From: an uncultured Glaciecola sp.
Lineage (GTDB): Bacteria; Pseudomonadota; Gammaproteobacteria; Enterobacterales; Alteromonadaceae
Length of the DNA stretch: 64,000 nt
NCBI GenBank assembly: GCA_947496235.1
Contig: CANMCE010000003.1
Coordinates: forward strand, 372,001 to 436,000
Direction of reading: 5' to 3'
Position numbers and translations under genes: made by a program. Numbering within the stretch: position 1 is the first letter of the stretch; each line of letters starts with the position of its first letter. The notes beneath the pieces were generated by a model. The model made no database searches and had not been told where the DNA came from. It was given only the letters and a program-made list of their open reading frames with translations. This document shows, in pieces, positions 1 to 64,000 of the stretch.

Positions 1-774
1 TGCAAAAAATACCGCCAAACGGCTGGCAGCCCAGGTTCTAAAGAATTTACTGGAAAATTCATCGCCGATAATACGTTTTATACAAGTGTTGATATCGTCA
101 TGGGTGAGTTTATGCCATTGGCCCTCTTGCTCATAGCGGAAAAATCGTTGACCGGGAATTTCCAAAAGGTCATCAATTTGTTCTTCTAAATTTTGATTAT
201 AAATTTCAAATGTTTGGGGTTTATTGTGCTTCCCAGTAAAACTTAGTTGAAGGGAGTCTTCATCATGCTGGATGTGCCCAGTATTCAAAGTTGTTAATCC
301 ATGGGTGCGGTACATTTTACTGTATTTTTCGTTCCCTATTCTGATACCAGTTTCATTTAGAATCATAATTGCTACTGCTATCACAGAGTCTTTCGAAAAA
401 TCGTCTTTGCCCATCTGCTCCACACAAAAGCGCCTTAACTTTGGTAATCGACCGGCAAATTTAGCCAGTTTTGAGAATTTTTCTTTTTGTCTCTCTAATA
501 GCCAATTGGGATGGTAGATATATTGTCTACGGTTTTTGGCGTCTATTCCCCTCGCTTGAATTTTGAAATCCTTATTATGGCAAATCGAGACATTTTGCCA
601 GGCTGGCGGGATGGTGAGCTTTTTGATGCGTTGCTTTAACTCTGAGCAAGTGATCAAACTGCCATCTTGATAGTGGTAAGAAAACCCTTTTCCTCGAGAC
701 CGGCGTACGATGCACCCAGTACAAAAATCTGATGATATTATATATTCCTGATTTGACTGAATTTTCGCATTCAT
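1..774 (-). CDS. DNA topoisomerase IB (partial, 3' end off window)
   Basis: Reading the minus strand from ATG at 774 gives 258 uninterrupted codons to the window edge; an in-frame stop lies four codons upstream, so this start is the only reasonable one. The protein matches the poxvirus-type topoisomerase IB family, which relaxes supercoils through a 3'-phosphotyrosyl nick. Visible are the ETGIRIGNEKY segment (about 141-151), carrying the first catalytic Arg, the FTGKHNK segment (about 179-185) with the catalytic Lys, and SSKFFRTW (241-248) with the second Arg. The catalytic His and Tyr should lie beyond the edge. It is last in a tight minus-strand run, 19 bp after the PNPOx-like gene, so probably co-transcribed. 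Confidence 0.85.
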   Translation of the reverse strand, partial: MNAKIQSNQEYIISSDFCTGCIVRRSRGKGFSYHYQDGSLITCSELKQRIKKLTIPPAWQNVSICHNKDFKIQARGIDAKNRRQYIYHPNWLLERQKEKFSKLAKFAGRLPKLRRFCVEQMGKDDFSKDSVIAVAIMILNETGIRIGNEKYSKMYRTHGLTTLNTGHIQHDEDSLQLSFTGKHNKPQTFEIYNQNLEEQIDDLLEIPGQRFFRYEQEGQWHKLTHDDINTCIKRIIGDEFSSKFFRTWAASRLAVFFA

Positions 775-793
775 CGGCAGTTTCTACCTTTTA

Positions 794-1258
794 CTATACC
801 GCAATAACTTTATGCTCACCCATTTCCTCAGGATCTATTGTGATACCGGCTAGCATTTTGATTTTGGTGGACATCGACATGTCTTGTTTCCATATCTCAA
901 GGGAACTAATGTCTAAGCGCACAACACGAAGTTCCTCATCTAAAATACCGTTTTCAAAAAATGCGCCTATTACCGGGGAGTAAAGTTCTTTGATAATCTC
1001 TTGGTCTTTCTCATGTTCCAAGTGACCCACAATGCTAGCAAAAACATTCTCCTTACAACTAACATATTGAGCGGTAGTTTTACCACCTGTAGCAATCCGA
1101 TTTTCACGACTTATAAAAAACCATATTTGCTTATAATTGCCTTCTCTAATGCAAGCTCGCATTGGCTCGCTGTGGTCAGCATTTCGGTTCAAACTTACCA
1201 TTACAGTGGCTTCTTCGTTCATCAATTCAAATAATTGCTTGTGTAGTGCGTTACTCAT
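794..1258 (-). CDS. pyridoxamine 5'-phosphate oxidase-family protein (general stress protein 26-like)
   Basis: A 154-residue single-domain protein with the split-barrel flavin-binding fold expected of the PNPOx-like family (ATVMVSLNRN near the start, then IWFFISREN and NVFASIVGHLE strands). Members of this family bind FMN/FAD or F420 and are often called general stress protein 26; the substrate here cannot be told. A GAGGA ribosome site precedes the ATG. It lies 30 bp after the hemerythrin gene and 19 bp before topoisomerase IB on the same strand, which suggests one operon with a redox or stress theme. It is too short and divergent to be called PdxH. Confidence 0.75.
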   Translation of the reverse strand: MSNALHKQLFELMNEEATVMVSLNRNADHSEPMRACIREGNYKQIWFFISRENRIATGGKTTAQYVSCKENVFASIVGHLEHEKDQEIIKELYSPVIGAFFENGILDEELRVVRLDISSLEIWKQDMSMSTKIKMLAGITIDPEEMGEHKVIAV

Positions 1259-1288
1259 TTTGGCGTCCTCTATGATAAGAAATAAGGT

Positions 1289-1732
1289 CTATTGCTTTTC
1301 TAAATTCATTTCCATTTCTTCAACGTATTGATCTGCTAAGTTTTCCTTCTCTTTATTGCTTAATACTTTTCCTGCTTGCTGAAAAAACTCTTGCTCTTCC
1401 TCTTCCAAATGATGCAAGACTTTATGTTGCAGTTTCTTCATGGTGTTGAGCCAAGCTGGACTGTTCAACTCTATTTCATCTAACTGCTCAACAATTTCAT
1501 CTATTTCGTGATGCTCAGCAATGCCATGTCTTGATAATTCAATGGTTCTGTCTTGGTCAATTAAGGGTTTGTAGAAATGACGCTCCTCCGCGATTGCATG
1601 TGCATTTAATTCATGCTTCAACTGTTCGTAGAAGTCTGCCCGCATAGCAGAATTACCTTGTGTTTCAATTAGGGCTTTCATTAAAGCGCGCTGTTTATCA
1701 TGATCCTGTCGTAGTGCTTCAAAAATCTTCAT
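1289..1732 (-). CDS. hemerythrin HHE cation-binding domain protein
   Basis: A 147-residue all-helical protein with the histidine/glutamate pattern of an HHE hemerythrin: H11 in the first helix, H45 and E49 in AHAIAEERH, H74/H75 in IAEHHEID, and the LHHLEEEEQEFF helix around 106-117. Such proteins hold a di-iron centre and bind oxygen or sense or repair oxidative and nitrosative damage. GGAGAG lies just upstream of the ATG. It is the first gene of a probable three-gene operon with the PNPOx-like protein and topoisomerase IB. No signal peptide, so cytoplasmic. Confidence 0.85.
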   Translation of the reverse strand: MKIFEALRQDHDKQRALMKALIETQGNSAMRADFYEQLKHELNAHAIAEERHFYKPLIDQDRTIELSRHGIAEHHEIDEIVEQLDEIELNSPAWLNTMKKLQHKVLHHLEEEEQEFFQQAGKVLSNKEKENLADQYVEEMEMNLEKQ

Positions 1733-1995
1733 CTAGCTCTCCAAATTCTGTCGCTATTTTTTTCGTCTCTAGATCTTTCTCAGCAAGAAGAGCGCCAATG
1801 GTCAGATTTAATTATCGATTTGTTTTTATTAAAGATTTACTGGAAGTGATTATATGTTGGTTTGAAACCGTGTAGTTTTTACAAAAGGATCTCGTAAGAT
1901 ATTCCAACCCACTGTATACGACTGACGAGCCACTCGATAGTGGTGTAATTTAAGTGCAATAGACTATTAGGTCGATATTTAGCATAAATTTAGTC

Positions 1996-3354
1996 TCACT
2001 TGGGGGTAAAACGCCCTAATTCATCTAGCCAATCATTTAACACATCGGCATCGTTAATAATGTCTAAGGGAATAGGCTTGTATTCTTCTACATCAAACTC
2101 GTTAGCGTATTCTTGCCAACTAACAATAGATTGAAGTTCGCTGTTAATTATTCCATTGCCTTCTTTTGCTGTTCCGCTTTTGACGTCGTTAAGAATTCTA
2201 ACATCTACTGAATCAGAGAATTTACCGTGCCGATTGCGATTTGCGCCAACTTCTTGCTGAGCTACAAGTTGATTAAAGCTATTCAAAGCTGAAACTGCTA
2301 GTTTGCCAACCACGTCAGACTTCACCTGGCTAGAGGGCGAAATTGGTACTTTACTTAAAAAGTTGGCTATACGTGCATCTATTATATTCGTGGAAAGTTT
2401 TTTATGGTTTTTTACTTCTACTCCGCGTCTATTCTCATTCGTCAGGTTTGGGTGTTGATACATAAAATTACCCTGCACAAATGCAACACCGTTGTTTTCT
2501 TTGTCTAGCTGAAAAAAGCGGACTGGGCCTTCCGCAGGACCCAACTTATAATAGTTATTGACTATGTTCGCGCGACCATTTTCATTTCCATATGTGGAAT
2601 TGTCTTTCCAGTTGTATATGACATTATTGTAAATTTCGACAAACTCTTCGCTTTGAGGGTACTTAGCGCCTAAACGATATCCATTAATACGAGGGTTTCG
2701 ACTACTGTGATGAGCGAGAACATTAGATAAAAAGCTGGCATTATTTCCTCCCCATATGCCGCCATAACCATGCTCGCCTTTAACATGATTTGCACTATTT
2801 AGACTTTCGCTAATGATACTGTGTTGTAAAGTGAAATTACGATTGTTGTAAAAAGAACCTACTTCGTCGCTAGCCCAACTTAACGAGCAATGGTCGATAA
2901 TAATATCTGACTGGTTTTTAGCATTTAGTGCGTCATCTTGAGCGCCTTTGATACCAGTTCTAAATCTCATGTAGCGAATAATGACTTGGCTTGCTTTTAT
3001 CTGAGTTTCTGCGCCTGTGATGACAATCCCTTTCGGCGAAGTTTGTCCCGCAATGGTTATAAAGTCATTTTTAATTTCTAATGGCTTGTACAGATTTATT
3101 ATGCCGGAGACATCAAAAACAATTACCCGGGGGCCCTTGGCTTTAATCGCGTGTCGTAAAGTCCCTGGTTTGGCTTTTTGGTTATCTTCTAATGAGGTTA
3201 CGACATAAACTTTTCCACCATATCCCCCAAGGGTGTAGCGTCCGTATCCCTTGGCACCATCAAAGGCTATACGCTGAGACGCACCACCCGCAAACAAAAT
3301 AGTGCTAAAAAATAACAGAAACACCAATACAACGAGTTTACCTTGTGATGCCAT
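1996..3354 (-). CDS. secreted pectate lyase, polysaccharide lyase family 1
   Basis: Encodes a 452-residue exported enzyme that should cleave polygalacturonate by beta-elimination. A hydrophobic signal segment (about 7-24, VVLVFLLFFSTILFAGG) is followed by a right-handed beta-helix of PL1 type: ASQVIIRYMRFR, DHCSLSWASDE (154-164, the usual Asp/His strand) and RNPRINGYR (219-227, catalytic Arg region). The ATG at 3354 is preferred over an upstream TTG at 3375 because AAAAGG sits seven bases before it. It diverges from the TonB receptor at 3686 and shares an intergenic region with two copies of the regulon palindrome, so it is probably co-regulated with the rest of the pectin genes. Confidence 0.88.
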   Translation of the reverse strand: MASQGKLVVLVFLLFFSTILFAGGASQRIAFDGAKGYGRYTLGGYGGKVYVVTSLEDNQKAKPGTLRHAIKAKGPRVIVFDVSGIINLYKPLEIKNDFITIAGQTSPKGIVITGAETQIKASQVIIRYMRFRTGIKGAQDDALNAKNQSDIIIDHCSLSWASDEVGSFYNNRNFTLQHSIISESLNSANHVKGEHGYGGIWGGNNASFLSNVLAHHSSRNPRINGYRLGAKYPQSEEFVEIYNNVIYNWKDNSTYGNENGRANIVNNYYKLGPAEGPVRFFQLDKENNGVAFVQGNFMYQHPNLTNENRRGVEVKNHKKLSTNIIDARIANFLSKVPISPSSQVKSDVVGKLAVSALNSFNQLVAQQEVGANRNRHGKFSDSVDVRILNDVKSGTAKEGNGIINSELQSIVSWQEYANEFDVEEYKPIPLDIINDADVLNDWLDELGRFTPK

Positions 3355-3546
3355 TTTAAAACCTTTTAATGCCAATGCTAAAACGCAAAGTACTTGTGTT
3401 TGCCTATGATGATTATCGCTAGCTACAGACTTTATTTACAAGCGATTTAACCTAAAAAATAGTATTTACGATAAGTAAAAATCACTTTACTTAATTTTGC
3501 ATGTTAATTTTTTGTTGACGCTATTAACATATCAATAATATAATCA

Positions 3547-3560
3547 TGCCACCGGTAGCA
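3547..3560. promoter_or_regulatory. LacI-type operator (TGCCACCGGTAGCA), site 1
   Basis: A 14-bp near-perfect palindrome starting two bases after the -10 hexamer TATAAT (3539-3544) of the receptor gene at 3686. Its ACCGGT centre is shared by five other intergenic sites in this window. The position fits repression by blocking transcription start. The cognate protein is inferred to be the LacI-family regulator at 41652. Confidence 0.8.
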
Positions 3561-3622
3561 ACACTTTTCAAGTCTTAGCAAATCAGAATGATACTTAAGC
3601 TCGCGATACATATGCACCCCAA

Positions 3623-3638
3623 TTGCCACCGGTGGCAA
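3623..3638. promoter_or_regulatory. LacI-type operator (TTGCCACCGGTGGCAA), site 2
   Basis: A perfect 16-bp palindrome in the leader of the TonB receptor gene, 77 bp (centre to centre) downstream of site 1. Two sites at one promoter would allow looping by a tetrameric or doubly bound repressor, or a roadblock; this is inference. Confidence 0.8.
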
Positions 3639-3685
3639 ATAACATATTATTAATTAAAAACCTTAATGGTGGGAGATAATTCCTA

Positions 3686-6661
3686 ATGAAGTATTTTAAT
3701 AAGGAAGTAATGACACTGACCTCTACCCTAGTGGCGGTTATGGGCATGTCAGGATCTGCATACGCTCTTCAGCAAAATACTGACTCAGAAGTATCTGAGC
3801 AACTAAAGAAAGAACAAACAGAAGAAACTGCGGAAAATGAACAGCAACAGGATGAAGAAGTTGAAGTTATTCTTGTTGAAGGGGTAAGAGGCGTAGATTT
3901 AAAAGCGCGAGACCTTGAAAGAGGTAAAGATGGATATAGCTCTATAATTGCAGCAGATGATTTAGGTAATTTTGTCGATCCGAATGTTGCAGAAGCGTTA
4001 CGAAGATTACCGGGTGTGACCCTTCAGCGTAGCGAAGGTGAAGGCAAATTTGTATCGGTTAGAGGTCTAGGTCCTGGGTTTGTATCTGTCAATATCAATG
4101 GCTCAGAAATGTCTGGCGTCGGTGAAGACCGGAAAGTCGGTTTAGATGCTATCCCTGCTGACATTTTGGGTTCAATTGAAGTATTAAAAACGTTAACGGC
4201 AGATCAGGATCTAAACTCCATTGGTGGCACTGTAAATGTGAAAGCGATTTCAGCATTCGATCGCGGCAGAGACACCTTAAAAGTTCGCATTCAAGATGCT
4301 TACAGTGACTTTAGAGAAGAGCATTCTCCTAAATTAAGTATCGATGGGACTTCTCTATTCTCAGATAGAACCTTTGGTATTGGGTTTGCCTTGTCCACTG
4401 AAAATAGAAAAACGCAAGTGGATGAAATACGTCATCATAGCTCAAATGAAATGAAATTTTATCAAGCTGATATAAGTGCGAGTGATGGACCAGAAATTCT
4501 CGCCCCATCTCAGCTTGAATATCGGCGTGAAATTGCCAACAGACAGCGCCGTGCAGCCTCTCTTAATCTTGAATACAGACCAAATGACAACGCATATTAT
4601 TATGTAAAAGGTAACCTAACCAAATATACAGATGAAGATATTGCCCTGCGTGAATTTTATGATTTTCAGGATGCTGGTAGTGTGGGTAATGGCGAAATTG
4701 CCTATGTCAACTCAGAGACTAAGGAATTTGTTTTAACCGATATTGATATTTTTCATCAGTATTTTATTCAAGGTGGAGATACCACAACAAGGAATTTTAG
4801 TATCGGCGGTGAAAACACCATTGCTGAAAGTTGGGTGATTGATTATGAATACGCCCAATCAAAAAGCAGAGATGAATCCCTAAATGATCGTAGAGTTCAG
4901 TTTCGAGAACGCGACAACATAGTGTTTGGTCAAGGCCTTAAAGATAACATAATTGGTTATGCGATTTCTCCAGAAGAAGCGGCCGCCTTAGGTGGTTTTG
5001 CATATGATCCTAACGATAGCATTTTCGGCACTTCAGGTTCGGGTGATGCTAGCAATTTGAGTAATTGGCAATTTGACAATCTATTTTTAGAAGACGGTGT
5101 TCGAGAAGACAAAATTAAAAACGGAAACCTGAATATCACCAGACACTTTTATGACTCTTCTTTTCTCAACTACATAAAAGTTGGAGCAGCATTTTCTGAG
5201 CGTACCCATTTTAGAGATAAAAATCGTTCGAGTTTTGAACCTGATGTAGCTGATTGCGGTGGCTCTCAGACCTGTATCGATGTGGTTAACTCTGTTCATT
5301 CTGATTATGCCAGCGCTATCCCTGAAAATAGTAATTTTTTCTATCCTTTTGTGAATCGTGATCAAATTGAATTCATGGTAGATAACGCATCAATCACGCG
5401 TGAAGGCTCAACCAGAAATGAAGTCTCAATTGACAGCACTAAAGAAGATTACACGTTGAATGAAGATACCAAAGCGGCTTACATTATGGCGCAGTTTCAA
5501 TTTGGTGACGACATGACTGTAATTACAGGCGTGAGATATGCTGAAACAGAGTTTTCCTCTACTGGATTTTTATCCCTTGAAAACGATGATTTTGAGTTTA
5601 ACGGAGTCGATCAAGGTAGCTTGGATATTGCTGTTCCACTTTCCGAAGCATCCATTGAATATAGTGAATTTTATCCAAGCGTCCATTTGAAATATGAGCC
5701 ACATGAAGACGTGCTAGTTCGAGGTGCAATTTGGACCAGTTTTACCCGTCCCTCATTTAAGCAAGCCCGTGGTTTCGCCAAGTTTGACAGTGATATTGAA
5801 TTATGTCCCCCGGGTAGTGATGACTGTGACGATTCACAAGGTAGCGCCAATATTCGACAATTACAAGACTATACCTTAGGACCCAACAATACATTGGATG
5901 TGGGTAATCCTAATTTAATAGCTATGACATCTGTTAACTACGATGCCTCTATTGGTTGGTATGCTGACGACGACTTATTTTTAGAAGCTGCCATTTTCTA
6001 CAAAGACATTGATAACTTTATCGTAGATGTCAGCGGCATACCGCGCTCTATTCAGGATTTGCCTTTATCATTACCCGTGTCTCAAATCACTGAGTTCGTT
6101 ATTCCACAAGACTTGTTTTTGAATGACATTAATATCACGTTGAATGGCGAAGACGCTAAAGTGTTGGGAATGGAATTAAGCTACAACCAATATTTTGAAA
6201 ATGGCTTTTTTATTCAAAGCAACCTAACCTTACTTGACAGTAAAGCGCAACTTGATAGAACGGTGCGAGGTGACAAAGTTCCACTTCCTGATCAAGCAGA
6301 CCTTACTGCCAACCTTTCAATTGGCTGGGAAAATGAAACCTATTCCGCCCGCGTTATTGGTAACTACCGTTCAGAAATATTAGAGGAAGTTGGCGCATGT
6401 CCAGAAGGCACTCCAATAAGTGCTGTCCGAGATTGTAAAATTTGGGCTGATCGCTACCAAGACGCCATAAACACCCTAGATTTTAAGTTTAGAGCCAAGA
6501 TTACCAAACAACTGAATGTGTACATTGATGCCATCAATATTACCGACGAGAGCGATTTACGATACTTCGAGGGTAATGAGTTAAGTGGCGGCAATATTCT
6601 TTACCAAAAAGAAACCTATGGTAGGACTTTCCAACTTGGTATGGATTACAAATTCTACTAA
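3686..6661 (+). CDS. TonB-dependent receptor (pectin oligosaccharide uptake)
   Basis: A 991-residue outer-membrane receptor. After a signal peptide (MTLTSTLVAVMGMSGSAYA) and an acidic Glu/Gln-rich linker (about 32-60), a TonB-box-like stretch VEVILVEGVRG leads into the plug domain (NVAEALRRLPGVTLQR, FVSVRGLGPGF), then a long beta-barrel ending in an aromatic residue (GMDYKFY). A GGGAGA ribosome site precedes the ATG. The substrate is inferred from context: divergent pectate lyase, downstream pectinesterase/pectate lyase fusion, and two regulon operators at its promoter. Probably cotranscribed with the following gene (87-bp gap). Confidence 0.9.
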   Translation: MKYFNKEVMTLTSTLVAVMGMSGSAYALQQNTDSEVSEQLKKEQTEETAENEQQQDEEVEVILVEGVRGVDLKARDLERGKDGYSSIIAADDLGNFVDPNVAEALRRLPGVTLQRSEGEGKFVSVRGLGPGFVSVNINGSEMSGVGEDRKVGLDAIPADILGSIEVLKTLTADQDLNSIGGTVNVKAISAFDRGRDTLKVRIQDAYSDFREEHSPKLSIDGTSLFSDRTFGIGFALSTENRKTQVDEIRHHSSNEMKFYQADISASDGPEILAPSQLEYRREIANRQRRAASLNLEYRPNDNAYYYVKGNLTKYTDEDIALREFYDFQDAGSVGNGEIAYVNSETKEFVLTDIDIFHQYFIQGGDTTTRNFSIGGENTIAESWVIDYEYAQSKSRDESLNDRRVQFRERDNIVFGQGLKDNIIGYAISPEEAAALGGFAYDPNDSIFGTSGSGDASNLSNWQFDNLFLEDGVREDKIKNGNLNITRHFYDSSFLNYIKVGAAFSERTHFRDKNRSSFEPDVADCGGSQTCIDVVNSVHSDYASAIPENSNFFYPFVNRDQIEFMVDNASITREGSTRNEVSIDSTKEDYTLNEDTKAAYIMAQFQFGDDMTVITGVRYAETEFSSTGFLSLENDDFEFNGVDQGSLDIAVPLSEASIEYSEFYPSVHLKYEPHEDVLVRGAIWTSFTRPSFKQARGFAKFDSDIELCPPGSDDCDDSQGSANIRQLQDYTLGPNNTLDVGNPNLIAMTSVNYDASIGWYADDDLFLEAAIFYKDIDNFIVDVSGIPRSIQDLPLSLPVSQITEFVIPQDLFLNDINITLNGEDAKVLGMELSYNQYFENGFFIQSNLTLLDSKAQLDRTVRGDKVPLPDQADLTANLSIGWENETYSARVIGNYRSEILEEVGACPEGTPISAVRDCKIWADRYQDAINTLDFKFRAKITKQLNVYIDAINITDESDLRYFEGNELSGGNILYQKETYGRTFQLGMDYKFY

Positions 6662-6754
6662 CCGAATTCGAAACACATATTAGATAAAAATAAACAACTA
6701 CAACTAGTTAGTTTCAAAAAAATATAGATTAATTGCATCCTAAGGAGGGTGGTG

Positions 6755-9700
6755 ATGAATCATAAATTAACATTATTAACAACGACTATGGCGACTGTAT
6801 TGTTAAGCGCTTGTGGTGGTGAGAGCACTACAAACGTGAAAGAAGCGCCTCCACCGGCGATTACCGGTCAGTTTGTCGACAGCCCTGTCGCTGGACTTGG
6901 ATATCGTACCGATAGCACGCCAAATGGCACAACTAATGCGAACGGAGAATTTTCTTATTTTAGAGGGGAGCAAATCACCTTCCATATTGGCGAATTTGAA
7001 TTTCCGGATGTACCAGGTTCTAGAGTTCTATCACCATTAGATATGTTTAATGCTGACACACCATTCAAGCAGCCTGTAGTGAATACTATTCGTTTACTTC
7101 AAGCTCTTGATATGGATGGTGACCCAAGTAATGGCATAGAAATTAGTCCAAATGCAGCATCGGCTGCTTCTATGCTCTTAGAAGATGGCCAAACGATTAC
7201 CCAATTTTTTGACCGGCCAACCGACGACTTTGCAGCCGATGTTGAACCTTGGTTAGCGGCAGCAGGTGGCGCAATGAGTACGTTAGCGCCCTTTGATTCG
7301 TCTATAGAGCACTTCGTAAATTATTTAGCCACCGAGTATGGTACTTTATTTGCCAATACTTTTGATACCGAGTTAATTAACGGGACCCTGTATTTCCCGC
7401 ATCTTGAAGGAAGTAACGCTGAACTTGATGTGTTCACTTTTACTCCCGCTGATACATCAGGTTTAAGTGGAACATACACGCAACTAGTTGATGACACCCA
7501 AGTTTCAGGTAGCTATGAGTTTGTCTTTGGTAGACGCGCTATCCTGCTAAGTTCCGAAAACCAAAGCCAATATATTATTGTGCGGTCGTTTAATACTACC
7601 AATGGCGTTTATAGTTTATGTGTTGAAGATGCACAACAAGGTTTAGCGACCGCAGTTCAACAATGTGACACTGATGAAGACCCAAAAGAAAATTTGTTAG
7701 TCACAGAGGAAGAGCAAGCTAATACCGAACTTGAGCAATTAACTGAAAGAGCAAACACAATAGAGCCAGCTTTATCAGAAGCCTTTGATACTGATACGGC
7801 GACATTTTTCACTTCGTCTTATAAACGCCTTAGTGATGATGTTAATTCTAATCCTATGTATTTTAAAACTGGCGGAAGCCCTGCCCTTGATCCAACATTA
7901 GGCCAACTGACCTTAGCTGGAGCTCGCTTTACCATTGGTAACGCAGCCAGTAATCCCGCCGCCCAAACCTCTGCCAATGATACGGTAGGAACTGGGATAT
8001 TTAATATTAGTGAAGGTTTCACTATTAGCTTTGATGTTATATCTCATACAAGTTCAGGTACCTTGAATTTGTATGTTGATAACAACACATCTTCACAAGG
8101 TAATTCTGTACATGGGGCTGCATCTAAATTCTTCGGACAGTCTATTTCTGAAGAAAACTTACCTACAGGTCAAAGATTTACCTACACCTATGTGCCAGGA
8201 ACTGATGTTACAGGTTTGCCAGCAAATGACCCAGACGCCCGTATATTAGATGCCAATGTGACCAATTCATTTTTCCAATTGAGAACTGATAGCAGTGGTG
8301 ACATTACAATTGACAACTTGGTCATTGAAACTGTTGCGGATGCAGTAGAACCTACTGAGCCGACAGAGCCGACGGAACCAACAGAGCCCACTGAACCAAG
8401 TTGGGGGCCTCAAGTCGCATTACCTTTCAGTGCAGATTTTATTGGTGTCACAAGCGATATATTTTCAACTGATTTTGCTTCGTTAGAAGACGCTAGCGGC
8501 GCGACTATTCCGCTTCTCAACCGTACAGGTGGATCCGTAACTGTGGTAGCGGATGGACTTCAAATATCCAGTGGTCGATTCACCATTGGCGACGCCGATC
8601 CAAACACAACAACCACTGGAGAGGATACCAGTAGCACAGGTGTGTTTGATTTAAGCCGTCCTTATAACGTGGTGATGGATATTGTTTCAGTAAGCGATCC
8701 TGACGGTGACAATAATTTCCAAATTTACGTAGACAACGATACTAGTAGCAGCGCCTCCTCGCCTAGTGGTTCAGCGTCGAAATTTTATAGTGAGTTAATT
8801 AACACTTTAACGCCAGGAACAACACTAACCGTACCTGGATTAATTGCTACTGAGCATAGCTTTATTCAATTACGCACCGAAAGCGGTGGTACTGTGGTTA
8901 TTAATAACTTACGCATTGAATATGTGAGCTCAGGCTTTAAGTGTGAAGACGAACCTGATCTTTATTACTGTGACGATTTCTCTGCTGAAGATACTAGCAA
9001 CTATCAGTTACTTTCGAATTTGACTAACACAGATGGTCCGCTTGGCAGTTTTGATTTCCTAAATGACGATGGAAATTCAGTGCTTCGTTACACAGCTGAC
9101 GGTCGTGGTGGCGAAATTCTATTACTCACTGAAAGTGCAATGGCAAATGTGCCTGATAGCGGTGATTATTTTGTAGAGGCGAGAATTCGTCCTCGTCAAA
9201 ACAGCACCACAGCGAATAAACACTTGTATTTAATGGGACGCTACGATAGCGAAGGCAATTGGTACGCTGGCGGATTAAATGTACAAAACTCTTCAAGCAG
9301 TACTCGCGCTGAAGTAGCTATCAGTATGGGCGGTTCAATTTCTCGTCCTGTACAAGCGCAAACCCCAATTTTATTGGGCGAAAAAGACGGTACTGATGGT
9401 GTTTGGTATACCACAAGATTCGAGATGATTGGTAGTGAGTTAACTATCTATGTCGATGGTGAGAAAATGGGAACTACAACAGAATCCACATTCTCAGCAA
9501 AAGGCTTAGCAGGGATCTTTACTAACAACCGTTCATTTGAACTTGATGACCTTAAAATCGGCGATCCAAGTGTTAAACCTGTTCAGCTTACCCTTGATTA
9601 TAAGTCACCGACTTGGGAGACCTCTACTACAGGTGATCCTCTAGTCATTAATGTGACAGCGGTACAGAACGACGGTACTACCGCAGATACGTTTAGCGCC

Positions 9701-12700
9701 AATTCTAGTGATTCAACTGTGGTTGCATTAGACGTACAAGGTAATGTAATAACCCTTACACCAATGGCTGCAGGCACTGCAACCATAACAGTAGTGTCAG
9801 GTTCAGACACATCTATAATGCGTACCATTGAAGTGGAGGTTGCCGAAGGTTTTGTAATGCCTGTTATTACCTATGGAGATATTAACTCAAAACTCAGTCC
9901 TGCTGCAGGTTCAAGTAGTCAATATGTAGATACTTCTATACGTTTAAGTTTTGATTCAGCACCAACCCTTGGTGATTTGGGTGAAGTACGAATTTACAAC
10001 GCAACCGATGATAGTCTTGTTGATATCATTCGTGTAGGTTCTGAAATTGATGCTTTAGGCTATCAAGGACAAGACAGAGTTCGTCGCCTTAACCTTGAAT
10101 CTATCTGGGTAGACGGTAATGACTTAGTTATCAAGCCCCACAATAGTATTTTAGAGTACGGCGCTACTTATTATGTAGTTATTGGCGAAGGTGTATTAGC
10201 AGATGCCACATTAAACAATATTCCGTTTGAAGGCTTAGGCGAAAACAGTAACTGGACATTTACCACTAAGTCTAGTCCTCCTAGCGGTGATATTGTCACT
10301 GTTGATGATGACGGTAATGCTGATTTTAGAACTCTTCAAGGCGCCCTGAACTATATGATGGAAACGGTTGCCAAAGATACACCAGCAAAAATCATGGTGA
10401 AAGATGGTCTATATAAAGAGCCTCTATACTTACGCAATAAGAATAAGCTTACCATTGAAGGTGAAAGCCAAGCCAATACTGTTATTGAGTTTACTAACTA
10501 TGAAAGTAAAAACGGTGGCTCAGGGTCGAGCGAAGCACCTGGCACTGGCACACCTGCTGGTGGTAGAAGCGTATTTTTGATTGAAGGTGCTGACCTATTA
10601 ACCATTGAAAGTCTAACCATTCGAAATACGCACATACGTGATAATCAGTACTCGAATCAAGCTGAAACCATGTACTTCAATAGTGCCGATCGATTGGTGC
10701 TTAAAGATGTAGCGCTATTTAGTGAACAAGACACCTTGCTTGTTAAAGGTTACGTATGGGTTTATCAGTCACTAATCGCGGGTAATGTCGACTTTATCTG
10801 GGGTTATCCAAATGTCGCACTATTTGAAGAAAGCGAAATCAGAACCATTGGTGATTCTAAAAATGGCGATCCAAATACGGATACTGCAGGCGGGTATGTT
10901 TTACAAGCTCGAGTACCGAATGAGAGTGACCCTGGTTTTATTTTCCTTAACAGTGAATTCACTAACGGACCTGGACCTCTCGGCAATGGTGTACTTGATA
11001 ATTCAACTTACATTGCAAGAAGCGGTGGTAATGCCAATTATTTTGATAATGTAACACTTATTAATAATAAATTTGGCAGCCATATAGCTACTAGTGGATG
11101 GGCAGTGCTAGGGGTGAATAACCAGCCAGCACCAAATCCAGCTGTACCTACTGCATTAAGTGGTTGGAGAGAGTATGGAAGTACTGACTTAGCAGGAAAC
11201 CCACTCGACCTTTCAGAGCGTGTAGGCGGCTATATTCTGGATGACACTGAAATTACTGGCTTAACCCAACGTAATGACATCTTCGCTGGCTATAACAATG
11301 GCGAAGGATGGGATCCTACGATTAGCAACGAACCAGTTCTTGGTAGCATCTTAGATGACAAAGGGTTTGCAGGTTATAACTTTGACCTTACTGGCGGTGC
11401 TGGTGGAATGGTTGTGACTGTAGACAATGGGCTTGATTTAATCGCTGCCTTAGAAGAAGCATCTGACGCTAATATGCCTATCACTGTTTACGTAGATGGT
11501 CGAATTACTGATGCAAATAGCGGTGGCCTAAATCGCTCCATCGATATTAAAGACATGGACAATGTGTCTATTATTGGTGTCGCCGATAGAGGTGAATTCG
11601 ATGGTATAGGTATTTCTATCAGACGTGCGAATAACATCATAATTCAAAACCTTAAAATTCATCATGTGCTCACTAGCGGCAAAGATGCTATTTCTATTGA
11701 GGGTGATAATGATGGTTCTACTACTAGCAATATCTGGATAGACCATAATGAGTTGTACAGTACTTTGGCAGTAGATAAGGATTATTACGATGGTTTAGTG
11801 GATAGTAAGAGCGGTGCGAAAAATATCACTATTTCGTACAACTACTTGCATGATCATTGGAAAGCCTCACTACACGGTCATACCGAAGATGATTCGAACA
11901 GCAGCAATACTGACCGGCTAATCACCTTCCACCACAACCGTTTTGAAAACATAGAATCTAGATTACCGCTATTCCGTTACGGTAATGGGCACCTTTACAA
12001 CAATTATTACAACAACATTACCTCTACCGGGATTAACTCTCGTATAGGCGCTGAGTTGTTGATAGAAAATAATGTGTTCGAAAACACCCAAAACCCTATT
12101 GTGTCATTTTATTCAGATGTCATTGGTTATTGGAATACCCGAGGTAATGTGTTTGGCACTGGCGTAACCTGGACGACCCCAAGTGGGAACGATGTTTCTG
12201 CTGGACCAGATGCAACACCTACATCTAACTATGAAGTACCTTATAGCTATCAGTTAGAAGATGCTGATGTAGTGAAAGCCAATGTGATTAATTTCTCTGG
12301 CGTAGGGAAAATAGACCAAAGTAATTTGGATATTCCACCCATCGATGGCGGCTCTCAAGGTACTGATGTTAGCTTGCCATACAGTGAAGACTTTTCTGCA
12401 GCGGATAGCGATGAGTTCTTCTCTGCTGAGTATAAGAGTTTGCCAGGAGATAACACACTTCCTCTTAACACCATCACAGGTGGCGGTAGTGGCATCAGTA
12501 TTAACGATGGTGCCATTACCCTATCAAGTGCTCGCTTCACCATAGGTGAGACAACCCCTGATGTTACAACAGCTAGTGGGGATATAAGTAGCAACGGCGT
12601 GTTTGATTTAAGTCGTGAATACAAAATACTCATGGATATAGTGAGTGTCAGTGACCCTGATGGCGACAATAACTTTATCATTTACGTTGATAACAATACC

Positions 12701-13393
12701 TCTGGTAGCAGTAACTCAATGCATGGTTCAAGCTCTAAGTTTTATTCAGAGCCGATTACTTCATTGACCCCAGGTTCAATCGAGATTGCGGGCTTAGTTG
12801 CCACTGAATCTTCATTTATCCAGTTACGAACTGAAAGTGGTGGTACAGTTGAAATCGATAACCTGCGTATCGAGTATGTGGGTCCTGCGGCGATTCTAGA
12901 GGAAGACTTTAATAATACAGAGGCAGATTTCTTTTCTGCTGACTTTAAAGGCTTACCAACTGATGACACCCAACCCATGTACGTTAGAACAGGTGGAACA
13001 GTTGAATTAACCGAGGGTGCACTTAGGATCAACAGCGGTCGATTCACTATTGGCCAAACCCAGCCTGATATTGAAACAGCGTCTACAGATACCAGTGCTA
13101 ATGGCGCATTGGACCTAAGCCAAAACTATCAAATAGTGATGGATGTAGTGAGTGTCAGTGACCCTGATGGCGATAATAACTTCTTTATCTACGTTGACAA
13201 CAATACCAGTAGTAGCAGTAAATCAATGCACGGCGGTGACTCGAAATTCTTCACTGCTGCGATAGTTGATATGACTACTGGCGAGCTAACGGTTCCTGGT
13301 TTCGTGGCAACTTCAACTTCTTTCTTACAATTACGCACAGAAAGCGGTGGCGAAGTAGTGATTGATAACTTACGAATTGTTCCAGTGGAATAG
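6755..13393 (+). CDS. giant multidomain lipoprotein: CE8 pectin methylesterase fused to PL1 pectate lyase
   Basis: A 2212-residue surface enzyme with a lipobox (VLLSAC, Cys near residue 20). Rough order: N-terminal domain of unknown type (30-320); a repeated beta module (about 340-530); a short Glu-Pro-Thr repeat linker (about 532-548); second module (549-727); a concanavalin/LamG-like domain (729-942); an Ig-like BIG2 domain (945-1032); a second Ig-like domain (1033-1175); CE8 pectin methylesterase (about 1178-1500, with QAETMYF, SEQDTLL and GNVDFIWG); PL1 pectate lyase (about 1542-1862, with IWIDHNEL and ESRLPLFR); then two more copies of the beta module (1868-2043, 2047-2212). The ATG at 6755 is chosen over two upstream GTGs because TAAGGAGG ends six bases before it. 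One protein would de-esterify and then cleave pectin at the cell surface. Confidence 0.88.
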   Translation: MNHKLTLLTTTMATVLLSACGGESTTNVKEAPPPAITGQFVDSPVAGLGYRTDSTPNGTTNANGEFSYFRGEQITFHIGEFEFPDVPGSRVLSPLDMFNADTPFKQPVVNTIRLLQALDMDGDPSNGIEISPNAASAASMLLEDGQTITQFFDRPTDDFAADVEPWLAAAGGAMSTLAPFDSSIEHFVNYLATEYGTLFANTFDTELINGTLYFPHLEGSNAELDVFTFTPADTSGLSGTYTQLVDDTQVSGSYEFVFGRRAILLSSENQSQYIIVRSFNTTNGVYSLCVEDAQQGLATAVQQCDTDEDPKENLLVTEEEQANTELEQLTERANTIEPALSEAFDTDTATFFTSSYKRLSDDVNSNPMYFKTGGSPALDPTLGQLTLAGARFTIGNAASNPAAQTSANDTVGTGIFNISEGFTISFDVISHTSSGTLNLYVDNNTSSQGNSVHGAASKFFGQSISEENLPTGQRFTYTYVPGTDVTGLPANDPDARILDANVTNSFFQLRTDSSGDITIDNLVIETVADAVEPTEPTEPTEPTEPTEPSWGPQVALPFSADFIGVTSDIFSTDFASLEDASGATIPLLNRTGGSVTVVADGLQISSGRFTIGDADPNTTTTGEDTSSTGVFDLSRPYNVVMDIVSVSDPDGDNNFQIYVDNDTSSSASSPSGSASKFYSELINTLTPGTTLTVPGLIATEHSFIQLRTESGGTVVINNLRIEYVSSGFKCEDEPDLYYCDDFSAEDTSNYQLLSNLTNTDGPLGSFDFLNDDGNSVLRYTADGRGGEILLLTESAMANVPDSGDYFVEARIRPRQNSTTANKHLYLMGRYDSEGNWYAGGLNVQNSSSSTRAEVAISMGGSISRPVQAQTPILLGEKDGTDGVWYTTRFEMIGSELTIYVDGEKMGTTTESTFSAKGLAGIFTNNRSFELDDLKIGDPSVKPVQLTLDYKSPTWETSTTGDPLVINVTAVQNDGTTADTFSANSSDSTVVALDVQGNVITLTPMAAGTATITVVSGSDTSIMRTIEVEVAEGFVMPVITYGDINSKLSPAAGSSSQYVDTSIRLSFDSAPTLGDLGEVRIYNATDDSLVDIIRVGSEIDALGYQGQDRVRRLNLESIWVDGNDLVIKPHNSILEYGATYYVVIGEGVLADATLNNIPFEGLGENSNWTFTTKSSPPSGDIVTVDDDGNADFRTLQGALNYMMETVAKDTPAKIMVKDGLYKEPLYLRNKNKLTIEGESQANTVIEFTNYESKNGGSGSSEAPGTGTPAGGRSVFLIEGADLLTIESLTIRNTHIRDNQYSNQAETMYFNSADRLVLKDVALFSEQDTLLVKGYVWVYQSLIAGNVDFIWGYPNVALFEESEIRTIGDSKNGDPNTDTAGGYVLQARVPNESDPGFIFLNSEFTNGPGPLGNGVLDNSTYIARSGGNANYFDNVTLINNKFGSHIATSGWAVLGVNNQPAPNPAVPTALSGWREYGSTDLAGNPLDLSERVGGYILDDTEITGLTQRNDIFAGYNNGEGWDPTISNEPVLGSILDDKGFAGYNFDLTGGAGGMVVTVDNGLDLIAALEEASDANMPITVYVDGRITDANSGGLNRSIDIKDMDNVSIIGVADRGEFDGIGISIRRANNIIIQNLKIHHVLTSGKDAISIEGDNDGSTTSNIWIDHNELYSTLAVDKDYYDGLVDSKSGAKNITISYNYLHDHWKASLHGHTEDDSNSSNTDRLITFHHNRFENIESRLPLFRYGNGHLYNNYYNNITSTGINSRIGAELLIENNVFENTQNPIVSFYSDVIGYWNTRGNVFGTGVTWTTPSGNDVSAGPDATPTSNYEVPYSYQLEDADVVKANVINFSGVGKIDQSNLDIPPIDGGSQGTDVSLPYSEDFSAADSDEFFSAEYKSLPGDNTLPLNTITGGGSGISINDGAITLSSARFTIGETTPDVTTASGDISSNGVFDLSREYKILMDIVSVSDPDGDNNFIIYVDNNTSGSSNSMHGSSSKFYSEPITSLTPGSIEIAGLVATESSFIQLRTESGGTVEIDNLRIEYVGPAAILEEDFNNTEADFFSADFKGLPTDDTQPMYVRTGGTVELTEGALRINSGRFTIGQTQPDIETASTDTSANGALDLSQNYQIVMDVVSVSDPDGDNNFFIYVDNNTSSSSKSMHGGDSKFFTAAIVDMTTGELTVPGFVATSTSFLQLRTESGGEVVIDNLRIVPVE
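7774..8337 (+). repeat. repeated beta module, copy 1 (within giant lipoprotein)
   Basis: Most divergent of four internal copies. It shares the landmarks RFTIG, LYVDNNTSS, SKFF and FFQLRT near its end with the other copies at about 8403-8930, 12361-12885 and 12898-13390. Family not recognised; a carbohydrate-binding role is inferred from the enzyme it is attached to. Confidence 0.65.
8403..8930 (+). repeat. repeated beta module, copy 2 (within giant lipoprotein)
   Basis: Shows SGRFTIGDADP, IVSVSDPDGDNNFQIYVDN and SFIQLRTESGG, almost the same as copies 3 and 4 at the C-terminus of the protein, although about 3.4 kb separates them. Confidence 0.75.
12361..12885 (+). repeat. repeated beta module, copy 3 (within giant lipoprotein)
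   Basis: Shows SARFTIGETTPD, SVSDPDGDNNFIIYVDNN and SFIQLRTESGG. Follows the PL1 domain directly and is itself followed by copy 4. Confidence 0.75.
12898..13390 (+). repeat. repeated beta module, copy 4 (within giant lipoprotein)
   Basis: Shows SGRFTIGQTQPD, SVSDPDGDNNFFIYVDNN and SFLQLRTESGG. It ends the protein. Confidence 0.75.
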
Positions 13394-13397
13394 CGCA

Positions 13398-13432
13398 GGC
13401 GACCATTTGATCAAATCAAAATCGGTCGCGCT
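13398..13432 (+). other. hairpin just after the giant lipoprotein gene
   Basis: Stem GCGACC/GGTCGC enclosing the palindrome ATTTGATCAAAT. No T-run follows, so it may protect an mRNA end or be an upstream part of the terminator at 13465; purpose unclear. Confidence 0.35.
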
Positions 13433-13464
13433 ATTCCGATAAGGATTTATCAAAACTAAACAAT

Positions 13465-13497
13465 AAACCAGTAGCTTTTGCTACTGGTTTTTTATTT
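13465..13497 (+). terminator. rho-independent terminator after the giant lipoprotein
   Basis: Stem ACCAGTAGC (13467-13475), TTTT loop, GCTACTGGT (13480-13488), then TTTTTA. It closes the receptor/lipoprotein transcript. The same stem sequence is used again at 14811. Confidence 0.85.
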
Positions 13498-13569
13498 CTA
13501 CACTTAAAATAAGTGAATTTTTTATCCAGTAGTTGCGTAACAAGTTAAAATCAAAAGGAGAAACTTATT

Positions 13570-14007
13570 ATGCAATTGTCCAACGTACTAAAAGTCTATG
13601 GGATCACTCTGATCGTTTATTTGTTAATGGATGCCATATGGTTAGGCATTGTTGCTCGACAAGACTATGTGGATGCTATTGGTTTTTTAATGCGTGAAGA
13701 TGTGCCTATTTGGCCATGGGTAACCTTTTACCTTTTGTACGTATTTGTCATCCTTAAGCTTTGTATATTTTGTAGCAACAAACCAAGCTTTTCTCGTGCT
13801 CTAACGCATTCGATACTCTTAGGCGCCGCAAGTTATGGTGCTTATAACCTCACCAATTACGCAATGTTAGAAAATTGGCCACTGAATATCACGATTTCAG
13901 ATTGGGTCTGGGGAACAGTGGTAACAACAACTTCGGCTATGGCGGGCTTTTTCGCGTATAAATTTTTTAATTCAAAATCCCAAACACTTGATTCAACACC
14001 TTCTTAA
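13570..14007 (+). CDS. DUF2177 family membrane protein
   Basis: A 145-residue inner-membrane protein with about four predicted helices (VYGITLIVYLLMDAIWLGIV, WVTFYLLYVFVILKLCIF, LLGAASYGAYNLTNYAML, VWGTVVTTTSAMAGFFAYKF). The sequence fits the DUF2177 family, whose function is not known. AAAAGGAG lies upstream of the ATG. It stands alone between two terminators with identical stems (13465 and 14811) together with the next gene. Confidence 0.75.
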   Translation: MQLSNVLKVYGITLIVYLLMDAIWLGIVARQDYVDAIGFLMREDVPIWPWVTFYLLYVFVILKLCIFCSNKPSFSRALTHSILLGAASYGAYNLTNYAMLENWPLNITISDWVWGTVVTTTSAMAGFFAYKFFNSKSQTLDSTPS

Positions 14008-14189
14008 CGATTTTATAGTCGCTACAGGACAGCCCGTTTCTGGGATTGTCCTGTGCTTGCCTCTCATGTTTTTGCAAAATGCCGATTAATTTGAACGATC
14101 GGTTTATTTGTTAAGACGCTTGGCACATTTTATCCTCGTACCTTTCTATACACTTACTCGCATCAAATTTCTACAATCAGGAAGTAATA

Positions 14190-14777
14190 ATGCATCAACT
14201 CAAATTTATCTTAGCCACACAAACGAGGATTCCGCCGAAGGTTAAATCTATCGGCTATGCAATCTTAGTATTATTAATGACAAATGTTAGTTTTTTGGCC
14301 GCCGCAGAAGAACCAGCGCCTTTTTGTGGGATTCATTCTCAGGATAATATAGCCCTTGAAGACATTGCGCCTACTTTATATTCCATAGTGTCTGGCGCAC
14401 CAGGCGAAGCCCGAAACTGGGACTTATTTAAGAGCCTGTTTGCAAACAACGGCACTATAACCCCTGTTTTTCATGAACAAGATAAACCTGTAATAGAACA
14501 GATGTCAGTTGCGTCTTTTATCGCCTTAAACGAAAGCTTATTTAATGACATTGGATTTTACGAAAGTGAGGTAGATAGCATGATCATTGAGGTTGGCCAT
14601 ATGGCAACCATAATAAGCCTTTACGAGTCTCGAGAAGCGCCAGGGCAGCCTGTTTATTCTACTGGTATAAATTCATTTCAACTCGTGAATGATGGTAATC
14701 GATGGTGTGTAATATCGGTGACTTGGGACAGTGACAAAGGCGGACACCCAATACCTTCTAAGCTGGCTTTGGACTAA
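14190..14777 (+). CDS. exported protein, possibly NTF2-like
   Basis: A 195-residue protein with an N-terminal hydrophobic export segment (about 20-38, SIGYAILVLLMTNVSFLAAA) and a small alpha/beta domain. The pattern (FKSLFANNGTITPVF, an acidic central helix, YSTGINSFQLVNDGNRWCVISVTWD at the end) recalls SnoaL/NTF2-like folds, but that is a guess from layout and not a recognised family. GGAAG precedes the ATG. It converges with the TonB receptor at 14873 over a shared bidirectional terminator. Confidence 0.55.
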   Translation: MHQLKFILATQTRIPPKVKSIGYAILVLLMTNVSFLAAAEEPAPFCGIHSQDNIALEDIAPTLYSIVSGAPGEARNWDLFKSLFANNGTITPVFHEQDKPVIEQMSVASFIALNESLFNDIGFYESEVDSMIIEVGHMATIISLYESREAPGQPVYSTGINSFQLVNDGNRWCVISVTWDSDKGGHPIPSKLALD

Positions 14778-14810
14778 CAGCAACAGATGACTAAAAGTTC
14801 AAGCAATAAA

Positions 14811-14838
14811 AAAACCAGTAGCTTAGGCTACTGGTTTT
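14811..14838. terminator. bidirectional terminator between convergent genes
   Basis: AAAACCAGTAGC (14811-14822), loop TTAG, GCTACTGGTTTT (14827-14838). The A-run before and T-run after the stem allow it to work on both strands, ending the gene at 14190 and the receptor gene at 14873. Its stem matches the terminator at 13465. Confidence 0.85.
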
Positions 14839-14872
14839 AACTATTGAATATTATGTAAATTTAGGCTTCTAA

Positions 14873-17857
14873 TTAGAAGTTAAATTTAACACCTAGTTTC
14901 CAAAGAGTTCCTAGTACGTCATAGTTACTTGGGAAAGTGTTACCGCCGTTTGAGCTAGTATCACCCGCTTCACCACCTACTACTGGAGGCTCTTTATCAA
15001 ACAAGTTGTCAATACCTAAAGTAAGCTTAGCGTAATCAGTGATTGCATAGCTAGCATACAAATCAAAATAGCTATAAGAATCGATTTCTCTGAATGCTTC
15101 AAAGGTATTGTCTCTGATCGTAGGATGAACTTCCATTGAATCGTAGTATCTCCATAATAAAGACACTGTAAAGTCTTCATAATCCCAGCTTACACGTTGA
15201 TTGAAGCGTAATGCCGCAATTGGGTCACAGCTTGGGCTATAGTAACCTTTACACTCTAGTACTGGAGTAGTAGAAGAGCTTTGAGATTCTTGAGATAGGT
15301 ATTTGTTTAAACTACCGTCTAGTGTTAATGCACCAGCATCACCTAAAGTAAAGGCTGCACGGTATGTTGCTTCAATACCAGATGCTTTCATGTAATCTAA
15401 GTTAGATGTAAAGGTTTCAACACCTGCTAAATCACCTGTTAAGTCACCGCCTTGACGACGAATCTTAGCACACTCATTAGCATCACCTAATACATAACAA
15501 CCGTCTAACACTTCTTGTGAAGAGAATTCACCGATTACATTTTCAATATCAATGTCATAGTAGTCAACAGTAATTGATAATGCATCAGCAAAATCAACTT
15601 CTGGTGAGTATACGAAACCAACAGTTAAAGTATCAGCTTCTTCTGGGTCAGGAGTGTTCAAAGGATCACTTCCAGAGAATGTATTTATCTGACCAGAAAT
15701 AATATCAGGTACGTTACCTACTAGCGCAGCTGACATTCCTGTAGAGATACATAGTGCTTCTAGTTCAGCATTGATGTTACCGGCGTTAGCTACAGAACAA
15801 GGGTCAATTGTCGCATCACCAAGACCACGCGTAATTGGAGAACTTAACTCACCAACGTTAGGCGCTCGGTTTGCTTTCTGGCTCATTACACGAACAAGTA
15901 GTTCGTCAACTGGTGACCAGTTAAAACCTAGTTTCCAAGAATTAGCACGACCAAAGCTTGAGTAATCAGAAGTACGGAAACCGAATTCTAAGTTAAGACT
16001 ATCGGCCATAGGTGCATCAGAAACGATTGGTAAAATACCTTCGAAGAAGAACTCTTCAACGCTATATCCACCTTCGATTGGTAGAATGTTACCACCAGCA
16101 CCACCTAGACAACTTGCAGGCGCTTGTTTCCAACATTCATCAGGATTTGCTGCTGCTGTTTCTTTTCTGTGCTCATAACCAACACTGAATGCTAACGGAG
16201 AGTCAGCCGTTGGCAGCATGAAACCATCAACTTCACCAGAGATGAAACCACTGATAATTTCTTGCTCATAAGTGTCTTGTAAGAAAGCCGTTGCACTTGA
16301 ATAGGCAGCCATTTCTTCTGTAATAGTGCCGAAACCACCAAATAGGTTAATAGGTACACAAGAAGAATCACCGTTACGACAGTTAACGCCGTCAACTGTG
16401 TCTAACGCATTTTGTACGTTGGTTAGGTTCGTATAACCGGCTGAAACTGATAAACGGTTAGACTCACCATACTGATAGCTTAATTCATAAGTGTAATCGT
16501 CTAAGAAAACACCACGAACACCTAAGTTTAATTGCCATAAGTCTGCATCATAGTTAGTACTACGAGGACCAAGCTCTAGAGTACGACGACGTAAACGAAC
16601 ACCTAAGTAATCTTCTGTGTCAACCACACCGTTGCCATTGATATCTTGCCACTGACCACCGTTTTCAGTTGTCTCTAAAAGACCACTGGTTACCGCAGCA
16701 TTTGCTCGGTCTAAAATCCAAGTGAGGGCTTGAGCACCGATTAATGGGTTAGCTAATGGTAGGTCAAATGACGCACCAAAGGTACCTGAAGGCGCTACTT
16801 GCTGGCGTACAGTAGTATTGGTGAATAAGAAAGATGAGAAAACTTCAGTATCATCATTAATGTCATAACTTAACATTGCAGACGCAGTATACTTCTCACT
16901 TGGTGTTTGATAGTAGTTAAATGGGTTGAAGTTGAAACGGCTACATTCTGGCCCTATTGTACCGTCTTCACGGAACTGACCAGAACCATTTGCACCACCA
17001 CCCAAGATTTCAAAACGGGTAGGAATTGCAGTAGTTGAACCACTTCCAAGTTCAAAATCAACTACATTTGGACCTTGACAATTAACAGGTGCTTCAATTG
17101 GATCTTCACCGTTTAAGAACTGCTCATAACCAGCACCGCTCGCCGTCGCGATACCTAAAAGACCCAATGAACGGTCACCTAATAAAACAGGCTTACGATC
17201 AAAATAACCAAAAGACATTACCGCATTACCGCGGCCACCGTCAAAATTGCTACCCGCAGTGAAAGATATGCTATCTTTATCACCGTCGCCTTCCATTGTT
17301 TCAGAATGGTTTAGGTCAATAGAAACACCTTCAAAGTCATCTTTTAAGATAACGTTAACCGCACCAGCGATAGCGTCAGAACCGTATACCGCTGAAGCAC
17401 CACCGGTTACGATATCGACACGTTCAATAAGCGCAGAAGGGATCATTGAAGAGTCAACGCGACCACTAACGTCGAAAGGTACTAAACGTTTACCGTTGAT
17501 TAAAAGCAAGTTTCTTTGCGGACCTAAACCTCGTAAATCGATAGTAGCAGCACCAGCGGTACCGTTGTTAACGTTGCCACCATCCGCAGGAATAATACCA
17601 GGCATTATTCTCAAGATTTTCTCAAATTCTGGCTCTTGCAAGAATTCAATAGCTTGCTCGTCAATTGTCATCACAGGCGATGAGGAAGCTAAATCAACAG
17701 CGCTGATTCGGCTACCAGTAATGGAAATTTTTTCCACTAACTCTTCATCTGACTCATCGGATTGAGCAAACGCGCTACCTGAAAATGCTGTAGCAGACGC
17801 AGCACTCAATGCCAAAGCCAGACGAATTGACTTCGACAGCTTAGTATTAGTGTACAT
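14873..17857 (-). CDS. TonB-dependent receptor (orphan, substrate unknown)
   Basis: A 994-residue outer-membrane receptor. Signal peptide to about residue 31 (ALSAASATAFSGSAFAQ), then EKISITGSRI as the TonB-box-like segment, plug domain (DLRGLGPQRNLLLINGKR, VDIVTGGASAVYGSDAIAGAVNVIL) and a barrel ending in WKLGVKFNF. The plug style differs from the two pectin-regulon receptors (3686, 52403) and resembles receptors often linked to peptide or broad organic substrates. There are no enzyme genes beside it and no ACCGGT operator upstream, so it is not assigned to the pectin regulon. Confidence 0.88.
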   Translation of the reverse strand: MYTNTKLSKSIRLALALSAASATAFSGSAFAQSDESDEELVEKISITGSRISAVDLASSSPVMTIDEQAIEFLQEPEFEKILRIMPGIIPADGGNVNNGTAGAATIDLRGLGPQRNLLLINGKRLVPFDVSGRVDSSMIPSALIERVDIVTGGASAVYGSDAIAGAVNVILKDDFEGVSIDLNHSETMEGDGDKDSISFTAGSNFDGGRGNAVMSFGYFDRKPVLLGDRSLGLLGIATASGAGYEQFLNGEDPIEAPVNCQGPNVVDFELGSGSTTAIPTRFEILGGGANGSGQFREDGTIGPECSRFNFNPFNYYQTPSEKYTASAMLSYDINDDTEVFSSFLFTNTTVRQQVAPSGTFGASFDLPLANPLIGAQALTWILDRANAAVTSGLLETTENGGQWQDINGNGVVDTEDYLGVRLRRRTLELGPRSTNYDADLWQLNLGVRGVFLDDYTYELSYQYGESNRLSVSAGYTNLTNVQNALDTVDGVNCRNGDSSCVPINLFGGFGTITEEMAAYSSATAFLQDTYEQEIISGFISGEVDGFMLPTADSPLAFSVGYEHRKETAAANPDECWKQAPASCLGGAGGNILPIEGGYSVEEFFFEGILPIVSDAPMADSLNLEFGFRTSDYSSFGRANSWKLGFNWSPVDELLVRVMSQKANRAPNVGELSSPITRGLGDATIDPCSVANAGNINAELEALCISTGMSAALVGNVPDIISGQINTFSGSDPLNTPDPEEADTLTVGFVYSPEVDFADALSITVDYYDIDIENVIGEFSSQEVLDGCYVLGDANECAKIRRQGGDLTGDLAGVETFTSNLDYMKASGIEATYRAAFTLGDAGALTLDGSLNKYLSQESQSSSTTPVLECKGYYSPSCDPIAALRFNQRVSWDYEDFTVSLLWRYYDSMEVHPTIRDNTFEAFREIDSYSYFDLYASYAITDYAKLTLGIDNLFDKEPPVVGGEAGDTSSNGGNTFPSNYDVLGTLWKLGVKFNF

Positions 17858-18408
17858 ATGTGGGTTCTCCCTAGTCGTTTTAATTCGGCGCTATAAGTGT
17901 GTAACGCCACTTTTTATTATTACATTTAGTAATGTGTTATCAGACTTCATACTAATAATATACACCCCTTTTTTTATTGGTCAATGCCAATGTGGATCGC
18001 AGTGTTACTATATTTCGATAGTTTACAAGCACTTGGTGTGAATAAATTGTTTCATCACTATAACAATTGAAACAAATCGTACGATTCTAATCTAATTAAA
18101 GGTGTCAATATTTGTACGAAAATTCGCCTGCAAGACAGAATCTACGTGATGAAGGGCCAATTCTGATGACTCAAAGAAAAGTCGATAAATATTTTTGAAA
18201 TGGATGAAATAGTATTAGTCAACAAAATAAATAGACGAAAGTATGTAACGTTTTATTTACAATTTATTTATTTTCGCCCATTTGTATTTGTGTATGTTCG
18301 GCGGGAATTTGAACAATCTTATAATGCTAACGACATCGCAGCGGTAAATGATACATAGTTGAATTGCTGGCCTCTTTTTTCGAGGCCAGTTTGACATTTG
18401 CGCGTACG
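17858..18408. promoter_or_regulatory. long intergenic region upstream of orphan TonB receptor
   Basis: 551 bp without a convincing gene. It contains a minus-strand promoter at 17957-17984 (TTGACC, 16 bp, TATATT), giving a leader of about 90 nt for the receptor. An inverted repeat ATTGG-6-CCAAT (17976-17991) overlaps the -35 and could be an operator. Near the other end is a GC-rich hairpin (18367-18389). I see nothing else I can name. Confidence 0.5.
18367..18389. terminator. hairpin downstream of small secreted-protein gene
   Basis: CTGGCCTC, loop of seven, GAGGCCAG. It lies just past the stop of the minus-strand gene at 18409. Only a short T-run follows on the plus side and none on the minus side, so termination is plausible but not strong. 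Confidence 0.45.
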
Positions 18409-18726
18409 TTATGAAGTAATCACAACTCTGACTTTGTTGGTGTTACCCGTCGCTTCGTTAAATGCCGCAATAAGTAACTCTTTGTCTTCAATAAATTTCG
18501 CTTCTGTAAGCAGTAGGACTCCCTGCTCCTCAAATTTAATACGCACAGGAACATCCATACCTTCAACGCGCATGTACAAACGTGAAGAGGGTTTAGCCAC
18601 CTCGTACATTTCCTGTTTGTCTTTACCTTCCAATAATTTTTTATCAGAGGTGGTGGTATCAACCTGAGCATTTGCAGATGTCACAAATAACACAGTTACT
18701 GCCGTCATCAATAGCTTATTTTTCAT
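18409..18726 (-). CDS. small secreted protein of unknown function
   Basis: A 105-residue protein with a typical signal peptide (KLLMTAVTVLFVTSANAQ, cleavage after about residue 20). The mature part is small and charged, with strands RLYMRVEGMDVPVRIKFE and KVRVVITS. No family is recognised. It lies 12 bp after the MscS-type gene at 18739 on the same strand, so the two are probably one transcript. Confidence 0.6.
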   Translation of the reverse strand: MKNKLLMTAVTVLFVTSANAQVDTTTSDKKLLEGKDKQEMYEVAKPSSRLYMRVEGMDVPVRIKFEEQGVLLLTEAKFIEDKELLIAAFNEATGNTNKVRVVITS

Positions 18727-18738
18727 GGTTATCTCCTA

Positions 18739-19719
18739 TTACTCTTCGTTTTGATTTTCACTCTTACTATTATCCTCAGAAACAGAATCAGCGTCGCTTT
18801 TGTCTTCTGAATCCCTTAATTTCTGTGGCAACATGGAATTTAACTTTTCGCCTCCTTTTGCACCAAAATCCAAAGTGCGTATAGGAAACGGAATTAAAAT
18901 GTCGTTCTCTGCCAAGGTTCTATGCACTGTGGCAACCGCTTGGTGCCTTGCTTCCATAAAACCAACTTCACCCGGATACTTAATCCATAGCCATACCAGC
19001 AAATTAACACTGCTATCTCCGAAGCCCTCAGCAAACACGTTTAAATCATCATGTTTAATAACAAAATCCTTTTCTTTCAGCGCTGAAACAATCACATCTC
19101 TTGCCTTGTCCACATCGTCGGCATAGGAAATACCCACCGGCACTTCAATTCTTCTTTCACCATTAATCGAATAATTGGTCACTATATTTCGAAACAGAAT
19201 TTTGTTAGGAATAATTTCTAACTGACCGTAAAAGGTTTCAACCAAGGTGTTACGCAGATTAATCGCTTTAACGGTCCCAAACACCTTTTCGGCTTCAATT
19301 ACATCGCCAATTTCAAAAGGTTTTCTTATTCCCATGGCGATGCCCGCAATCAAATTTTCTGTCATATCCTGAAATGCAAAACCGATGGCTAGACCTACTA
19401 TGCCTGCACCCGCTAATAACGACGTCACAGTTCCCGTTAAGCCCAAAAATTCTAAGGCGATAAAAATACCTGTAACAAAGATAATGACTTTAAAAATTGC
19501 CGCTAAAAGTCCCGCTATTTGCCTTGAATCAAACACCCGTAGAAGCAGGTTCAGCATTATTTTGCCGGCGATCCGCGAAATTATGGCAAATATGATCGCA
19601 ATCACGATTGCAACGACTAAATTAGGGAGATGTTTGATTAGGGTCTCTGTCCACTTATCCATTTTCTCAAAAATTATCTGCCAAAAATTATTGAGTGACT
19701 TAAGTTCCACTGACACCAT
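18739..19719 (-). CDS. MscS-family mechanosensitive ion channel
   Basis: A 326-residue small-conductance channel of the MscS type. After three hydrophobic helices (about 33-120) comes the pore-lining helix (TSLLAGAGIVGLAIGFAFQD) and then the beta-domain (FEIGDVIEAEKVFGTVKAINLRNT). The C-terminal tail is acidic and disordered (DSEDKSDADSVSEDNSK). These channels release solutes on hypo-osmotic shock. The ATG at 19719 is used; an upstream TTG (19725) and a GTG (19710) are possible since the GGAG is placed awkwardly. A second MscS-like gene lies upstream on the same strand. Confidence 0.85.
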   Translation of the reverse strand: MVSVELKSLNNFWQIIFEKMDKWTETLIKHLPNLVVAIVIAIIFAIISRIAGKIMLNLLLRVFDSRQIAGLLAAIFKVIIFVTGIFIALEFLGLTGTVTSLLAGAGIVGLAIGFAFQDMTENLIAGIAMGIRKPFEIGDVIEAEKVFGTVKAINLRNTLVETFYGQLEIIPNKILFRNIVTNYSINGERRIEVPVGISYADDVDKARDVIVSALKEKDFVIKHDDLNVFAEGFGDSSVNLLVWLWIKYPGEVGFMEARHQAVATVHRTLAENDILIPFPIRTLDFGAKGGEKLNSMLPQKLRDSEDKSDADSVSEDNSKSENQNEE

Positions 19720-19934
19720 CTCCAAAATTCTATGATCACACTGATTTATGGACAGTAAGCGAAATTCAAGCCAGACTTAACCTTATGTTTTTACTGAATT
19801 TAATATTTTTTAGGACAGTTTGTTATGAAGAAACTACAAAGGGGTTCGTAATATTTGCACAAACACACAACCAAAGACGATATCGAGCTGAACTTGGTTC
19901 AACCCTTTGATATTTTGATGTGACTTAAGGGGAG

Positions 19935-20813
19935 TTAACTATCGGATTGCACTTGAACCGTTCTGCGCCTTTCAATAGACGGCGTCGCTCCCACGGTTTC
20001 ATGCCAGCGCTTAAAGAATTGTTGAATGATTTTCTGTTTCAATTCGATGCTTTGTTCAACCGGACAGAAAATATCCACACTGATGCAAATTTTGGCGAAT
20101 TGATTCGTTTCAATAGTGAAATTGGGTTGGACCGGAATAAACTCTACATCTAGTCGTTTTTCAATCACCCCTTTGTAACGTTGCGCCACGTCTACAAAGT
20201 CTTTAAAGAACTCCTCAGCGTCTTTGCGCAACTCATCGATAATAGGAAATACATCTACCGTTGGTTCACATGTAATAGTAAAACTACTTAAGGTATAACG
20301 GCGCAAGAAATTTAGATTGCGCACCGGCTTCAACAAAATTTGATTGTTAGGGATGAAAATATGTTTGCCGGTGTAGCTATAGTTATTTTGATCTACTTCT
20401 AAAAGGGTTATTTTTGTCCAGTCAGCAGCGATCACCTCGCCTACCCCATCGGTCATTTGAACCCAATCACCTATTCTAAATGGCCGTGCACTCAGGTAAT
20501 AAAAATAGCCGATGAAACATTGTAAATATTCCTTGGTCGCAAACACTATGGCTACCATGAAGGCCGCAATAGATAGTGCAAATGATTGAATTTCTCCTGA
20601 CCAGAACACTAGTAGTAAAATTACCATACTAACGTTCACGACATTGCGCATTGTGTTCACTTTAGATCTGTAATCTAACCGATTATGTTTTGAGTGCTTC
20701 ACAATCGCACGAGTTAAAATGGCTTTGATCAAAGCAGCTACAATTACGGCTGTAATGGTAAGCACCCCTTTGAACATAGTCGGATCAGCAGTTAAGTCGT
20801 GCAAAATTTTCAT
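19935..20813 (-). CDS. MscS-like channel protein
   Basis: A 292-residue protein with about three membrane helices (GVLTITAVIVAALIKAIL, VSMVILLLVFWSGEIQSFAL, IAAFMVAIVFATKEYLQ) and an MscS-type beta-domain (FRIGDWVQMTDGVGEVIAADWTKITLLEVD). The pore helix is less Gly/Ala-regular than in the channel at 18739, so gating properties may differ. The ATG at 20813 follows AAGG by six bases; an upstream TTG was rejected. The 215-bp gap to the next MscS gene shows no clear terminator. Confidence 0.8.
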   Translation of the reverse strand: MKILHDLTADPTMFKGVLTITAVIVAALIKAILTRAIVKHSKHNRLDYRSKVNTMRNVVNVSMVILLLVFWSGEIQSFALSIAAFMVAIVFATKEYLQCFIGYFYYLSARPFRIGDWVQMTDGVGEVIAADWTKITLLEVDQNNYSYTGKHIFIPNNQILLKPVRNLNFLRRYTLSSFTITCEPTVDVFPIIDELRKDAEEFFKDFVDVAQRYKGVIEKRLDVEFIPVQPNFTIETNQFAKICISVDIFCPVEQSIELKQKIIQQFFKRWHETVGATPSIERRRTVQVQSDS

Positions 20814-20890
20814 CAATTACCTTAAAATTCGATGCTGTATAACAGGTTATAAATCAAAATCCATGAGCGCCTAAAAAATATACGCTAATG

Positions 20891-21205
20891 CTATTTTTTG
20901 CCACCACCAAGGCAATTTGGAGATTGCGGGCTTTGTTGTTGTTTTTTGTCCCACTCTTCACAAGTATAGGTATGCAGTGCCAACGCATGCACGGGGCCGG
21001 CCAACTCTTGAGCAACTAATTCGTTTATAAGTCGGTGACGTTGAATCAGGCGTTTACCATTAAAATCATCCGTAACCACGGTGACTTTAAAGTGGGTTTC
21101 TGAATTCGCTGGCACATTATGCATATGGCTTTCATTTTCAACAGATAAAAAGCTCGGAGATAGTGCTTGTTGAATTTTGTCTGTAATTTGGTTTTGAATC
21201 TGCAT
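20891..21205 (-). CDS. bolA: BolA-family protein
   Basis: A 104-residue protein with the BolA fold: HMHNVPANSETHFKVTVVTDDFNGKRLIQRHRLINELVAQEL, including the conserved RHR region, followed by a short extension with a Gly/Lys tail. BolA proteins partner monothiol glutaredoxins in iron-sulfur handling and affect cell shape under stress. AGGA precedes the ATG. It lies 7 bp after the AlkB-like gene on the same strand and is probably its operon partner. Confidence 0.85.
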   Translation of the reverse strand: MQIQNQITDKIQQALSPSFLSVENESHMHNVPANSETHFKVTVVTDDFNGKRLIQRHRLINELVAQELAGPVHALALHTYTCEEWDKKQQQSPQSPNCLGGGKK

Positions 21206-21212
21206 CTGTGTC

Positions 21213-21863
21213 CTACAGTATGATCTGTCTAAAGGTTAAATTTATCCTAGGGGATGCTACCTGTTTTGTCTTATTAATGCCATGGTTCCAATACTCTTGA
21301 GTGCTTCCTCGCATAATTAATAGACTACCATGGTGTAATTCCACTCTGTGTTTTTGTTGATTGATTTTATGAACAAAATCTAAATTTCGCGATTGCCCCA
21401 AACTTACCGAAGCAATTATAGGATATTTCCCCAGCTCTTTTTCATCATCTGAATGAAAACCCATGCTATCCATACCGTCTCTGTATAAATTGGCCAGTAC
21501 AGAGTTAAATTCTGTATTACAGACCTGTTCACATTTGGCTTTTAGCGCCAGTAAAGCGGGTGTCCATGGCTTTGGAAGCATTTTAATTCCCGAATACATA
21601 TAACTGGCATTATGCTCACCATGCCAAGATTGAAGTCTGGGAATTTTACGGGTTTTGCCAAAGAGCACAATGTTATCCCGAGACCAAGGTAACTCCTTAT
21701 GCAGAGTTTCAAAATACTCCCAGGCAGCATCATAGGGCAGCCACTTTCGAGAATAAATTAAATCCGCATCATTGAGCTTTAGCCGCTCAAATTTTGTATC
21801 TTGATCAAAAACAAAGCTTGTCTGCATAGATGAATTTAGAGCCTGCTTATCTTTGGCATTCAT
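21213..21863 (-). CDS. AlkB-like 2-oxoglutarate/Fe(II)-dependent dioxygenase
   Basis: A 216-residue protein of the AlkB family, which repairs alkylated bases by oxidative demethylation. The iron ligands HSD are visible in GMDSMGFHSDDEKEL, the distal His in YWNHGI, and the 2-oxoglutarate-binding Arg pair in PRINLTFRQI at the C-terminus. The length fits the AlkB homologue 2/3-like bacterial group more than E. coli AlkB. It is divergent from rlmG (54-bp gap) and followed closely by bolA. Confidence 0.85.
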   Translation of the reverse strand: MNAKDKQALNSSMQTSFVFDQDTKFERLKLNDADLIYSRKWLPYDAAWEYFETLHKELPWSRDNIVLFGKTRKIPRLQSWHGEHNASYMYSGIKMLPKPWTPALLALKAKCEQVCNTEFNSVLANLYRDGMDSMGFHSDDEKELGKYPIIASVSLGQSRNLDFVHKINQQKHRVELHHGSLLIMRGSTQEYWNHGINKTKQVASPRINLTFRQIIL

Positions 21864-21916
21864 ATTTTAAAATAGATGGTACAATCGGGGTAGTTTATCA
21901 TTAATGAGTAAGTGTT

Positions 21917-23074
21917 TTGAGTAAAACAAGCGTTGAGATAGCTGGAAAACAATTAGTGCTATCTCGATTTCCTGTCACTAGAGATAATTCTTTGCAAGCT
22001 TGGGATTCTGCAGATGAATTATTAATTGATCATATCAACAATGAAATTGATCAGAATGACCTCCAAAATATGTTGATTTTTAATGATGATTTTGGCGCTC
22101 TCACCTGCTATTTCGCTGAATTTCAGCCAACTTTTGTGTCTGATTCTTTCATGAGCCATTGCGGTACAAAAAAAAATCTTGCTCAAAATAACATTCAACA
22201 AGAGATTGCTTTTTGTGATGTCTTAAACTTTGAGTCGTACTGCAAAAATAAGCCAAAGCTTGTGGTAATTAAAATCCCTAGGACGCTAGCTCTGTTAGAA
22301 CAGATATTAATCAGTTTATCACCCTTGCTGACGGAAAGTACCCAGATCATAGGTGCGGCGAAAACCAAAATGGTGACAAACTCTGTGTTGAAACTTTTTG
22401 AGCGCCATATTGGTAAGACCAATACATCTCTAGCAGTCAAAAAATCCAGATTGATTTTTGCTCAACCCGCACTTTTAACCCATAAAGAATCGCCTTATCC
22501 GACCGTGGTGAATGACCCAGATATTTGTTTCGAACTTTACAATCATGCAAATGTGTTTTGTCGCGACCAATTAGATATTGGGGCTCGTTTTCTGCTAAAG
22601 CATTTTCCTAAAAACCACCAGAACACCTCCGCTAAAGTCATAGATCTAGGTTGTGGAAATGGAGTGCTAGGGACAGCATTTAGTTTACTTAATCCTGAAT
22701 GTGAGCTGACCTTTGTGGATGAATCTTTTATGGCAGTGGCTTCTGCAAAACTAACGTTTGAGAAAGCATGCAAAAATAGACAAGCTAATTTCGTTGTTAG
22801 TCATTGTTTAAGTAGTTTACCCTCTTCTGATAAAGGAAATATCGACCTAGTACTCTGTAATCCGCCCTTTCACCAACAAAATACCATTACAGATGAAATC
22901 GCTTGGAGCATGTTCAGCGATGCATATAAATTTCTGAAAATAGGTGGAGAATTAAGAATTGTTGCCAATCGGCATCTAGATTATATGAGTAAATTACGTA
23001 AACTATTTGGCGGCGCTAAAGTCATAACCAGCAATAAAAAATTTACAATTTTAAGTGCAACAAGGAGAAATTAA
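21917..23074 (+). CDS. rlmG: 23S rRNA (guanine-N2) methyltransferase RlmG
   Basis: A 385-residue SAM-dependent methyltransferase with two tandem Rossmann-like halves, as in RlmG/RsmC. The SAM motif VIDLGCGNGVLGTAF and catalytic motif CNPPFHQ (about residue 315) are present. Overall layout fits RlmG, which makes m2G1835 in 23S rRNA; RsmC is the alternative. The start is a TTG at 21917: an in-frame stop lies four codons upstream and an out-of-frame ATG at 21904 reads into a stop. Its stop overlaps the ATG of the cyclophilin gene. Confidence 0.82.
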   Translation: MSKTSVEIAGKQLVLSRFPVTRDNSLQAWDSADELLIDHINNEIDQNDLQNMLIFNDDFGALTCYFAEFQPTFVSDSFMSHCGTKKNLAQNNIQQEIAFCDVLNFESYCKNKPKLVVIKIPRTLALLEQILISLSPLLTESTQIIGAAKTKMVTNSVLKLFERHIGKTNTSLAVKKSRLIFAQPALLTHKESPYPTVVNDPDICFELYNHANVFCRDQLDIGARFLLKHFPKNHQNTSAKVIDLGCGNGVLGTAFSLLNPECELTFVDESFMAVASAKLTFEKACKNRQANFVVSHCLSSLPSSDKGNIDLVLCNPPFHQQNTITDEIAWSMFSDAYKFLKIGGELRIVANRHLDYMSKLRKLFGGAKVITSNKKFTILSATRRN

Positions 23075-23679
23075 TGGGTAAATTTATCGCCCTCTGTTTT
23101 TTAGTCAGCGCGATTTTCACATCGTCAGCCTACGCAGATAAAAAGGACTTAGGTGAAAGTGTACAGCCCAATAATTATTATCCAAGAGTTCAATTTGAAA
23201 CAACCTTGGGAAATATTACCGTAGAACTTAATCGACGACGTGCGCCCATCACGGTGAATAACTTTTTACGCTATGTAAAAATTGGGCAATACGATAACAC
23301 CATTTTCCATCGCATTGTCTATGACTATATTATTCAAGGCGGCGGTTATTCCCCTGAATTTGAATTGAAAATGCAGTTTGCGCCTATTTTTAATGAGTCA
23401 GGCAATGGCCTTAAAAATGAACAATACAGCATTGCAATGGCACGCCAATCAGATCCCCACTCAGCTGTTCGACAATTCTTTTTCAACGCTCAAGACAATG
23501 ATAACTTAGATCCAGGCAAAGATTGGGGCTATACGGTTTTCGGCTATGTTGTAGAAGGCACCGAACTGATTGATAAAATGGCTGTAGTAGAAACCGAGCT
23601 CAATATGGTTTCAATGTTTAGCGACGTGCCTGTAGAACCTATCATACTAAAAAAAGTTACCATCTTACCTGAAGCTTGA
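23074..23679 (+). CDS. exported cyclophilin-type peptidyl-prolyl isomerase
   Basis: A 201-residue cyclophilin with signal peptide (FIALCFLVSAIFTSSAYA). The domain shows FETTLGNITVELNRRRAPITVNNFL, TIFHRIVYDYIIQGGGY and SAVRQFFFNAQDN, matching periplasmic PpiA-like enzymes that speed proline isomerisation. Its ATG overlaps the rlmG stop by one base (TAATG), so the two are translationally coupled. A GGGCTGT/ACAGCCC stem follows at about 23694-23732. Confidence 0.85.
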   Translation: MGKFIALCFLVSAIFTSSAYADKKDLGESVQPNNYYPRVQFETTLGNITVELNRRRAPITVNNFLRYVKIGQYDNTIFHRIVYDYIIQGGGYSPEFELKMQFAPIFNESGNGLKNEQYSIAMARQSDPHSAVRQFFFNAQDNDNLDPGKDWGYTVFGYVVEGTELIDKMAVVETELNMVSMFSDVPVEPIILKKVTILPEA

Positions 23680-23748
23680 TTTACACACCTATCAAGGGCT
23701 GTAAAAGCATTTACCGCTAGTTTATGACAGCCCATCACCCTTTTCAAT

Positions 23749-23779
23749 TTGACAAAAGTCCTTGTTCAAATTGCATAAT
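23749..23779 (+). promoter_or_regulatory. candidate promoter for acetolactate synthase operon
   Basis: TTGACA (23749-23754), a 19-bp spacer and CATAAT (23774-23779), about 125 bp before the start of the synthase gene. The spacer is long, so this is only a candidate. Confidence 0.35.
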
Positions 23780-23904
23780 CTACTGCTTTATAGTTAAAAA
23801 AAAACGAACTATTTAAGCCCTTTATCAGTTCAATATGAACAACATTGGTCTAAAGTAGTGACCATAGAGTAAGTATGTTACTGGCATTTTGCATAAGGAG
23901 TTCC

Positions 23905-25545
23905 ATGAAAGCATCTGATTTAATGGTGAAGGCACTTGAAGCTGAAGGCGTAGAGTTTATTTTCGGCATACCAGGTGAAGAAAATCTGGATTTACTAGAG
24001 TCACTACGTGAATCCAGCATAAAGTTAATATTAACTAGACACGAACAAGGCGCCGGCTTTATGGCCGCTACTTATGGCAGATTGACCGGTAAGGTTGGCG
24101 TGTGCATCTCCACGCTAGGACCAGGGGCAACTAACTTAGTAACCAGTGCCGCTTACGCGCAATTGGGAGCGATGCCAATATTAATGATAACTGGCCAAAA
24201 ACCTATAAAGACCAGTAAACAAGGGCGTTTTCAAGTTATCGACGTTGTCGATATGATGCGACCAATTACCAAATACACAACTCAGGTTGTCAGCGGCGAT
24301 CGCATTCCATCGGTTGTTAGAGAGGCTTTTAGAATTGCCAGTGAAGAGCGCCCAGGCGCTGTGCATATTGAACTTCCTGAAGATATCGCTGACGAGGAAA
24401 CCAAGGCATCCTTGATCCCCCCAAGTGTGGTAAGGCGCCCGATTGCTGAGTACAAGGCGATCAATAAAGCGGTTGAAATGATTGAAAAAGCAAAGTCGCC
24501 TTTACTGTTAATTGGCGCAGGTGCCAACCGTAAACTGACAGCAAAAATGCTACGTGAATTCGTGGATAAAACTGGCATTCCTTTTATCACTACTCAAATG
24601 GGTAAAGGCGTAATTGATGAAACCGATCCCTTGTTTGTCGGCAACACCGCCTTATCCAGCGGAGACTTCGTGCACCGCGCAATCAAAAGAGCTGATTTGA
24701 TTATAAACGTTGGACACGATGTTGTGGAAAAACCACCTTTCTTCATGGAAAGCAATGGTCAAAAAGTTATTCATATTAATTTTGATTCTGCGGCAGTCGA
24801 CCCAGTTTATTTTCCGCAGTTAGAAGTGGTCGGCGACATTGCTAATAGTATTTGGCAAGTTAAAGAAGCGATTCAATCCCAGCCACATTGGAAACTAGAC
24901 TTTTATAAAGATGTGCATGATGCCTATTGTGAGCATAGAACTCAGGCAGAAAAAGACGACAGATTCCCTATATTACCTGAGCGATTAGTCAAAGAAGTTC
25001 GCGAATCAATGCCCAACGATGGAATTGTAACCCTTGATAATGGCGTGTATAAAATCTGGTTTGCCAGAAACTACGCAGCAAACTTCCCCAATACGTTACT
25101 TCTTGATAATGCGCTAGCCACCATGGGAGCAGGCTTACCATCAGCCATGGCCGCAAAATTAGTTTACCCTGACAAAGCTGTATTATCGGTGTGTGGTGAC
25201 GGCGGCTTTATGATGAACAGTCAGGAATTAGAAACCGCGGTACGACTGAATTTACATATAGTGGTAATTATTTTACGCGACGATGCTTATGGCATGATTA
25301 AATGGAAACAAGCCAATATGGGATTTGGAAACTTCGGTTTAGATTATGGTAACCCAGATTTTGTGAAATACGTTGAAAGTTACGGTGGCAAAGGCTGGAG
25401 AGTCAATTCTGTCGCCGAATTAGGCAATAGAATCAAGGAGTGTTTATCAGATCATGCTGTCCATCTTATTGATGTTGCAGTTGATTACAGTCTGAATGAC
25501 CAAACGCTGAACAAAACAATCAAAGAATTAAGTGAAAAACTTTAA
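23905..25545 (+). CDS. acetolactate synthase large subunit-type, ThDP-dependent
   Basis: A 546-residue thiamine-diphosphate enzyme. The activating Glu is E47 in TRHEQGAGFMAATYGR, and the ThDP/Mg motif GDGGFMMNSQELETA lies near residue 431. Length and sequence (GIPGEENLDLLESL, SDFVHRAIKRADL region) fit catabolic acetolactate synthase (AlsS-like); no small regulatory subunit gene is adjacent, which supports a catabolic form. The ATG at 23905 after AAGGAG is chosen over an ATG ten codons upstream. It is 9 bp before an aldehyde dehydrogenase gene, so they form an operon, and the true substrate may be a related 2-oxoacid. Confidence 0.82.
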   Translation: MKASDLMVKALEAEGVEFIFGIPGEENLDLLESLRESSIKLILTRHEQGAGFMAATYGRLTGKVGVCISTLGPGATNLVTSAAYAQLGAMPILMITGQKPIKTSKQGRFQVIDVVDMMRPITKYTTQVVSGDRIPSVVREAFRIASEERPGAVHIELPEDIADEETKASLIPPSVVRRPIAEYKAINKAVEMIEKAKSPLLLIGAGANRKLTAKMLREFVDKTGIPFITTQMGKGVIDETDPLFVGNTALSSGDFVHRAIKRADLIINVGHDVVEKPPFFMESNGQKVIHINFDSAAVDPVYFPQLEVVGDIANSIWQVKEAIQSQPHWKLDFYKDVHDAYCEHRTQAEKDDRFPILPERLVKEVRESMPNDGIVTLDNGVYKIWFARNYAANFPNTLLLDNALATMGAGLPSAMAAKLVYPDKAVLSVCGDGGFMMNSQELETAVRLNLHIVVIILRDDAYGMIKWKQANMGFGNFGLDYGNPDFVKYVESYGGKGWRVNSVAELGNRIKECLSDHAVHLIDVAVDYSLNDQTLNKTIKELSEKL

Positions 25546-25554
25546 GGACATAGA

Positions 25555-26988
25555 ATGCTAGCAGATAAATATCCCTATTATTTGGCGAATGAACCGATTT
25601 ATGCAAATACTGACCTTAGTGTTGTTGACAAATATACTCAAGAAACCGCTACCAAAGTAGCGATGGCAGATGCCAGCGTCATCGATAAGGCAATTGCTGC
25701 GGCAGAAGCTGCGCAACCAGAAATGACCAAGATGCCGCCTTATAAGCGCCAGCAAATTTTAGAACATTGTATAAAGCGGTTTAAAGAACGCGCTGATGAA
25801 TTGGCTGATGCTTTGTGTATCGAAGCGGGAAAACCGATTAAAGATGCCAGAGGTGAGGTTACGCGCCTGATTGATACTTTCAAAATTGCGGCTGAAGAAG
25901 CGGTGCGTATTAATGGTGAAGTGACCAATCTGGAAATTACCGAACGAGCGAAAGGCTATACTGGCATGTATAAACGAGTGCCTATAGGCCCTTGCTCCTT
26001 TATTTCACCGTTTAACTTTCCGTTAAACTTAACTGCGCATAAAGTAGCACCAGCTATTGCAGCAGGCTGTACCTTCATTTTAAAACCTGCTAGTCGCACT
26101 CCCATAGGTGCTTTGATAATTGGTGAAATTTTAGCTGAAACTGACTTGCCAAAGGGTGCATTTTCAATCTTACCTTGTAGTAGAGACGGAGCAGACTTAT
26201 TCACTACAGATGAGCGTCTTAAGCTGTTGAGTTTCACTGGCTCTCCTGATGTCGGTTGGGCACTTAAAGCAAAGGCCGGGAAGAAACCTGTGGTGTTAGA
26301 ATTAGGCGGAAACGCCGCTGTGGTTGTGGATCATGACACCGATTTAGAAGACGCAATTGAGCGCATTATTTTTGGCGCTTATTATCAGTCAGGACAAAGT
26401 TGTATCGGCGTTCAGCGAATTTTAGTGCACACTTCATTGTACGATGATTTTAAAGCCCGCTATGTGAAAAAAGTTTCAGCTTTAGTGCATGGTAATCCTC
26501 ACAGCGAAGAGACTTTCGTCGGGCCTATGATTGCGCCATCAGAAGCTGAGCGCTTGGAAAATTGGATCAATGAAGCCAAAGATAAAGGTGCCAGTGTGCT
26601 TTGCGGTGGTGAACGAGACGGCGCAATGTTGCAAGCCACGGTGTTAGAAAATGTCCCTCGCGAATGTAAGATAGTATCAGAAGAAGCCTTTGGTCCTGTG
26701 TCTGTGCTCAGTCAATTTTCAGATTTCGATGAAGCGCTAGCGCGTGTTAATGATTCCCAATTTGGACTGCAAGCCGGTATTTTCACTCGGGACATCTACA
26801 AAGCCCATAAAGCATGGGATGTATTAGAAGTTGGCGGTGTCGTTATTGGTGATGTGCCCAGTTGGCGAGTCGACAACATGCCTTATGGCGGTGTTAAGGA
26901 TTCAGGGCTTGGCCGCGAAGGTATTCGTTATGCCATTGAAGATATGACCGAACTGCGTTTAATGGTATTGCGTACGCCGCAAAAATAA
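25555..26988 (+). CDS. NAD(P)-dependent aldehyde dehydrogenase
   Basis: A 477-residue aldehyde dehydrogenase. Catalytic Cys283 sits in SGQSCIGVQR, general-base Glu249 in VVLELGGN, and the cofactor region in FISPFNFPLNLTAHKVAPA and SFTGSPDVGW. The closest named types are lactaldehyde/succinate-semialdehyde or GAPN-like dehydrogenases; the aldehyde cannot be assigned from sequence alone. It follows the acetolactate synthase gene by 9 bp, so the two likely act in one branch of C3/C4 metabolism. Confidence 0.82.
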   Translation: MLADKYPYYLANEPIYANTDLSVVDKYTQETATKVAMADASVIDKAIAAAEAAQPEMTKMPPYKRQQILEHCIKRFKERADELADALCIEAGKPIKDARGEVTRLIDTFKIAAEEAVRINGEVTNLEITERAKGYTGMYKRVPIGPCSFISPFNFPLNLTAHKVAPAIAAGCTFILKPASRTPIGALIIGEILAETDLPKGAFSILPCSRDGADLFTTDERLKLLSFTGSPDVGWALKAKAGKKPVVLELGGNAAVVVDHDTDLEDAIERIIFGAYYQSGQSCIGVQRILVHTSLYDDFKARYVKKVSALVHGNPHSEETFVGPMIAPSEAERLENWINEAKDKGASVLCGGERDGAMLQATVLENVPRECKIVSEEAFGPVSVLSQFSDFDEALARVNDSQFGLQAGIFTRDIYKAHKAWDVLEVGGVVIGDVPSWRVDNMPYGGVKDSGLGREGIRYAIEDMTELRLMVLRTPQK

Positions 26989-27009
26989 GGGAATAATCTA
27001 ATCGTCTTT

Positions 27010-27050
27010 GCAGCAAAACAACCAAGTTTTGCTGCTCCTTAGTCTTTTTA
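27010..27050 (+). terminator. terminator-like hairpin after aldehyde dehydrogenase
   Basis: GCAGCAAAAC (27010-27019), loop AACCAA, GTTTTGCTGC (27026-27035), then a T-rich tail ending TCTTTTT. It lies between convergent genes. Confidence 0.6.
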
Positions 27051-27058
27051 AAATTAAT

Positions 27059-27700
27059 TTACCACTGAAGTCCAAGATGGTTATTTAATTCTGTCAGTAA
27101 TAATGTCTCAATTTCGTCCTGCAAAATTGCACCGCGGGGATATTTGGGTGCCAATAAATCATTAACAATAACAGCAGAGTCCCAGCCCTTTGTATGTTGC
27201 ATAAAGAAGCGTACTTCTTGAAGCCCTCCTACTTGGTAGCAGCCAGCTAGACAAGTTAGTACATAAGATAAGTAAACAGGGTAATCTGTTGTAGAGGGGT
27301 AAACTTCTAACGATTCACAAATATAAATGTCAGCGGTCGAAAAATAATCTTGTAACGAATTGGGGATTTCACTTTCTATTGTTGGAAATGTGATCTCATC
27401 TACTGTTATTTTTGTGAATTTATAATCTCGTTCCCGCAATGAAAATTCTGATGAAAATTGCATGGGTACCAGATGAGCGTTTAATTGTCGCCCTTTAGTC
27501 TTAGTTGCGCCTACGTATGTTTGCTGTTCATGAAAACCTCTAGTAATCCATGCTCTAGACCAATCTTTAATAGTCACAGGGAGTACACTTGTGTATACCT
27601 TTGAGTAAATTTCTCTACTCTGTTGACTCAATAATGAGCCATATCCTGCTATAAGAACTTTGTCTTTAGTTGCATTGAGGAAGTGAGAATAATCAGTCAT
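27059..27700 (-). CDS. gamma-glutamylcyclotransferase-like protein
   Basis: A 213-residue protein with the GYGSLL motif near residue 20 that marks the GGCT-like fold, and KDWSRAWITRGF, a strand typical of this fold. A clear catalytic Glu could not be fixed by eye. These enzymes release 5-oxoproline from gamma-glutamyl compounds; the substrate here is unknown. The start overlaps the end of epmA by 8 bp, so it is probably the last gene of an efp-epmA-GGCT operon. Confidence 0.65.
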   Translation of the reverse strand: MTDYSHFLNATKDKVLIAGYGSLLSQQSREIYSKVYTSVLPVTIKDWSRAWITRGFHEQQTYVGATKTKGRQLNAHLVPMQFSSEFSLRERDYKFTKITVDEITFPTIESEIPNSLQDYFSTADIYICESLEVYPSTTDYPVYLSYVLTCLAGCYQVGGLQEVRFFMQHTKGWDSAVIVNDLLAPKYPRGAILQDEIETLLLTELNNHLGLQW

Positions 27701-28673
27701 ACAAGGAGAACGGAAGTACTTGTCGAATATGTGGTTTGCCAGTTTTTAACATCAACAATCGATCAACACCTATCGCCACGCCAGAGCATTCTGGCAAGCC
27801 ACTTTCAAGGGCTGATAAAAATGCATGGTCAATAGGTTTAATCTGTTTGTTTAGTTTTTTTCTTTGTTTGTTATCTTGCTTAAATCGAATAGCCTGCTCT
27901 TTGGAATCCGTTAACTCTTCAAAGCCATTGGCCAGTTCCAACTGTTTAAAGTACATTTCAAATCTAAGCGCTGTATGCTTATCCCCAGATAACTTTGCTA
28001 GGGAAGCTTGAGATGCAGGGAAATGGGTCACAATAACAGGCTTGTCCTGACCAATTTTAGGCTCTATATGACGGTTAAATAATACCTGTAACAAACTATC
28101 AATAAAATACTGGGAGTCTGAACTTTCTGTCTTTAATAACTCAGCGTATTCTAGCAAGTCATATCGTTCAGCCATTATTAACATATCTTCAAGACTTACT
28201 GAAAGAGGATTAAATCCTAATAGATTTTGGAATACCTGTTGATAGGTAATTTGTTCTGATGATATGCCTAATAGTACATTTACCAATGCACTTATCTCAT
28301 CAATAAGTTGTTGCATTGAGAAACCACAACGATACCATTCAAGCATAGTAAATTCAGGGCTATGATGCCGCCCTACTTCATCGTTTCTGTAACTCTTGCC
28401 TAAATAAAAAATATCACCACTACCCGCTGCCAGCAGCCGTTTCATATAAAACTCAGGTGACGTTTGTAGATACAATAACGTACTTTCTTGGCTGCCGGGT
28501 AACTGATGCTGGGTTTCTAAGGCTTCAAGGAAAACATCTGTCACCGTGCCTCTTGATAATGCAGGCACATCGACTTCCAGCACTTCTCGCTGTTTGAAAA
28601 ATTCACGAATATTAGAAAGAAAAGCTGCACGAGTGTGCAGCATTTCAATATCAGATGATGGGTACCACCCCAT
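27693..28673 (-). CDS. epmA: elongation factor P--(R)-beta-lysine ligase EpmA
   Basis: A 326-residue class II lysyl-tRNA synthetase paralogue without the anticodon-binding domain, the usual EpmA (GenX/PoxA) length. Class II motifs are seen in YLQTSPEFYMKRLLAAG, FYLGKSYRNDEVGRHHSPEFTMLEWY and GVAIGVDRLLML. It joins (R)-beta-lysine to a lysine of EF-P. It follows efp by 8 bp on the same strand, and epmB is encoded divergently, so the whole modification module is together. Confidence 0.93.
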   Translation of the reverse strand: MGWYPSSDIEMLHTRAAFLSNIREFFKQREVLEVDVPALSRGTVTDVFLEALETQHQLPGSQESTLLYLQTSPEFYMKRLLAAGSGDIFYLGKSYRNDEVGRHHSPEFTMLEWYRCGFSMQQLIDEISALVNVLLGISSEQITYQQVFQNLLGFNPLSVSLEDMLIMAERYDLLEYAELLKTESSDSQYFIDSLLQVLFNRHIEPKIGQDKPVIVTHFPASQASLAKLSGDKHTALRFEMYFKQLELANGFEELTDSKEQAIRFKQDNKQRKKLNKQIKPIDHAFLSALESGLPECSGVAIGVDRLLMLKTGKPHIRQVLPFSLYD

Positions 28674-28681
28674 ATTAACCT

Positions 28682-29251
28682 TTACTTTTGAACGCGAGAA
28701 ACGTATTCACCACTACGAGTATCGACTTTGATCACTTCGCCAGTTTGCACAAATAAAGGAACGCGCACAACTGCACCTGTGGCTAAGGTTGCTGGTTTTC
28801 CACCTGTGCCTGCTGTATCGCCTTTTAATCCAGGATCGGTTTCAACAATTTCAATTTCAACAAAATTAGGCGGTGAAACAGCTATTGGGCTACCATTCCA
28901 TAAGGTCAGTGTACACACATCATTTTCAACCAACCACTTAACATTATCACCAACCGCTTTTTCATCTGCTGCGATTTGCTCAAACGTCTCATTATTCATA
29001 AAATGCCAGAATTCACCATCGTTGTACAAATAGGCTAAATCGGTGTCCATTACATCAGCACCTTCAACACTTTCACCTGAACGAAACGTTTTTTCTAAGA
29101 CCTTACCGGAAATAAGTTTGCGTATTTTTACGCGGTTGAACGCTTGCCCTTTTCCTGGTTTTACGTATTCATTTTCTAAAATTGCACAAGGCTCACCGTC
29201 AAGCATGACTTTAAGACCGGCTTTAAATTCATTTGTGCTGTAATTCGCCAT
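28682..29251 (-). CDS. efp: translation elongation factor P
   Basis: A 189-residue protein of standard EF-P length with three beta-barrel domains. The modification site is Lys34 in the loop [10 protein letters not shown], the form that EpmA beta-lysylates. The C-terminus ([12 protein letters not shown]) is canonical. EF-P relieves ribosome stalling at polyproline. The gene is first in the minus-strand efp-epmA transcript and lies 36 bp from the divergent epmB. Confidence 0.95.
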
Positions 29252-29287
29252 GTAGTCCTCTGATTAATTAGCGGGTAAACTATACAA

Positions 29288-30313
29288 ATGCAGATAATAC
29301 AGAAAAATTTCATCGAAGTAGAGAGCGACTGGCAAAAAGAACTCGCAAATTCGTTTACCAGACCCGACACTTTACTTGAATATTTAGGCTTAGATCCTAA
29401 TAAATACAGGTCGCACTTTGATGCGCGGCAACTATTTCCTATGCGAGTGCCCCGCTATTTTGCTAGTCTGATGGAAAGTGGTAATTGGCACGATCCCTTA
29501 CTGCAACAGGTGATGCCTCATTCGAATGAATATTTAGATTTCGAAGGATTTTTACCAGACCCGTTGCAAGAACAAAAAACAACTTCCCCTGGAATATTGC
29601 ACAAATATCAATCAAGAGTGCTTCTGATTGTCAAAGGCGGCTGTGCAATCAATTGCCGATATTGTTTTCGACGCCACTTTCCATATCAGCAAAACGCCAT
29701 GAGCAAAGGCGATTGGATTTCTGTTTTTTCATCTATTCAACAAGACAAAAATATAAATGAAGTCATCTTATCCGGTGGCGATCCACTTATGGCTAAGGAC
29801 AGTCATTTGTCTTGGATGTGCCAACAAATTGAACAGATCCCGCACATTAAAAGGTTAAGAATCCATACTCGGTTACCTGTTGTATTACCGCAAAGAATTA
29901 ATGCAGAATTTTTAGCATGGTTAACGCAAAGTCGGCTGCAGAAAGTAATGGTGTTGCACATTAATCATGGAAATGAAATTAGTCCTCTTTTGGCAGAAAA
30001 AGTCGCTAAATTAAATGCCTCTAAAGTAACTGTATTGAATCAAGCCGTATTATTAAAAGGTATAAACGACACCTTGGATTCACAGGTTAATTTGCACGAG
30101 GCAAGTTTTTCGGCAGGGATTATTCCGTATTATTTACACTTATTAGATAAAGTAAAAGGTGCAGGTCATTTCGATGTTTCTCATGAGAAAGCAGTAACCT
30201 TAGCGCAAGAACTGTTAACTAAGTTACCAGGCTTTTTAGTACCAAAGCTTGTCAGAGAGATCCCAGGCGAATCCAGTAAAACACCAGTAGACCTATATGC
30301 AAACCAAAGCTAA
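29288..30313 (+). CDS. epmB: EF-P beta-lysylation protein EpmB (lysine 2,3-aminomutase-like)
   Basis: A 341-residue radical SAM enzyme. The CxxxCxxC cluster is Cys119, Cys123 and Cys126 in GGCAINCRYCFRRHFPY. LSGGDPLMAKD and the C-terminal part fit EpmB (YjeK), which converts L-lysine to (R)-beta-lysine for EpmA. It is shorter than clostridial lysine 2,3-aminomutases, as expected. It starts 36 bp from efp on the other strand. Confidence 0.93.
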   Translation: MQIIQKNFIEVESDWQKELANSFTRPDTLLEYLGLDPNKYRSHFDARQLFPMRVPRYFASLMESGNWHDPLLQQVMPHSNEYLDFEGFLPDPLQEQKTTSPGILHKYQSRVLLIVKGGCAINCRYCFRRHFPYQQNAMSKGDWISVFSSIQQDKNINEVILSGGDPLMAKDSHLSWMCQQIEQIPHIKRLRIHTRLPVVLPQRINAEFLAWLTQSRLQKVMVLHINHGNEISPLLAEKVAKLNASKVTVLNQAVLLKGINDTLDSQVNLHEASFSAGIIPYYLHLLDKVKGAGHFDVSHEKAVTLAQELLTKLPGFLVPKLVREIPGESSKTPVDLYANQS

Positions 30314-30901
30314 CTATCAGCATTAATGGCATTGTTTAGATAAAAGATTTAAAACCCTCGGTTGGTGAATATTGTTTTCAAGCTATTTTGTTTTTTTGTT
30401 CAAAACATTGTTTATAGCAGGAGAAGAATTGCAGTAACTGTGGGCAAAAATCCAAGAGTTGCTTATAACAATTTGTAAAATATTTGTATTTTTATTATAA
30501 CCACTCGAAGTTTTACCACCCATTCGAATCTTAATTTGTTAAAATTTAGTTAACGTATAAACAAATTACATAACGCCTCACGTTTGACCGAATAGCTTGA
30601 AAAACCTATACTTTAGGGTATTACGTTACAGCTAATTACATGATGTAGTAGAGACTTTTCGCAACGAAGTTTTAATGCATGTAAATTATTAGTAAACGTA
30701 ATATTTAAAAAAAATGAAATGTTTGATTGTCGCTATTTTTTTTTGTAAGCTAGCGACCGCGCTTTTTTTGAATAAATGAGAGTTTAATGAAAGCGCTTTC
30801 ATAGCTACTTTTCAACACGTTTAGTGCATGAAAATGGTAAAGGAAAAACGACAAGTTAAACGATATAGCACATTCATCATTGTGGGATCTGGAGAAAGCA
30901 C
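30314..30901. promoter_or_regulatory. long regulatory region before TonB receptor 30902
   Basis: 588 bp without a gene, very AT-rich. The only structure I can name is a 16-bp perfect palindrome at 30787-30802 with a -10-like TTTAAT (30783-30788) overlapping its left edge. A good -35 is not visible, so activation may be needed or the start lies elsewhere. Confidence 0.5.
30787..30802. promoter_or_regulatory. LacI-type operator, second class (ATGAAAGCGCTTTCAT)
   Basis: A perfect 16-bp palindrome with AGCGCT centre, the form recognised by many sugar-responsive LacI-family repressors in Alteromonadales. It differs from the ACCGGT sites, so the block at 30902-37402 should answer to a different regulator and sugar. 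No second LacI gene is in the window. Confidence 0.65.
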
Positions 30902-33900
30902 ATGGCTAGAAGAAAGTTTGCCAAGACACAACTGGCAACAAGTTTATCATTAATATTAGGTGTTTCGATGTCGACACCGCTATTAGCTCAAGAAGATAGT
31001 AGCGCAGATGGCGAAACTGAAGTCATTCAGGTAACCGGTATTCGAGGTAGTTTACAAGAAGCAGCCTCGATTAAACGTTCATCCGCAGGTGTTGTTGACG
31101 CAATTTCTGCTGAAGATATAGGTAAATTTCCTGATACAAACTTAGCAGAATCATTGCAGCGTATTACCGGTGTATCGATAAGCCGAACTAATGGTGAAGG
31201 TTCTGAGGTTACTGTTCGTGGTTTTGCTGGCGGTAACAACATGATTACCTTAAATGGCAGAACCATGCCAGCCGCTATCACTTATGGCGCAGGCTCTGGC
31301 GCTGATGGTACGACTCGCGGCGGTAACACCCGTTCATTTGATTTTGCAAACTTAGCTTCTGAAGCCATTCGTGCTGTAGAAGTTTACAAAACCGGTAAAG
31401 CTAACATAGCCACTGGTGGTATTGGTGCAACCATCAACATCATAACCGCCAAGCCTTTAGATCAAGAAGGCTTTGTTGCCACTGCTGGGGTTAAAGCTGT
31501 AAACGATACCACGAATCGTACTGGTGATGATATTACGCCAGAAGTGTCGGCCATTGTAAGTTATGCAAACGATGATGCGACTTGGGGTGTTAGTGTTGCG
31601 GCTATCCACCAACAACGAGATTCTGGCTACACTGGCGCAACCGTAAACAACTGGAACATAGATTATTGGGATGACATTGCAGATCCTGATAGATTGTGGA
31701 ACAACGCAGATGCTAACTATGTAAATGCACCTGAACAAGGTCAGTTATATGCACGTCCGAATGATATCCGTTATGCGTTTTCTAATACTCAACGTACAAG
31801 AGATAATCTTCAGTTAAATCTTCAATTTGCACCTACTGATAATTTCACAGGTTCTATCGATTATACCTTTGCTGAAAACGAAATTGTTGAGCAACGTGGT
31901 GAAATTACCAACTGGCTTCAGACAGGTACCAATACTGATACAGTTGAATTTGATAACTCAGTTGTAAAAACACCAATTTACGTATCAGAAGTATATGCTG
32001 GCGGTATTGATGAAGGTTATGAGCAACAATGGCGCGAACAAACTAACACGTTAGATTCCATTGGTGTTAATTTTGAATATGCAGTCAGTGACGACTTTAC
32101 CATCATTTTTGATGCTCACGACTCAGAAATGCACAGCCGAGGCACAGGTCCTAGAGGTTCAGGTGAAATCGCAGTGGGTCTTGGTGCGCCAACAGTTACT
32201 GATCGCGAATGGTTCTGGGATGGTGAATTACCCACTTACTTGAACAGTTATGATGACAGTATCCGCGGTGCCAACAATAACGGACAAGTTGACGCAGGCG
32301 ATGTCGGCTCGTCAATCGCGCGTATCAGAAACGCATCACAAAAATCTACCATTACACAATTTAAATTAGACGCTGAATATATGTTGGATAACGGCCGCTT
32401 TGATTTTGGTATCGAAGCGCGTGAAATGGAATCGCGTTCTTTCCAAACTGCCGGTAACAACATCGCACTAGGTAACTGGGGTGTTGCTAATCCTGGCGAA
32501 TTTGGTGATTTGATTCAGCCATTCGATCTGCCTGGCGAATTTGATGATTACGGGGTAAGAGCTGGCGGATATGGCTTCATTGCAGATGCAAGAGAACTTT
32601 ATACTGCAGCTGAGAGTTTATATCCTGGTATTCCTTCTGGCACAGAAACCGCACTTTCATTTGACGATACCATCCAAGAAGACACGCTAGCAGCGTATGC
32701 TCAAGTTGCTTTAGATGGTGAAATTGGTGATATGTTCTTTAGCGTACTTACTGGTATTCGTTACGAAGAAACGGAAGTTACATCGACATCTTTGGTGGGT
32801 TCAACCTACTTCCAGTGGGAAGATAACAACGATATCATAGCTTATGTCGATGGAAGTGTTCCGCCTTCTCCTGCCAGTGCAGAAAACAAATATGATTTCT
32901 TACTGCCAAGCTTAGACGTAAAACTTGAAATTACTGATGATTTAATTGGTCGTTTCTCTTACAGTAAAACTATTGCTAGAGCTGGCTTAGGTAGCCTAGG
33001 TGTTTCTGCAAGTAACTTTGCTGGCGGTGGTGGTTCAACCTTGCTAGGTGCACAACCTACAGCTAACGCGTCGAACCCTGGTTTGCTGCCATTAGAGTCT
33101 TCCAACGTTGACTTATCTTTAGAGTGGTATTACGACCCCACTAGCTATGCATCTGTCGGATTGTTCCAAAAAGATGTGGTTAACTTCTTAGGATCTCGCC
33201 AAGTTGACCAAACCTTACTTGGTATTCGCGATGTTACTGGTGGTCCTCGAGCTCAAGCCGCGGCTCAAGCCTTGCAAGATCGTGGCTTTGCTGTTGACGA
33301 TACTTCCTTGTACGCAATGGCAGTATTGTTGAGTCAGCCAGGTGCCTTCCCGAACGGAGCTGACGACTACACAGGTACACCTGAGCAAATTCAGCAATTA
33401 GCAGAAACTGCAGGCTGGGACTTAAGAGCAAATGATTCAGATCCGCTGACGGTGTTTAGAACCAGCACGCCGGACAACAACCGCGCGGCCAAGATTTACG
33501 GTGCAGAGTTTGCGGTACAGCATTTCTTCGGCGAAACTGGTTTTGGTGTTCAGGCGAACTACACCATTGTACGTGGCGATGTAGGCTTTAATAACGAAGC
33601 TGATCCGAATGAATCTCAGTTCGCACTTGTGGGTTTAAGTGATACGGCTAACTTGGTTGCACTTTATGAAAAAGACGCATTACAAGCGCGTATCGCATTA
33701 AACTGGCGTGACGAGTATTTGGCAGAAGTTAACAAGGGTAGTTCGAATAACCCTCGTTATGTAGAAGCTTACACACAGATCGATATTAATGTTAGTTATG
33801 ATATTAGTGAAAATCTGACAGTATTCTTCGAAGGTTTAAACATAACCGAAGAAAATATTCGTGAACATGCGCGTAACGAAAGACAGTTATGGTATTTAAC

Positions 33901-33946
33901 TGAACTTGGTGCTCGTTACAACCTTGGTGCTCGATACAAGTTCTAA
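30902..33946 (+). CDS. TonB-dependent receptor (sugar uptake, paired with SapC/halogenase)
   Basis: A 1014-residue outer-membrane receptor. Signal peptide (ATSLSLILGVSMSTPLLAQ), the segment EVIQVTGIRGSLQEA, plug domain (NLAESLQRITGVSISR, SEVTVRGFAGG, GGIGATINIITAKP) and a barrel ending LGARYKF. This subtype is typical of marine Alteromonadales and Caulobacter sugar loci and is often followed by SapC, cupin and tryptophan-halogenase genes, as here. The AGCGCT palindrome 100 bp upstream suggests sugar control separate from pectin. A strong terminator follows, with the next gene 187 bp away. Confidence 0.9.
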   Translation: MARRKFAKTQLATSLSLILGVSMSTPLLAQEDSSADGETEVIQVTGIRGSLQEAASIKRSSAGVVDAISAEDIGKFPDTNLAESLQRITGVSISRTNGEGSEVTVRGFAGGNNMITLNGRTMPAAITYGAGSGADGTTRGGNTRSFDFANLASEAIRAVEVYKTGKANIATGGIGATINIITAKPLDQEGFVATAGVKAVNDTTNRTGDDITPEVSAIVSYANDDATWGVSVAAIHQQRDSGYTGATVNNWNIDYWDDIADPDRLWNNADANYVNAPEQGQLYARPNDIRYAFSNTQRTRDNLQLNLQFAPTDNFTGSIDYTFAENEIVEQRGEITNWLQTGTNTDTVEFDNSVVKTPIYVSEVYAGGIDEGYEQQWREQTNTLDSIGVNFEYAVSDDFTIIFDAHDSEMHSRGTGPRGSGEIAVGLGAPTVTDREWFWDGELPTYLNSYDDSIRGANNNGQVDAGDVGSSIARIRNASQKSTITQFKLDAEYMLDNGRFDFGIEAREMESRSFQTAGNNIALGNWGVANPGEFGDLIQPFDLPGEFDDYGVRAGGYGFIADARELYTAAESLYPGIPSGTETALSFDDTIQEDTLAAYAQVALDGEIGDMFFSVLTGIRYEETEVTSTSLVGSTYFQWEDNNDIIAYVDGSVPPSPASAENKYDFLLPSLDVKLEITDDLIGRFSYSKTIARAGLGSLGVSASNFAGGGGSTLLGAQPTANASNPGLLPLESSNVDLSLEWYYDPTSYASVGLFQKDVVNFLGSRQVDQTLLGIRDVTGGPRAQAAAQALQDRGFAVDDTSLYAMAVLLSQPGAFPNGADDYTGTPEQIQQLAETAGWDLRANDSDPLTVFRTSTPDNNRAAKIYGAEFAVQHFFGETGFGVQANYTIVRGDVGFNNEADPNESQFALVGLSDTANLVALYEKDALQARIALNWRDEYLAEVNKGSSNNPRYVEAYTQIDINVSYDISENLTVFFEGLNITEENIREHARNERQLWYLTELGARYNLGARYKF

Positions 33947-33959
33947 GTATAAGAACTCA

Positions 33960-33985
33960 GCACTGGTAACTTAAGTTGCCAGTGC
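33960..33985 (+). other. palindromic hairpin after TonB receptor
   Basis: GCACTGGTAAC pairs with GTTGCCAGTGC (one G-T pair). It sits just before the true terminator and may protect the mRNA end. Confidence 0.5.
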
Positions 33986-33995
33986 ATTGGCTATC

Positions 33996-34023
33996 AAAAA
34001 GCCGCTGATAAAAGCGGCTTTTT
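33996..34023. terminator. rho-independent terminator after TonB receptor
   Basis: AAAAAGCCGCT, loop of six, AGCGGCTTTTT. Strong stem and T-run. Readthrough or a separate promoter would be needed for the SapC operon that follows. Confidence 0.85.
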
Positions 34024-34132
34024 CAATTCTAATCAATAACTAGTAAGCTTGTTTCAAATGGGCATTATTGTAAACTGCTTTTTATTAACGGGAAGCAAAA
34101 TCAGCATTTAGTGGCCGAAGGATATTGTATAC

Positions 34133-34864
34133 ATGGCAAATCATGCGTTATTAAATAATATTACTCATAAAGACACCAAAGTCATTTCTCACTATGGAAG
34201 TCAGTATGGCGACAACCTAGCAAGTGTCTTAGTGTTTCCTACTGAATTTATAGAATTGCAAAAACATTACCCTATCTTCCTTCGACAAGACCAAGGATCG
34301 GGAAAGTATCAATGCGCTGTTCTCTTGGGCTTGGAAAAAGATGAAAATTTGTTTTTAGATGAGTCTCACCCTTCAGGCTGGAATGCTGATTATGTACCAG
34401 CCATAGTAAGTCGAGGTCCATTTCTTATTGGCTTTCAACCGCAAGAAGACTCAGATGAGCAAAAAGCCGTAATTCATATTGATATGGATCATCCAAAGGT
34501 CAATGAAAATGAAGGACAATCCGTATTCTTAACGCACGGTGGAAATAGTCCTTATTTGGAACATATATCTAAATGTCTGCAGGTAATTAATTCTGGTATG
34601 AACATGCAAGCCGATATGTTGGCAAAATTTGTTGAATTAGACCTAATTGAACCCGTTAACATCGATTTTGAATTGGCAAACGGTGAAAAGCGGCAACTTT
34701 CAGGTAACTTTACCATTCATGAAGAGAAATTATCATCTTTACCTGCGCAGAGCTTATATGATCTAAATAAAGCTGGGTATTTACAACTTGCTTTCGCAAT
34801 TATTTCATCCATGACCAATGTGAGAAAACTAATCAATTTAAAAAACTTACGCTTGGCGCAATAG
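34133..34864 (+). CDS. SapC family protein
   Basis: A 243-residue protein of the SapC family (HALLNNITHKDTKVISHYGSQYGDN, VFPTEFIELQKHYPIFLR, LFLDESHPSGWNADYVPAIVSRGPF). SapC was named from Campylobacter S-layer loci, but in marine Alteromonadales and Caulobacterales it sits beside TonB receptors, cupins and tryptophan halogenases; its role there is unknown. No signal peptide. It is 11 bp before the cupin gene, so these three genes form an operon. Confidence 0.82.
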   Translation: MANHALLNNITHKDTKVISHYGSQYGDNLASVLVFPTEFIELQKHYPIFLRQDQGSGKYQCAVLLGLEKDENLFLDESHPSGWNADYVPAIVSRGPFLIGFQPQEDSDEQKAVIHIDMDHPKVNENEGQSVFLTHGGNSPYLEHISKCLQVINSGMNMQADMLAKFVELDLIEPVNIDFELANGEKRQLSGNFTIHEEKLSSLPAQSLYDLNKAGYLQLAFAIISSMTNVRKLINLKNLRLAQ

Positions 34865-34875
34865 CACGGGGCAAC

Positions 34876-35910
34876 ATGTTACCCATAAGTAAAAAAGTCA
34901 AAGAAATTGAGATTGTCGAGCCGGGTCAAATTCCTGAAGACATAGATTCAAATCTTGAGCCTCTAATTTTAAGAGGTTTAGTAAAAGATTGGGATCTGGT
35001 TCACATAGGTAAAGAGTCAGATACAAAAACTGCGGCTCATTTGAAATCATTTTATAATGGTCGTCCTACTCTCACTTACTTTGGCAGTCCAGACTTGCTG
35101 GGGAAATACGGCTACAACGAAAACGCTACTGAACTCAACTTTGAAAAACGTAAAGCGCAATTAGATGAAGTCTTAGACCAAATTGTTAGCCATATCCAAG
35201 ATGAATCGCCACCCAGTATTTATATCGCTTCAAACGTTATTGATTTAAATTTTCCAGGGTTACGAAAAAACAATGACTTAGATATGTCATTCGCCACTAA
35301 GAATCCCAATTCAGAACCGCCAATTCCAAGTATTTGGATCGGTAATAAATCCATTGCGAGATGCCACTATGACGCCTCGGATAATATTGCTTGCGTGGTA
35401 AAAGGTGAGCGTCGCTTTATTTTGTTTCCGCCTGATCAAATCGAAAATTTGTATCCTGGCCCCTTATCGCCAACACCCGGCGGCCAAGCTATTAGCATGG
35501 TGGATTTACACAACCCAGATTATCTACAGCATCCGAAGTTCAAACAAGCGGTAGAGCATGGACTAGTTGCGGAATTAGCGCCCGGAGACGCTATCTTCAT
35601 TCCAAGTATGTGGTGGCATCAGGTAGAAGGGTTAGGGAATTTTAATATTCTGGTCAATTATTGGTGGAGTGCAGCCGAGCGATTTATGGGCTCGGCTATG
35701 AATGTACTTTATCATGCAATGTTGAGCCTGCGTGATAAACCTCCCCATGAAAAAGCCGCATGGAAGCATGTATTTGATTACTACATATTCAATAATCAAT
35801 CGCTACCAACTGAACATTTACCTGAAGAGTCCCATGGATTTCTTGAGCCCATGGACGAATTTAAATCTCGTCAGTTACGCGCCATGTTAATCAACAAATT
35901 AAATAGATAA
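34876..35910 (+). CDS. JmjC-like cupin protein (2-oxoglutarate dioxygenase type)
   Basis: A 344-residue cupin-8/JmjC-like protein. The first iron ligands HxD are in CHYDASDNIACVVKGERRF, and a later His lies in IPSMWWHQVEGLGNFNILVNYWW. Such proteins hydroxylate peptides or small molecules using Fe(II) and 2-oxoglutarate. Its place between SapC and a halogenase, with 13 bp to the latter, argues for joint modification of a shared substrate, but that substrate is not known. Confidence 0.82.
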   Translation: MLPISKKVKEIEIVEPGQIPEDIDSNLEPLILRGLVKDWDLVHIGKESDTKTAAHLKSFYNGRPTLTYFGSPDLLGKYGYNENATELNFEKRKAQLDEVLDQIVSHIQDESPPSIYIASNVIDLNFPGLRKNNDLDMSFATKNPNSEPPIPSIWIGNKSIARCHYDASDNIACVVKGERRFILFPPDQIENLYPGPLSPTPGGQAISMVDLHNPDYLQHPKFKQAVEHGLVAELAPGDAIFIPSMWWHQVEGLGNFNILVNYWWSAAERFMGSAMNVLYHAMLSLRDKPPHEKAAWKHVFDYYIFNNQSLPTEHLPEESHGFLEPMDEFKSRQLRAMLINKLNR

Positions 35911-35923
35911 AGAGAGTTTAGCA

Positions 35924-37402
35924 GTGAAAAATACGGTTCAGACCATTGTAATCGCCGGCGGAGGAACTGCCGGTTGGACAGCAGCAGCTGCAATTGCTAA
36001 GCAAATGGGACCTACGGTGAATCTTATTCTGGTGGAGTCTGATGATATTGGTACTGTAGGAGTTGGTGAAGCTACAATTCCACCAATGCGAGTCTTTCAT
36101 AAACTATTGGGCATTAATGAACAAGACTTCATGCGAGCAACCTCTGCAACCTTCAAATTGGGCATTCAATTTGAAAATTGGGGACAAAAAGGTGATACCT
36201 ATATCCATTCATTTGGGCTGACGGGCAGAGAAAGTTTTGTTGCGCCTTTTCATCATTTTTGGCTGTATGGTAAAGAACAAGGATTTGCCAAAGAATTTGG
36301 TAAGTATTGTTTTGAACTAGAAGCGGCAAAACAAGACAAGTTCGCCACATCTGAAAAGGCAAACGTCCAATTCGCCTATCATTTAGATTCCAGTCAATAT
36401 GCTGTGCTGTTAAGAAATTACAGTGAAAGTCGCGGCGTTGTCAGAAAAGAAGGCAAAATTAAACAGGTAAAACAAGACCCAACATCTGGCTTTATCCAAA
36501 GTATAGTGCTTGAATCAGGAGAAGAAATTGCTGGCGATTTCTTTATCGACTGCACGGGATTTAGAGGTTTACTCATAGAAGAAACCTTAAAAACGGGTTA
36601 TCAAGATTGGTCCCATTGGCTTCCTTGCGATAGTGCGGTGGCAGTGCAAACCGAAAGCGTCGGAGCCCCAAGACCTATTACTAGAGCTATCGCCCACGAT
36701 AGTGGCTGGCAGTGGCAAATTCCTTTGCAACATAGGGTCGGCAATGGCTTAGTTTATTGCAGTCAATATATGCCCGACGAAGAGGCAATACCATTTTTGC
36801 TTAACGAAGTATCGGGCACTCCCATTACTCAACCTAAAGTCATTAAATTTAAGACCGGAAGACGGCTAAAAGCATGGAATAAAAACTGCTTGGCCTTGGG
36901 CTTGTCTAGCGGCTTTGTTGAGCCACTTGAATCAACCAGTATTCATCTTATTATGATGGGTATTATTCGATTCCTTAAACTGTTTCCAAATGGTGTTGTC
37001 AATCAGACCATTGAAGATGAGTATAATCGTCAAACCATAGATGAAATTACCAAAATCCGTGATTTTATTATTTTGCATTACCACGCAACGGCTCGACAAG
37101 ACACGCCTTTTTGGCAATATTGTCATGATATGCAAGTACCAGAAACATTAAAACATCGTATGCAGTTGTTTGAAGAATTTGGTCATGCTTTTCAAGAAGA
37201 TGGCGAACTCTTTAGAGTCGATTCTTGGACTCAAGTAATGTTAGGTCAAGGCATCATGCCTAAAAACTTCCACGCGAGTGTGAGAGGAATGCCTGTAACT
37301 GAACTACAACGCTTTCTACAAGGCATTGAAATGTCCATCGAAAAAAATGTTCAAACAATGCCTTCTCACCAAGCGTTTATTAACGCTTACTGCAGAAAAT
37401 AA
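35924..37402 (+). CDS. flavin-dependent tryptophan halogenase-like protein
   Basis: A 492-residue member of the tryptophan halogenase (PrnA/RebH-like) family. It shows the FAD-binding GGGTAGWTAAAAI, the region GVGEATIPPM with the expected lysine position replaced by other residues nearby, and the GWQWQIPLQHR motif (WxWxIP). The start is a GTG after AGAGAG. In sugar-uptake loci these are usually found without any natural-product genes, so true halogenation of free tryptophan is doubtful. It should be called family member only. Confidence 0.82.
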   Translation: MKNTVQTIVIAGGGTAGWTAAAAIAKQMGPTVNLILVESDDIGTVGVGEATIPPMRVFHKLLGINEQDFMRATSATFKLGIQFENWGQKGDTYIHSFGLTGRESFVAPFHHFWLYGKEQGFAKEFGKYCFELEAAKQDKFATSEKANVQFAYHLDSSQYAVLLRNYSESRGVVRKEGKIKQVKQDPTSGFIQSIVLESGEEIAGDFFIDCTGFRGLLIEETLKTGYQDWSHWLPCDSAVAVQTESVGAPRPITRAIAHDSGWQWQIPLQHRVGNGLVYCSQYMPDEEAIPFLLNEVSGTPITQPKVIKFKTGRRLKAWNKNCLALGLSSGFVEPLESTSIHLIMMGIIRFLKLFPNGVVNQTIEDEYNRQTIDEITKIRDFIILHYHATARQDTPFWQYCHDMQVPETLKHRMQLFEEFGHAFQEDGELFRVDSWTQVMLGQGIMPKNFHASVRGMPVTELQRFLQGIEMSIEKNVQTMPSHQAFINAYCRK

Positions 37403-37420
37403 CGGACTAAAATAATCCCC

Positions 37421-37450
37421 CTTTACGCAGGTATTTTACCTGCGCAAAGG
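37421..37450. terminator. hairpin between convergent halogenase and DUF4861 genes
   Basis: CGCAGGTA (37426-37433), loop TTT, TACCTGCG (37437-37444), extended by CCTTT/AAAGG across one mismatch. Likely a shared terminator, though T-runs are short. Confidence 0.6.
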
Positions 37451-37457
37451 CGCCATA

Positions 37458-38657
37458 TTATTGATAAACAACGTAAGCAGGCGCCGCCAATGCTCTTAAT
37501 TTTTCATTCAATTGCGCTTCAAATTCAGTTTGGTTTTGAGGTCCTTTAGGATGTCCAGGCCAAGTGGCAAAAATAAGATATTCAAACTCTTTTAGCGATT
37601 TAAAATGCAGTAAATGTTCAATAGAAGAGGTGGACACCTTTTCGACTTGGTCGTTTTGGTAAAACAATGCCATTCCTAACTGTGCATCTGGTGCAAGCAA
37701 GTTTTGTTTACCCCAAGTACCAATTACACTCCAATTTCCAAGGTTTAAACGAATATCTTCGGTGCCTTTGTGTTTAACTAAACCTGTCACCAATCCTTCA
37801 ATAGGTCTTGAAAGCGACACTTTTATAGAAGAAGAAGGATCGCGTGCTACAATTTCATATTCTGTACTGACATCCACCTCGTCATCAGCTTCTGCAGCTG
37901 ATCTCCAACCTGCATAGTTGATGGTAAAACCCGCTTGCAATTTAGTATTTTTATCTAAATCCCATCGGGTATTTTCAACATGTTGAAAGTGCATAATTGC
38001 ATCGCCTGACACGCGGCCTAAGGCCCCTACTCCCAAAGATTTACCGACCTTTAGCGCGTCTCCCCCCCAATCTGCAAGTTCATGATAACTATCATATCCA
38101 TCCAAACCTACTTGATCTAACACCAATTCAGAATCCGTTTTTACAAAGACATCAATGGCATTGCGCCAGTCTAAATATAAGCGATATCCAATAAGATCAT
38201 TTTCCCACCCGGGCCCTTCATAGCGTAAATAGTAAGAATGGTCGGTCAATTGTTCAGGCGATTCAAAGGTAGTAACAGGCGTAAAATCGAAACCTTGTGC
38301 TTTGTATTCTCGCTCTTCCCATTTTCCATTTGTGCGCACTGACAATTCCGCGTGTGCTAAGTCCGGTGTATTGGATTCTTCCGGTACTAAAGTCAAACTT
38401 GTTTCAGTTCCAGGTTCTAGGGCTACCATAACTTCCAGCGCCATTGAACCGTCTTCCTTTTCGACCCATTCCGACACATGGTTTTCAACACTCCATCCAA
38501 TAAATTTTGGATCTGTTTCTAATGTCACCTTTTGCGACATCTTTGCACCTTGTTCAGGGTTTTTAACAACAAAGTGTACAGATTTTGTCTTTTCTAAATC
38601 TTTGCAAGAAAATATTAACACACTGAGTAATATCACTATCCATCTGATTTTTAACAT
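37458..38657 (-). CDS. DUF4861-family lipoprotein of the pectin regulon
   Basis: A 399-residue lipoprotein. The N-terminus MLKIRWIVILLSVLIFSCKD carries a lipobox with Cys18. The mature protein matches DUF4861, whose landmark YLRYEGPGWENDLIGYRLYL is present. DUF4861 genes recur in pectin and uronate utilisation loci; no activity is established to my knowledge. The ATG at 38657 with AAGAG upstream is chosen over an ORF start 57 bases earlier, which would overlap the promoter. It diverges from the TRAP transporter across operator 38716, so uronate uptake and this protein would be induced together. Confidence 0.78.
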   Translation of the reverse strand: MLKIRWIVILLSVLIFSCKDLEKTKSVHFVVKNPEQGAKMSQKVTLETDPKFIGWSVENHVSEWVEKEDGSMALEVMVALEPGTETSLTLVPEESNTPDLAHAELSVRTNGKWEEREYKAQGFDFTPVTTFESPEQLTDHSYYLRYEGPGWENDLIGYRLYLDWRNAIDVFVKTDSELVLDQVGLDGYDSYHELADWGGDALKVGKSLGVGALGRVSGDAIMHFQHVENTRWDLDKNTKLQAGFTINYAGWRSAAEADDEVDVSTEYEIVARDPSSSIKVSLSRPIEGLVTGLVKHKGTEDIRLNLGNWSVIGTWGKQNLLAPDAQLGMALFYQNDQVEKVSTSSIEHLLHFKSLKEFEYLIFATWPGHPKGPQNQTEFEAQLNEKLRALAAPAYVVYQ

Positions 38658-38701
38658 GGTTTTCAACTCTTTTATTTGCTGTCTACATATATTTATTGAA
38701 T

Positions 38702-38737
38702 AATATATTGACAAATGCCACCGGTGGCAATTATTTT
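38702..38737. promoter_or_regulatory. divergent promoters with shared operator (TGCCACCGGTGGCA), site 3
   Basis: A 14-bp perfect palindrome at 38716-38729. To the minus side, TTGCCA (inside the operator), 17 bp, TATATT (38702-38707) fits a promoter for the DUF4861 gene. To the plus side, TTGACA (38708-38713), 18 bp, TATTTT fits a promoter for the TRAP operon with the operator in the spacer. One bound repressor would silence both. Confidence 0.75.
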
Positions 38738-38804
38738 ATTAAATGTTAACAAAACTTTGCAAATATATTGCAACAAACTCTGGTGACAGGTTAATAGATT
38801 ATTT

Positions 38805-39788
38805 ATGCAGAAAATGAAACAACATATCTTGCTCATAACATTGGTGCTTTGCCTTTTTAGTTGCTCAAAGCAAGAAGATGAGTATCGTATCAGCGTATTG
38901 CGATTAGGGCATACCTTGGATACCCAACACTCTGTGCATAAAGCCATGGTATTTTTAGGTGAACGCTTAGAGCATTACTCAAATGGTGCAATGACGGTAA
39001 AAATATATCCTGGTAGCCAGTTGGGAACAGAACGAGAGATGATTGAGCTGTTGCAAATTGGCTCATTAGCTATGACCAAGGTATCTGCTAGCCCTCTCGA
39101 AGGTTTTGCCCCCTCCATGAAAGTGTTTAGTATTCCCTATATTTTTAGAGATAACAGCCACTTTTGGAAGGTACTCAACAGCGAACTTGGTAAACAACTT
39201 TTATCTGGTGTGGAAGAGTTCCGCTTAAAAGGCCTAGGTTATTATGATGCAGGAAGTCGAAGTTTTTATACCACCAAAGCACCTGTTCACACCCCAGAAG
39301 ATCTTGTTGGCCAGAAAATTAGAGTACTGAACAGTCCCACAGCGGTTGCCACTGTGAGAGCATTAGGCGGTGCCGCTACTCCTGTGTCTTGGGGTGAGCT
39401 ATACACAGCTTTACAACAAGGTGTGGTCGATGGAGCAGAAAATAATCCACCGAGTTATCACCTTTCACGCCATTATGAAATTGCTCGCTATTATAGTTTA
39501 GATGAACATACCAGTGTCCCTGATGTGATGTTATTTTCCTTACCCATCTGGAACAAACTTACTGCCGAACAACAACGCTGGGTGCAACAAGCAATGGATG
39601 ATTCCATTGTGTTTCAACGTGAACTCTGGCAGACATCTACAAAAGAATCCTTGGCCTTTGTCAAATCACAAGGGGTTACTGTTATCACCCCTGACAAAAC
39701 ACCCTTTGTTAAAGCGGTCGAACCATTTCATCAAAGTTTCGAAGGGACCGAAGTCGGCGAAATCATCAACACCATAAAGGCTATGTAA
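38805..39788 (+). CDS. TRAP transporter substrate-binding protein (DctP type, hexuronate)
   Basis: A 327-residue DctP-family binding protein with a lipobox (VLCLFSC), so membrane-tethered in the periplasm. It shows KIYPGSQLGTEREMIELLQIG and the ligand-carboxylate Arg region GQKIRVLNSPTAV, followed by WGELYTALQQGVVDGAENNPPS. The substrate is inferred to be galacturonate or an unsaturated uronate from context. A second ATG three codons in is possible. It is 1 bp before DctQ. Confidence 0.88.
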   Translation: MQKMKQHILLITLVLCLFSCSKQEDEYRISVLRLGHTLDTQHSVHKAMVFLGERLEHYSNGAMTVKIYPGSQLGTEREMIELLQIGSLAMTKVSASPLEGFAPSMKVFSIPYIFRDNSHFWKVLNSELGKQLLSGVEEFRLKGLGYYDAGSRSFYTTKAPVHTPEDLVGQKIRVLNSPTAVATVRALGGAATPVSWGELYTALQQGVVDGAENNPPSYHLSRHYEIARYYSLDEHTSVPDVMLFSLPIWNKLTAEQQRWVQQAMDDSIVFQRELWQTSTKESLAFVKSQGVTVITPDKTPFVKAVEPFHQSFEGTEVGEIINTIKAM

Positions 39789-39789
39789 C

Positions 39790-40281
39790 ATGTTAAAAAT
39801 CAAAAAATTTCTTGATAATGCCCTTGCTGTTGCCTTAGTCATAGCAATGTCGAGTATTCTGTTAACCGTTATATGGCAAGTCATATCTCGCTACCTTTTG
39901 AAAGATCCAGCTTCTGTAACCGAAGAGCTATCCCGTTTTATTTTGATTTGGATTGGTATTCTTGGTGCCGCCTATGCGTATAGTCAAAAGGCCCATTTAG
40001 GTTTCAATTTAATCGTTGAGAAGATGTCCCAAACTCGTAAACGTATTGTGCTTACCATTGTTGAGCTTTGTGTCATTGCCTTTTGCGCCGTCACGCTAAG
40101 CTATGGTGGTATGAAACTGGTCAATCTGACTTTTGAACTGGAACAAATATCTGCGGCTTTGGAAGTTAAAATGGGCTTTATATATTTTGTATTGCCACTA
40201 TCTGGCTGTTTAATTATTTTTTACGCCATCATGAATATTATTGACGTTTGGACAAATAACACACAGCAGGAGATTCAATAA
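39790..40281 (+). CDS. TRAP transporter small permease (DctQ)
   Basis: A 163-residue DctQ protein with four membrane helices (VALVIAMSSILLTVIWQVISRY, LIWIGILGAAYAYSQ, LCVIAFCAVTLSYGG, IYFVLPLSGCLIIFYAI). It forms the transporter with the large permease, whose ATG overlaps its stop by one base, and the binding protein just upstream. Confidence 0.92.
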   Translation: MLKIKKFLDNALAVALVIAMSSILLTVIWQVISRYLLKDPASVTEELSRFILIWIGILGAAYAYSQKAHLGFNLIVEKMSQTRKRIVLTIVELCVIAFCAVTLSYGGMKLVNLTFELEQISAALEVKMGFIYFVLPLSGCLIIFYAIMNIIDVWTNNTQQEIQ

Positions 40282-41576
40282 TGGAACTTACCGGATTGAT
40301 TCTCATTGTTACATTTTTCGTGTTGCTACTGATAAATGTGCCTATTTCTATCAGCATTGGATTATCTACCTTAGTGGCTTTATTGTTCAGTATGGAATTT
40401 GAACCAGCAGCGATTACTATTGCTCAACGCATGGCTGGAGGATTAAACAGTTTTGCCTTATTGGCTATTCCCTTCTTTGTATTGTCTGGATTAATCATGG
40501 GGCGCGGCGGTATTGCCAAGCGTCTGATTGAATGTGCCATGGCATTAATTGGTGCCTTGCCTGGCGGTTTGGCATTGGTAAACGTGGTATCTTGTATGTT
40601 GTTTGGGGCAATTTCAGGATCTGCGGTAGCTGCGACCTCTGCTATTGGTAGCTTTATGTTGCCTGAAATGAAAAAAGCAGGGTATGACGATAATTTTAGT
40701 GCCGCTGTAACTGCAGCTGCATCGACAACTGGCATGCTGATCCCACCTAGCAACATCCTCATCATTTATGCCATAGCCAGCGGTGGTGTTTCTATCGCAG
40801 CGCTATTTATGGCGGGCTACATTCCTGGTATTTTAGTTGGTTTGGCCTTAATGGTTGTCTGCCTAGTGTACGCAAAGAAAAACGGATATCCGCTGGCAGC
40901 TAGACTTCCTATGTCTGTAGTTTTGCAAAAGTTACTTGCAGCCCTACCTTCATTGTTTTTAATCGTATTGGTCATAGGCGGCATTGTAGGAGGTGTTTTT
41001 ACTGCCACAGAAGCAGGCGCAATGGCGGTAGTCTATGCCCTATTACTATCAGTGGTATTTTATAAAGAAGTAACCATTAAAGAACTTCCCAGTATATTTT
41101 TAAAATCCGCTGAAACCACTGCCATAGTGATGCTACTTATTGCAGCCTCTACCGCGATGTCTTGGGTGCTGTCCTATGAGAGTATTCCGCAAACGCTCAG
41201 TGAAGCTATGCTGACCTTGAGTGAAAACCCGATCCTAATTTTATTGTTGATCAATCTATTATTGATAGTGGTTGGGGCATTTTTAGATATGACGCCTGCT
41301 GTATTGATTTTCACGCCCATTTTCTTACCAGTCGCCATAGAACTAGGGATGACACCACTGCAATTTGGCATCATGATCGTTTTAAACTTATCAATTGGTC
41401 TATGTTCTCCTCCGGTCGGTTCTGTGTTATTTATAACCTGTGCAATAGCCAAAACAAAACTTGAAAATATAATACGCCCATTGCTTCCGCTTTACTTTGC
41501 AATGTTCGTAGTCTTGATGTTGGTAACTTATTTCCCTTGGGTGAGTGAAGCTTTACCCAGAGCATTAGGATTTTAG
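40281..41576 (+). CDS. TRAP transporter large permease (DctM)
   Basis: A 431-residue DctM protein of usual length with about 12 membrane segments and Gly/Ser/Ala-rich motifs (FGAISGSAVAATSAIGS, ASTTGMLIPPSNILI, GLCSPPVGSVLF). It uses the sodium gradient to bring the bound uronate into the cytoplasm. Translationally coupled to DctQ (TAATG). Confidence 0.93.
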   Translation: MELTGLILIVTFFVLLLINVPISISIGLSTLVALLFSMEFEPAAITIAQRMAGGLNSFALLAIPFFVLSGLIMGRGGIAKRLIECAMALIGALPGGLALVNVVSCMLFGAISGSAVAATSAIGSFMLPEMKKAGYDDNFSAAVTAAASTTGMLIPPSNILIIYAIASGGVSIAALFMAGYIPGILVGLALMVVCLVYAKKNGYPLAARLPMSVVLQKLLAALPSLFLIVLVIGGIVGGVFTATEAGAMAVVYALLLSVVFYKEVTIKELPSIFLKSAETTAIVMLLIAASTAMSWVLSYESIPQTLSEAMLTLSENPILILLLINLLLIVVGAFLDMTPAVLIFTPIFLPVAIELGMTPLQFGIMIVLNLSIGLCSPPVGSVLFITCAIAKTKLENIIRPLLPLYFAMFVVLMLVTYFPWVSEALPRALGF

Positions 41577-41651
41577 AATGCCCATCAAAGACGTTTTAAT
41601 TATGATACTATTCAGCTGCTATAGCCGCTTGTTTACGGAAGAATAATAAGA

Positions 41652-42668
41652 ATGAATAAACGTCCTACAATAAATGATGTCGCTAGACTAGCAGGCGTGT
41701 CCAAACGCACTGTTTCTAGAGTTATCAATGGTGCATCGAATGTGGGTAAAGAAACCCGGGAACGCATACAGTCAATTATTAATGAAACTGGATTTGCGCC
41801 AGATAAGCAAGCAAGGGGCCTAGCGGCAAGTCGTTCGTTCCTAATTGGTTTGATTTATGATAATCCAGATGCGTTATATATCGACCAAGTGCAACGTGGT
41901 GTATTAAGTATTTGTTCAGAAAAAGGATATGAACTGGTCGTTCATCCTTGTCGATATGATAGTCCTGATTTTGTCAATGATTGCGTCAATTTTGTGCGTC
42001 GCTCAAATATTGATGGTGTCATCATTTTACCTCCAGTATCTGAATCAAAATCCTTAGCAGAAGCCCTGCAAAGCAGTGGAATTAATTACGTTCGCATGGC
42101 GTCAGTTGATTTAGACGATCACCGCAACATAGTGGTATCTGATGACAGGGCGGCACTAAGGGACCTAGCCCGGTATATGGTATCTTTAGGCCATCGCGAT
42201 ATCGGTATAATTAGTGGCCCCAAACATTATTATTCATCCACAGAACGTCTAGAAGGTTTCTTGGAGGCGGTAACCGAGTTAGATGTGCAAATTTCATCGA
42301 CTAGAATTGTAGAGGGTAAAAATACCTATGAAAGCGGCATCGAATGCGGACGCACTCTTTTAATACAGTCACCAAGAGTTACAGCGATCTTTGCCAACAA
42401 CGATGAAATGGCAGCTGGGGTACTCAAAGTGGCCCACGAGATGGGCATATCCGTCCCTGAGGAATTATCAGTAGCGGGATTTGATGATAACTTACTGGCA
42501 TCTAGAGTTATTCCGTCTTTAACCACTATTCAAAGACCTGTCGGCGATATGGCTGCTCTAGCAGCAAGGAAAATTATTGCTCACATTGAAGGGACTGAAT
42601 TAAGTGATATTGATACTTATTTGGTCAAACCTCAGCTTATGATCAGAGAATCTATTAAGCGACTTTAA
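41652..42668 (+). CDS. LacI-family regulator, probable repressor of the pectin/galacturonate regulon
   Basis: A 338-residue LacI-type protein: HTH at about 5-25 (TINDVARLAGVSKRTVSRVIN), hinge helix (KQARGLAASRS) and a periplasmic-binding-like sensor domain with SHRDIGIISG-like and VAGFDDNLLASR regions. It lies 75 bp after the TRAP permease, with no clear terminator between, and 148 bp before uxaA. The six ACCGGT palindromes near pectin genes match LacI-family operator form and resemble those of E. coli GntR, so it is the natural candidate to bind them. No copy is found directly upstream of this gene. The inducer is probably a uronate or 2-keto-3-deoxygluconate. Confidence 0.87.
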   Translation: MNKRPTINDVARLAGVSKRTVSRVINGASNVGKETRERIQSIINETGFAPDKQARGLAASRSFLIGLIYDNPDALYIDQVQRGVLSICSEKGYELVVHPCRYDSPDFVNDCVNFVRRSNIDGVIILPPVSESKSLAEALQSSGINYVRMASVDLDDHRNIVVSDDRAALRDLARYMVSLGHRDIGIISGPKHYYSSTERLEGFLEAVTELDVQISSTRIVEGKNTYESGIECGRTLLIQSPRVTAIFANNDEMAAGVLKVAHEMGISVPEELSVAGFDDNLLASRVIPSLTTIQRPVGDMAALAARKIIAHIEGTELSDIDTYLVKPQLMIRESIKRL

Positions 42669-42681
42669 ATGTTAATAAAAG

Positions 42682-42723
42682 TTGAAAAAAGTTGTATTAA
42701 ACCTTACTATGCCACCGGTAGCA
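42682..42723 (+). promoter_or_regulatory. uxaA promoter with operator (TGCCACCGGTAGCA), site 4
   Basis: TTGAAA (42682-42687), 17 bp, TACTAT (42705-42710); the palindrome occupies 42710-42723, directly after the -10. Same arrangement as at 3515-3560 and 55625-55667. It drives the uxaA-uxaC-uxuB-kdgK operon. Confidence 0.8.
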
Positions 42724-42816
42724 TCGATAGATAAAACACCGGACAGAAAATAGCGTCTTTAAAGACATCTTTGATTATCAAGAGAAGCGTTAAATTTAAT
42801 TTTTTGAGAGAATATT

Positions 42817-44301
42817 ATGGTCAATAAAATATCGCTAATTAAAGTCCATGCCGACGACAATGTCGCTGTATGTACTAGAGCGGTAACATCCGGTGAAACG
42901 CTATCGCCGCTAAACATTAGTCCTCTTGAAGATATAGCAGCAGGCCATAAAATCGCGCTAGAAAATATAAAACAGGGTGATGTCATTACTAAATACGGGT
43001 TCCCTATTGGTATGGCAACCCAAGATATACTTCAAGGTGCTCATGTTCATTCCCACAATCTAAAGACTTTATTAAAAGATTCAGATGAATTTGAATATTC
43101 ACCGGTTTCTTTTGCTGATACACCAGCACCTCAATCACGTACATTTAAAGGTTACCGTCGAGAAAATGGTAAAGTCGGTATTCGTAATGAAGTCTGGATT
43201 ATTAACACCGTAGGATGTGTTAATCGAACGGCTGAACGCATTGCACAAGAGTGTTCACTACGATTTTTTGGCAAATGCGATGGTTTTAGATCTTATACCC
43301 ACCCATTTGGCTGCTCCCAATTAGGTGACGACCTCGACGACACTCGCACAATTTTGGCTTCTTTGGCTTCTCACCCAAATGCAGGGGCAGTGTTAATTGT
43401 CGGTCTAGGTTGTGAAAATAATCAATTGTCTAAATTACTGCCTAATGTTGATCAACCCGAAAATCGTATTCGCTATTTTAACTCTCAAGAAGTCACTGAC
43501 GAACTTGAAGAGGGCATCAAAGCAGTGGAATCACTATTGCGCTCTATGGAAAATGACCAAAGAGAAGATGTCAGTGTTAGTGAGTTAGTGCTGGGAATGA
43601 AGTGTGGCGGCAGTGATGCTTTTAGTGGTATCACGGCAAATCCAACAGTAGGACGCGTGACAGATCTTATGTGTGATTTAGGTGGTTCAGTGCTACTAAC
43701 TGAAACGCCTGAGATGTTTGGTGCAGAGCAATTATTAATGAATCGCGCCAAAAACCAGACTGTGTTTGAAAATATCAAATCACTCATATTAGAGTTTAAG
43801 CAGTACTTTGTTAGTCATAAACAGCCTGTGTATGAAAATCCCTCTCCGGGAAACAAAGCCGGCGGCTTGACTACTTTAGAAGAAAAATCTTTGGGTGCAG
43901 TACAAAAAGGTGGACAGGCGCAAATTCAAAGTGTGCTGCAATACGGTGAAAAATTAGCTTGCAAGGGACTATCGCTATTACAAGCACCGGGAAATGATGC
44001 AGTGAGCTCAACGGCCCTAGCGGCGAGTGGCGCGCACATTGTGTTATTTACCACAGGTCGGGGAACTCCCTTAGGCTTTCCCGTACCTACAGTTAAGATT
44101 TCATCTAACTCCGATTTAGCACAAAGAAAACCTCATTGGATTGACTTTAATGCAGGCGTAATTTTAGAAGACACTCCCATAGATGAATGTGCCAATGCAC
44201 TTCTACAGCAGTGTATCGATATTGCGTCTGGACAACTCACATGCAACGAAAAAAATGGTAGTCAGGAAATTGCCATTTGGAAACGTGGCGTAACGCTTTA
44301 A
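42817..44301 (+). CDS. uxaA: altronate dehydratase
   Basis: A 494-residue UxaA: a SAF-like N-terminal domain (about 1-95, DDNVAVCTRAVTSGET, GDVITKYGFPIGMAT) and the large catalytic domain with VGIRNEVWIINTVGCVNR, HPFGCSQLGDD and GMKCGGSDAFSG. It removes water from D-altronate to give 2-keto-3-deoxy-D-gluconate. The Cys residues probably help bind iron. First gene of a tight operon controlled by site 4. Confidence 0.93.
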   Translation: MVNKISLIKVHADDNVAVCTRAVTSGETLSPLNISPLEDIAAGHKIALENIKQGDVITKYGFPIGMATQDILQGAHVHSHNLKTLLKDSDEFEYSPVSFADTPAPQSRTFKGYRRENGKVGIRNEVWIINTVGCVNRTAERIAQECSLRFFGKCDGFRSYTHPFGCSQLGDDLDDTRTILASLASHPNAGAVLIVGLGCENNQLSKLLPNVDQPENRIRYFNSQEVTDELEEGIKAVESLLRSMENDQREDVSVSELVLGMKCGGSDAFSGITANPTVGRVTDLMCDLGGSVLLTETPEMFGAEQLLMNRAKNQTVFENIKSLILEFKQYFVSHKQPVYENPSPGNKAGGLTTLEEKSLGAVQKGGQAQIQSVLQYGEKLACKGLSLLQAPGNDAVSSTALAASGAHIVLFTTGRGTPLGFPVPTVKISSNSDLAQRKPHWIDFNAGVILEDTPIDECANALLQQCIDIASGQLTCNEKNGSQEIAIWKRGVTL

Positions 44302-44313
44302 GAAGAAACAATA

Positions 44314-45729
44314 ATGACTCCAATATTACTCGATGATGATAGACTTTTTCCGGTAGACACAAAAACGCGCGATATCGCCCGTAACCTTTATCAATCAGTA
44401 AAGGATTTACCCATTATTAGCCCCCACGGGCATACCGACCCTAGATGGTTTGCTGAAAACTCCAATTTCGGTAACGCGACTGAGTTACTGATTATCCCCG
44501 ATCACTATGTATTTAGAATGCTGTACAGCCAAGGAATCTCCCTTGAACAGCTAGGGATCCCGCGTTGGGACGGTGGCGAAACCGAAAAAGACCCAGAGAA
44601 AATTTGGCAATTGTTTGCTGAGCATTATTACTTATTTGCGGGTACGCCATCTAGAATGTGGCTAGATACTGTATTCAAAAATGTGTTTGGTTTTAGCGAT
44701 ATGCTATGCAAAGAAAATGCAATGGAATATTACCAACATATTACCGAGCAATTAACCCAAGATGCTTTTAAACCTAGAGCATTAATGGACAAGTTTAATA
44801 TTGAATTGATTGCCACCACTGAAGGCGCTTTAGATCCTTTACCTCACCACGCAAAGCTTAAAGGTACAGGATGGGACAAACGTGTCATTACGACTTTCCG
44901 CCCAGATGACGTGGTGGATGCATCCAGAGAAGATATTGTTAGCAATATTGCCAAGCTTGGCGATTTGACTGGCGAAGATACATCAACTTGGGATGGCTAT
45001 TTAGCAGCATTGAAAAAACGTCGTGCTTATTTTAGAGATCACGGCGCTACAGCAACTGACCACGGACACCCTACCGCTCGCACAGCTAATCTTAGCCAAG
45101 CAGAATGCGTCGCCTTGTTTGCGAAAGTAAACTCTGGAAATAGTAGCGCTGAAGATCAAGAATTGTTCCGAGCACAAATGTTAACTGAACTAGCCGGAAT
45201 GAGCGTTGAAGATGGTATGGTCATGCAGATTCATCCTGGCTCTTATCGTAATCACAATTCAAGTTTATTTGCCCAGTTTGGACGAGATAAAGGTCACGAT
45301 ATTCCAATGCAAACTGACTATGTCAATGCGTTAAAACCTCTGTTAGACAAATACGGCAACTCGCCTGAACTCAATATCATATTGTTTACCTTGGATGAAA
45401 CCACCTACAGTCGCGAATTAGCGCCGCTAGCTGGTCATTATCCTTGTTTAAAACTTGGACCTGCTTGGTGGTTCCATGATAGCCCTGAGGGCATGCTTCG
45501 CTTCCGTCATCAAGTAACGGAAACTGCAGGATTCTTTAATACTGTAGGGTTTAATGATGATACGCGTGCATTCTTATCTATTCCTGCTCGTCACGATGTT
45601 GCACGTAGAATAGATTGTCGTTTCCTGGCTCAGTTAGTGGTTGAACACCGAGTTAGCGAATCTGAAGCTACCAGCATTGCTAAACAACTCACCTATGACC
45701 TAGCGAAAAAAGCTTACAAACTGGGATAA
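44314..45729 (+). CDS. uxaC: glucuronate/galacturonate isomerase
   Basis: A 471-residue UxaC of usual length. It shows PIISPHGHTDPRWF (metal-binding His pair), LDTVFKNVFGF, MQIHPGSYRNHN and the C-terminal WWFHDSPEGM and NDDTRAFLSIPARHDVARR. It interconverts D-galacturonate and D-tagaturonate, or D-glucuronate and D-fructuronate. It is 12 bp after uxaA and 5 bp before the reductase gene. Confidence 0.94.
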   Translation: MTPILLDDDRLFPVDTKTRDIARNLYQSVKDLPIISPHGHTDPRWFAENSNFGNATELLIIPDHYVFRMLYSQGISLEQLGIPRWDGGETEKDPEKIWQLFAEHYYLFAGTPSRMWLDTVFKNVFGFSDMLCKENAMEYYQHITEQLTQDAFKPRALMDKFNIELIATTEGALDPLPHHAKLKGTGWDKRVITTFRPDDVVDASREDIVSNIAKLGDLTGEDTSTWDGYLAALKKRRAYFRDHGATATDHGHPTARTANLSQAECVALFAKVNSGNSSAEDQELFRAQMLTELAGMSVEDGMVMQIHPGSYRNHNSSLFAQFGRDKGHDIPMQTDYVNALKPLLDKYGNSPELNIILFTLDETTYSRELAPLAGHYPCLKLGPAWWFHDSPEGMLRFRHQVTETAGFFNTVGFNDDTRAFLSIPARHDVARRIDCRFLAQLVVEHRVSESEATSIAKQLTYDLAKKAYKLG

Positions 45730-45734
45730 TTAGC

Positions 45735-47198
45735 ATGAAGCAACTTAAATTAAGTACCTTGGCGTCGCTTCCCTCTCAGATCAAAACGCCTAAGTACGAT
45801 TTACAAAATACTCAGTGCGGCATTGTGCATATAGGACCGGGGGCGTTTCACAGAGCACACCAAGCCTATTACACAGAGCTAGCGTTAGAAAAAGGCGGTG
45901 ACTGGCGTATTCACGGTGTATCGATGCGCAGTAATACCTTGAAGCAAGAACTGAGTGATCAAGACAATTTATACACGCTAGCCGCATTAGATAATGAATC
46001 GTCGATGCAAGTTATTGGCGCGATAAAAGATCTTTCGACCTTGAGCAATGATAGAAAAGACATTGAAGAGGCGTTAGCTGCCCCCGAAACTAAAATAGTG
46101 ACTTTAACGGTCACCGAAAAGGGCTATTGTTTAAATGCCGCTGGTGAATTAGATCGTGAAAATGCCGATATAAAGCATGACTTAGCTAATCAGCAAGCTC
46201 CGATTAGTGCCGTTGGTCTATTGGTACAAATGTTAAATACTCGGATGGTTAAGGGGCTGAAAGAAGTTACTATCATTAGTTGTGACAATGTGACCGACAA
46301 CGGCAAAAAACTAAAAAAAGCCGTAGTACAATTGGCTCATGAGTATTCTCCAGAATTGGCGACTTGGATAGAACAGACTATTGCATTTCCCTGTACCATG
46401 GTCGATAGCATTACCCCGGCCACTGACGAAAACTTCAAAACTCTGGTCTATCAAACGCTTGGGGTATTTGATAACTGGCCTATTCAACGAGAAGCCTTTA
46501 CTCAATGGATTATCGAGGACGAGTTTTCCGGACCACGACCGCATTGGGATCAAGTTGGGGTGATATTTACTAAAGACGTTAGTTTCTTTGAACGCGCAAA
46601 ACTCAGAGTTTTAAATGGCACTCACTCTTCACTCGCGTACATAGGCACCTTATGCGGTAAAACTACTGTTTATGAGGCCATTTCAGAACCCTCTATAAAA
46701 GCATTTATCCAACGTTTACTTGCACAAGAAATCATTCCAACCCTTGGTGAAACCCACGATATGGACGTTGAAGCTTATGCACAAGCCATCATTCAACGCT
46801 ATGAGAACCGCCATATACGGCATATGTTGTCGCAAATTGCATGGGATGGTTCACAGAAATTGCCATTTAGGATATTAGGCACTGTACGAGACCATATTAA
46901 GCAAGGCACGTCTTATTCTTTGTTATGCGCGCCTATTGCAGCATGGTGTTTATTTTTAGCATTACGTGAAACAGATGATGAAAAACTGGTTGATCCGCTG
47001 GCAGATAAACTGCTTTCTTTAGCTAAACAACACAAAGGCGACATCAGTGCCCTTGTAGATGCCGTGTTAGATCAAAAACAGGTGTTTGCAGAATTGTCAG
47101 ATAACCGCGATTTTCGTCAAATCGTGCAGCAAAAAGTACAATTATTATCCACGCTCACCCCAGATAATATCGATGAAGTTATGGAGCAGTTAAAGTGA
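45735..47198 (+). CDS. mannitol dehydrogenase-family uronate reductase (UxuB-like)
   Basis: A 487-residue polyol-specific long-chain dehydrogenase. The NAD-binding start GIVHIGPGAFHRAHQAYYT is of fructuronate-reductase (UxuB) type and unlike E. coli UxaB. Further marks are SCDNVTDNGKKLK, FPCTMVDSITPAT, VIEDEFSGPRPHWD-like IIEDEFSGPRP, and RVLNGTHSSLAYIG with the catalytic region. Since the neighbour is altronate dehydratase and no mannonate dehydratase is present, it probably reduces tagaturonate in this organism. The last four bases overlap the kdgK start. Confidence 0.82.
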   Translation: MKQLKLSTLASLPSQIKTPKYDLQNTQCGIVHIGPGAFHRAHQAYYTELALEKGGDWRIHGVSMRSNTLKQELSDQDNLYTLAALDNESSMQVIGAIKDLSTLSNDRKDIEEALAAPETKIVTLTVTEKGYCLNAAGELDRENADIKHDLANQQAPISAVGLLVQMLNTRMVKGLKEVTIISCDNVTDNGKKLKKAVVQLAHEYSPELATWIEQTIAFPCTMVDSITPATDENFKTLVYQTLGVFDNWPIQREAFTQWIIEDEFSGPRPHWDQVGVIFTKDVSFFERAKLRVLNGTHSSLAYIGTLCGKTTVYEAISEPSIKAFIQRLLAQEIIPTLGETHDMDVEAYAQAIIQRYENRHIRHMLSQIAWDGSQKLPFRILGTVRDHIKQGTSYSLLCAPIAAWCLFLALRETDDEKLVDPLADKLLSLAKQHKGDISALVDAVLDQKQVFAELSDNRDFRQIVQQKVQLLSTLTPDNIDEVMEQLK

Positions 47199-48109
47199 CA
47201 AAGCTGGTCATATTTGGTGAATGCATGTTGGAGCTCAGTACCCAATCAACTGAGCATTTAAATAGAAGTTTTGCAGGTGATACTTACAACACTGCGGTCT
47301 ATTTAAAACGCTGCGAACCAAAGATATCGGTGAGTTATTTAACCGCAATTGGCAATGATTTTATCAGTGATGAGCTGTTTGATGACATTGATAAAAAGGG
47401 AATTAAAACTGATTTAGTGCTGCGCAGTGAACAAGATACCCTTGGCCTTTATATGATTAAAAATGATCCTAACGGAGAGCGATCATTTTTATACTGGCGT
47501 TCACAATCAGCTGCTAAACAGACAATAAATCTTTTGGGCGATACAGTCATCGAGGCCGATTGGTTTTACTTCTCCGGTATTTCCATCGCTATATTAGACG
47601 AAGCGCAACGCAAGGCTTTGTTTGCAAAGTTGCAGCAGCTAAAACAAATAGGCTGTAAAATTATCTTTGACCCTAATTACCGTGCCCGACTATGGGAAAA
47701 TCCAGAAACAGCTCGCCACTGGATCGATATAGCCTATCAATGCGCAGATTTGGTTTTTCCGGGTGGCGATGATCATAAAGTACTGTTTGACCATGATTCA
47801 AGCGAGGACATTTACGCTTACTTGAAAGATAAAGATTGCGCCGAAATCGTCATTAAAAACGGTCCTACTGATATCAAAATTATCACAGGTCTGGAAGAGT
47901 GCATTGTCCCAGTTAAACCCTCTCAAAACGTGGTAGATACAACTTCCGCTGGCGATGCATTTAATGCAGGCTATCTAGCCTATAGATTAACTGGCAAATC
48001 CTGTTCCGAAAGTGCTAGATTTGGCGCTAAAGTTGCCAATGTGGTTATTGGTCAAAAAGGTGCAATCATTCCAGAAGATGTTTTTGACCAACAAATGGCG
48101 CTTTTGTAG
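47195..48109 (+). CDS. kdgK: 2-keto-3-deoxygluconate kinase
   Basis: A 304-residue PfkB-family sugar kinase. The catalytic Asp and anion hole are in DTTSAGDAFNAGYLAY (near residue 255), the sugar-binding part is FAGDTYNTAVYLKR, and the length fits KdgK. It phosphorylates KDG to KDPG for the Entner-Doudoroff aldolase, which is not encoded here. The start is a GTG overlapping the stop of the reductase gene by four bases. It is the last gene of the uxa operon; the integron cassettes begin right after. Confidence 0.9.
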   Translation: MTKLVIFGECMLELSTQSTEHLNRSFAGDTYNTAVYLKRCEPKISVSYLTAIGNDFISDELFDDIDKKGIKTDLVLRSEQDTLGLYMIKNDPNGERSFLYWRSQSAAKQTINLLGDTVIEADWFYFSGISIAILDEAQRKALFAKLQQLKQIGCKIIFDPNYRARLWENPETARHWIDIAYQCADLVFPGGDDHKVLFDHDSSEDIYAYLKDKDCAEIVIKNGPTDIKIITGLEECIVPVKPSQNVVDTTSAGDAFNAGYLAYRLTGKSCSESARFGAKVANVVIGQKGAIIPEDVFDQQMALL

Positions 48110-48124
48110 ATTCAATCCAAGATT

Positions 48125-48163
48125 TACCCTCATATATATGTCTAAGACATATACATGGGATAG
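48125..48163. other. imperfect hairpin between kdgK and the cassette run
   Basis: ATATGTC-TAA-GACATAT extended by imperfectly matching flanks on both sides. It has no T-run, so it is a poor terminator. It lies just past the stop of the last cassette gene, where another attC would be expected, so it may be a decayed attC. Confidence 0.35.
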
Positions 48164-48397
48164 TTAACTCAATTCGAAGTAGTAAAATTTATCAATTAGT
48201 TCATTCGCTAGCTCACAGCTAACAGGACCGAGGCCTTTAACTATAAAGTCAGGGACAGATAACTCTGCTTCGACTGTAGGAGCGCCTAACTTTTCTAGCG
48301 CACTTTTTTTAGTACCTCCACTTTCTCCTAGCTCTTTATAGCTACTTGCTAGAGAATTAATTGGAATTAGTAAGCTGAGTAATAAAAGTTGCTTCAT
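48164..48397 (-). CDS. cassette 5: small secreted protein, unknown
   Basis: A 77-residue protein with signal peptide (KQLLLLSLLIPINSLAS) and an acidic mature part (TKKSALEKLGAPTVEAELSVPDFIVKGLG). A longer ORF from 48517 exists, but it would run across the attC site, so the ATG at 48397 is chosen; this lies right after the attC core, as expected for a cassette gene. No family recognised. Confidence 0.6.
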   Translation of the reverse strand: MKQLLLLSLLIPINSLASSYKELGESGGTKKSALEKLGAPTVEAELSVPDFIVKGLGPVSCELANELIDKFYYFELS

Positions 48398-48512
48398 TCT
48401 TAATGCGCCATAATACCCCAATAACGAGCGAATGCTTGTTGCGAAAATGGCGAAACCGCAGCAAAAATACGTCCCAGCGAGCGCAGCGAGTGCGTTAATC
48501 ATGTTGTTAAGT
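48398..48512 (-). repeat. attC site 4
   Basis: 115 bp. The minus strand opens with ACTTAACAACATGATTAACGC and closes with TATTATGGCGCATTAAGA; the two ends pair imperfectly. The inner part contains a GC-rich hairpin (CACTCGCTGCGCTCGC). The 3' core reads ATTAAGA, one base off the GTT consensus, so this site may be weakened. Confidence 0.7.
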
Positions 48513-48923
48513 TTCATTTGCTCGATTCATCTTTATGTAAACCAATGAAGCAGTAACACCATAACATAGAGCTAAGATATCCCAATACCCACTGCCCCAA
48601 ACCGTAATTGCAGGTAACAAAACGATGATAGAACCTAATCCTAAATACAACAGCCTAATGTGTGAAGTGAACATTAGTAACGGAGTCACCAATACAAAGC
48701 TATAAACCAGCCCAACGAATCCAAACAAGACTGCGACATTCGCGGCGCCGCTCATTAATGAAAGGTAAGACGGTTGTTTATTAGTTTCCCAAGACACTAG
48801 AAAAAGAAAAGCAGCAACGAATGTTGCAAGTCCACCACAAAAATTGGCGAACAAAACTGCTTTGGCATATTTTTTATTGATTCTTTGTTTAATAATTCCC
48901 AAGAAACTTAACACCCGCAGCAT
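48507..48923 (-). CDS. cassette 4: four-helix membrane protein, unknown
   Basis: A protein of up to 138 residues with about four membrane helices (AVLFANFCGGLATFVAAFLF, AANVAVLFGFVGLVYSFVLV, LLYLGLGSIIVLLPAITVW, ILALCYGVTASLVYI). The ATG at 48923 lies inside attC site 3; a GTG at 48914 or a TTG a few codons later would place the start at the cassette's own 5' end and is equally likely. The TAA stop lies within the ACTTAAC core of attC 4. No family recognised. Confidence 0.6.
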   Translation of the reverse strand: MLRVLSFLGIIKQRINKKYAKAVLFANFCGGLATFVAAFLFLVSWETNKQPSYLSLMSGAANVAVLFGFVGLVYSFVLVTPLLMFTSHIRLLYLGLGSIIVLLPAITVWGSGYWDILALCYGVTASLVYIKMNRANET

Positions 48924-49001
48924 GGCCCGACCGAAGCAACGTGTAGGGAGGTCCGGCCAAATAGCGGAGGTATTTGGAGAGCATGGCTGTGATTGTTATG
49001 T
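48906..49001 (-). repeat. attC site 3
   Basis: 96 bp. Minus-strand 5' end ACATAACAATCACAGCCATG pairs with the 3' end (CATGCTGCGGGTGTTAAGT). The 3' core is GTTAAGT. The 5' core ACATAAC differs by one base from the ACTTAAC expected for cassette 3. Confidence 0.8.
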
Positions 49002-49008
49002 GTTTTCA

Positions 49009-49275
49009 TTAGGCTGGTCGACCAACTAGAACTAGCCGAATGCCTTGTGATATTTCTTCTGCCGTTTCGAGACTGAATTGAAACCAATATTCATTTTTAT
49101 TTGTGGCAAAATAGCTAAAACAGAATTCTTGTTCATCGGCATCAAAGCCCCCAATAAAATTACCTTGTTGAAACATGTCTCCTGATTCGATCTTTGACCA
49201 TTCAGGCAATCCAAGAGCTTTATCAAAAATCTCTTGGCAAATGGCCTTCAACTCTTGTTCTATTGGTATAACCAT
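49009..49275 (-). CDS. cassette 3: small acidic protein, unknown
   Basis: An 88-residue soluble protein (IEQELKAICQEIFDKALGL, then ESGDMFQQGNFIGGFDAD and FCFSYFATNKNEYWFQFSL). Starts 24 nt after the cassette boundary and stops 8 bp before attC 3. The layout is like small immunity or phage-type proteins, but no family can be named. Confidence 0.6.
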   Translation of the reverse strand: MVIPIEQELKAICQEIFDKALGLPEWSKIESGDMFQQGNFIGGFDADEQEFCFSYFATNKNEYWFQFSLETAEEISQGIRLVLVGRPA

Positions 49276-49293
49276 TACTCAGTTTCTACTTTC

Positions 49294-49383
49294 ACTTAAC
49301 GCCTCAGTAAATAACGCAGATTTGGCGACAGCCAAGGCTGTGTCTCAATGACCGAAGGAAATGAGTTAACTGACTCGTTATCT
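49294..49383 (-). repeat. attC site 2
   Basis: 90 bp. Minus-strand ends AGATAACGAGTCAG and CTGAGGCGTTAAGT are complementary over most of their length. The 5' core AGATAAC is the exact reverse complement of the GTTATCT that opens the same cassette. The stop of the DUF2442 gene lies inside this core. Confidence 0.85.
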
Positions 49384-49665
49384 TCTCGCACTATTGCCAA
49401 TCAACAACCCATTTACGCTAATGTCCTCATCAAGTTGCGGCCAATGGATACCTTCACCATCTCCCAGCAACTCCCAGTCTTCTAATTGTTCTTTCGTGGC
49501 CTTTGACAACCGTGGAAACCAAATCAAAGGCGCAGATATTTTTCTTCCGTCAATCAAAAAAACGGTTAAAGAATCCGCATCACACTCTACTGATTCCGCT
49601 AACGGGTGATGCTCAACTGCTAAAGTACTCATTCCAAGACTCCAATAAAGTTGTTCTATTCTCAT
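49378..49665 (-). CDS. cassette 2b: DUF2442 protein (putative antitoxin-like partner)
   Basis: A 95-residue protein matching DUF2442 (AESVECDADSLTVFLIDGRK, APLIWFPRLSKATKEQLEDW). The gene overlaps the upstream DUF4160 gene by 53 bp and shares its cassette. Pairs of DUF4160 and DUF2442 are common and have been suggested to be toxin-antitoxin-like; which partner is the toxin is not certain. If the real start is internal (MSTLAVEH..., 12 codons on), the overlap shrinks to 17 bp. Confidence 0.78.
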   Translation of the reverse strand: MRIEQLYWSLGMSTLAVEHHPLAESVECDADSLTVFLIDGRKISAPLIWFPRLSKATKEQLEDWELLGDGEGIHWPQLDEDISVNGLLIGNSARR

Positions 49666-49849
49666 TCACTAGCTGCTCAAGCTTCCTCAATTCTCGCGGT
49701 GGAAATCGAGTAGAGCTCGCAAGAGATACAGGCTGCAACCAAAATTTTGCAAGCATACGTTCTCGTTGAATGTGTATATGTGGAGGTTCTCCGTTCTCAT
49801 TACTAAAAAAGAAGAAACGGTAAGGACCTAATCTTAATACTGCTGGCAT
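49613..49849 (-). CDS. cassette 2a: DUF4160 protein (putative toxin-like partner)
   Basis: A 78-residue protein with the DUF4160 pattern: MPAVLRLGPYRFFFFSNENG, PPHIHIQRERMLAKFWLQPV and FPPRELRKLEQLVNENRTTLLESWNEYF. First gene of the two-gene cassette, about 46 nt after its boundary. Small two-gene TA-like cassettes are typical in integron arrays, where they may stabilise the array. Confidence 0.82.
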   Translation of the reverse strand: MPAVLRLGPYRFFFFSNENGEPPHIHIQRERMLAKFWLQPVSLASSTRFPPRELRKLEQLVNENRTTLLESWNEYFSS

Positions 49850-49889
49850 ATGATAAGATTAACTGAGAAAAGTGCAGATGCCAAATAGA

Positions 49890-49985
49890 AGATAACGCCC
49901 GGCTCACCGAGCAAATTTTGTTGGCGGCTTTTTTGGCGCAAAAAAGGTGACAATAAAATTTGTCCGGTGGAGCCGCTTGTTAAAC
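49890..49985 (-). repeat. attC site 1
   Basis: 96 bp. Minus-strand arms GTTTAACAAGCGGCTCCACCG and CGGTGAGCCGGGCGTTATCT pair with a few mismatches, and a second pairing (AAATTTTATTG with CAACAAAATTTG) lies inside. It is the clearest attC in the window. The stop of the cassette 1 gene lies 2 bp before it. Confidence 0.9.
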
Positions 49986-49987
49986 CT

Positions 49988-50524
49988 TTATTCAAATTGA
50001 GCACGATTGCTTATTATATAAGCACTTAGCAATGCATTTATATTATCAGGGTACTCATAAAATTGATCATCTAATTTTGAGAGCTTTTCGTTGCCTGACT
50101 CACCGATTTTCTCAAGTTGCGCCTGACGCACCCACCTATCGGGGGATGGCTTTGAACTAGGAAAAACAGAAAATGACTCGACAAGCATTTTTGCAACACT
50201 ATTTGCACCGATTGCTCTTAGCGCCAAGACAGCCTCAGCTGCATTATCACCGTAAGAGTTAAAGTAGTACTGATCAAAACCACCGTTGTTCACTTGCCCT
50301 TCAAGATCTAGGATTAATGCTACATAGCGTTCAGCAATATTTAATGACGAGTAATTTGGCCAGACATCTGGGTTAACTTTGCCGTGTATTTTTTCATAGA
50401 ACTCGTAGTTGAAAGCCCACTCTTCAATTTGCTTGTTTTCTAATTTTTGGATAAATTCATCCATACCTTCTCCCAAGGCAAATTGGCTTACTAGTAGACT
50501 TAACGATAGAAGTAGGTTTTTCAT
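49988..50524 (-). CDS. cassette 1: exported DMP19/DUF4375-like protein
   Basis: A 178-residue protein with a signal peptide (NLLLSLSLLVSQFALGEG) and a DUF4375 (DMP19-like) core: LILDLEGQVNNGGFDQYYFN, YGDNAAEAVLALRAIGA. Neisserial DMP19 is a DNA mimic that binds a repressor, but that is cytoplasmic; an exported form suggests a different role. The ATG is about 11 nt after the cassette boundary. No good ribosome site is visible. Confidence 0.72.
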   Translation of the reverse strand: MKNLLLSLSLLVSQFALGEGMDEFIQKLENKQIEEWAFNYEFYEKIHGKVNPDVWPNYSSLNIAERYVALILDLEGQVNNGGFDQYYFNSYGDNAAEAVLALRAIGANSVAKMLVESFSVFPSSKPSPDRWVRQAQLEKIGESGNEKLSKLDDQFYEYPDNINALLSAYIISNRAQFE

Positions 50525-50536
50525 ATTGGGTTTAAC

Positions 50537-50651
50537 AATCTTTTTATCTACACGTCTAGATACGCGCGAATCGACAGGTACTAGATATGCTTATGTAAGT
50601 CAATTTCATGGCAAACTAGAGAAAATGTCAATAAAAGGCTTATTCTTTCGC
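50537..50651. other. upstream edge of the cassette cluster
   Basis: 115 bp between the GTTAAAC core of cassette 1 and the next gene. On the minus strand it carries TTGACA with a weak -10 17 bp on (TGAAAT) and a TCTAGACGTGTAGA inverted repeat, but no attC-like arms. It could be a remnant attI/promoter region or plain chromosome; I cannot decide. Confidence 0.3.
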
Positions 50652-51371
50652 TTAATCAGCCCTTTCCAACTCTGCCTGTAACATGTCTTGAACATTAATT
50701 TGCGCGTTTCTCAAGGTATCGATCCACCTTTTATTAACTTCTAATGTAATCACAATATTTTTGAGGTGTCTGATGAATGTTCTGTCTTTACTCAACGCAG
50801 CAAAATCAAAATCTGCAAAACGGCTAAAATCATCGCCACGATCAAAGGACGCGACCATACCGTCTAAATATGAGGATTTTGAATAAATCCTAAGTTGCAT
50901 AGCATTAAAGCTTGTCAAAATAGTATTGTGTAAGGTAACTGCATCTTTAATGCTGGATACCAATTCTGTATTTTTAAAGACAGAAAATTTGCCTGAGCTG
51001 GTTAAATCCTCAATGCTTTCTTTTTGCATATGGGGTGTCGAACTAAACAGCAAGCTTTCAAAGCTCTTTGCCACATCATGCATATCTTCTGGTTTTAATT
51101 CGCCGGTTTCCAGAGCCTGAATGGCTACTTTGTGGTAGCCAATCCACTCGTTCAGTTTATCTATATGGTAACTATTACGGTCGATAGAAAGCGTAGTTTC
51201 TAGCAAAATTTGCTCTAAATAGGCTTTTTCTTGTTTGGCTTCCAAGCGTGCAATGTTCCATTCGGTGACTTGCAGACCTATAAAGATGCCGGCTACCACT
51301 ATAAGCAAGTCAAGGAATGCCGCGAACCAATCTTGACGTTTGAAATGACGAGATATTCGTTGATATAACAT
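50652..51371 (-). CDS. one-helix membrane protein of unknown function (paralogue A)
   Basis: A 239-residue protein: N-terminal cytoplasmic tail YQRISRHFKRQDW, one membrane helix (FLDLLIVVAGIFIGLQVTEW), then a long charged, mostly helical domain. The ATG at 51371 with AAGGAG is chosen over an ORF start 144 bases upstream that lacks one. It is divergent from, and similar in its N-terminal layout to, the gene at 51540 (helix ending in Thr-Glu-Trp / Thr-Gln-Glu-Trp). Function unknown. Confidence 0.7.
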   Translation of the reverse strand: MLYQRISRHFKRQDWFAAFLDLLIVVAGIFIGLQVTEWNIARLEAKQEKAYLEQILLETTLSIDRNSYHIDKLNEWIGYHKVAIQALETGELKPEDMHDVAKSFESLLFSSTPHMQKESIEDLTSSGKFSVFKNTELVSSIKDAVTLHNTILTSFNAMQLRIYSKSSYLDGMVASFDRGDDFSRFADFDFAALSKDRTFIRHLKNIVITLEVNKRWIDTLRNAQINVQDMLQAELERAD

Positions 51372-51539
51372 TTCCAACTCCTTTTGAATGCAATGACCAA
51401 ATACTGTTAAAGTAAAATAGAAAAAAGAGCAGAATGCGTTTAACTTAATGCGTCTATATGAATGAAATGCTCGATTAACTAAAAAATACCCTGCTTCCGT
51501 GTTTAAGCTTACCATTAAATCAGCTCATAGGAGGAACTG

Positions 51540-52334
51540 ATGTTAAGAAGACTAAGTCGCAAATTGCAGAACTTGCAAGGCATTAAACAATGGTCAATGG
51601 AATTTATCATTGTTGTATTTGGTGTCCTCCTCGCCCTTTGGACTCAAGAATGGGTCAAACAGTTAAATGACAAGGAAACGGCTGATATTATTGCTGAAGC
51701 CATGGACCAGGATCTGCTCTTTATGGCAACTGGCACCATGCGACGCTTTAGTGCTCAGCCATGTATGTTGGAAAGTTTGAAAAACCTGGCAACAGTTGTA
51801 AAAACGCCTAATGGGGAAGCTTTTGTAAAACCGCCTATCGCCAAAGCAACGGATGAAAGCGATGCGGCGTTTAATACCTATTATCCTGTGCCTTTGTGGT
51901 CTTATTACACAAGAGCCTTTGATCGAGCCATTGCCACAGGTGCATTTGATCATATGTCTATTGAAAAGGTTGAATTGTACGGGGAAGCCTATGGCTGGGT
52001 GGTTCAAATGATTGAAATAGAAGAAGCAGAAGATGCACTGACTTCTCGTCTAGCCATGGTTGAGATGATTGAACTTATGGATGAATCCACAAGGTTGACC
52101 TTGAGTCGCGACATAGCTGCTTTAAATGGTTTAAATGCGTCTATGCTTAACAGCGGACGTTTTCTGTTTGAAAGCATGAATAAATTGGGTTTACGGCCAA
52201 GTGAGGAAAATATCGAACTTTGGCATTACATCAATAAACGCTCTCAAGAAGTTCGAGGAGATTGCGTACAAGATTTTCCTCTCGATTTTACCGGTAAATA
52301 TACGGGGAAATCTTGGACAACATCTGTCAATTAG
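51540..52334 (+). CDS. one-helix membrane protein of unknown function (paralogue B)
   Basis: A 264-residue protein starting MLRRLSRKLQ, with one membrane helix (MEFIIVVFGVLLALWTQEW) near residue 20-38 and a large, probably periplasmic helical domain. An AGGAGG lies 6 bases before the ATG. It resembles the divergent gene at 50652 in architecture. Proteins of this sort are frequent in Alteromonadales, often in small clusters, and no function is known to me. Confidence 0.7.
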   Translation: MLRRLSRKLQNLQGIKQWSMEFIIVVFGVLLALWTQEWVKQLNDKETADIIAEAMDQDLLFMATGTMRRFSAQPCMLESLKNLATVVKTPNGEAFVKPPIAKATDESDAAFNTYYPVPLWSYYTRAFDRAIATGAFDHMSIEKVELYGEAYGWVVQMIEIEEAEDALTSRLAMVEMIELMDESTRLTLSRDIAALNGLNASMLNSGRFLFESMNKLGLRPSEENIELWHYINKRSQEVRGDCVQDFPLDFTGKYTGKSWTTSVN

Positions 52335-52353
52335 GAGTTCTCCCTTGATAAAA

Positions 52354-52380
52354 AAAACGGCCATTAAAGATGGCCGTTTT
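52354..52380. terminator. bidirectional terminator between convergent genes
   Basis: AAAACGGCCAT, loop TAAAG, ATGGCCGTTTT. It ends both the gene at 51540 and the TonB receptor gene at 52403. Confidence 0.88.
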
Positions 52381-52402
52381 ACATTCTAATATATTAGAAG
52401 AT

Positions 52403-55096
52403 TTACATAGAGTATCTAGCACCTAAGAAGAATTGGCGTCCAGTGTGATTATACTCACGCATTAAGTTCAGAGTGCCATCTCCAGTGGTAAATAAACGTT
52501 CATATTCATCAGTTAAGTTAATAACCTCAAACGTCACCGTCAAGTTTTCACTCACGTTGTAGAAGGATGAGAAATCAACTTGAGTCGGACCTGTGGTACC
52601 GTGAGCGACGTTACCATTACTGCCAGTAAAGTCAGTTAAATAATCATCACGTTTATTAACCGATATACGAGCACCATAATTGTCGGTTTCATAATAAGTC
52701 GTAAAGTTGTACGAAGTTTCAGATAACCCTTCAATATCATCTGCATTTACGTAAGTGTAGTTAGAAGAGATACCAAAATTATCAAATGGCGCAGGTAAGA
52801 AGGTAAAGGGTTGTTGATAAATTAACTCATAACCACTCACTGTGCGCTCTTCAGCATTAATTGGACTGCTATGCTCATAAGGTACTGTGCGAGGATCCAA
52901 CGCAATTACAGGATCATATTGAGGATCATTATCTATAAAGTTGTAATAAGCAGGGTCGACTAATCTTTCTTCAGATGATCTTACAATCCAGTTATCAATG
53001 TCTTTATAGAATACGGTCGCTGCTAGTAGTGCTTCGTCATCGAAATACCATTCAACACCAAAATCTACGTTGTTAGACGTGAATGGGTCTAGGAAAGGGT
53101 TGCCTACACTAACGGTACCATTGATATAACTAAAACTTGGATTACCAGGGTTCAGTGAGCTCAAACTTGGGCGAGTCATCGATTGGGTTAATCCCAAACG
53201 AACAACGATGTCATCTGTCGCACTAAGGGCAAAGTTTAATGCTGGAAGGAAGTTTTTGTAGTCGTTTTCAATTTGTACTACATCACCCTGGATGAAACCT
53301 TCAGCACTTGTTGTAGTTTCAACATAACGTACACCATAGTTAGCACGTAATTCCATATCGCCAATTTCGTACCTAGAATCCATTTCGATGTAGACAGCTT
53401 GAGTTTCTTCTCCAACGTTCCAACTTTGAGCAGAACGTGGAGTCCAAGTAACATCCAATAAATCAGAACTAATAGCATCAAAATCCGCTACCAAGAAAGG
53501 CGCTAAAGGACCATCAAAACCGCTACCAAAATCATCTACCGGCATCATTTCAGCATAACCTACCGCTGAACTTTGATCTGGGAATCCATTGATTTGCTCT
53601 TCATCATAGGTTACTTGACGATCGTTATAGGCAAATCCAGCCTTAATGGTAACATCATCAGTTTCATATACAGCATCTAACTTAATAGTGTCATTTTCGC
53701 GCAATACGTCAGTCGCTCGTAACCGACCATCGCTTAAATTGTAATTGGCAGCATTATTAACGTCGTAACCGTATGTCACGGTTGGAGCGTTCATATTATC
53801 TGTAAAATCAAAGGCAAAACTAGTGGTGCCCTGTTGGGTCATGTTGTATCTGTATTGCTCAGAACGCGCATCTGATTCTGCTGTACCTGCCATTGCTGTG
53901 ATGGTGAGATCATCGTTTACAAACCATTCGCCGGAAAGAACATACTGAGAAAAATCCGTGGTTGATTCTTGCAATCGGCTCTCAATTCTTGCTTGAACAC
54001 CGTCGTAGGAACCTGCTAGCACTTGTTTTCCATTGGGAGCTATGGTGATAGCTGTTGGGGTAATTTCATCAAAGGTACTTCTAAACATATGGAAGAAGTT
54101 ATACATGGTACGTTTGTTATCTAAAGTTGATAACAATGCGTCCAAGGTTAACGTAAAGTCTTCTGAAGGTGCCCATTGGAAAGAGCCGGTAAAACCTGTT
54201 CTTTCTTGTTCATTACCAAAATAATCTGGACGCGGTAATCTAGGAGTCCAGAGACAGTTGATTGGATCGACTGCGACACCGTCGTCTTCACAAGTCCCTA
54301 CATCCGGCGTACCCGTCACTACAGTAGAAGATGTATCTGCAAAAATACCACCACCGTCAAGTACTGGAGTTGTCCAACGTACTGTTCCATAACCTTCTTG
54401 ACGCACTGTACGATCCGACATTGCCGCTGAAAATAATACCCCTATGGTATTATCTGCGAAAGTGTTACTAATTAAGAATGCAGCTCTTGGGTCAACTTCT
54501 TCGGTAATTGAGTTGTAACCACCTTGCAAAGAAGCCGCCACTTTAAATCCATCATAGTCGAAAGGTTTTGCAGAATAGAGGTCGACTGTACCTGCAATTC
54601 CACCTTCTTCCATTGAAGCCACTGGAGATTTTTGCACGTCTACGCGGTTAAATAGTTCAGAAGCAAATACATTGTAGTCAAAACCACGACCACCATTTAC
54701 GCCACCGCCTGAATCAGTACCATCTGTACTTGCAGGTACTTCCATACCATTTAATGTAGTTCTGGTGAAAGATGGGCTTAAACCGCGTAAGGTAATTTGG
54801 CGACCTTCACCACCCTCACGAGAAATTGCCACACCAGGCAAACGTTGGATTGATTCAGCAATGTTTAAATCAGGAAACTTACCGATATCTTCGGCAACTA
54901 TGGTTTCTTTATTATTTACAGAGGTTCTTTTTTCTAAAAGAGATTTGTTTAACGAGCCTCTAAAGCCCGTGACTTCGATAACTTCTAGCTGAGCTTCTGG
55001 AGAGCTATCAACTTCTTCAGACTCTTGTGCCTGAACTATGGTACCAGCCATTGCAAGACCGACCAAAATGGCTATGTTTGATTTTTTAAAGTTCAT
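52403..55096 (-). CDS. TonB-dependent receptor of the pectin regulon
   Basis: An 897-residue outer-membrane receptor. Signal peptide (NIAILVGLAMAGTIVQAQ), LEVIEVTGFRGSLNKSL, plug (NIAESIQRLPGVAISREGGEG, ITLRGLSPSFTRTTLNGMEVP) and a barrel ending FFLGARYSM. The ATG at 55096 with AGGGGAA upstream is chosen over an ORF start 87 bases earlier, which lies in the leader. Operator 55422 sits on its promoter, and GH105 and GH28 genes are divergent, so oligogalacturonides or rhamnogalacturonan fragments are the likely cargo. Confidence 0.9.
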   Translation of the reverse strand: MNFKKSNIAILVGLAMAGTIVQAQESEEVDSSPEAQLEVIEVTGFRGSLNKSLLEKRTSVNNKETIVAEDIGKFPDLNIAESIQRLPGVAISREGGEGRQITLRGLSPSFTRTTLNGMEVPASTDGTDSGGGVNGGRGFDYNVFASELFNRVDVQKSPVASMEEGGIAGTVDLYSAKPFDYDGFKVAASLQGGYNSITEEVDPRAAFLISNTFADNTIGVLFSAAMSDRTVRQEGYGTVRWTTPVLDGGGIFADTSSTVVTGTPDVGTCEDDGVAVDPINCLWTPRLPRPDYFGNEQERTGFTGSFQWAPSEDFTLTLDALLSTLDNKRTMYNFFHMFRSTFDEITPTAITIAPNGKQVLAGSYDGVQARIESRLQESTTDFSQYVLSGEWFVNDDLTITAMAGTAESDARSEQYRYNMTQQGTTSFAFDFTDNMNAPTVTYGYDVNNAANYNLSDGRLRATDVLRENDTIKLDAVYETDDVTIKAGFAYNDRQVTYDEEQINGFPDQSSAVGYAEMMPVDDFGSGFDGPLAPFLVADFDAISSDLLDVTWTPRSAQSWNVGEETQAVYIEMDSRYEIGDMELRANYGVRYVETTTSAEGFIQGDVVQIENDYKNFLPALNFALSATDDIVVRLGLTQSMTRPSLSSLNPGNPSFSYINGTVSVGNPFLDPFTSNNVDFGVEWYFDDEALLAATVFYKDIDNWIVRSSEERLVDPAYYNFIDNDPQYDPVIALDPRTVPYEHSSPINAEERTVSGYELIYQQPFTFLPAPFDNFGISSNYTYVNADDIEGLSETSYNFTTYYETDNYGARISVNKRDDYLTDFTGSNGNVAHGTTGPTQVDFSSFYNVSENLTVTFEVINLTDEYERLFTTGDGTLNLMREYNHTGRQFFLGARYSM

Positions 55097-55407
55097 TATC
55101 GTGTTCCCCTTAACGTGTAAGCAAGGTTTGAATAGTGTGTGACTTGAAGCTAATGGATTTAACAACCCTAAAGATTGTTCCAATCAAATTTGGAGAATTT
55201 GCAAAAATAAGGCATCGAACAATGCCTTTCCCTGACGCTTTCGCATCATTGATGTTGTGTGCTGTCATGTGTTTTTCCTAAAGTTTCACTTTTTATGTGT
55301 TGGATAAACTTTTAAAAATTGAAAAAGAAAAAACAACCTAGTCTAATTTCTTTCTCAATGTTAAATGCAACCTCGAAACATAATCACAAGTTTTACATTT
55401 GATTTAC

Positions 55408-55436
55408 ATACTATACCGTTATGCTACCGGTGGCAA
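55408..55436 (-). promoter_or_regulatory. TonB receptor promoter with operator (TGCTACCGGTGGCA), site 5
   Basis: Minus-strand TTGCCA (55436-55431), 17 bp, TAGTAT (55413-55408). The palindrome at 55422-55435 covers the -35, as at the DUF4861 promoter. Confidence 0.7.
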
Positions 55437-55624
55437 TTGTAAAAAAGAAATTTTTTTAATATTTTCACTTTTTAATAATGAAATTTAATAAACTAAATAC
55501 TAATTTAATATTCAATGGTAAGTTTCTATTTGTAACTTATATATAAATAATTCAATGTGTTACGCAAAATAAACAATATGAAAATTAATTGTTACATTAA
55601 TGTATTTTTCTATGGCGTAAAAAG

Positions 55625-55667
55625 TTGACAATTCATTAATAAATAATCATTATGCTACCGGTAGCAT
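55625..55667 (+). promoter_or_regulatory. GH105-GH28 promoter with operator (ATGCTACCGGTAGCAT), site 6
   Basis: TTGACA (55625-55630), 17 bp, CATTAT (55648-55653). A perfect 16-bp palindrome at 55652-55667 follows at the -10/+1 region, the same design as sites 1 and 4. Confidence 0.8.
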
Positions 55668-55701
55668 TTAGCAATTATTTTAATTAGAAAAGGATATAGA
55701 A

Positions 55702-56892
55702 ATGGCTTTTAAGTATTTACGTACTTTTGTAACCATATGCACTCTAGTTACATCAGTATTCGCCTATTCTTCTACACCACTAGATAACACACAACCATGG
55801 CACGTTAGAATGGTTGAATCAGAGATGGTGAGGTTTCCTGAGGCCTGGCAAATTGATTGGGACGAAGCCCCTTATTGGGACTATGTTCACGGTTTAGATT
55901 TACTTGCAATCTCTAAAGTGTACGAAAAAACGCGCGACGTTCGCTATTTGAATTATATTCTTGGTTACTATGATTTATTAATTGATGATCAAGGCAATAT
56001 AAAGACCTATGAAGTCGAAAAATATAATATAGATATGATTAATCCCGGTAAATTACTGTTTTTCTTATATGAAGAAACTGGGAAAGAAAAATTCATAAAA
56101 GCAGCCCATATACTAAGACAGCAACTAGTCGATCACCCAAGAACCAAGCAAGGTGGATTTTGGCATAAGAAACGCTATCCAAACCAAATGTGGCTTGATG
56201 GTTTATACATGGGCGCGCCCTTCTACGCTGAATATATAATGCGCTATGGCGACATTGCAGAATTAGCAGACGTGTTTAAGCAATTCGAATTAATAGAAGC
56301 TAATTTATATGATGAAAAAACTGGGCTTCCTCGTCATGGTTGGGACGCATCGAAAGAACAAGCTTGGGCTGATAAAGAGACAGGACTGTCTGCGCATCAT
56401 TGGTCTCGTTCTCTAGGTTGGTATGCCATGGCTATGGTTGATGTATTGGAGATTGTGCCTACTCAGCATGCCAAAACACAATGGTTACAAGGGCGTTTTC
56501 AGAAATTCATTGATGCTGCGCTGAAATATCAACATACATCAGGCACTTGGTATCAAGTGACCGACCTAGGTGAACGAGAAGGGAATTATTTAGAAGCCTC
56601 AGGCACAGCTATGTTGACTTACTCAATTGCTAAAGGTGTTAAATTAGGACTACTACCTACATCATATCGACAATACGCTGAAAAAGCCTTTGCTGGTATG
56701 ATCGATCAGATGATAAGTGTAGATCCTGAAACCAATGTGGTCACTCTAGAAAAAGTCTGCCGCGTAGCTGGTCTTGGAGGAAACCCATACCGAGATGGGT
56801 CGTTTGAATATTATTTGAGTGAGCCTATCACACCGAACGATCCCAAAGGCGTTGGGCCTTTTATTCTAGCTGCTTACTATTTAAATAAATAA
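55702..56892 (+). CDS. GH105 unsaturated rhamnogalacturonyl/galacturonyl hydrolase
   Basis: A 396-residue (alpha/alpha)6-barrel enzyme with a signal peptide (TFVTICTLVTSVFAYS), so probably periplasmic. It shows APYWDYVHGLDLLAI, the catalytic Asp region MWLDGLYMGAPF (about 163-174) and HHWSRSLGWYAMAMVD (about 232-247), then GNYLEASGTAMLTYSIAKG. GH105 removes the unsaturated uronate left at chain ends by PL1-type lyases. It is 12 bp before GH28 and under operator site 6. Confidence 0.9.
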   Translation: MAFKYLRTFVTICTLVTSVFAYSSTPLDNTQPWHVRMVESEMVRFPEAWQIDWDEAPYWDYVHGLDLLAISKVYEKTRDVRYLNYILGYYDLLIDDQGNIKTYEVEKYNIDMINPGKLLFFLYEETGKEKFIKAAHILRQQLVDHPRTKQGGFWHKKRYPNQMWLDGLYMGAPFYAEYIMRYGDIAELADVFKQFELIEANLYDEKTGLPRHGWDASKEQAWADKETGLSAHHWSRSLGWYAMAMVDVLEIVPTQHAKTQWLQGRFQKFIDAALKYQHTSGTWYQVTDLGEREGNYLEASGTAMLTYSIAKGVKLGLLPTSYRQYAEKAFAGMIDQMISVDPETNVVTLEKVCRVAGLGGNPYRDGSFEYYLSEPITPNDPKGVGPFILAAYYLNK

Positions 56893-56904
56893 GAGTAACT
56901 ATTC

Positions 56905-58344
56905 ATGAGTAATCAAATAGGTAGAAGGCAATTTTTAAAATATGGCGCGGCTAGTTTGGCCGCAGTTCCCTTTCTCTCAGTAATAGGCTGCAGTCAAGCA
57001 GTCAATCCTGTAGCAACTACGACAAATGATTGGGATCAAGAAATTGCGAATATCAAAGCGCGAATTAAACAGCCTGTTTTTCCTTCCCGCCAAGTGCAAC
57101 TTACAGATTATGGTGTGCAGCCTAATTCACAGCAAGATGTAGGTGATGCTATAAGGCAGGCCATTGAAGAATTATCCTCTCAAGGTGGAGGCACTTTATT
57201 GATACCCGAAGGAAAGTTCTTCATTAAAGGGCCGGTGCATCTAAAATCCAATATTAACTTTCATTTGGCCGAAGGTGCTATTTTAGAGTTTTCAACTGAC
57301 CCCGATGATTATAAACCTTATGTATATACCCGATGGGAAGGAACAGAGCTTATTGGCTATTCACCGTTGATCTATGCGTTCGAACAAGAAAATATTGCGA
57401 TCACGGGTAAAGGAACTCTTGACGGCGGGGCCAGTGAAGATAACTGGTGGCCTTGGAAAGGAAAGTGGAAAGAAGCGCAATGGGGCGACCACCCTAAATT
57501 CAATCAAAAATATACTCGTGATGCTATTCAACGGATGGCTGAGGACGGTGTGGCTGTTGAAGAGCGCGTGTTTGAAGATAACTATTTAAGACCTCCCTTT
57601 ATTCAACCTTATCGCTGTAGAAATGTTTGGATTGAAGGTGTAACCATTAATCGCTCACCATTCTGGTTGGTCAACCCGGTCCTATGTAAAAATGTCATCG
57701 TCGATGGTATTCACTGTGAAAGCTTTGGTCCTAACTCTGATGGCTGTGATCCCGAGTCTTGTACCGACGTGCTAATTCAAAATTGTATTTTCGATACAGG
57801 AGATGACTGCATAGCCATTAAATCTGGTCGAAATGCTGACGGAAGACGAGTCAATCAACCCTGTGAAAATATCATCATTGAAAACTGCCAAATGAAAGCT
57901 GGCCATGGCGGTATTGTAATCGGTAGTGAAATCTCTGGCGGTGTGCGTAATCTGTATGCCCAAGACTGTGTAATGAGCAGTCCTGTGCTTGATAGAGGCA
58001 TTAGAATTAAAACCAACAGCATACGCGGTGGACATTTATCCAACTTAAATTATCGAAATATCGATATCGGTCAGGTGAAAGACGCCATAGTGGTGAATTT
58101 TCATTATGAAGAAGGCGATGTTGGGAAATTTCCACCTAAGCTTGAAAATATTCGTATTGATAACTTACATGTGAAAAATGCCAAAAGAGCTTTTATGATG
58201 CGTGGTTATGACCATACGCCTATCACTGGGTTAAGTTTGACTAACATAACCATTGAAAATGTGGAAAAGCCGTCGATTATTGAAAATGTGACTAAGGTTA
58301 CCCAATCTAATATTTTGATCGAAAATAAAAACGTCAGTATTTAG
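56905..58344 (+). CDS. GH28 polygalacturonase-family enzyme (Tat lipoprotein-like)
   Basis: A 479-residue GH28 beta-helix enzyme. The N-terminus has a twin-Arg motif (GRRQFLKYGAASLAAVPFL) followed by a lipobox-like SVIGC, suggesting Tat export and lipid anchoring. Catalytic acids lie in NSDGCDPES (about 277) and DTGDDCIAIKSG (about 297), His in GHGG (about 332), and the RIKT motif near 366. It hydrolyses galacturonan or rhamnogalacturonan ends; an exo-type is suggested by its length and inserts. Second gene of the GH105 operon. Confidence 0.9.
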   Translation: MSNQIGRRQFLKYGAASLAAVPFLSVIGCSQAVNPVATTTNDWDQEIANIKARIKQPVFPSRQVQLTDYGVQPNSQQDVGDAIRQAIEELSSQGGGTLLIPEGKFFIKGPVHLKSNINFHLAEGAILEFSTDPDDYKPYVYTRWEGTELIGYSPLIYAFEQENIAITGKGTLDGGASEDNWWPWKGKWKEAQWGDHPKFNQKYTRDAIQRMAEDGVAVEERVFEDNYLRPPFIQPYRCRNVWIEGVTINRSPFWLVNPVLCKNVIVDGIHCESFGPNSDGCDPESCTDVLIQNCIFDTGDDCIAIKSGRNADGRRVNQPCENIIIENCQMKAGHGGIVIGSEISGGVRNLYAQDCVMSSPVLDRGIRIKTNSIRGGHLSNLNYRNIDIGQVKDAIVVNFHYEEGDVGKFPPKLENIRIDNLHVKNAKRAFMMRGYDHTPITGLSLTNITIENVEKPSIIENVTKVTQSNILIENKNVSI

Positions 58345-58356
58345 AGCTCCAATAAA

Positions 58357-58386
58357 AATAGGGAAAGGTGCTACCCTTTCCCTATT
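58357..58386 (-). terminator. terminator for the YjfB-like gene
   Basis: AATAGGGAAAGG pairs with CCTTTCCCTATT; on the minus strand the stem is followed by TTTTTATT. On the plus strand it also follows the GH28 stop by 13 bp but lacks a T-run. Confidence 0.75.
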
Positions 58387-58388
58387 AC

Positions 58389-58553
58389 TCATGCATAAGT
58401 ATTGATGTTATATCCAGAACTTCCGACAGGCGCGATAACTGCAGATTCTAAAAGTTGCAATACCGCTTGGCCTTCCTGTTTTTGTTGGTTATTCGACATC
58501 TGTGCCGTTTTAACATCGAGTGCATACGCAAGGTTGCTACCTTGAATATCCAT
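58389..58553 (-). CDS. YjfB-like putative motility protein
   Basis: A 54-residue protein starting MDIQGSNLAYALDVKTAQMS, with the pattern of the YjfB motility family and a hydrophobic Val/Leu middle (AVLQLLESAV). Proteins of this family appear near flagellar genes in other bacteria but no function is settled. The ATG at 58553 with AAGGAAA is chosen over an upstream start. Confidence 0.7.
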   Translation of the reverse strand: MDIQGSNLAYALDVKTAQMSNNQQKQEGQAVLQLLESAVIAPVGSSGYNINTYA

Positions 58554-58624
58554 ACTTTTTTCCTTAATTGCTTGTAGCAATAAGTAAAAGTAGGCAAAAT
58601 TGCCCACCATTAAATAGTATCGAC

Positions 58625-58945
58625 ATGATAGCCGAAAATATGAACAATCTTATTGACGCGTTCAATGACAATTTACAAATTGCTTATCGAAAAGCGGTGG
58701 ATGCAGACAATAATTTAGATAAGCTGCAAAAAGACGGTAAGGGCAAGTTTGCCGCTATATTTCCTGATGACTCGCCATTTGAAACCTCAAGCAAACGCTT
58801 TATTCCTTATGTACAAGAAATTGCTTCAGATGTTGAACAGTTGCAGCAATTAAGCGAACAAGAAATAAAAGCAGCGCTTCCAGAAACGGTGAAAAAACTA
58901 GAGCTCTTGTTAGCAACCTTGGTTAAATTTAAAACCAGTGTTTAA
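58625..58945 (+). CDS. small helical protein, unknown
   Basis: A 106-residue predicted all-helical protein (MIAENMNNLIDAFNDNLQIAYRK, then ETVKKLELLLATLV). The ATG at 58625 is chosen because earlier codons overlap the leader of the divergent YjfB-like gene; neither start has a clear ribosome site. No family recognised. Charge-rich, soluble, no signal peptide. Confidence 0.55.
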   Translation: MIAENMNNLIDAFNDNLQIAYRKAVDADNNLDKLQKDGKGKFAAIFPDDSPFETSSKRFIPYVQEIASDVEQLQQLSEQEIKAALPETVKKLELLLATLVKFKTSV

Positions 58946-59015
58946 TGCCTTGGCACTCGCTGTAAGTCAGTTTGCATAAAACAGATAGCCTAACTAGATT
59001 AAAATAGACATAAAA

Positions 59016-59042
59016 AAATCCCCAATATCTAATTGGGGATTT
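59016..59042. terminator. terminator between convergent genes
   Basis: AAATCCCCAAT, loop of five, ATTGGGGATTT, with seven T residues after the stem on the minus strand. It ends the TraB-family transcript and can serve the gene at 58625. Confidence 0.85.
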
Positions 59043-59071
59043 AACTCTTCATTCGGTTCTCTAAAGTGATT

Positions 59072-59947
59072 CTAAGGAGTAAATTTCTCTACCTTATAGC
59101 CATCTTGTTCTAGCAAATGAATTAACCCATCTTCACCTGCAAGATGAAGAGCACCTACTAGTACAAATTCTACATCATCATCTTTTAGCATATTGACGAT
59201 TTGCGGATACCAAGCATTGTTGCGATCGACCATTATGTTTTGATACACCTTTGGATATTCATCTATCCATGAATCCATACCTGCGGCAAAAAGACCACTT
59301 AAATCACCTTTCCTCCAAGCCTCGTGAAGAGACAAGATCATCTCGTCACCTTTACTGACATCTTCTAAGGTGTATTTGATAAGTGCATCAGGGTCCATGT
59401 CATTAAATCCTTTAATAAGATCTAACTGAGATTCAACAGACTCTAACCAACCTATATGCTTTTTATTTTCAGTTGCTTTGTTGAAGAAAAAATCGTCGAC
59501 ACCAGGTTGGGTGAAACCTCTAAGTTGAAACTCAGTAATAGTAAGTACTAGCATAGCACCAGCAGGTCTTAGTGCTTGAATCTGGGCAGCAGGAATACCC
59601 CGACTATCCAAGTAAGTCTGTAATTGAGTTTGCACTTCTGGAGATAACTGAGCATTCAAGGTTTGTCCTTGCGGTTGCAAAATCACTGGCAAGGTTTGTT
59701 GCTGAAACTCTGGCGAGTTCAAAGCTGCAATGTCAGTTTCAAAATACACTTCTTTTGCTTGTTCAAATGCTTCTTGATAAGGGGAAGCTAGAGGATAATC
59801 ATCTGCAGTTAAAATATGAATAGTTCCTCCAAGATAAAGAAACTTATCACCCTTACTAACTTTATAAACCGAAGAAGCATTGGAAATAAATGCTGTTAGC
59901 AGTAGCACCAAAGCGGTTAAAAACTTGAATCTTGTTACTTGCATCAT
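59072..59947 (-). CDS. TraB/GumN family protein
   Basis: A 291-residue exported protein (signal KFLTALVLLLTAFISNASS). The family's two His motifs are present: LGGTIHIL (39-46) and GALHLAGEDGL (265-275), along with FETDIAALN and RPAGAMLVL. These proteins resemble the TIKI metalloproteases, so a protease role has been proposed for the family. It lies 17 bp after the gene at 59965 on the same strand and is probably cotranscribed with it. Confidence 0.85.
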   Translation of the reverse strand: MMQVTRFKFLTALVLLLTAFISNASSVYKVSKGDKFLYLGGTIHILTADDYPLASPYQEAFEQAKEVYFETDIAALNSPEFQQQTLPVILQPQGQTLNAQLSPEVQTQLQTYLDSRGIPAAQIQALRPAGAMLVLTITEFQLRGFTQPGVDDFFFNKATENKKHIGWLESVESQLDLIKGFNDMDPDALIKYTLEDVSKGDEMILSLHEAWRKGDLSGLFAAGMDSWIDEYPKVYQNIMVDRNNAWYPQIVNMLKDDDVEFVLVGALHLAGEDGLIHLLEQDGYKVEKFTP

Positions 59948-59964
59948 TGTGTCCTTATTTGCAA

Positions 59965-61236
59965 TTAATGAGAAATAGGCAGGGCGTCAATTCTCCCTTG
60001 AATTACCTTGACTACTTTTTGATATGTCTCACTGTCAACACTACCATATTTTTGTATAAATGCTTGCTTTGACAGGCCTTCATCTAAATTATTAATTTGT
60101 GGAAAGTAGGCATTTTCATCATCAAACGCGATAATAATATCCTGAATGCTCTCTGCCAATTCGGGAGTTACCGCTAGTGACGCAAAATGCGCGCCGGCCA
60201 TGTCAGCTGACAAGTCTACAAAGCTATATCCAGACCCGCCCTGACCTCTGTCCATAAGCTCTTTAAATTCGCCGACGGCAATACTAAACCCTTGTTGCGA
60301 TAGAAGTTTGATTGCCGCTGAAAATATAAAATGCAAACTTAAATCATGACGCCCAGCTAGCGTGGTTCCTTTATCAACTGTAGGTATTACCCCGCCCATA
60401 GTTTCGCTTAAATTTCCTACTGTCCTAGCAAACCTTCGATGCCCTGCATAGGCTGATAAAGCCATTATAGCTGCTTCGTTTTCTAGTACCGGATCGCCAT
60501 TTTGGCTATACACCTTGGCTTCTTTCATTAATTCCACTAAATAATAGTTTAGTGAATTACGATTTTCAGGGTTTGGTGGTAATTGATCTAAAAAGAAAAG
60601 ATACCCCATGACTCTTTGTTTAAATATGTTGCTGCGTTCATCTTCCCCGCTAGTATCGACCTTCTTAAATTCTGACAATAATGATAGTAAAGGTTTGAGT
60701 GAAACAATTGCCGTTTTATCAATAACCTGAACAGCTTCAATTGTATCTAAAGCGACACTGGCAACATCACTTTGGGTATACCTATTAGCGATTATTTCAG
60801 TCAACCATAGTGCCAACCCGCCTGGAACATGGACTTGACCAACACTGACCGACCTTAAATTAAAACCTTCACCTTCGACAACTTCAGCGTAGAGATTAAA
60901 GTACAAGCCACCAAATAACTCTGTAAATTGATAGGTTGCAGCAATCATTATGTGGTCACTTCGAAAATCTACGATCGCTCTGGCTTCTGGATAGGCCCGT
61001 TGTAAAAACCCAGCTAAGCTCGTTGCTTGACTCTGGGTAATTTTAATTTGATGGTTGTTTTTTCTTTTAATGATGGCTTGTCTGGATTCATATAGTAATT
61101 GATTAACAGAATCAGCATCATTTAATTGTCGGCCGCCATCTGCACTCACTGAACCCGAGAAATCGACAGATAGAAAAACCAGTATTAGTACTAAAACAAG
61201 TACTATCAGTAAGCTAACTTTAACTTTTTGCCACAT
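59965..61236 (-). CDS. membrane-anchored hypothetical protein
   Basis: A 423-residue protein with one N-terminal hydrophobic anchor (VSLLIVLVLVLILVFLSV), then a large extracytoplasmic domain. FNLRSVSVGQVHVPGGLALWL and the C-terminal HDLSLHFIFSAAIKLLSQQG / YSFVDLSADMAGAHFASLA stand out; the last pattern recalls a catalytic-site-like stretch but no family can be named. Usually a partner of the TraB-like gene in this window (17-bp gap). Confidence 0.6.
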   Translation of the reverse strand: MWQKVKVSLLIVLVLVLILVFLSVDFSGSVSADGGRQLNDADSVNQLLYESRQAIIKRKNNHQIKITQSQATSLAGFLQRAYPEARAIVDFRSDHIMIAATYQFTELFGGLYFNLYAEVVEGEGFNLRSVSVGQVHVPGGLALWLTEIIANRYTQSDVASVALDTIEAVQVIDKTAIVSLKPLLSLLSEFKKVDTSGEDERSNIFKQRVMGYLFFLDQLPPNPENRNSLNYYLVELMKEAKVYSQNGDPVLENEAAIMALSAYAGHRRFARTVGNLSETMGGVIPTVDKGTTLAGRHDLSLHFIFSAAIKLLSQQGFSIAVGEFKELMDRGQGGSGYSFVDLSADMAGAHFASLAVTPELAESIQDIIIAFDDENAYFPQINNLDEGLSKQAFIQKYGSVDSETYQKVVKVIQGRIDALPISH

Positions 61237-61597
61237 TTAATCAATGTCCGTTAAATCATAAATTGACAACGAACATTCCGTCGAAGCCTCTTGAAATGGT
61301 ATTGAGTATTTTCCTTGGATTTTCTTTATTAATCATAAATTGACAACCATTCACTAAAATAAACCATAAAATGACAATTTTTTCTAATATACAAAACAAT
61401 AAAAGGAAACCTAAGGGTGTTTGCGCAATGATAAATGACCTGTTAGTTATCAACAATAGATTTCAGGCATTAATTAATTTTGAATACGAATTACGATAAA
61501 AGTTCGCGGCACTTTTTTATAAATGTTGTGTGAACGCGGTATTGGTGTGTGAATAAATTTTTTAAGTCCACCTACCAGCAAAAAATATCAGGAACAT
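61237..61597. repeat. gap with left repeat cluster
   Basis: 361 bp without a gene I can support. It carries three direct copies of a 17-18 bp repeat (TAAAYCATAAATTGACAA type) at 61252-61269, 61330-61346 and 61360-61377. All read inward toward 62557. Confidence 0.65.
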
Positions 61598-62098
61598 TTA
61601 AAATATCGATGACCAGTCCCCAGCTAAGAGGTTTACAAAGCCGAAAATTATCGCTAAGAGAGCGCAAAATATCGAAAAGATTCGAAAAATCCAACTAATT
61701 GTTTCTAATGTTGATGAGGAGAATTCAAGCTCACGAAAGTTAGCAAAAAAAGCAGCGGCGAAATAACTTAGAAATAGTAGAAAGATTCCAATATATCGGT
61801 TCCAATTCATATGCATTGATTCAGCAATCACAATTGGAATTAAAAAGATTGTGAAGAATAAGGAAGAATATCTGAATATTCTCTTGTCTTCAGTCACAAA
61901 CTTCGTGATGTTCTTGGTTGAAAGATAGAGCATTTCTTCTCCGCCCGCATAAAACAATAAAGCAAAGCAAGCCGAACCAATGTAAAACAATACGCTCCTA
62001 AACCTAAACTCACTATTTCCAAGAAAGTAAAATGTAAATACGATAATACCGCCCAAATAAAAACGGGCAGGAGCAAGGACAAAAAGAAATATTGCCAA
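61598..62098 (-). CDS. multi-pass membrane protein, unknown
   Basis: A 166-residue hydrophobic protein with about five membrane helices (FYLGGIIVFTFYFLG, SVLFYIGSACFALLFYAG, YSSLFFTIFLIPIVIAES, YIGIFLLFLSYFAAAFFA, IFSIFCALLAIIFGFVNL). The start at 62098 is a TTG. An ATG at 62121 opens a different frame that is also hydrophobic for about 60 residues, so a frameshift near 62050 cannot be excluded. No family recognised; lies inside the repeat-bounded segment. Confidence 0.5.
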   Translation of the reverse strand: MAIFLFVLAPARFYLGGIIVFTFYFLGNSEFRFRSVLFYIGSACFALLFYAGGEEMLYLSTKNITKFVTEDKRIFRYSSLFFTIFLIPIVIAESMHMNWNRYIGIFLLFLSYFAAAFFANFRELEFSSSTLETISWIFRIFSIFCALLAIIFGFVNLLAGDWSSIF

Positions 62099-62295
62099 GA
62101 TATTCCGAAATTATCGCTCATTAATTCCCGACTTTAGCTTTTACTATAATAGAGATAGCTATTGCCATTGGCTGCTATCATTTGATTTGCCAAATTATAA
62201 CTCATGCTGAAATAACTATTGTGCTTGATATTGCCCAATACCTCATAGGAAACAGTACTATTGCCTGCTTTACTTTTGCCATAGGTGTTTTTAAT

Positions 62296-62496
62296 CTAAC
62301 TCTGTTCTTCGTTGTTTTCTGATGTTATTGTTTGCGACCAATCGAAAACGAAAAACCCAATTCCAACGAATATCCCAGCCATGTATGGATAAACACTCTG
62401 TGGGATTAAAATACCTATTGCTATTTGAATGATAATAAAGAATATAACCACCAAAAATGATAGCATTTTCTTTTTCAATCGCTTTTGGTTTGGCAT
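62296..62496 (-). CDS. small two-helix membrane protein, unknown
   Basis: A 66-residue protein: basic start MPNQKRLKKK, two membrane helices (LSFLVVIFFIIIQIAIGILI, YMAGIFVGIGFFVFDW) and an acidic tail. The ATG at 62496 lies at the edge of repeat copy 62496-62514. No family recognised. The 197 bp to the next gene shows nothing clear. Confidence 0.5.
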   Translation of the reverse strand: MPNQKRLKKKMLSFLVVIFFIIIQIAIGILIPQSVYPYMAGIFVGIGFFVFDWSQTITSENNEEQS

Positions 62497-62557
62497 TGTC
62501 AACTTATGCTTAAATCCTTGTCAGCTTATGGTTTACCATTGTCAATTTATGGTTTAA
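62496..62557. repeat. right repeat cluster
   Basis: Three copies of TTGTCAANTTATGGTTTA type at 62496-62514, 62518-62535 and 62539-62557, inverted relative to the cluster at 61252-61377. The last copy ends 8 bp before the parE stop. Confidence 0.7.
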
Positions 62558-62564
62558 TCACCAA

Positions 62565-64000
62565 TCAATCAATAACCGCGAGGTTTCCTTTGCTTTCGAG
62601 CCAAGCTCTTCTGTCTGAGGAACGTTTTTTCGCTAGTAACATGTCCATAAGCTCAAGCATGGTTTCAGCGTCTTCGGAAGTTAGCTGGACCAGTCGTCGC
62701 GTGTTGGGATCCATGGTAGTTTCACGTAATTGTAGTGGATTCATTTCACCAAGACCTTTAAAGCGCTGAACATTCACTTTGCCACGCTTGTTTTCAGCTT
62801 CAATACGATCAAGTACCCCTTGTTTTTCTGCTTCATCTAAGGCGTAGTAGACTTCTTTACCTATATCAATTCTGAATAAGGGTGGCATAGCCACATACAC
62901 GTGACCAGCATCTACCAAAGCTCTGAAATGTTTAACAAAGAGCGCACATAATAAGGTGGCGATGTGCAATCCATCAGAGTCAGCGTCGGCTAGAATGCAG
63001 ATTTTTCCATAACGTAAATCGGATAAATCGCTAGAATCTGGATCTATGCCCAAGGCTACTGAAATATCGTGAATTTCTTGAGACGCCAATACTTGAGAAG
63101 AATCCACTTCCCAGCTGTTAAGAATCTTTCCGCGCAGTGGCATTATGGCTTGAAACTCTCTGTCCCTCGCCTGTTTAGCAGAACCACCGGCTGAATCACC
63201 CTCGACTAAAAATAATTCAGAGCGCGAGGTATCCTGCGTCGAACAATCGGTTAATTTACCTGGTAATGCAGGCCCCTGAGTGACCTTTTTACGTGCGACT
63301 TTTTTACTTTGACGTAGGCGACGTTGTGCATTTGAAATACACATTTCCGCTAATACTTCTGCAACATCAGTGTGTTGGTTTAACCATAAACTAAAGGCAT
63401 CTTTCACTACGCCAGAAACAAAAGCAGAGGCTTGACGTGAAGACAGTCTTTCTTTGGTTTGTCCCGCAAACTGTGGATCATGCATCTTGGTAGAAAGAAT
63501 GTAGGCACAACGATCCCAGATATCATCAGCGGTAATTTTGACGCCGCGCGGCAATAAGTTTCTAAACTCACAAAATTCTCGCATGGCATCTAATAAACCT
63601 TGTCTGAGACCATTAACGTGAGTACCGCCTTGGGCAGTTGGAATCAAGTTCACATAACTTTCGGTGACCATCTCGCCGCCTTCTGGCAACCACATGACCG
63701 CCCAATCTGCAGTTTCCCCGTTACCCGAATATTGCCCCACAAAAGGCGTGTCCTCAGGAATCGTGATACTGTCTTTGACTGATTGATATAGATAATCTCT
63801 TAAGCCGTCTTCGTAATACCATTCTTGGCTTTCTTTCGTTTGTTTATTATCGAAGCGAATCTTCAAACCTGGACACAACACCGCCTTGGCTCTCAAAAGA
63901 TGCAATAAGCGGCTTACCGAAAACTTTTCTGAATCAAAATATTTGGGATCTGGCCAAAAATGTACCCGTGTTCCAGTATTGCGCTTCCCACAGCTATCGA
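62565..64000 (-). CDS. parE: DNA topoisomerase IV subunit B (partial, 5' end off window)
   Basis: The reading frame is open from the right edge (GKRNTGTRVHFWPDPKYFD) to the stop at 62565. It contains the TOPRIM region SELFLVEGDSAGGSAKQARDREFQA with PLRGKILN, then the DADSDGLHIATLLCALF stretch (GyrB and ParE share DxDxDG), and the C-terminal end QRFKGLGEMNPLQLRETTMDPNTR. The tail lacks the roughly 170-residue insert of E. coli GyrB and ends soon after, which favours ParE. It holds the ATPase partner of ParC for decatenating chromosomes. Confidence 0.9.
   Translation of the reverse strand, partial: DSCGKRNTGTRVHFWPDPKYFDSEKFSVSRLLHLLRAKAVLCPGLKIRFDNKQTKESQEWYYEDGLRDYLYQSVKDSITIPEDTPFVGQYSGNGETADWAVMWLPEGGEMVTESYVNLIPTAQGGTHVNGLRQGLLDAMREFCEFRNLLPRGVKITADDIWDRCAYILSTKMHDPQFAGQTKERLSSRQASAFVSGVVKDAFSLWLNQHTDVAEVLAEMCISNAQRRLRQSKKVARKKVTQGPALPGKLTDCSTQDTSRSELFLVEGDSAGGSAKQARDREFQAIMPLRGKILNSWEVDSSQVLASQEIHDISVALGIDPDSSDLSDLRYGKICILADADSDGLHIATLLCALFVKHFRALVDAGHVYVAMPPLFRIDIGKEVYYALDEAEKQGVLDRIEAENKRGKVNVQRFKGLGEMNPLQLRETTMDPNTRRLVQLTSEDAETMLELMDMLLAKKRSSDRRAWLESKGNLAVID

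Follow-up and report, generated by a model that had tools for sequence, protein, structure and literature searches.

The pectin-binding family CBM77, found as an accessory module of pectate lyases, binds homogalacturonan, and to our knowledge few homogalacturonan-specific binding modules are known. Among the enzymes, PelA of Pseudoalteromonas haloplanktis ANT/505 is said to be a large CE8-PL1 pectate lyase of a pectin pathway, as Hehemann et al. reportedly described in 2017. A locus of P. haloplanktis ATCC 14393 (L059) has the domain order described here, with three modules. Pd5_PL1 is a published protein that has PL1 and CE8 domains together with a lipobox, and its authors suggested that it works on the cell surface; the paper names only the CE8 and PL1 domains and no module (PMC7953866).

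The window analyzed here is a stretch of 64,000 nt from an uncultured Glaciecola sp. (GCA_947496235.1, contig CANMCE010000003.1, positions 372,001-436,000, forward strand). It encodes an orthologue of Pd5_PL1 (WP_108605272.1), which comes from Saccharobesus litoralis strain CCB-QB4, previously classified as Catenovulum sp. The two proteins share the same domain order, each is a single lipobox protein with a CE8 and a PL1 domain, and both genes have a TonB-dependent receptor gene directly upstream. Both chains also contain the module, of which Pd5_PL1 has three copies. The identity is 42.9% over the aligned part. Since Pd5_PL1 has already been published, the CE8-PL1 enzyme architecture is known, and what is new is confined to the module family.

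Domain organization of the lipoprotein

The gene at 6755-13393 on the + strand is an intact open reading frame of 2212 codons for amino acids, with the Shine-Dalgarno sequence AGGAGG (6743-6748) located 6 nt 5' of the ATG at 6755. A lipobox, LSAC, is formed by residues 17-20 (6803-6814). The next residue, at position +2 of the lipoprotein, is Gly, so that the Asp that causes retention in the inner membrane is absent. A comparable lipobox is found near the N-terminus in nearly all intact orthologues. The motif places the 2212-aa protein in the envelope but does not prove that it is exposed on the outside of the cell, as it may be.

The N-terminal domain (residues 36-338, 6860-7768) was modeled by AlphaFold2 at a pLDDT of 93.1. 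It is not assigned to a Pfam family, and a Pfam search found no match common to its members; its second half resembles lipocalin-type barrels in weak fold matches (Z 7-9). After the first two module copies comes a LamG/ConA-like domain (residues 729-940, 8939-9574) that has sub-threshold matches to PF06439 (0.0016) and PF13385 (0.0042) and is conserved in orthologues. This domain is a second candidate sugar-binding domain. It is followed by an Ig-like region (residues 941-1160, 9575-10234), for which the Big_2 match is sub-threshold (0.98) and the matches among PDB sequences include phage Ig-type domains.

The CE8 pectin methylesterase domain spans residues of about 1166-1500 (10250-11254) and is recognized by NCBIfam PemA (2.4e-13) and by PDB 2ntb, the PemA of Dickeya (6e-12); in a Pfam search of the 2212-aa protein it was not scored by Pfam's own pectinesterase model. 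Residues Q1302, Q1325, D1326 and D1346 align with the catalytic residues of Dickeya PemA, R1422 is the putative catalytic Arg assigned by motif, and all five are invariant across 36 relatives. The PL1 pectate lyase domain (residues 1531-1856, 11345-12322) matches PF00544 (1.5e-34) and PDB 7xks (3.9e-83). Its residues D1679, R1736 and R1741, which were aligned to solved pectate lyases, are invariant across 39 relatives. Homology together with a Gln/Asp/Asp/Arg catalytic set assigns the first of these domains to CE8. For the second, with beta-helix homology, a Ca-binding Asp and a catalytic Arg region, the assignment to PL1 is certain. The first-pass annotation had described a single lipidated chain that carries both enzymes, and the intact reading frame, the lipobox, the two homologous domains and the retained catalytic residues all agree with it.

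Copies of the module and their age

Four copies of one module of ~170 aa were found by the module profile with E values from 7e-87 to 2e-70, the number that had been given for the chain, and a profile search of the genome found no copies besides these four. M1 (residues 339-530, 7769-8344) is the most divergent copy. It is joined by an EPT-repeat linker (8348-8398) to M2 (residues 556-728, 8420-8938). M3 (residues 1873-2045, 12371-12889) and M4 (residues 2046-2212, 12890-13390) come after PL1. It had been proposed that two copies flank the N-terminal region and two end the protein. M3 and M4 do close the protein, but M1 and M2 adjoin each other, lying after the N-terminal domain of ~300 aa and before the LamG-like domain. 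The motifs said to be shared by the copies fared similarly. RFTIG is present in all four, at residues 391, 608, 1927 and 2096, but DPDGDNNF occurs only at residues 648, 1967 and 2136, and M1 therefore lacks it.

The first-pass annotation also explained the similarity of M2, M3 and M4 by recent duplication or gene conversion. In favor of this, long identical motifs are common to these three copies, and the frequency at which identical residues share a codon is slightly raised (0.45-0.51, compared with 0.37-0.40 for random choice). However, the three copies are only 54-60% identical as protein and 56-62% as DNA, the third positions of their codons match at only 40-44%, and in a tree of 59 copies the modules group by position. 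M1 groups with M1 of other genera (support 0.999) and M2 with M2 (0.977), M3 groups with copy 4 of an Aliiglaciecola locus, L060 (0.94), and M4 with copy 5 of the same locus (0.997). M3 is 76% identical to copy 4 of L060 and 60% identical to M2. Because the copies group by position across genera, the duplications predate these genera. A recent origin of the copies in the window is refuted by the positional tree and the codon comparison and is hardly credible. Late lineage-specific duplications were seen elsewhere in the same tree, in L049, L032 and L034.

Fold and possible ligands of the module

No Pfam or NCBIfam family is common to 85 diverse members of the module. A search of PDB sequences with the module profile gave no significant match, the best having an E value of 0.95 and being unrelated, and a literature search found no paper describing the module. 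The view that the module is undescribed therefore holds as far as Pfam, NCBIfam and PDB sequences go.

Isolated M3 was modeled by AlphaFold2 as a jelly-roll beta-sandwich at a mean pLDDT of 97.5, which is a scaffold of the CBM4/6/29/61 type. The top matches of this model in VIA-align are reelin and MAM (meprin) domains. These have the highest structural Z (10-11) but are animal protein-interaction domains of about 10% identity. The next matches are porphyran-binding 8xmz (Z 10.0, 124 residues aligned) and CBM29 (9.7), followed by hyaluronan-binding 4d0q (9.3), CBM4 (8.9), CBM61 (8.9) and CBM6 (8.8). These jelly-roll CBMs share a beta-sandwich with the module (Z 8.8-10.0) and are accessory to polysaccharide-degrading enzymes; they differ from it in sequence, the identity to M3 being 16% or less, and are not matched by its profile in PDB sequences. 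CBM77 and other known pectin-binding families are absent among the 50 fold matches listed, and the profile search of PDB sequences found no similarity between CBM77 and the module. Since domains that do not bind sugar rank first, sugar binding cannot be concluded from the fold by itself. As modeled, it is a common jelly roll that permits but does not prove such a function.

Eight polar residues are near-invariant in the 85 copies (R55, Y105, D107, N108, N109, H118, Q151 and R153 in module numbering). In the predicted secondary structure they sit in or beside three strands and one long loop. A uronate ligand would be a plausible partner for the two arginines among them; the polar residues could instead be structural or metal-binding.

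It is conceivable that the modules are MAM- or reelin-like domains that mediate protein-protein contacts or act as spacers, docking the enzyme on the receptor or extending it from the membrane. Reelin and meprin MAM domains being the best structural matches, and the receptor being always adjacent in testable Alteromonadales loci, are in keeping with this role. However, the module also occurs in Gram-positive bacteria, which lack TonB-dependent receptors, once beside an S-layer anchor, and a spacer would not usually keep so many polar residues near-invariant. A docking or spacer role thus seems distinctly unlikely. It is unlikely as well that the modules bind a different polymer found together with pectin, which could be the side chains of rhamnogalacturonan, a uronate polymer from algae or envelope glycans of the bacterium itself. 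Ligands of the related scaffold are diverse and include porphyran, hyaluronan and galactan, and M1, M2, M3 and M4, which fall into distinct positional clades, could have distinct ligands, but across phyla the modules accompany PL1 and PL9 enzymes that cleave homogalacturonan. The module is a discrete unit that is found beside PL1, PL9 and CE8 and that folds in isolation in the AlphaFold2 model. It is probably a new carbohydrate-binding family, one that may bind pectin, although CAZy or dbCAN might already list it.

Neighboring genes and proposed mechanism

A TonB-dependent receptor of 991 aa is encoded at 3686-6661 on the + strand, 93 nt upstream of the lipoprotein gene (PF00593/PF07715; TIGR01782 at 477.5 bits with a cutoff of 310). 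In all testable loci of Alteromonadales and Pseudoalteromonas, those with upstream DNA in the examined sequence, the gene immediately before the module gene encodes a homologue of this receptor. The chain was also found on two annotated plasmids, one of them from S. litoralis CCB-QB4 and carrying the Pd5_PL1 gene, and on both a TonB-dependent receptor gene lies immediately 5' of it.

Several other genes of the window are related to pectin. A divergent gene on the - strand (1996-3375) encodes a PelZ-like pectate lyase of 459 aa that matches PDB 9buj (1.5e-116) and, below the cutoff of that model, NF041900 PelZ (7.9e-32). Genes for uronate uptake and catabolism occupy 38805-48109 on the + strand and encode TRAP DctPQM, a LacI regulator, a member of the altronate dehydratase family, UxaC, a member of the mannitol/tagaturonate dehydrogenase family and a PfkB kinase. 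A GH88/105-type unsaturated uronyl hydrolase (PF07470, 9.6e-106) and a GH28 polygalacturonase (PF00295, 1.5e-34) are encoded at 55702-58344, also on the + strand. The presence of the PelZ-like lyase, the TRAP and uronate genes, GH88/105 and GH28 in the window supports pectin as the substrate.

It is proposed that the outer-membrane lipoprotein is a one-chain pectin workstation. The CBM-like beta-sandwiches M1-M4 would keep homogalacturonan bound on the outside of the cell. CE8 would strip methyl esters from it, and the stretches exposed in this way would be handed over to the neighboring PL1 and cut by beta-elimination. The oligogalacturonides released would be taken up through the TonB-dependent receptor, whose gene ends 93 nt before that of the lipoprotein, and broken down by the products of the uronate genes. 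Computation shows that the gene is intact, that its product has a lipobox, the stated order of domains and the catalytic residues, that the pairing with a receptor is conserved, what fold the module takes, and that the module keeps company with pectate lyases. Taken as a whole, from the holding of pectin by the modules through demethylation and cleavage to import, this course of events is likely. A compact and confidently modeled module would serve as a useful probe of pectin methylation, and it would show how marine bacteria limit the loss of enzyme and product by diffusion.

Other genes of the window include another TonB-dependent receptor gene and, after it, genes of the SapC, Cupin_8 and tryptophan-halogenase families (30902-37402). 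Facing the uronate genes is a gene (37458-38714, - strand) for a DUF4861 protein that weakly matches the BT3233-type polysaccharide-utilization family. Downstream of the lipoprotein gene, an ORF of 195 aa (14190-14777) has only a sub-threshold match to SnoaL and no family match.

Distribution of the chain

A scan for module loci that used one genome per species gave 44 loci. Comparison of domain orders in these relatives showed the same CE8-PL1 chain in most of them, with mostly 2-5 modules before the LamG-like domain and 0-2 after PL1. The CE8-PL1 lipoprotein is present in some 35 genomes of Alteromonadales and Pseudoalteromonas. In a sample of the window's family, the module was found in 35 of 395 genomes and in 14 of 52 genera. 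In the genus of the window, the 12 other genomes all lack the module and also a CE8-PL1 homologue at E 1e-10, which suggests that the gene was either acquired by transfer or lost several times. A broad search of Gammaproteobacteria found the module in one of 369 genomes, that of the window itself, and a search of the Paenibacillus family found it in one of 104, the query genome. A match of 0.0093 in another genome (G018, locus L009) was dropped, as the host protein is unlike the module.

Two variants of the chain were also seen. In Catenovulum agarivorans (L050:6873-14852) the LamG-Ig-CE8 block occurs twice in tandem in one chain of 2660 aa. In Alteromonas oceani (L028:6852-13118) the copy is interrupted by one stop codon that lies after M1 and before M2, either a sequencing error or the sign of a pseudogene.

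The module outside the chain

In Microbulbifer aggregans (L061:3339-14688) the parts of the chain are encoded by separate adjacent genes. Three of them encode lipoproteins, with the domain orders LamG-Ig-CE8 (3339-6602), PL1-module (6624-8483) and module-fn3-module (8946-11570). They are followed by the gene of a TonB-dependent receptor that was named from its sequence and not by profile search (11620-14688). This is an unfused version of the chain, and the chain of the Alteromonadales looks like a fusion of such neighbors.

Two loci (L054:4875-9326 and L055:5406-9857) encode a lipoprotein of 1484 residues that consists of the N-terminal domain and six modules and has no enzyme. Both genes sit directly downstream of a TonB-dependent receptor gene, and no remnant of LamG, Ig or CE8 is detectable in either locus. 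These lipoproteins are candidate surface glycan-binding proteins. It is possible, though rather doubtful, that the module defines a new carbohydrate-binding family that is specific for pectin and shared by Gammaproteobacteria and Bacillota and that, in some Alteromonadales, the enzyme-free six-module lipoprotein beside the TonB-dependent receptor is a glycan-capture partner with a SusD-like role, as in Bacteroidota. The six-module lipoproteins offer a way to test whether Gammaproteobacteria have dedicated surface glycan-binding proteins that work with TonB receptors.

In Gram-positive bacteria the module accompanies unrelated pectate lyases. It is found with PL1 and S-layer anchors in Paenibacillus (L064), with PL9 (1ru4, 2.2e-76) and a CBM6/35-type module in Evansella (L063), and with PL1 in a Bacillota MAG (L057). 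A secreted protein of 193 aa encoded on the - strand in the same MAG (L083:1498-2079) consists of a signal peptide and a single module.
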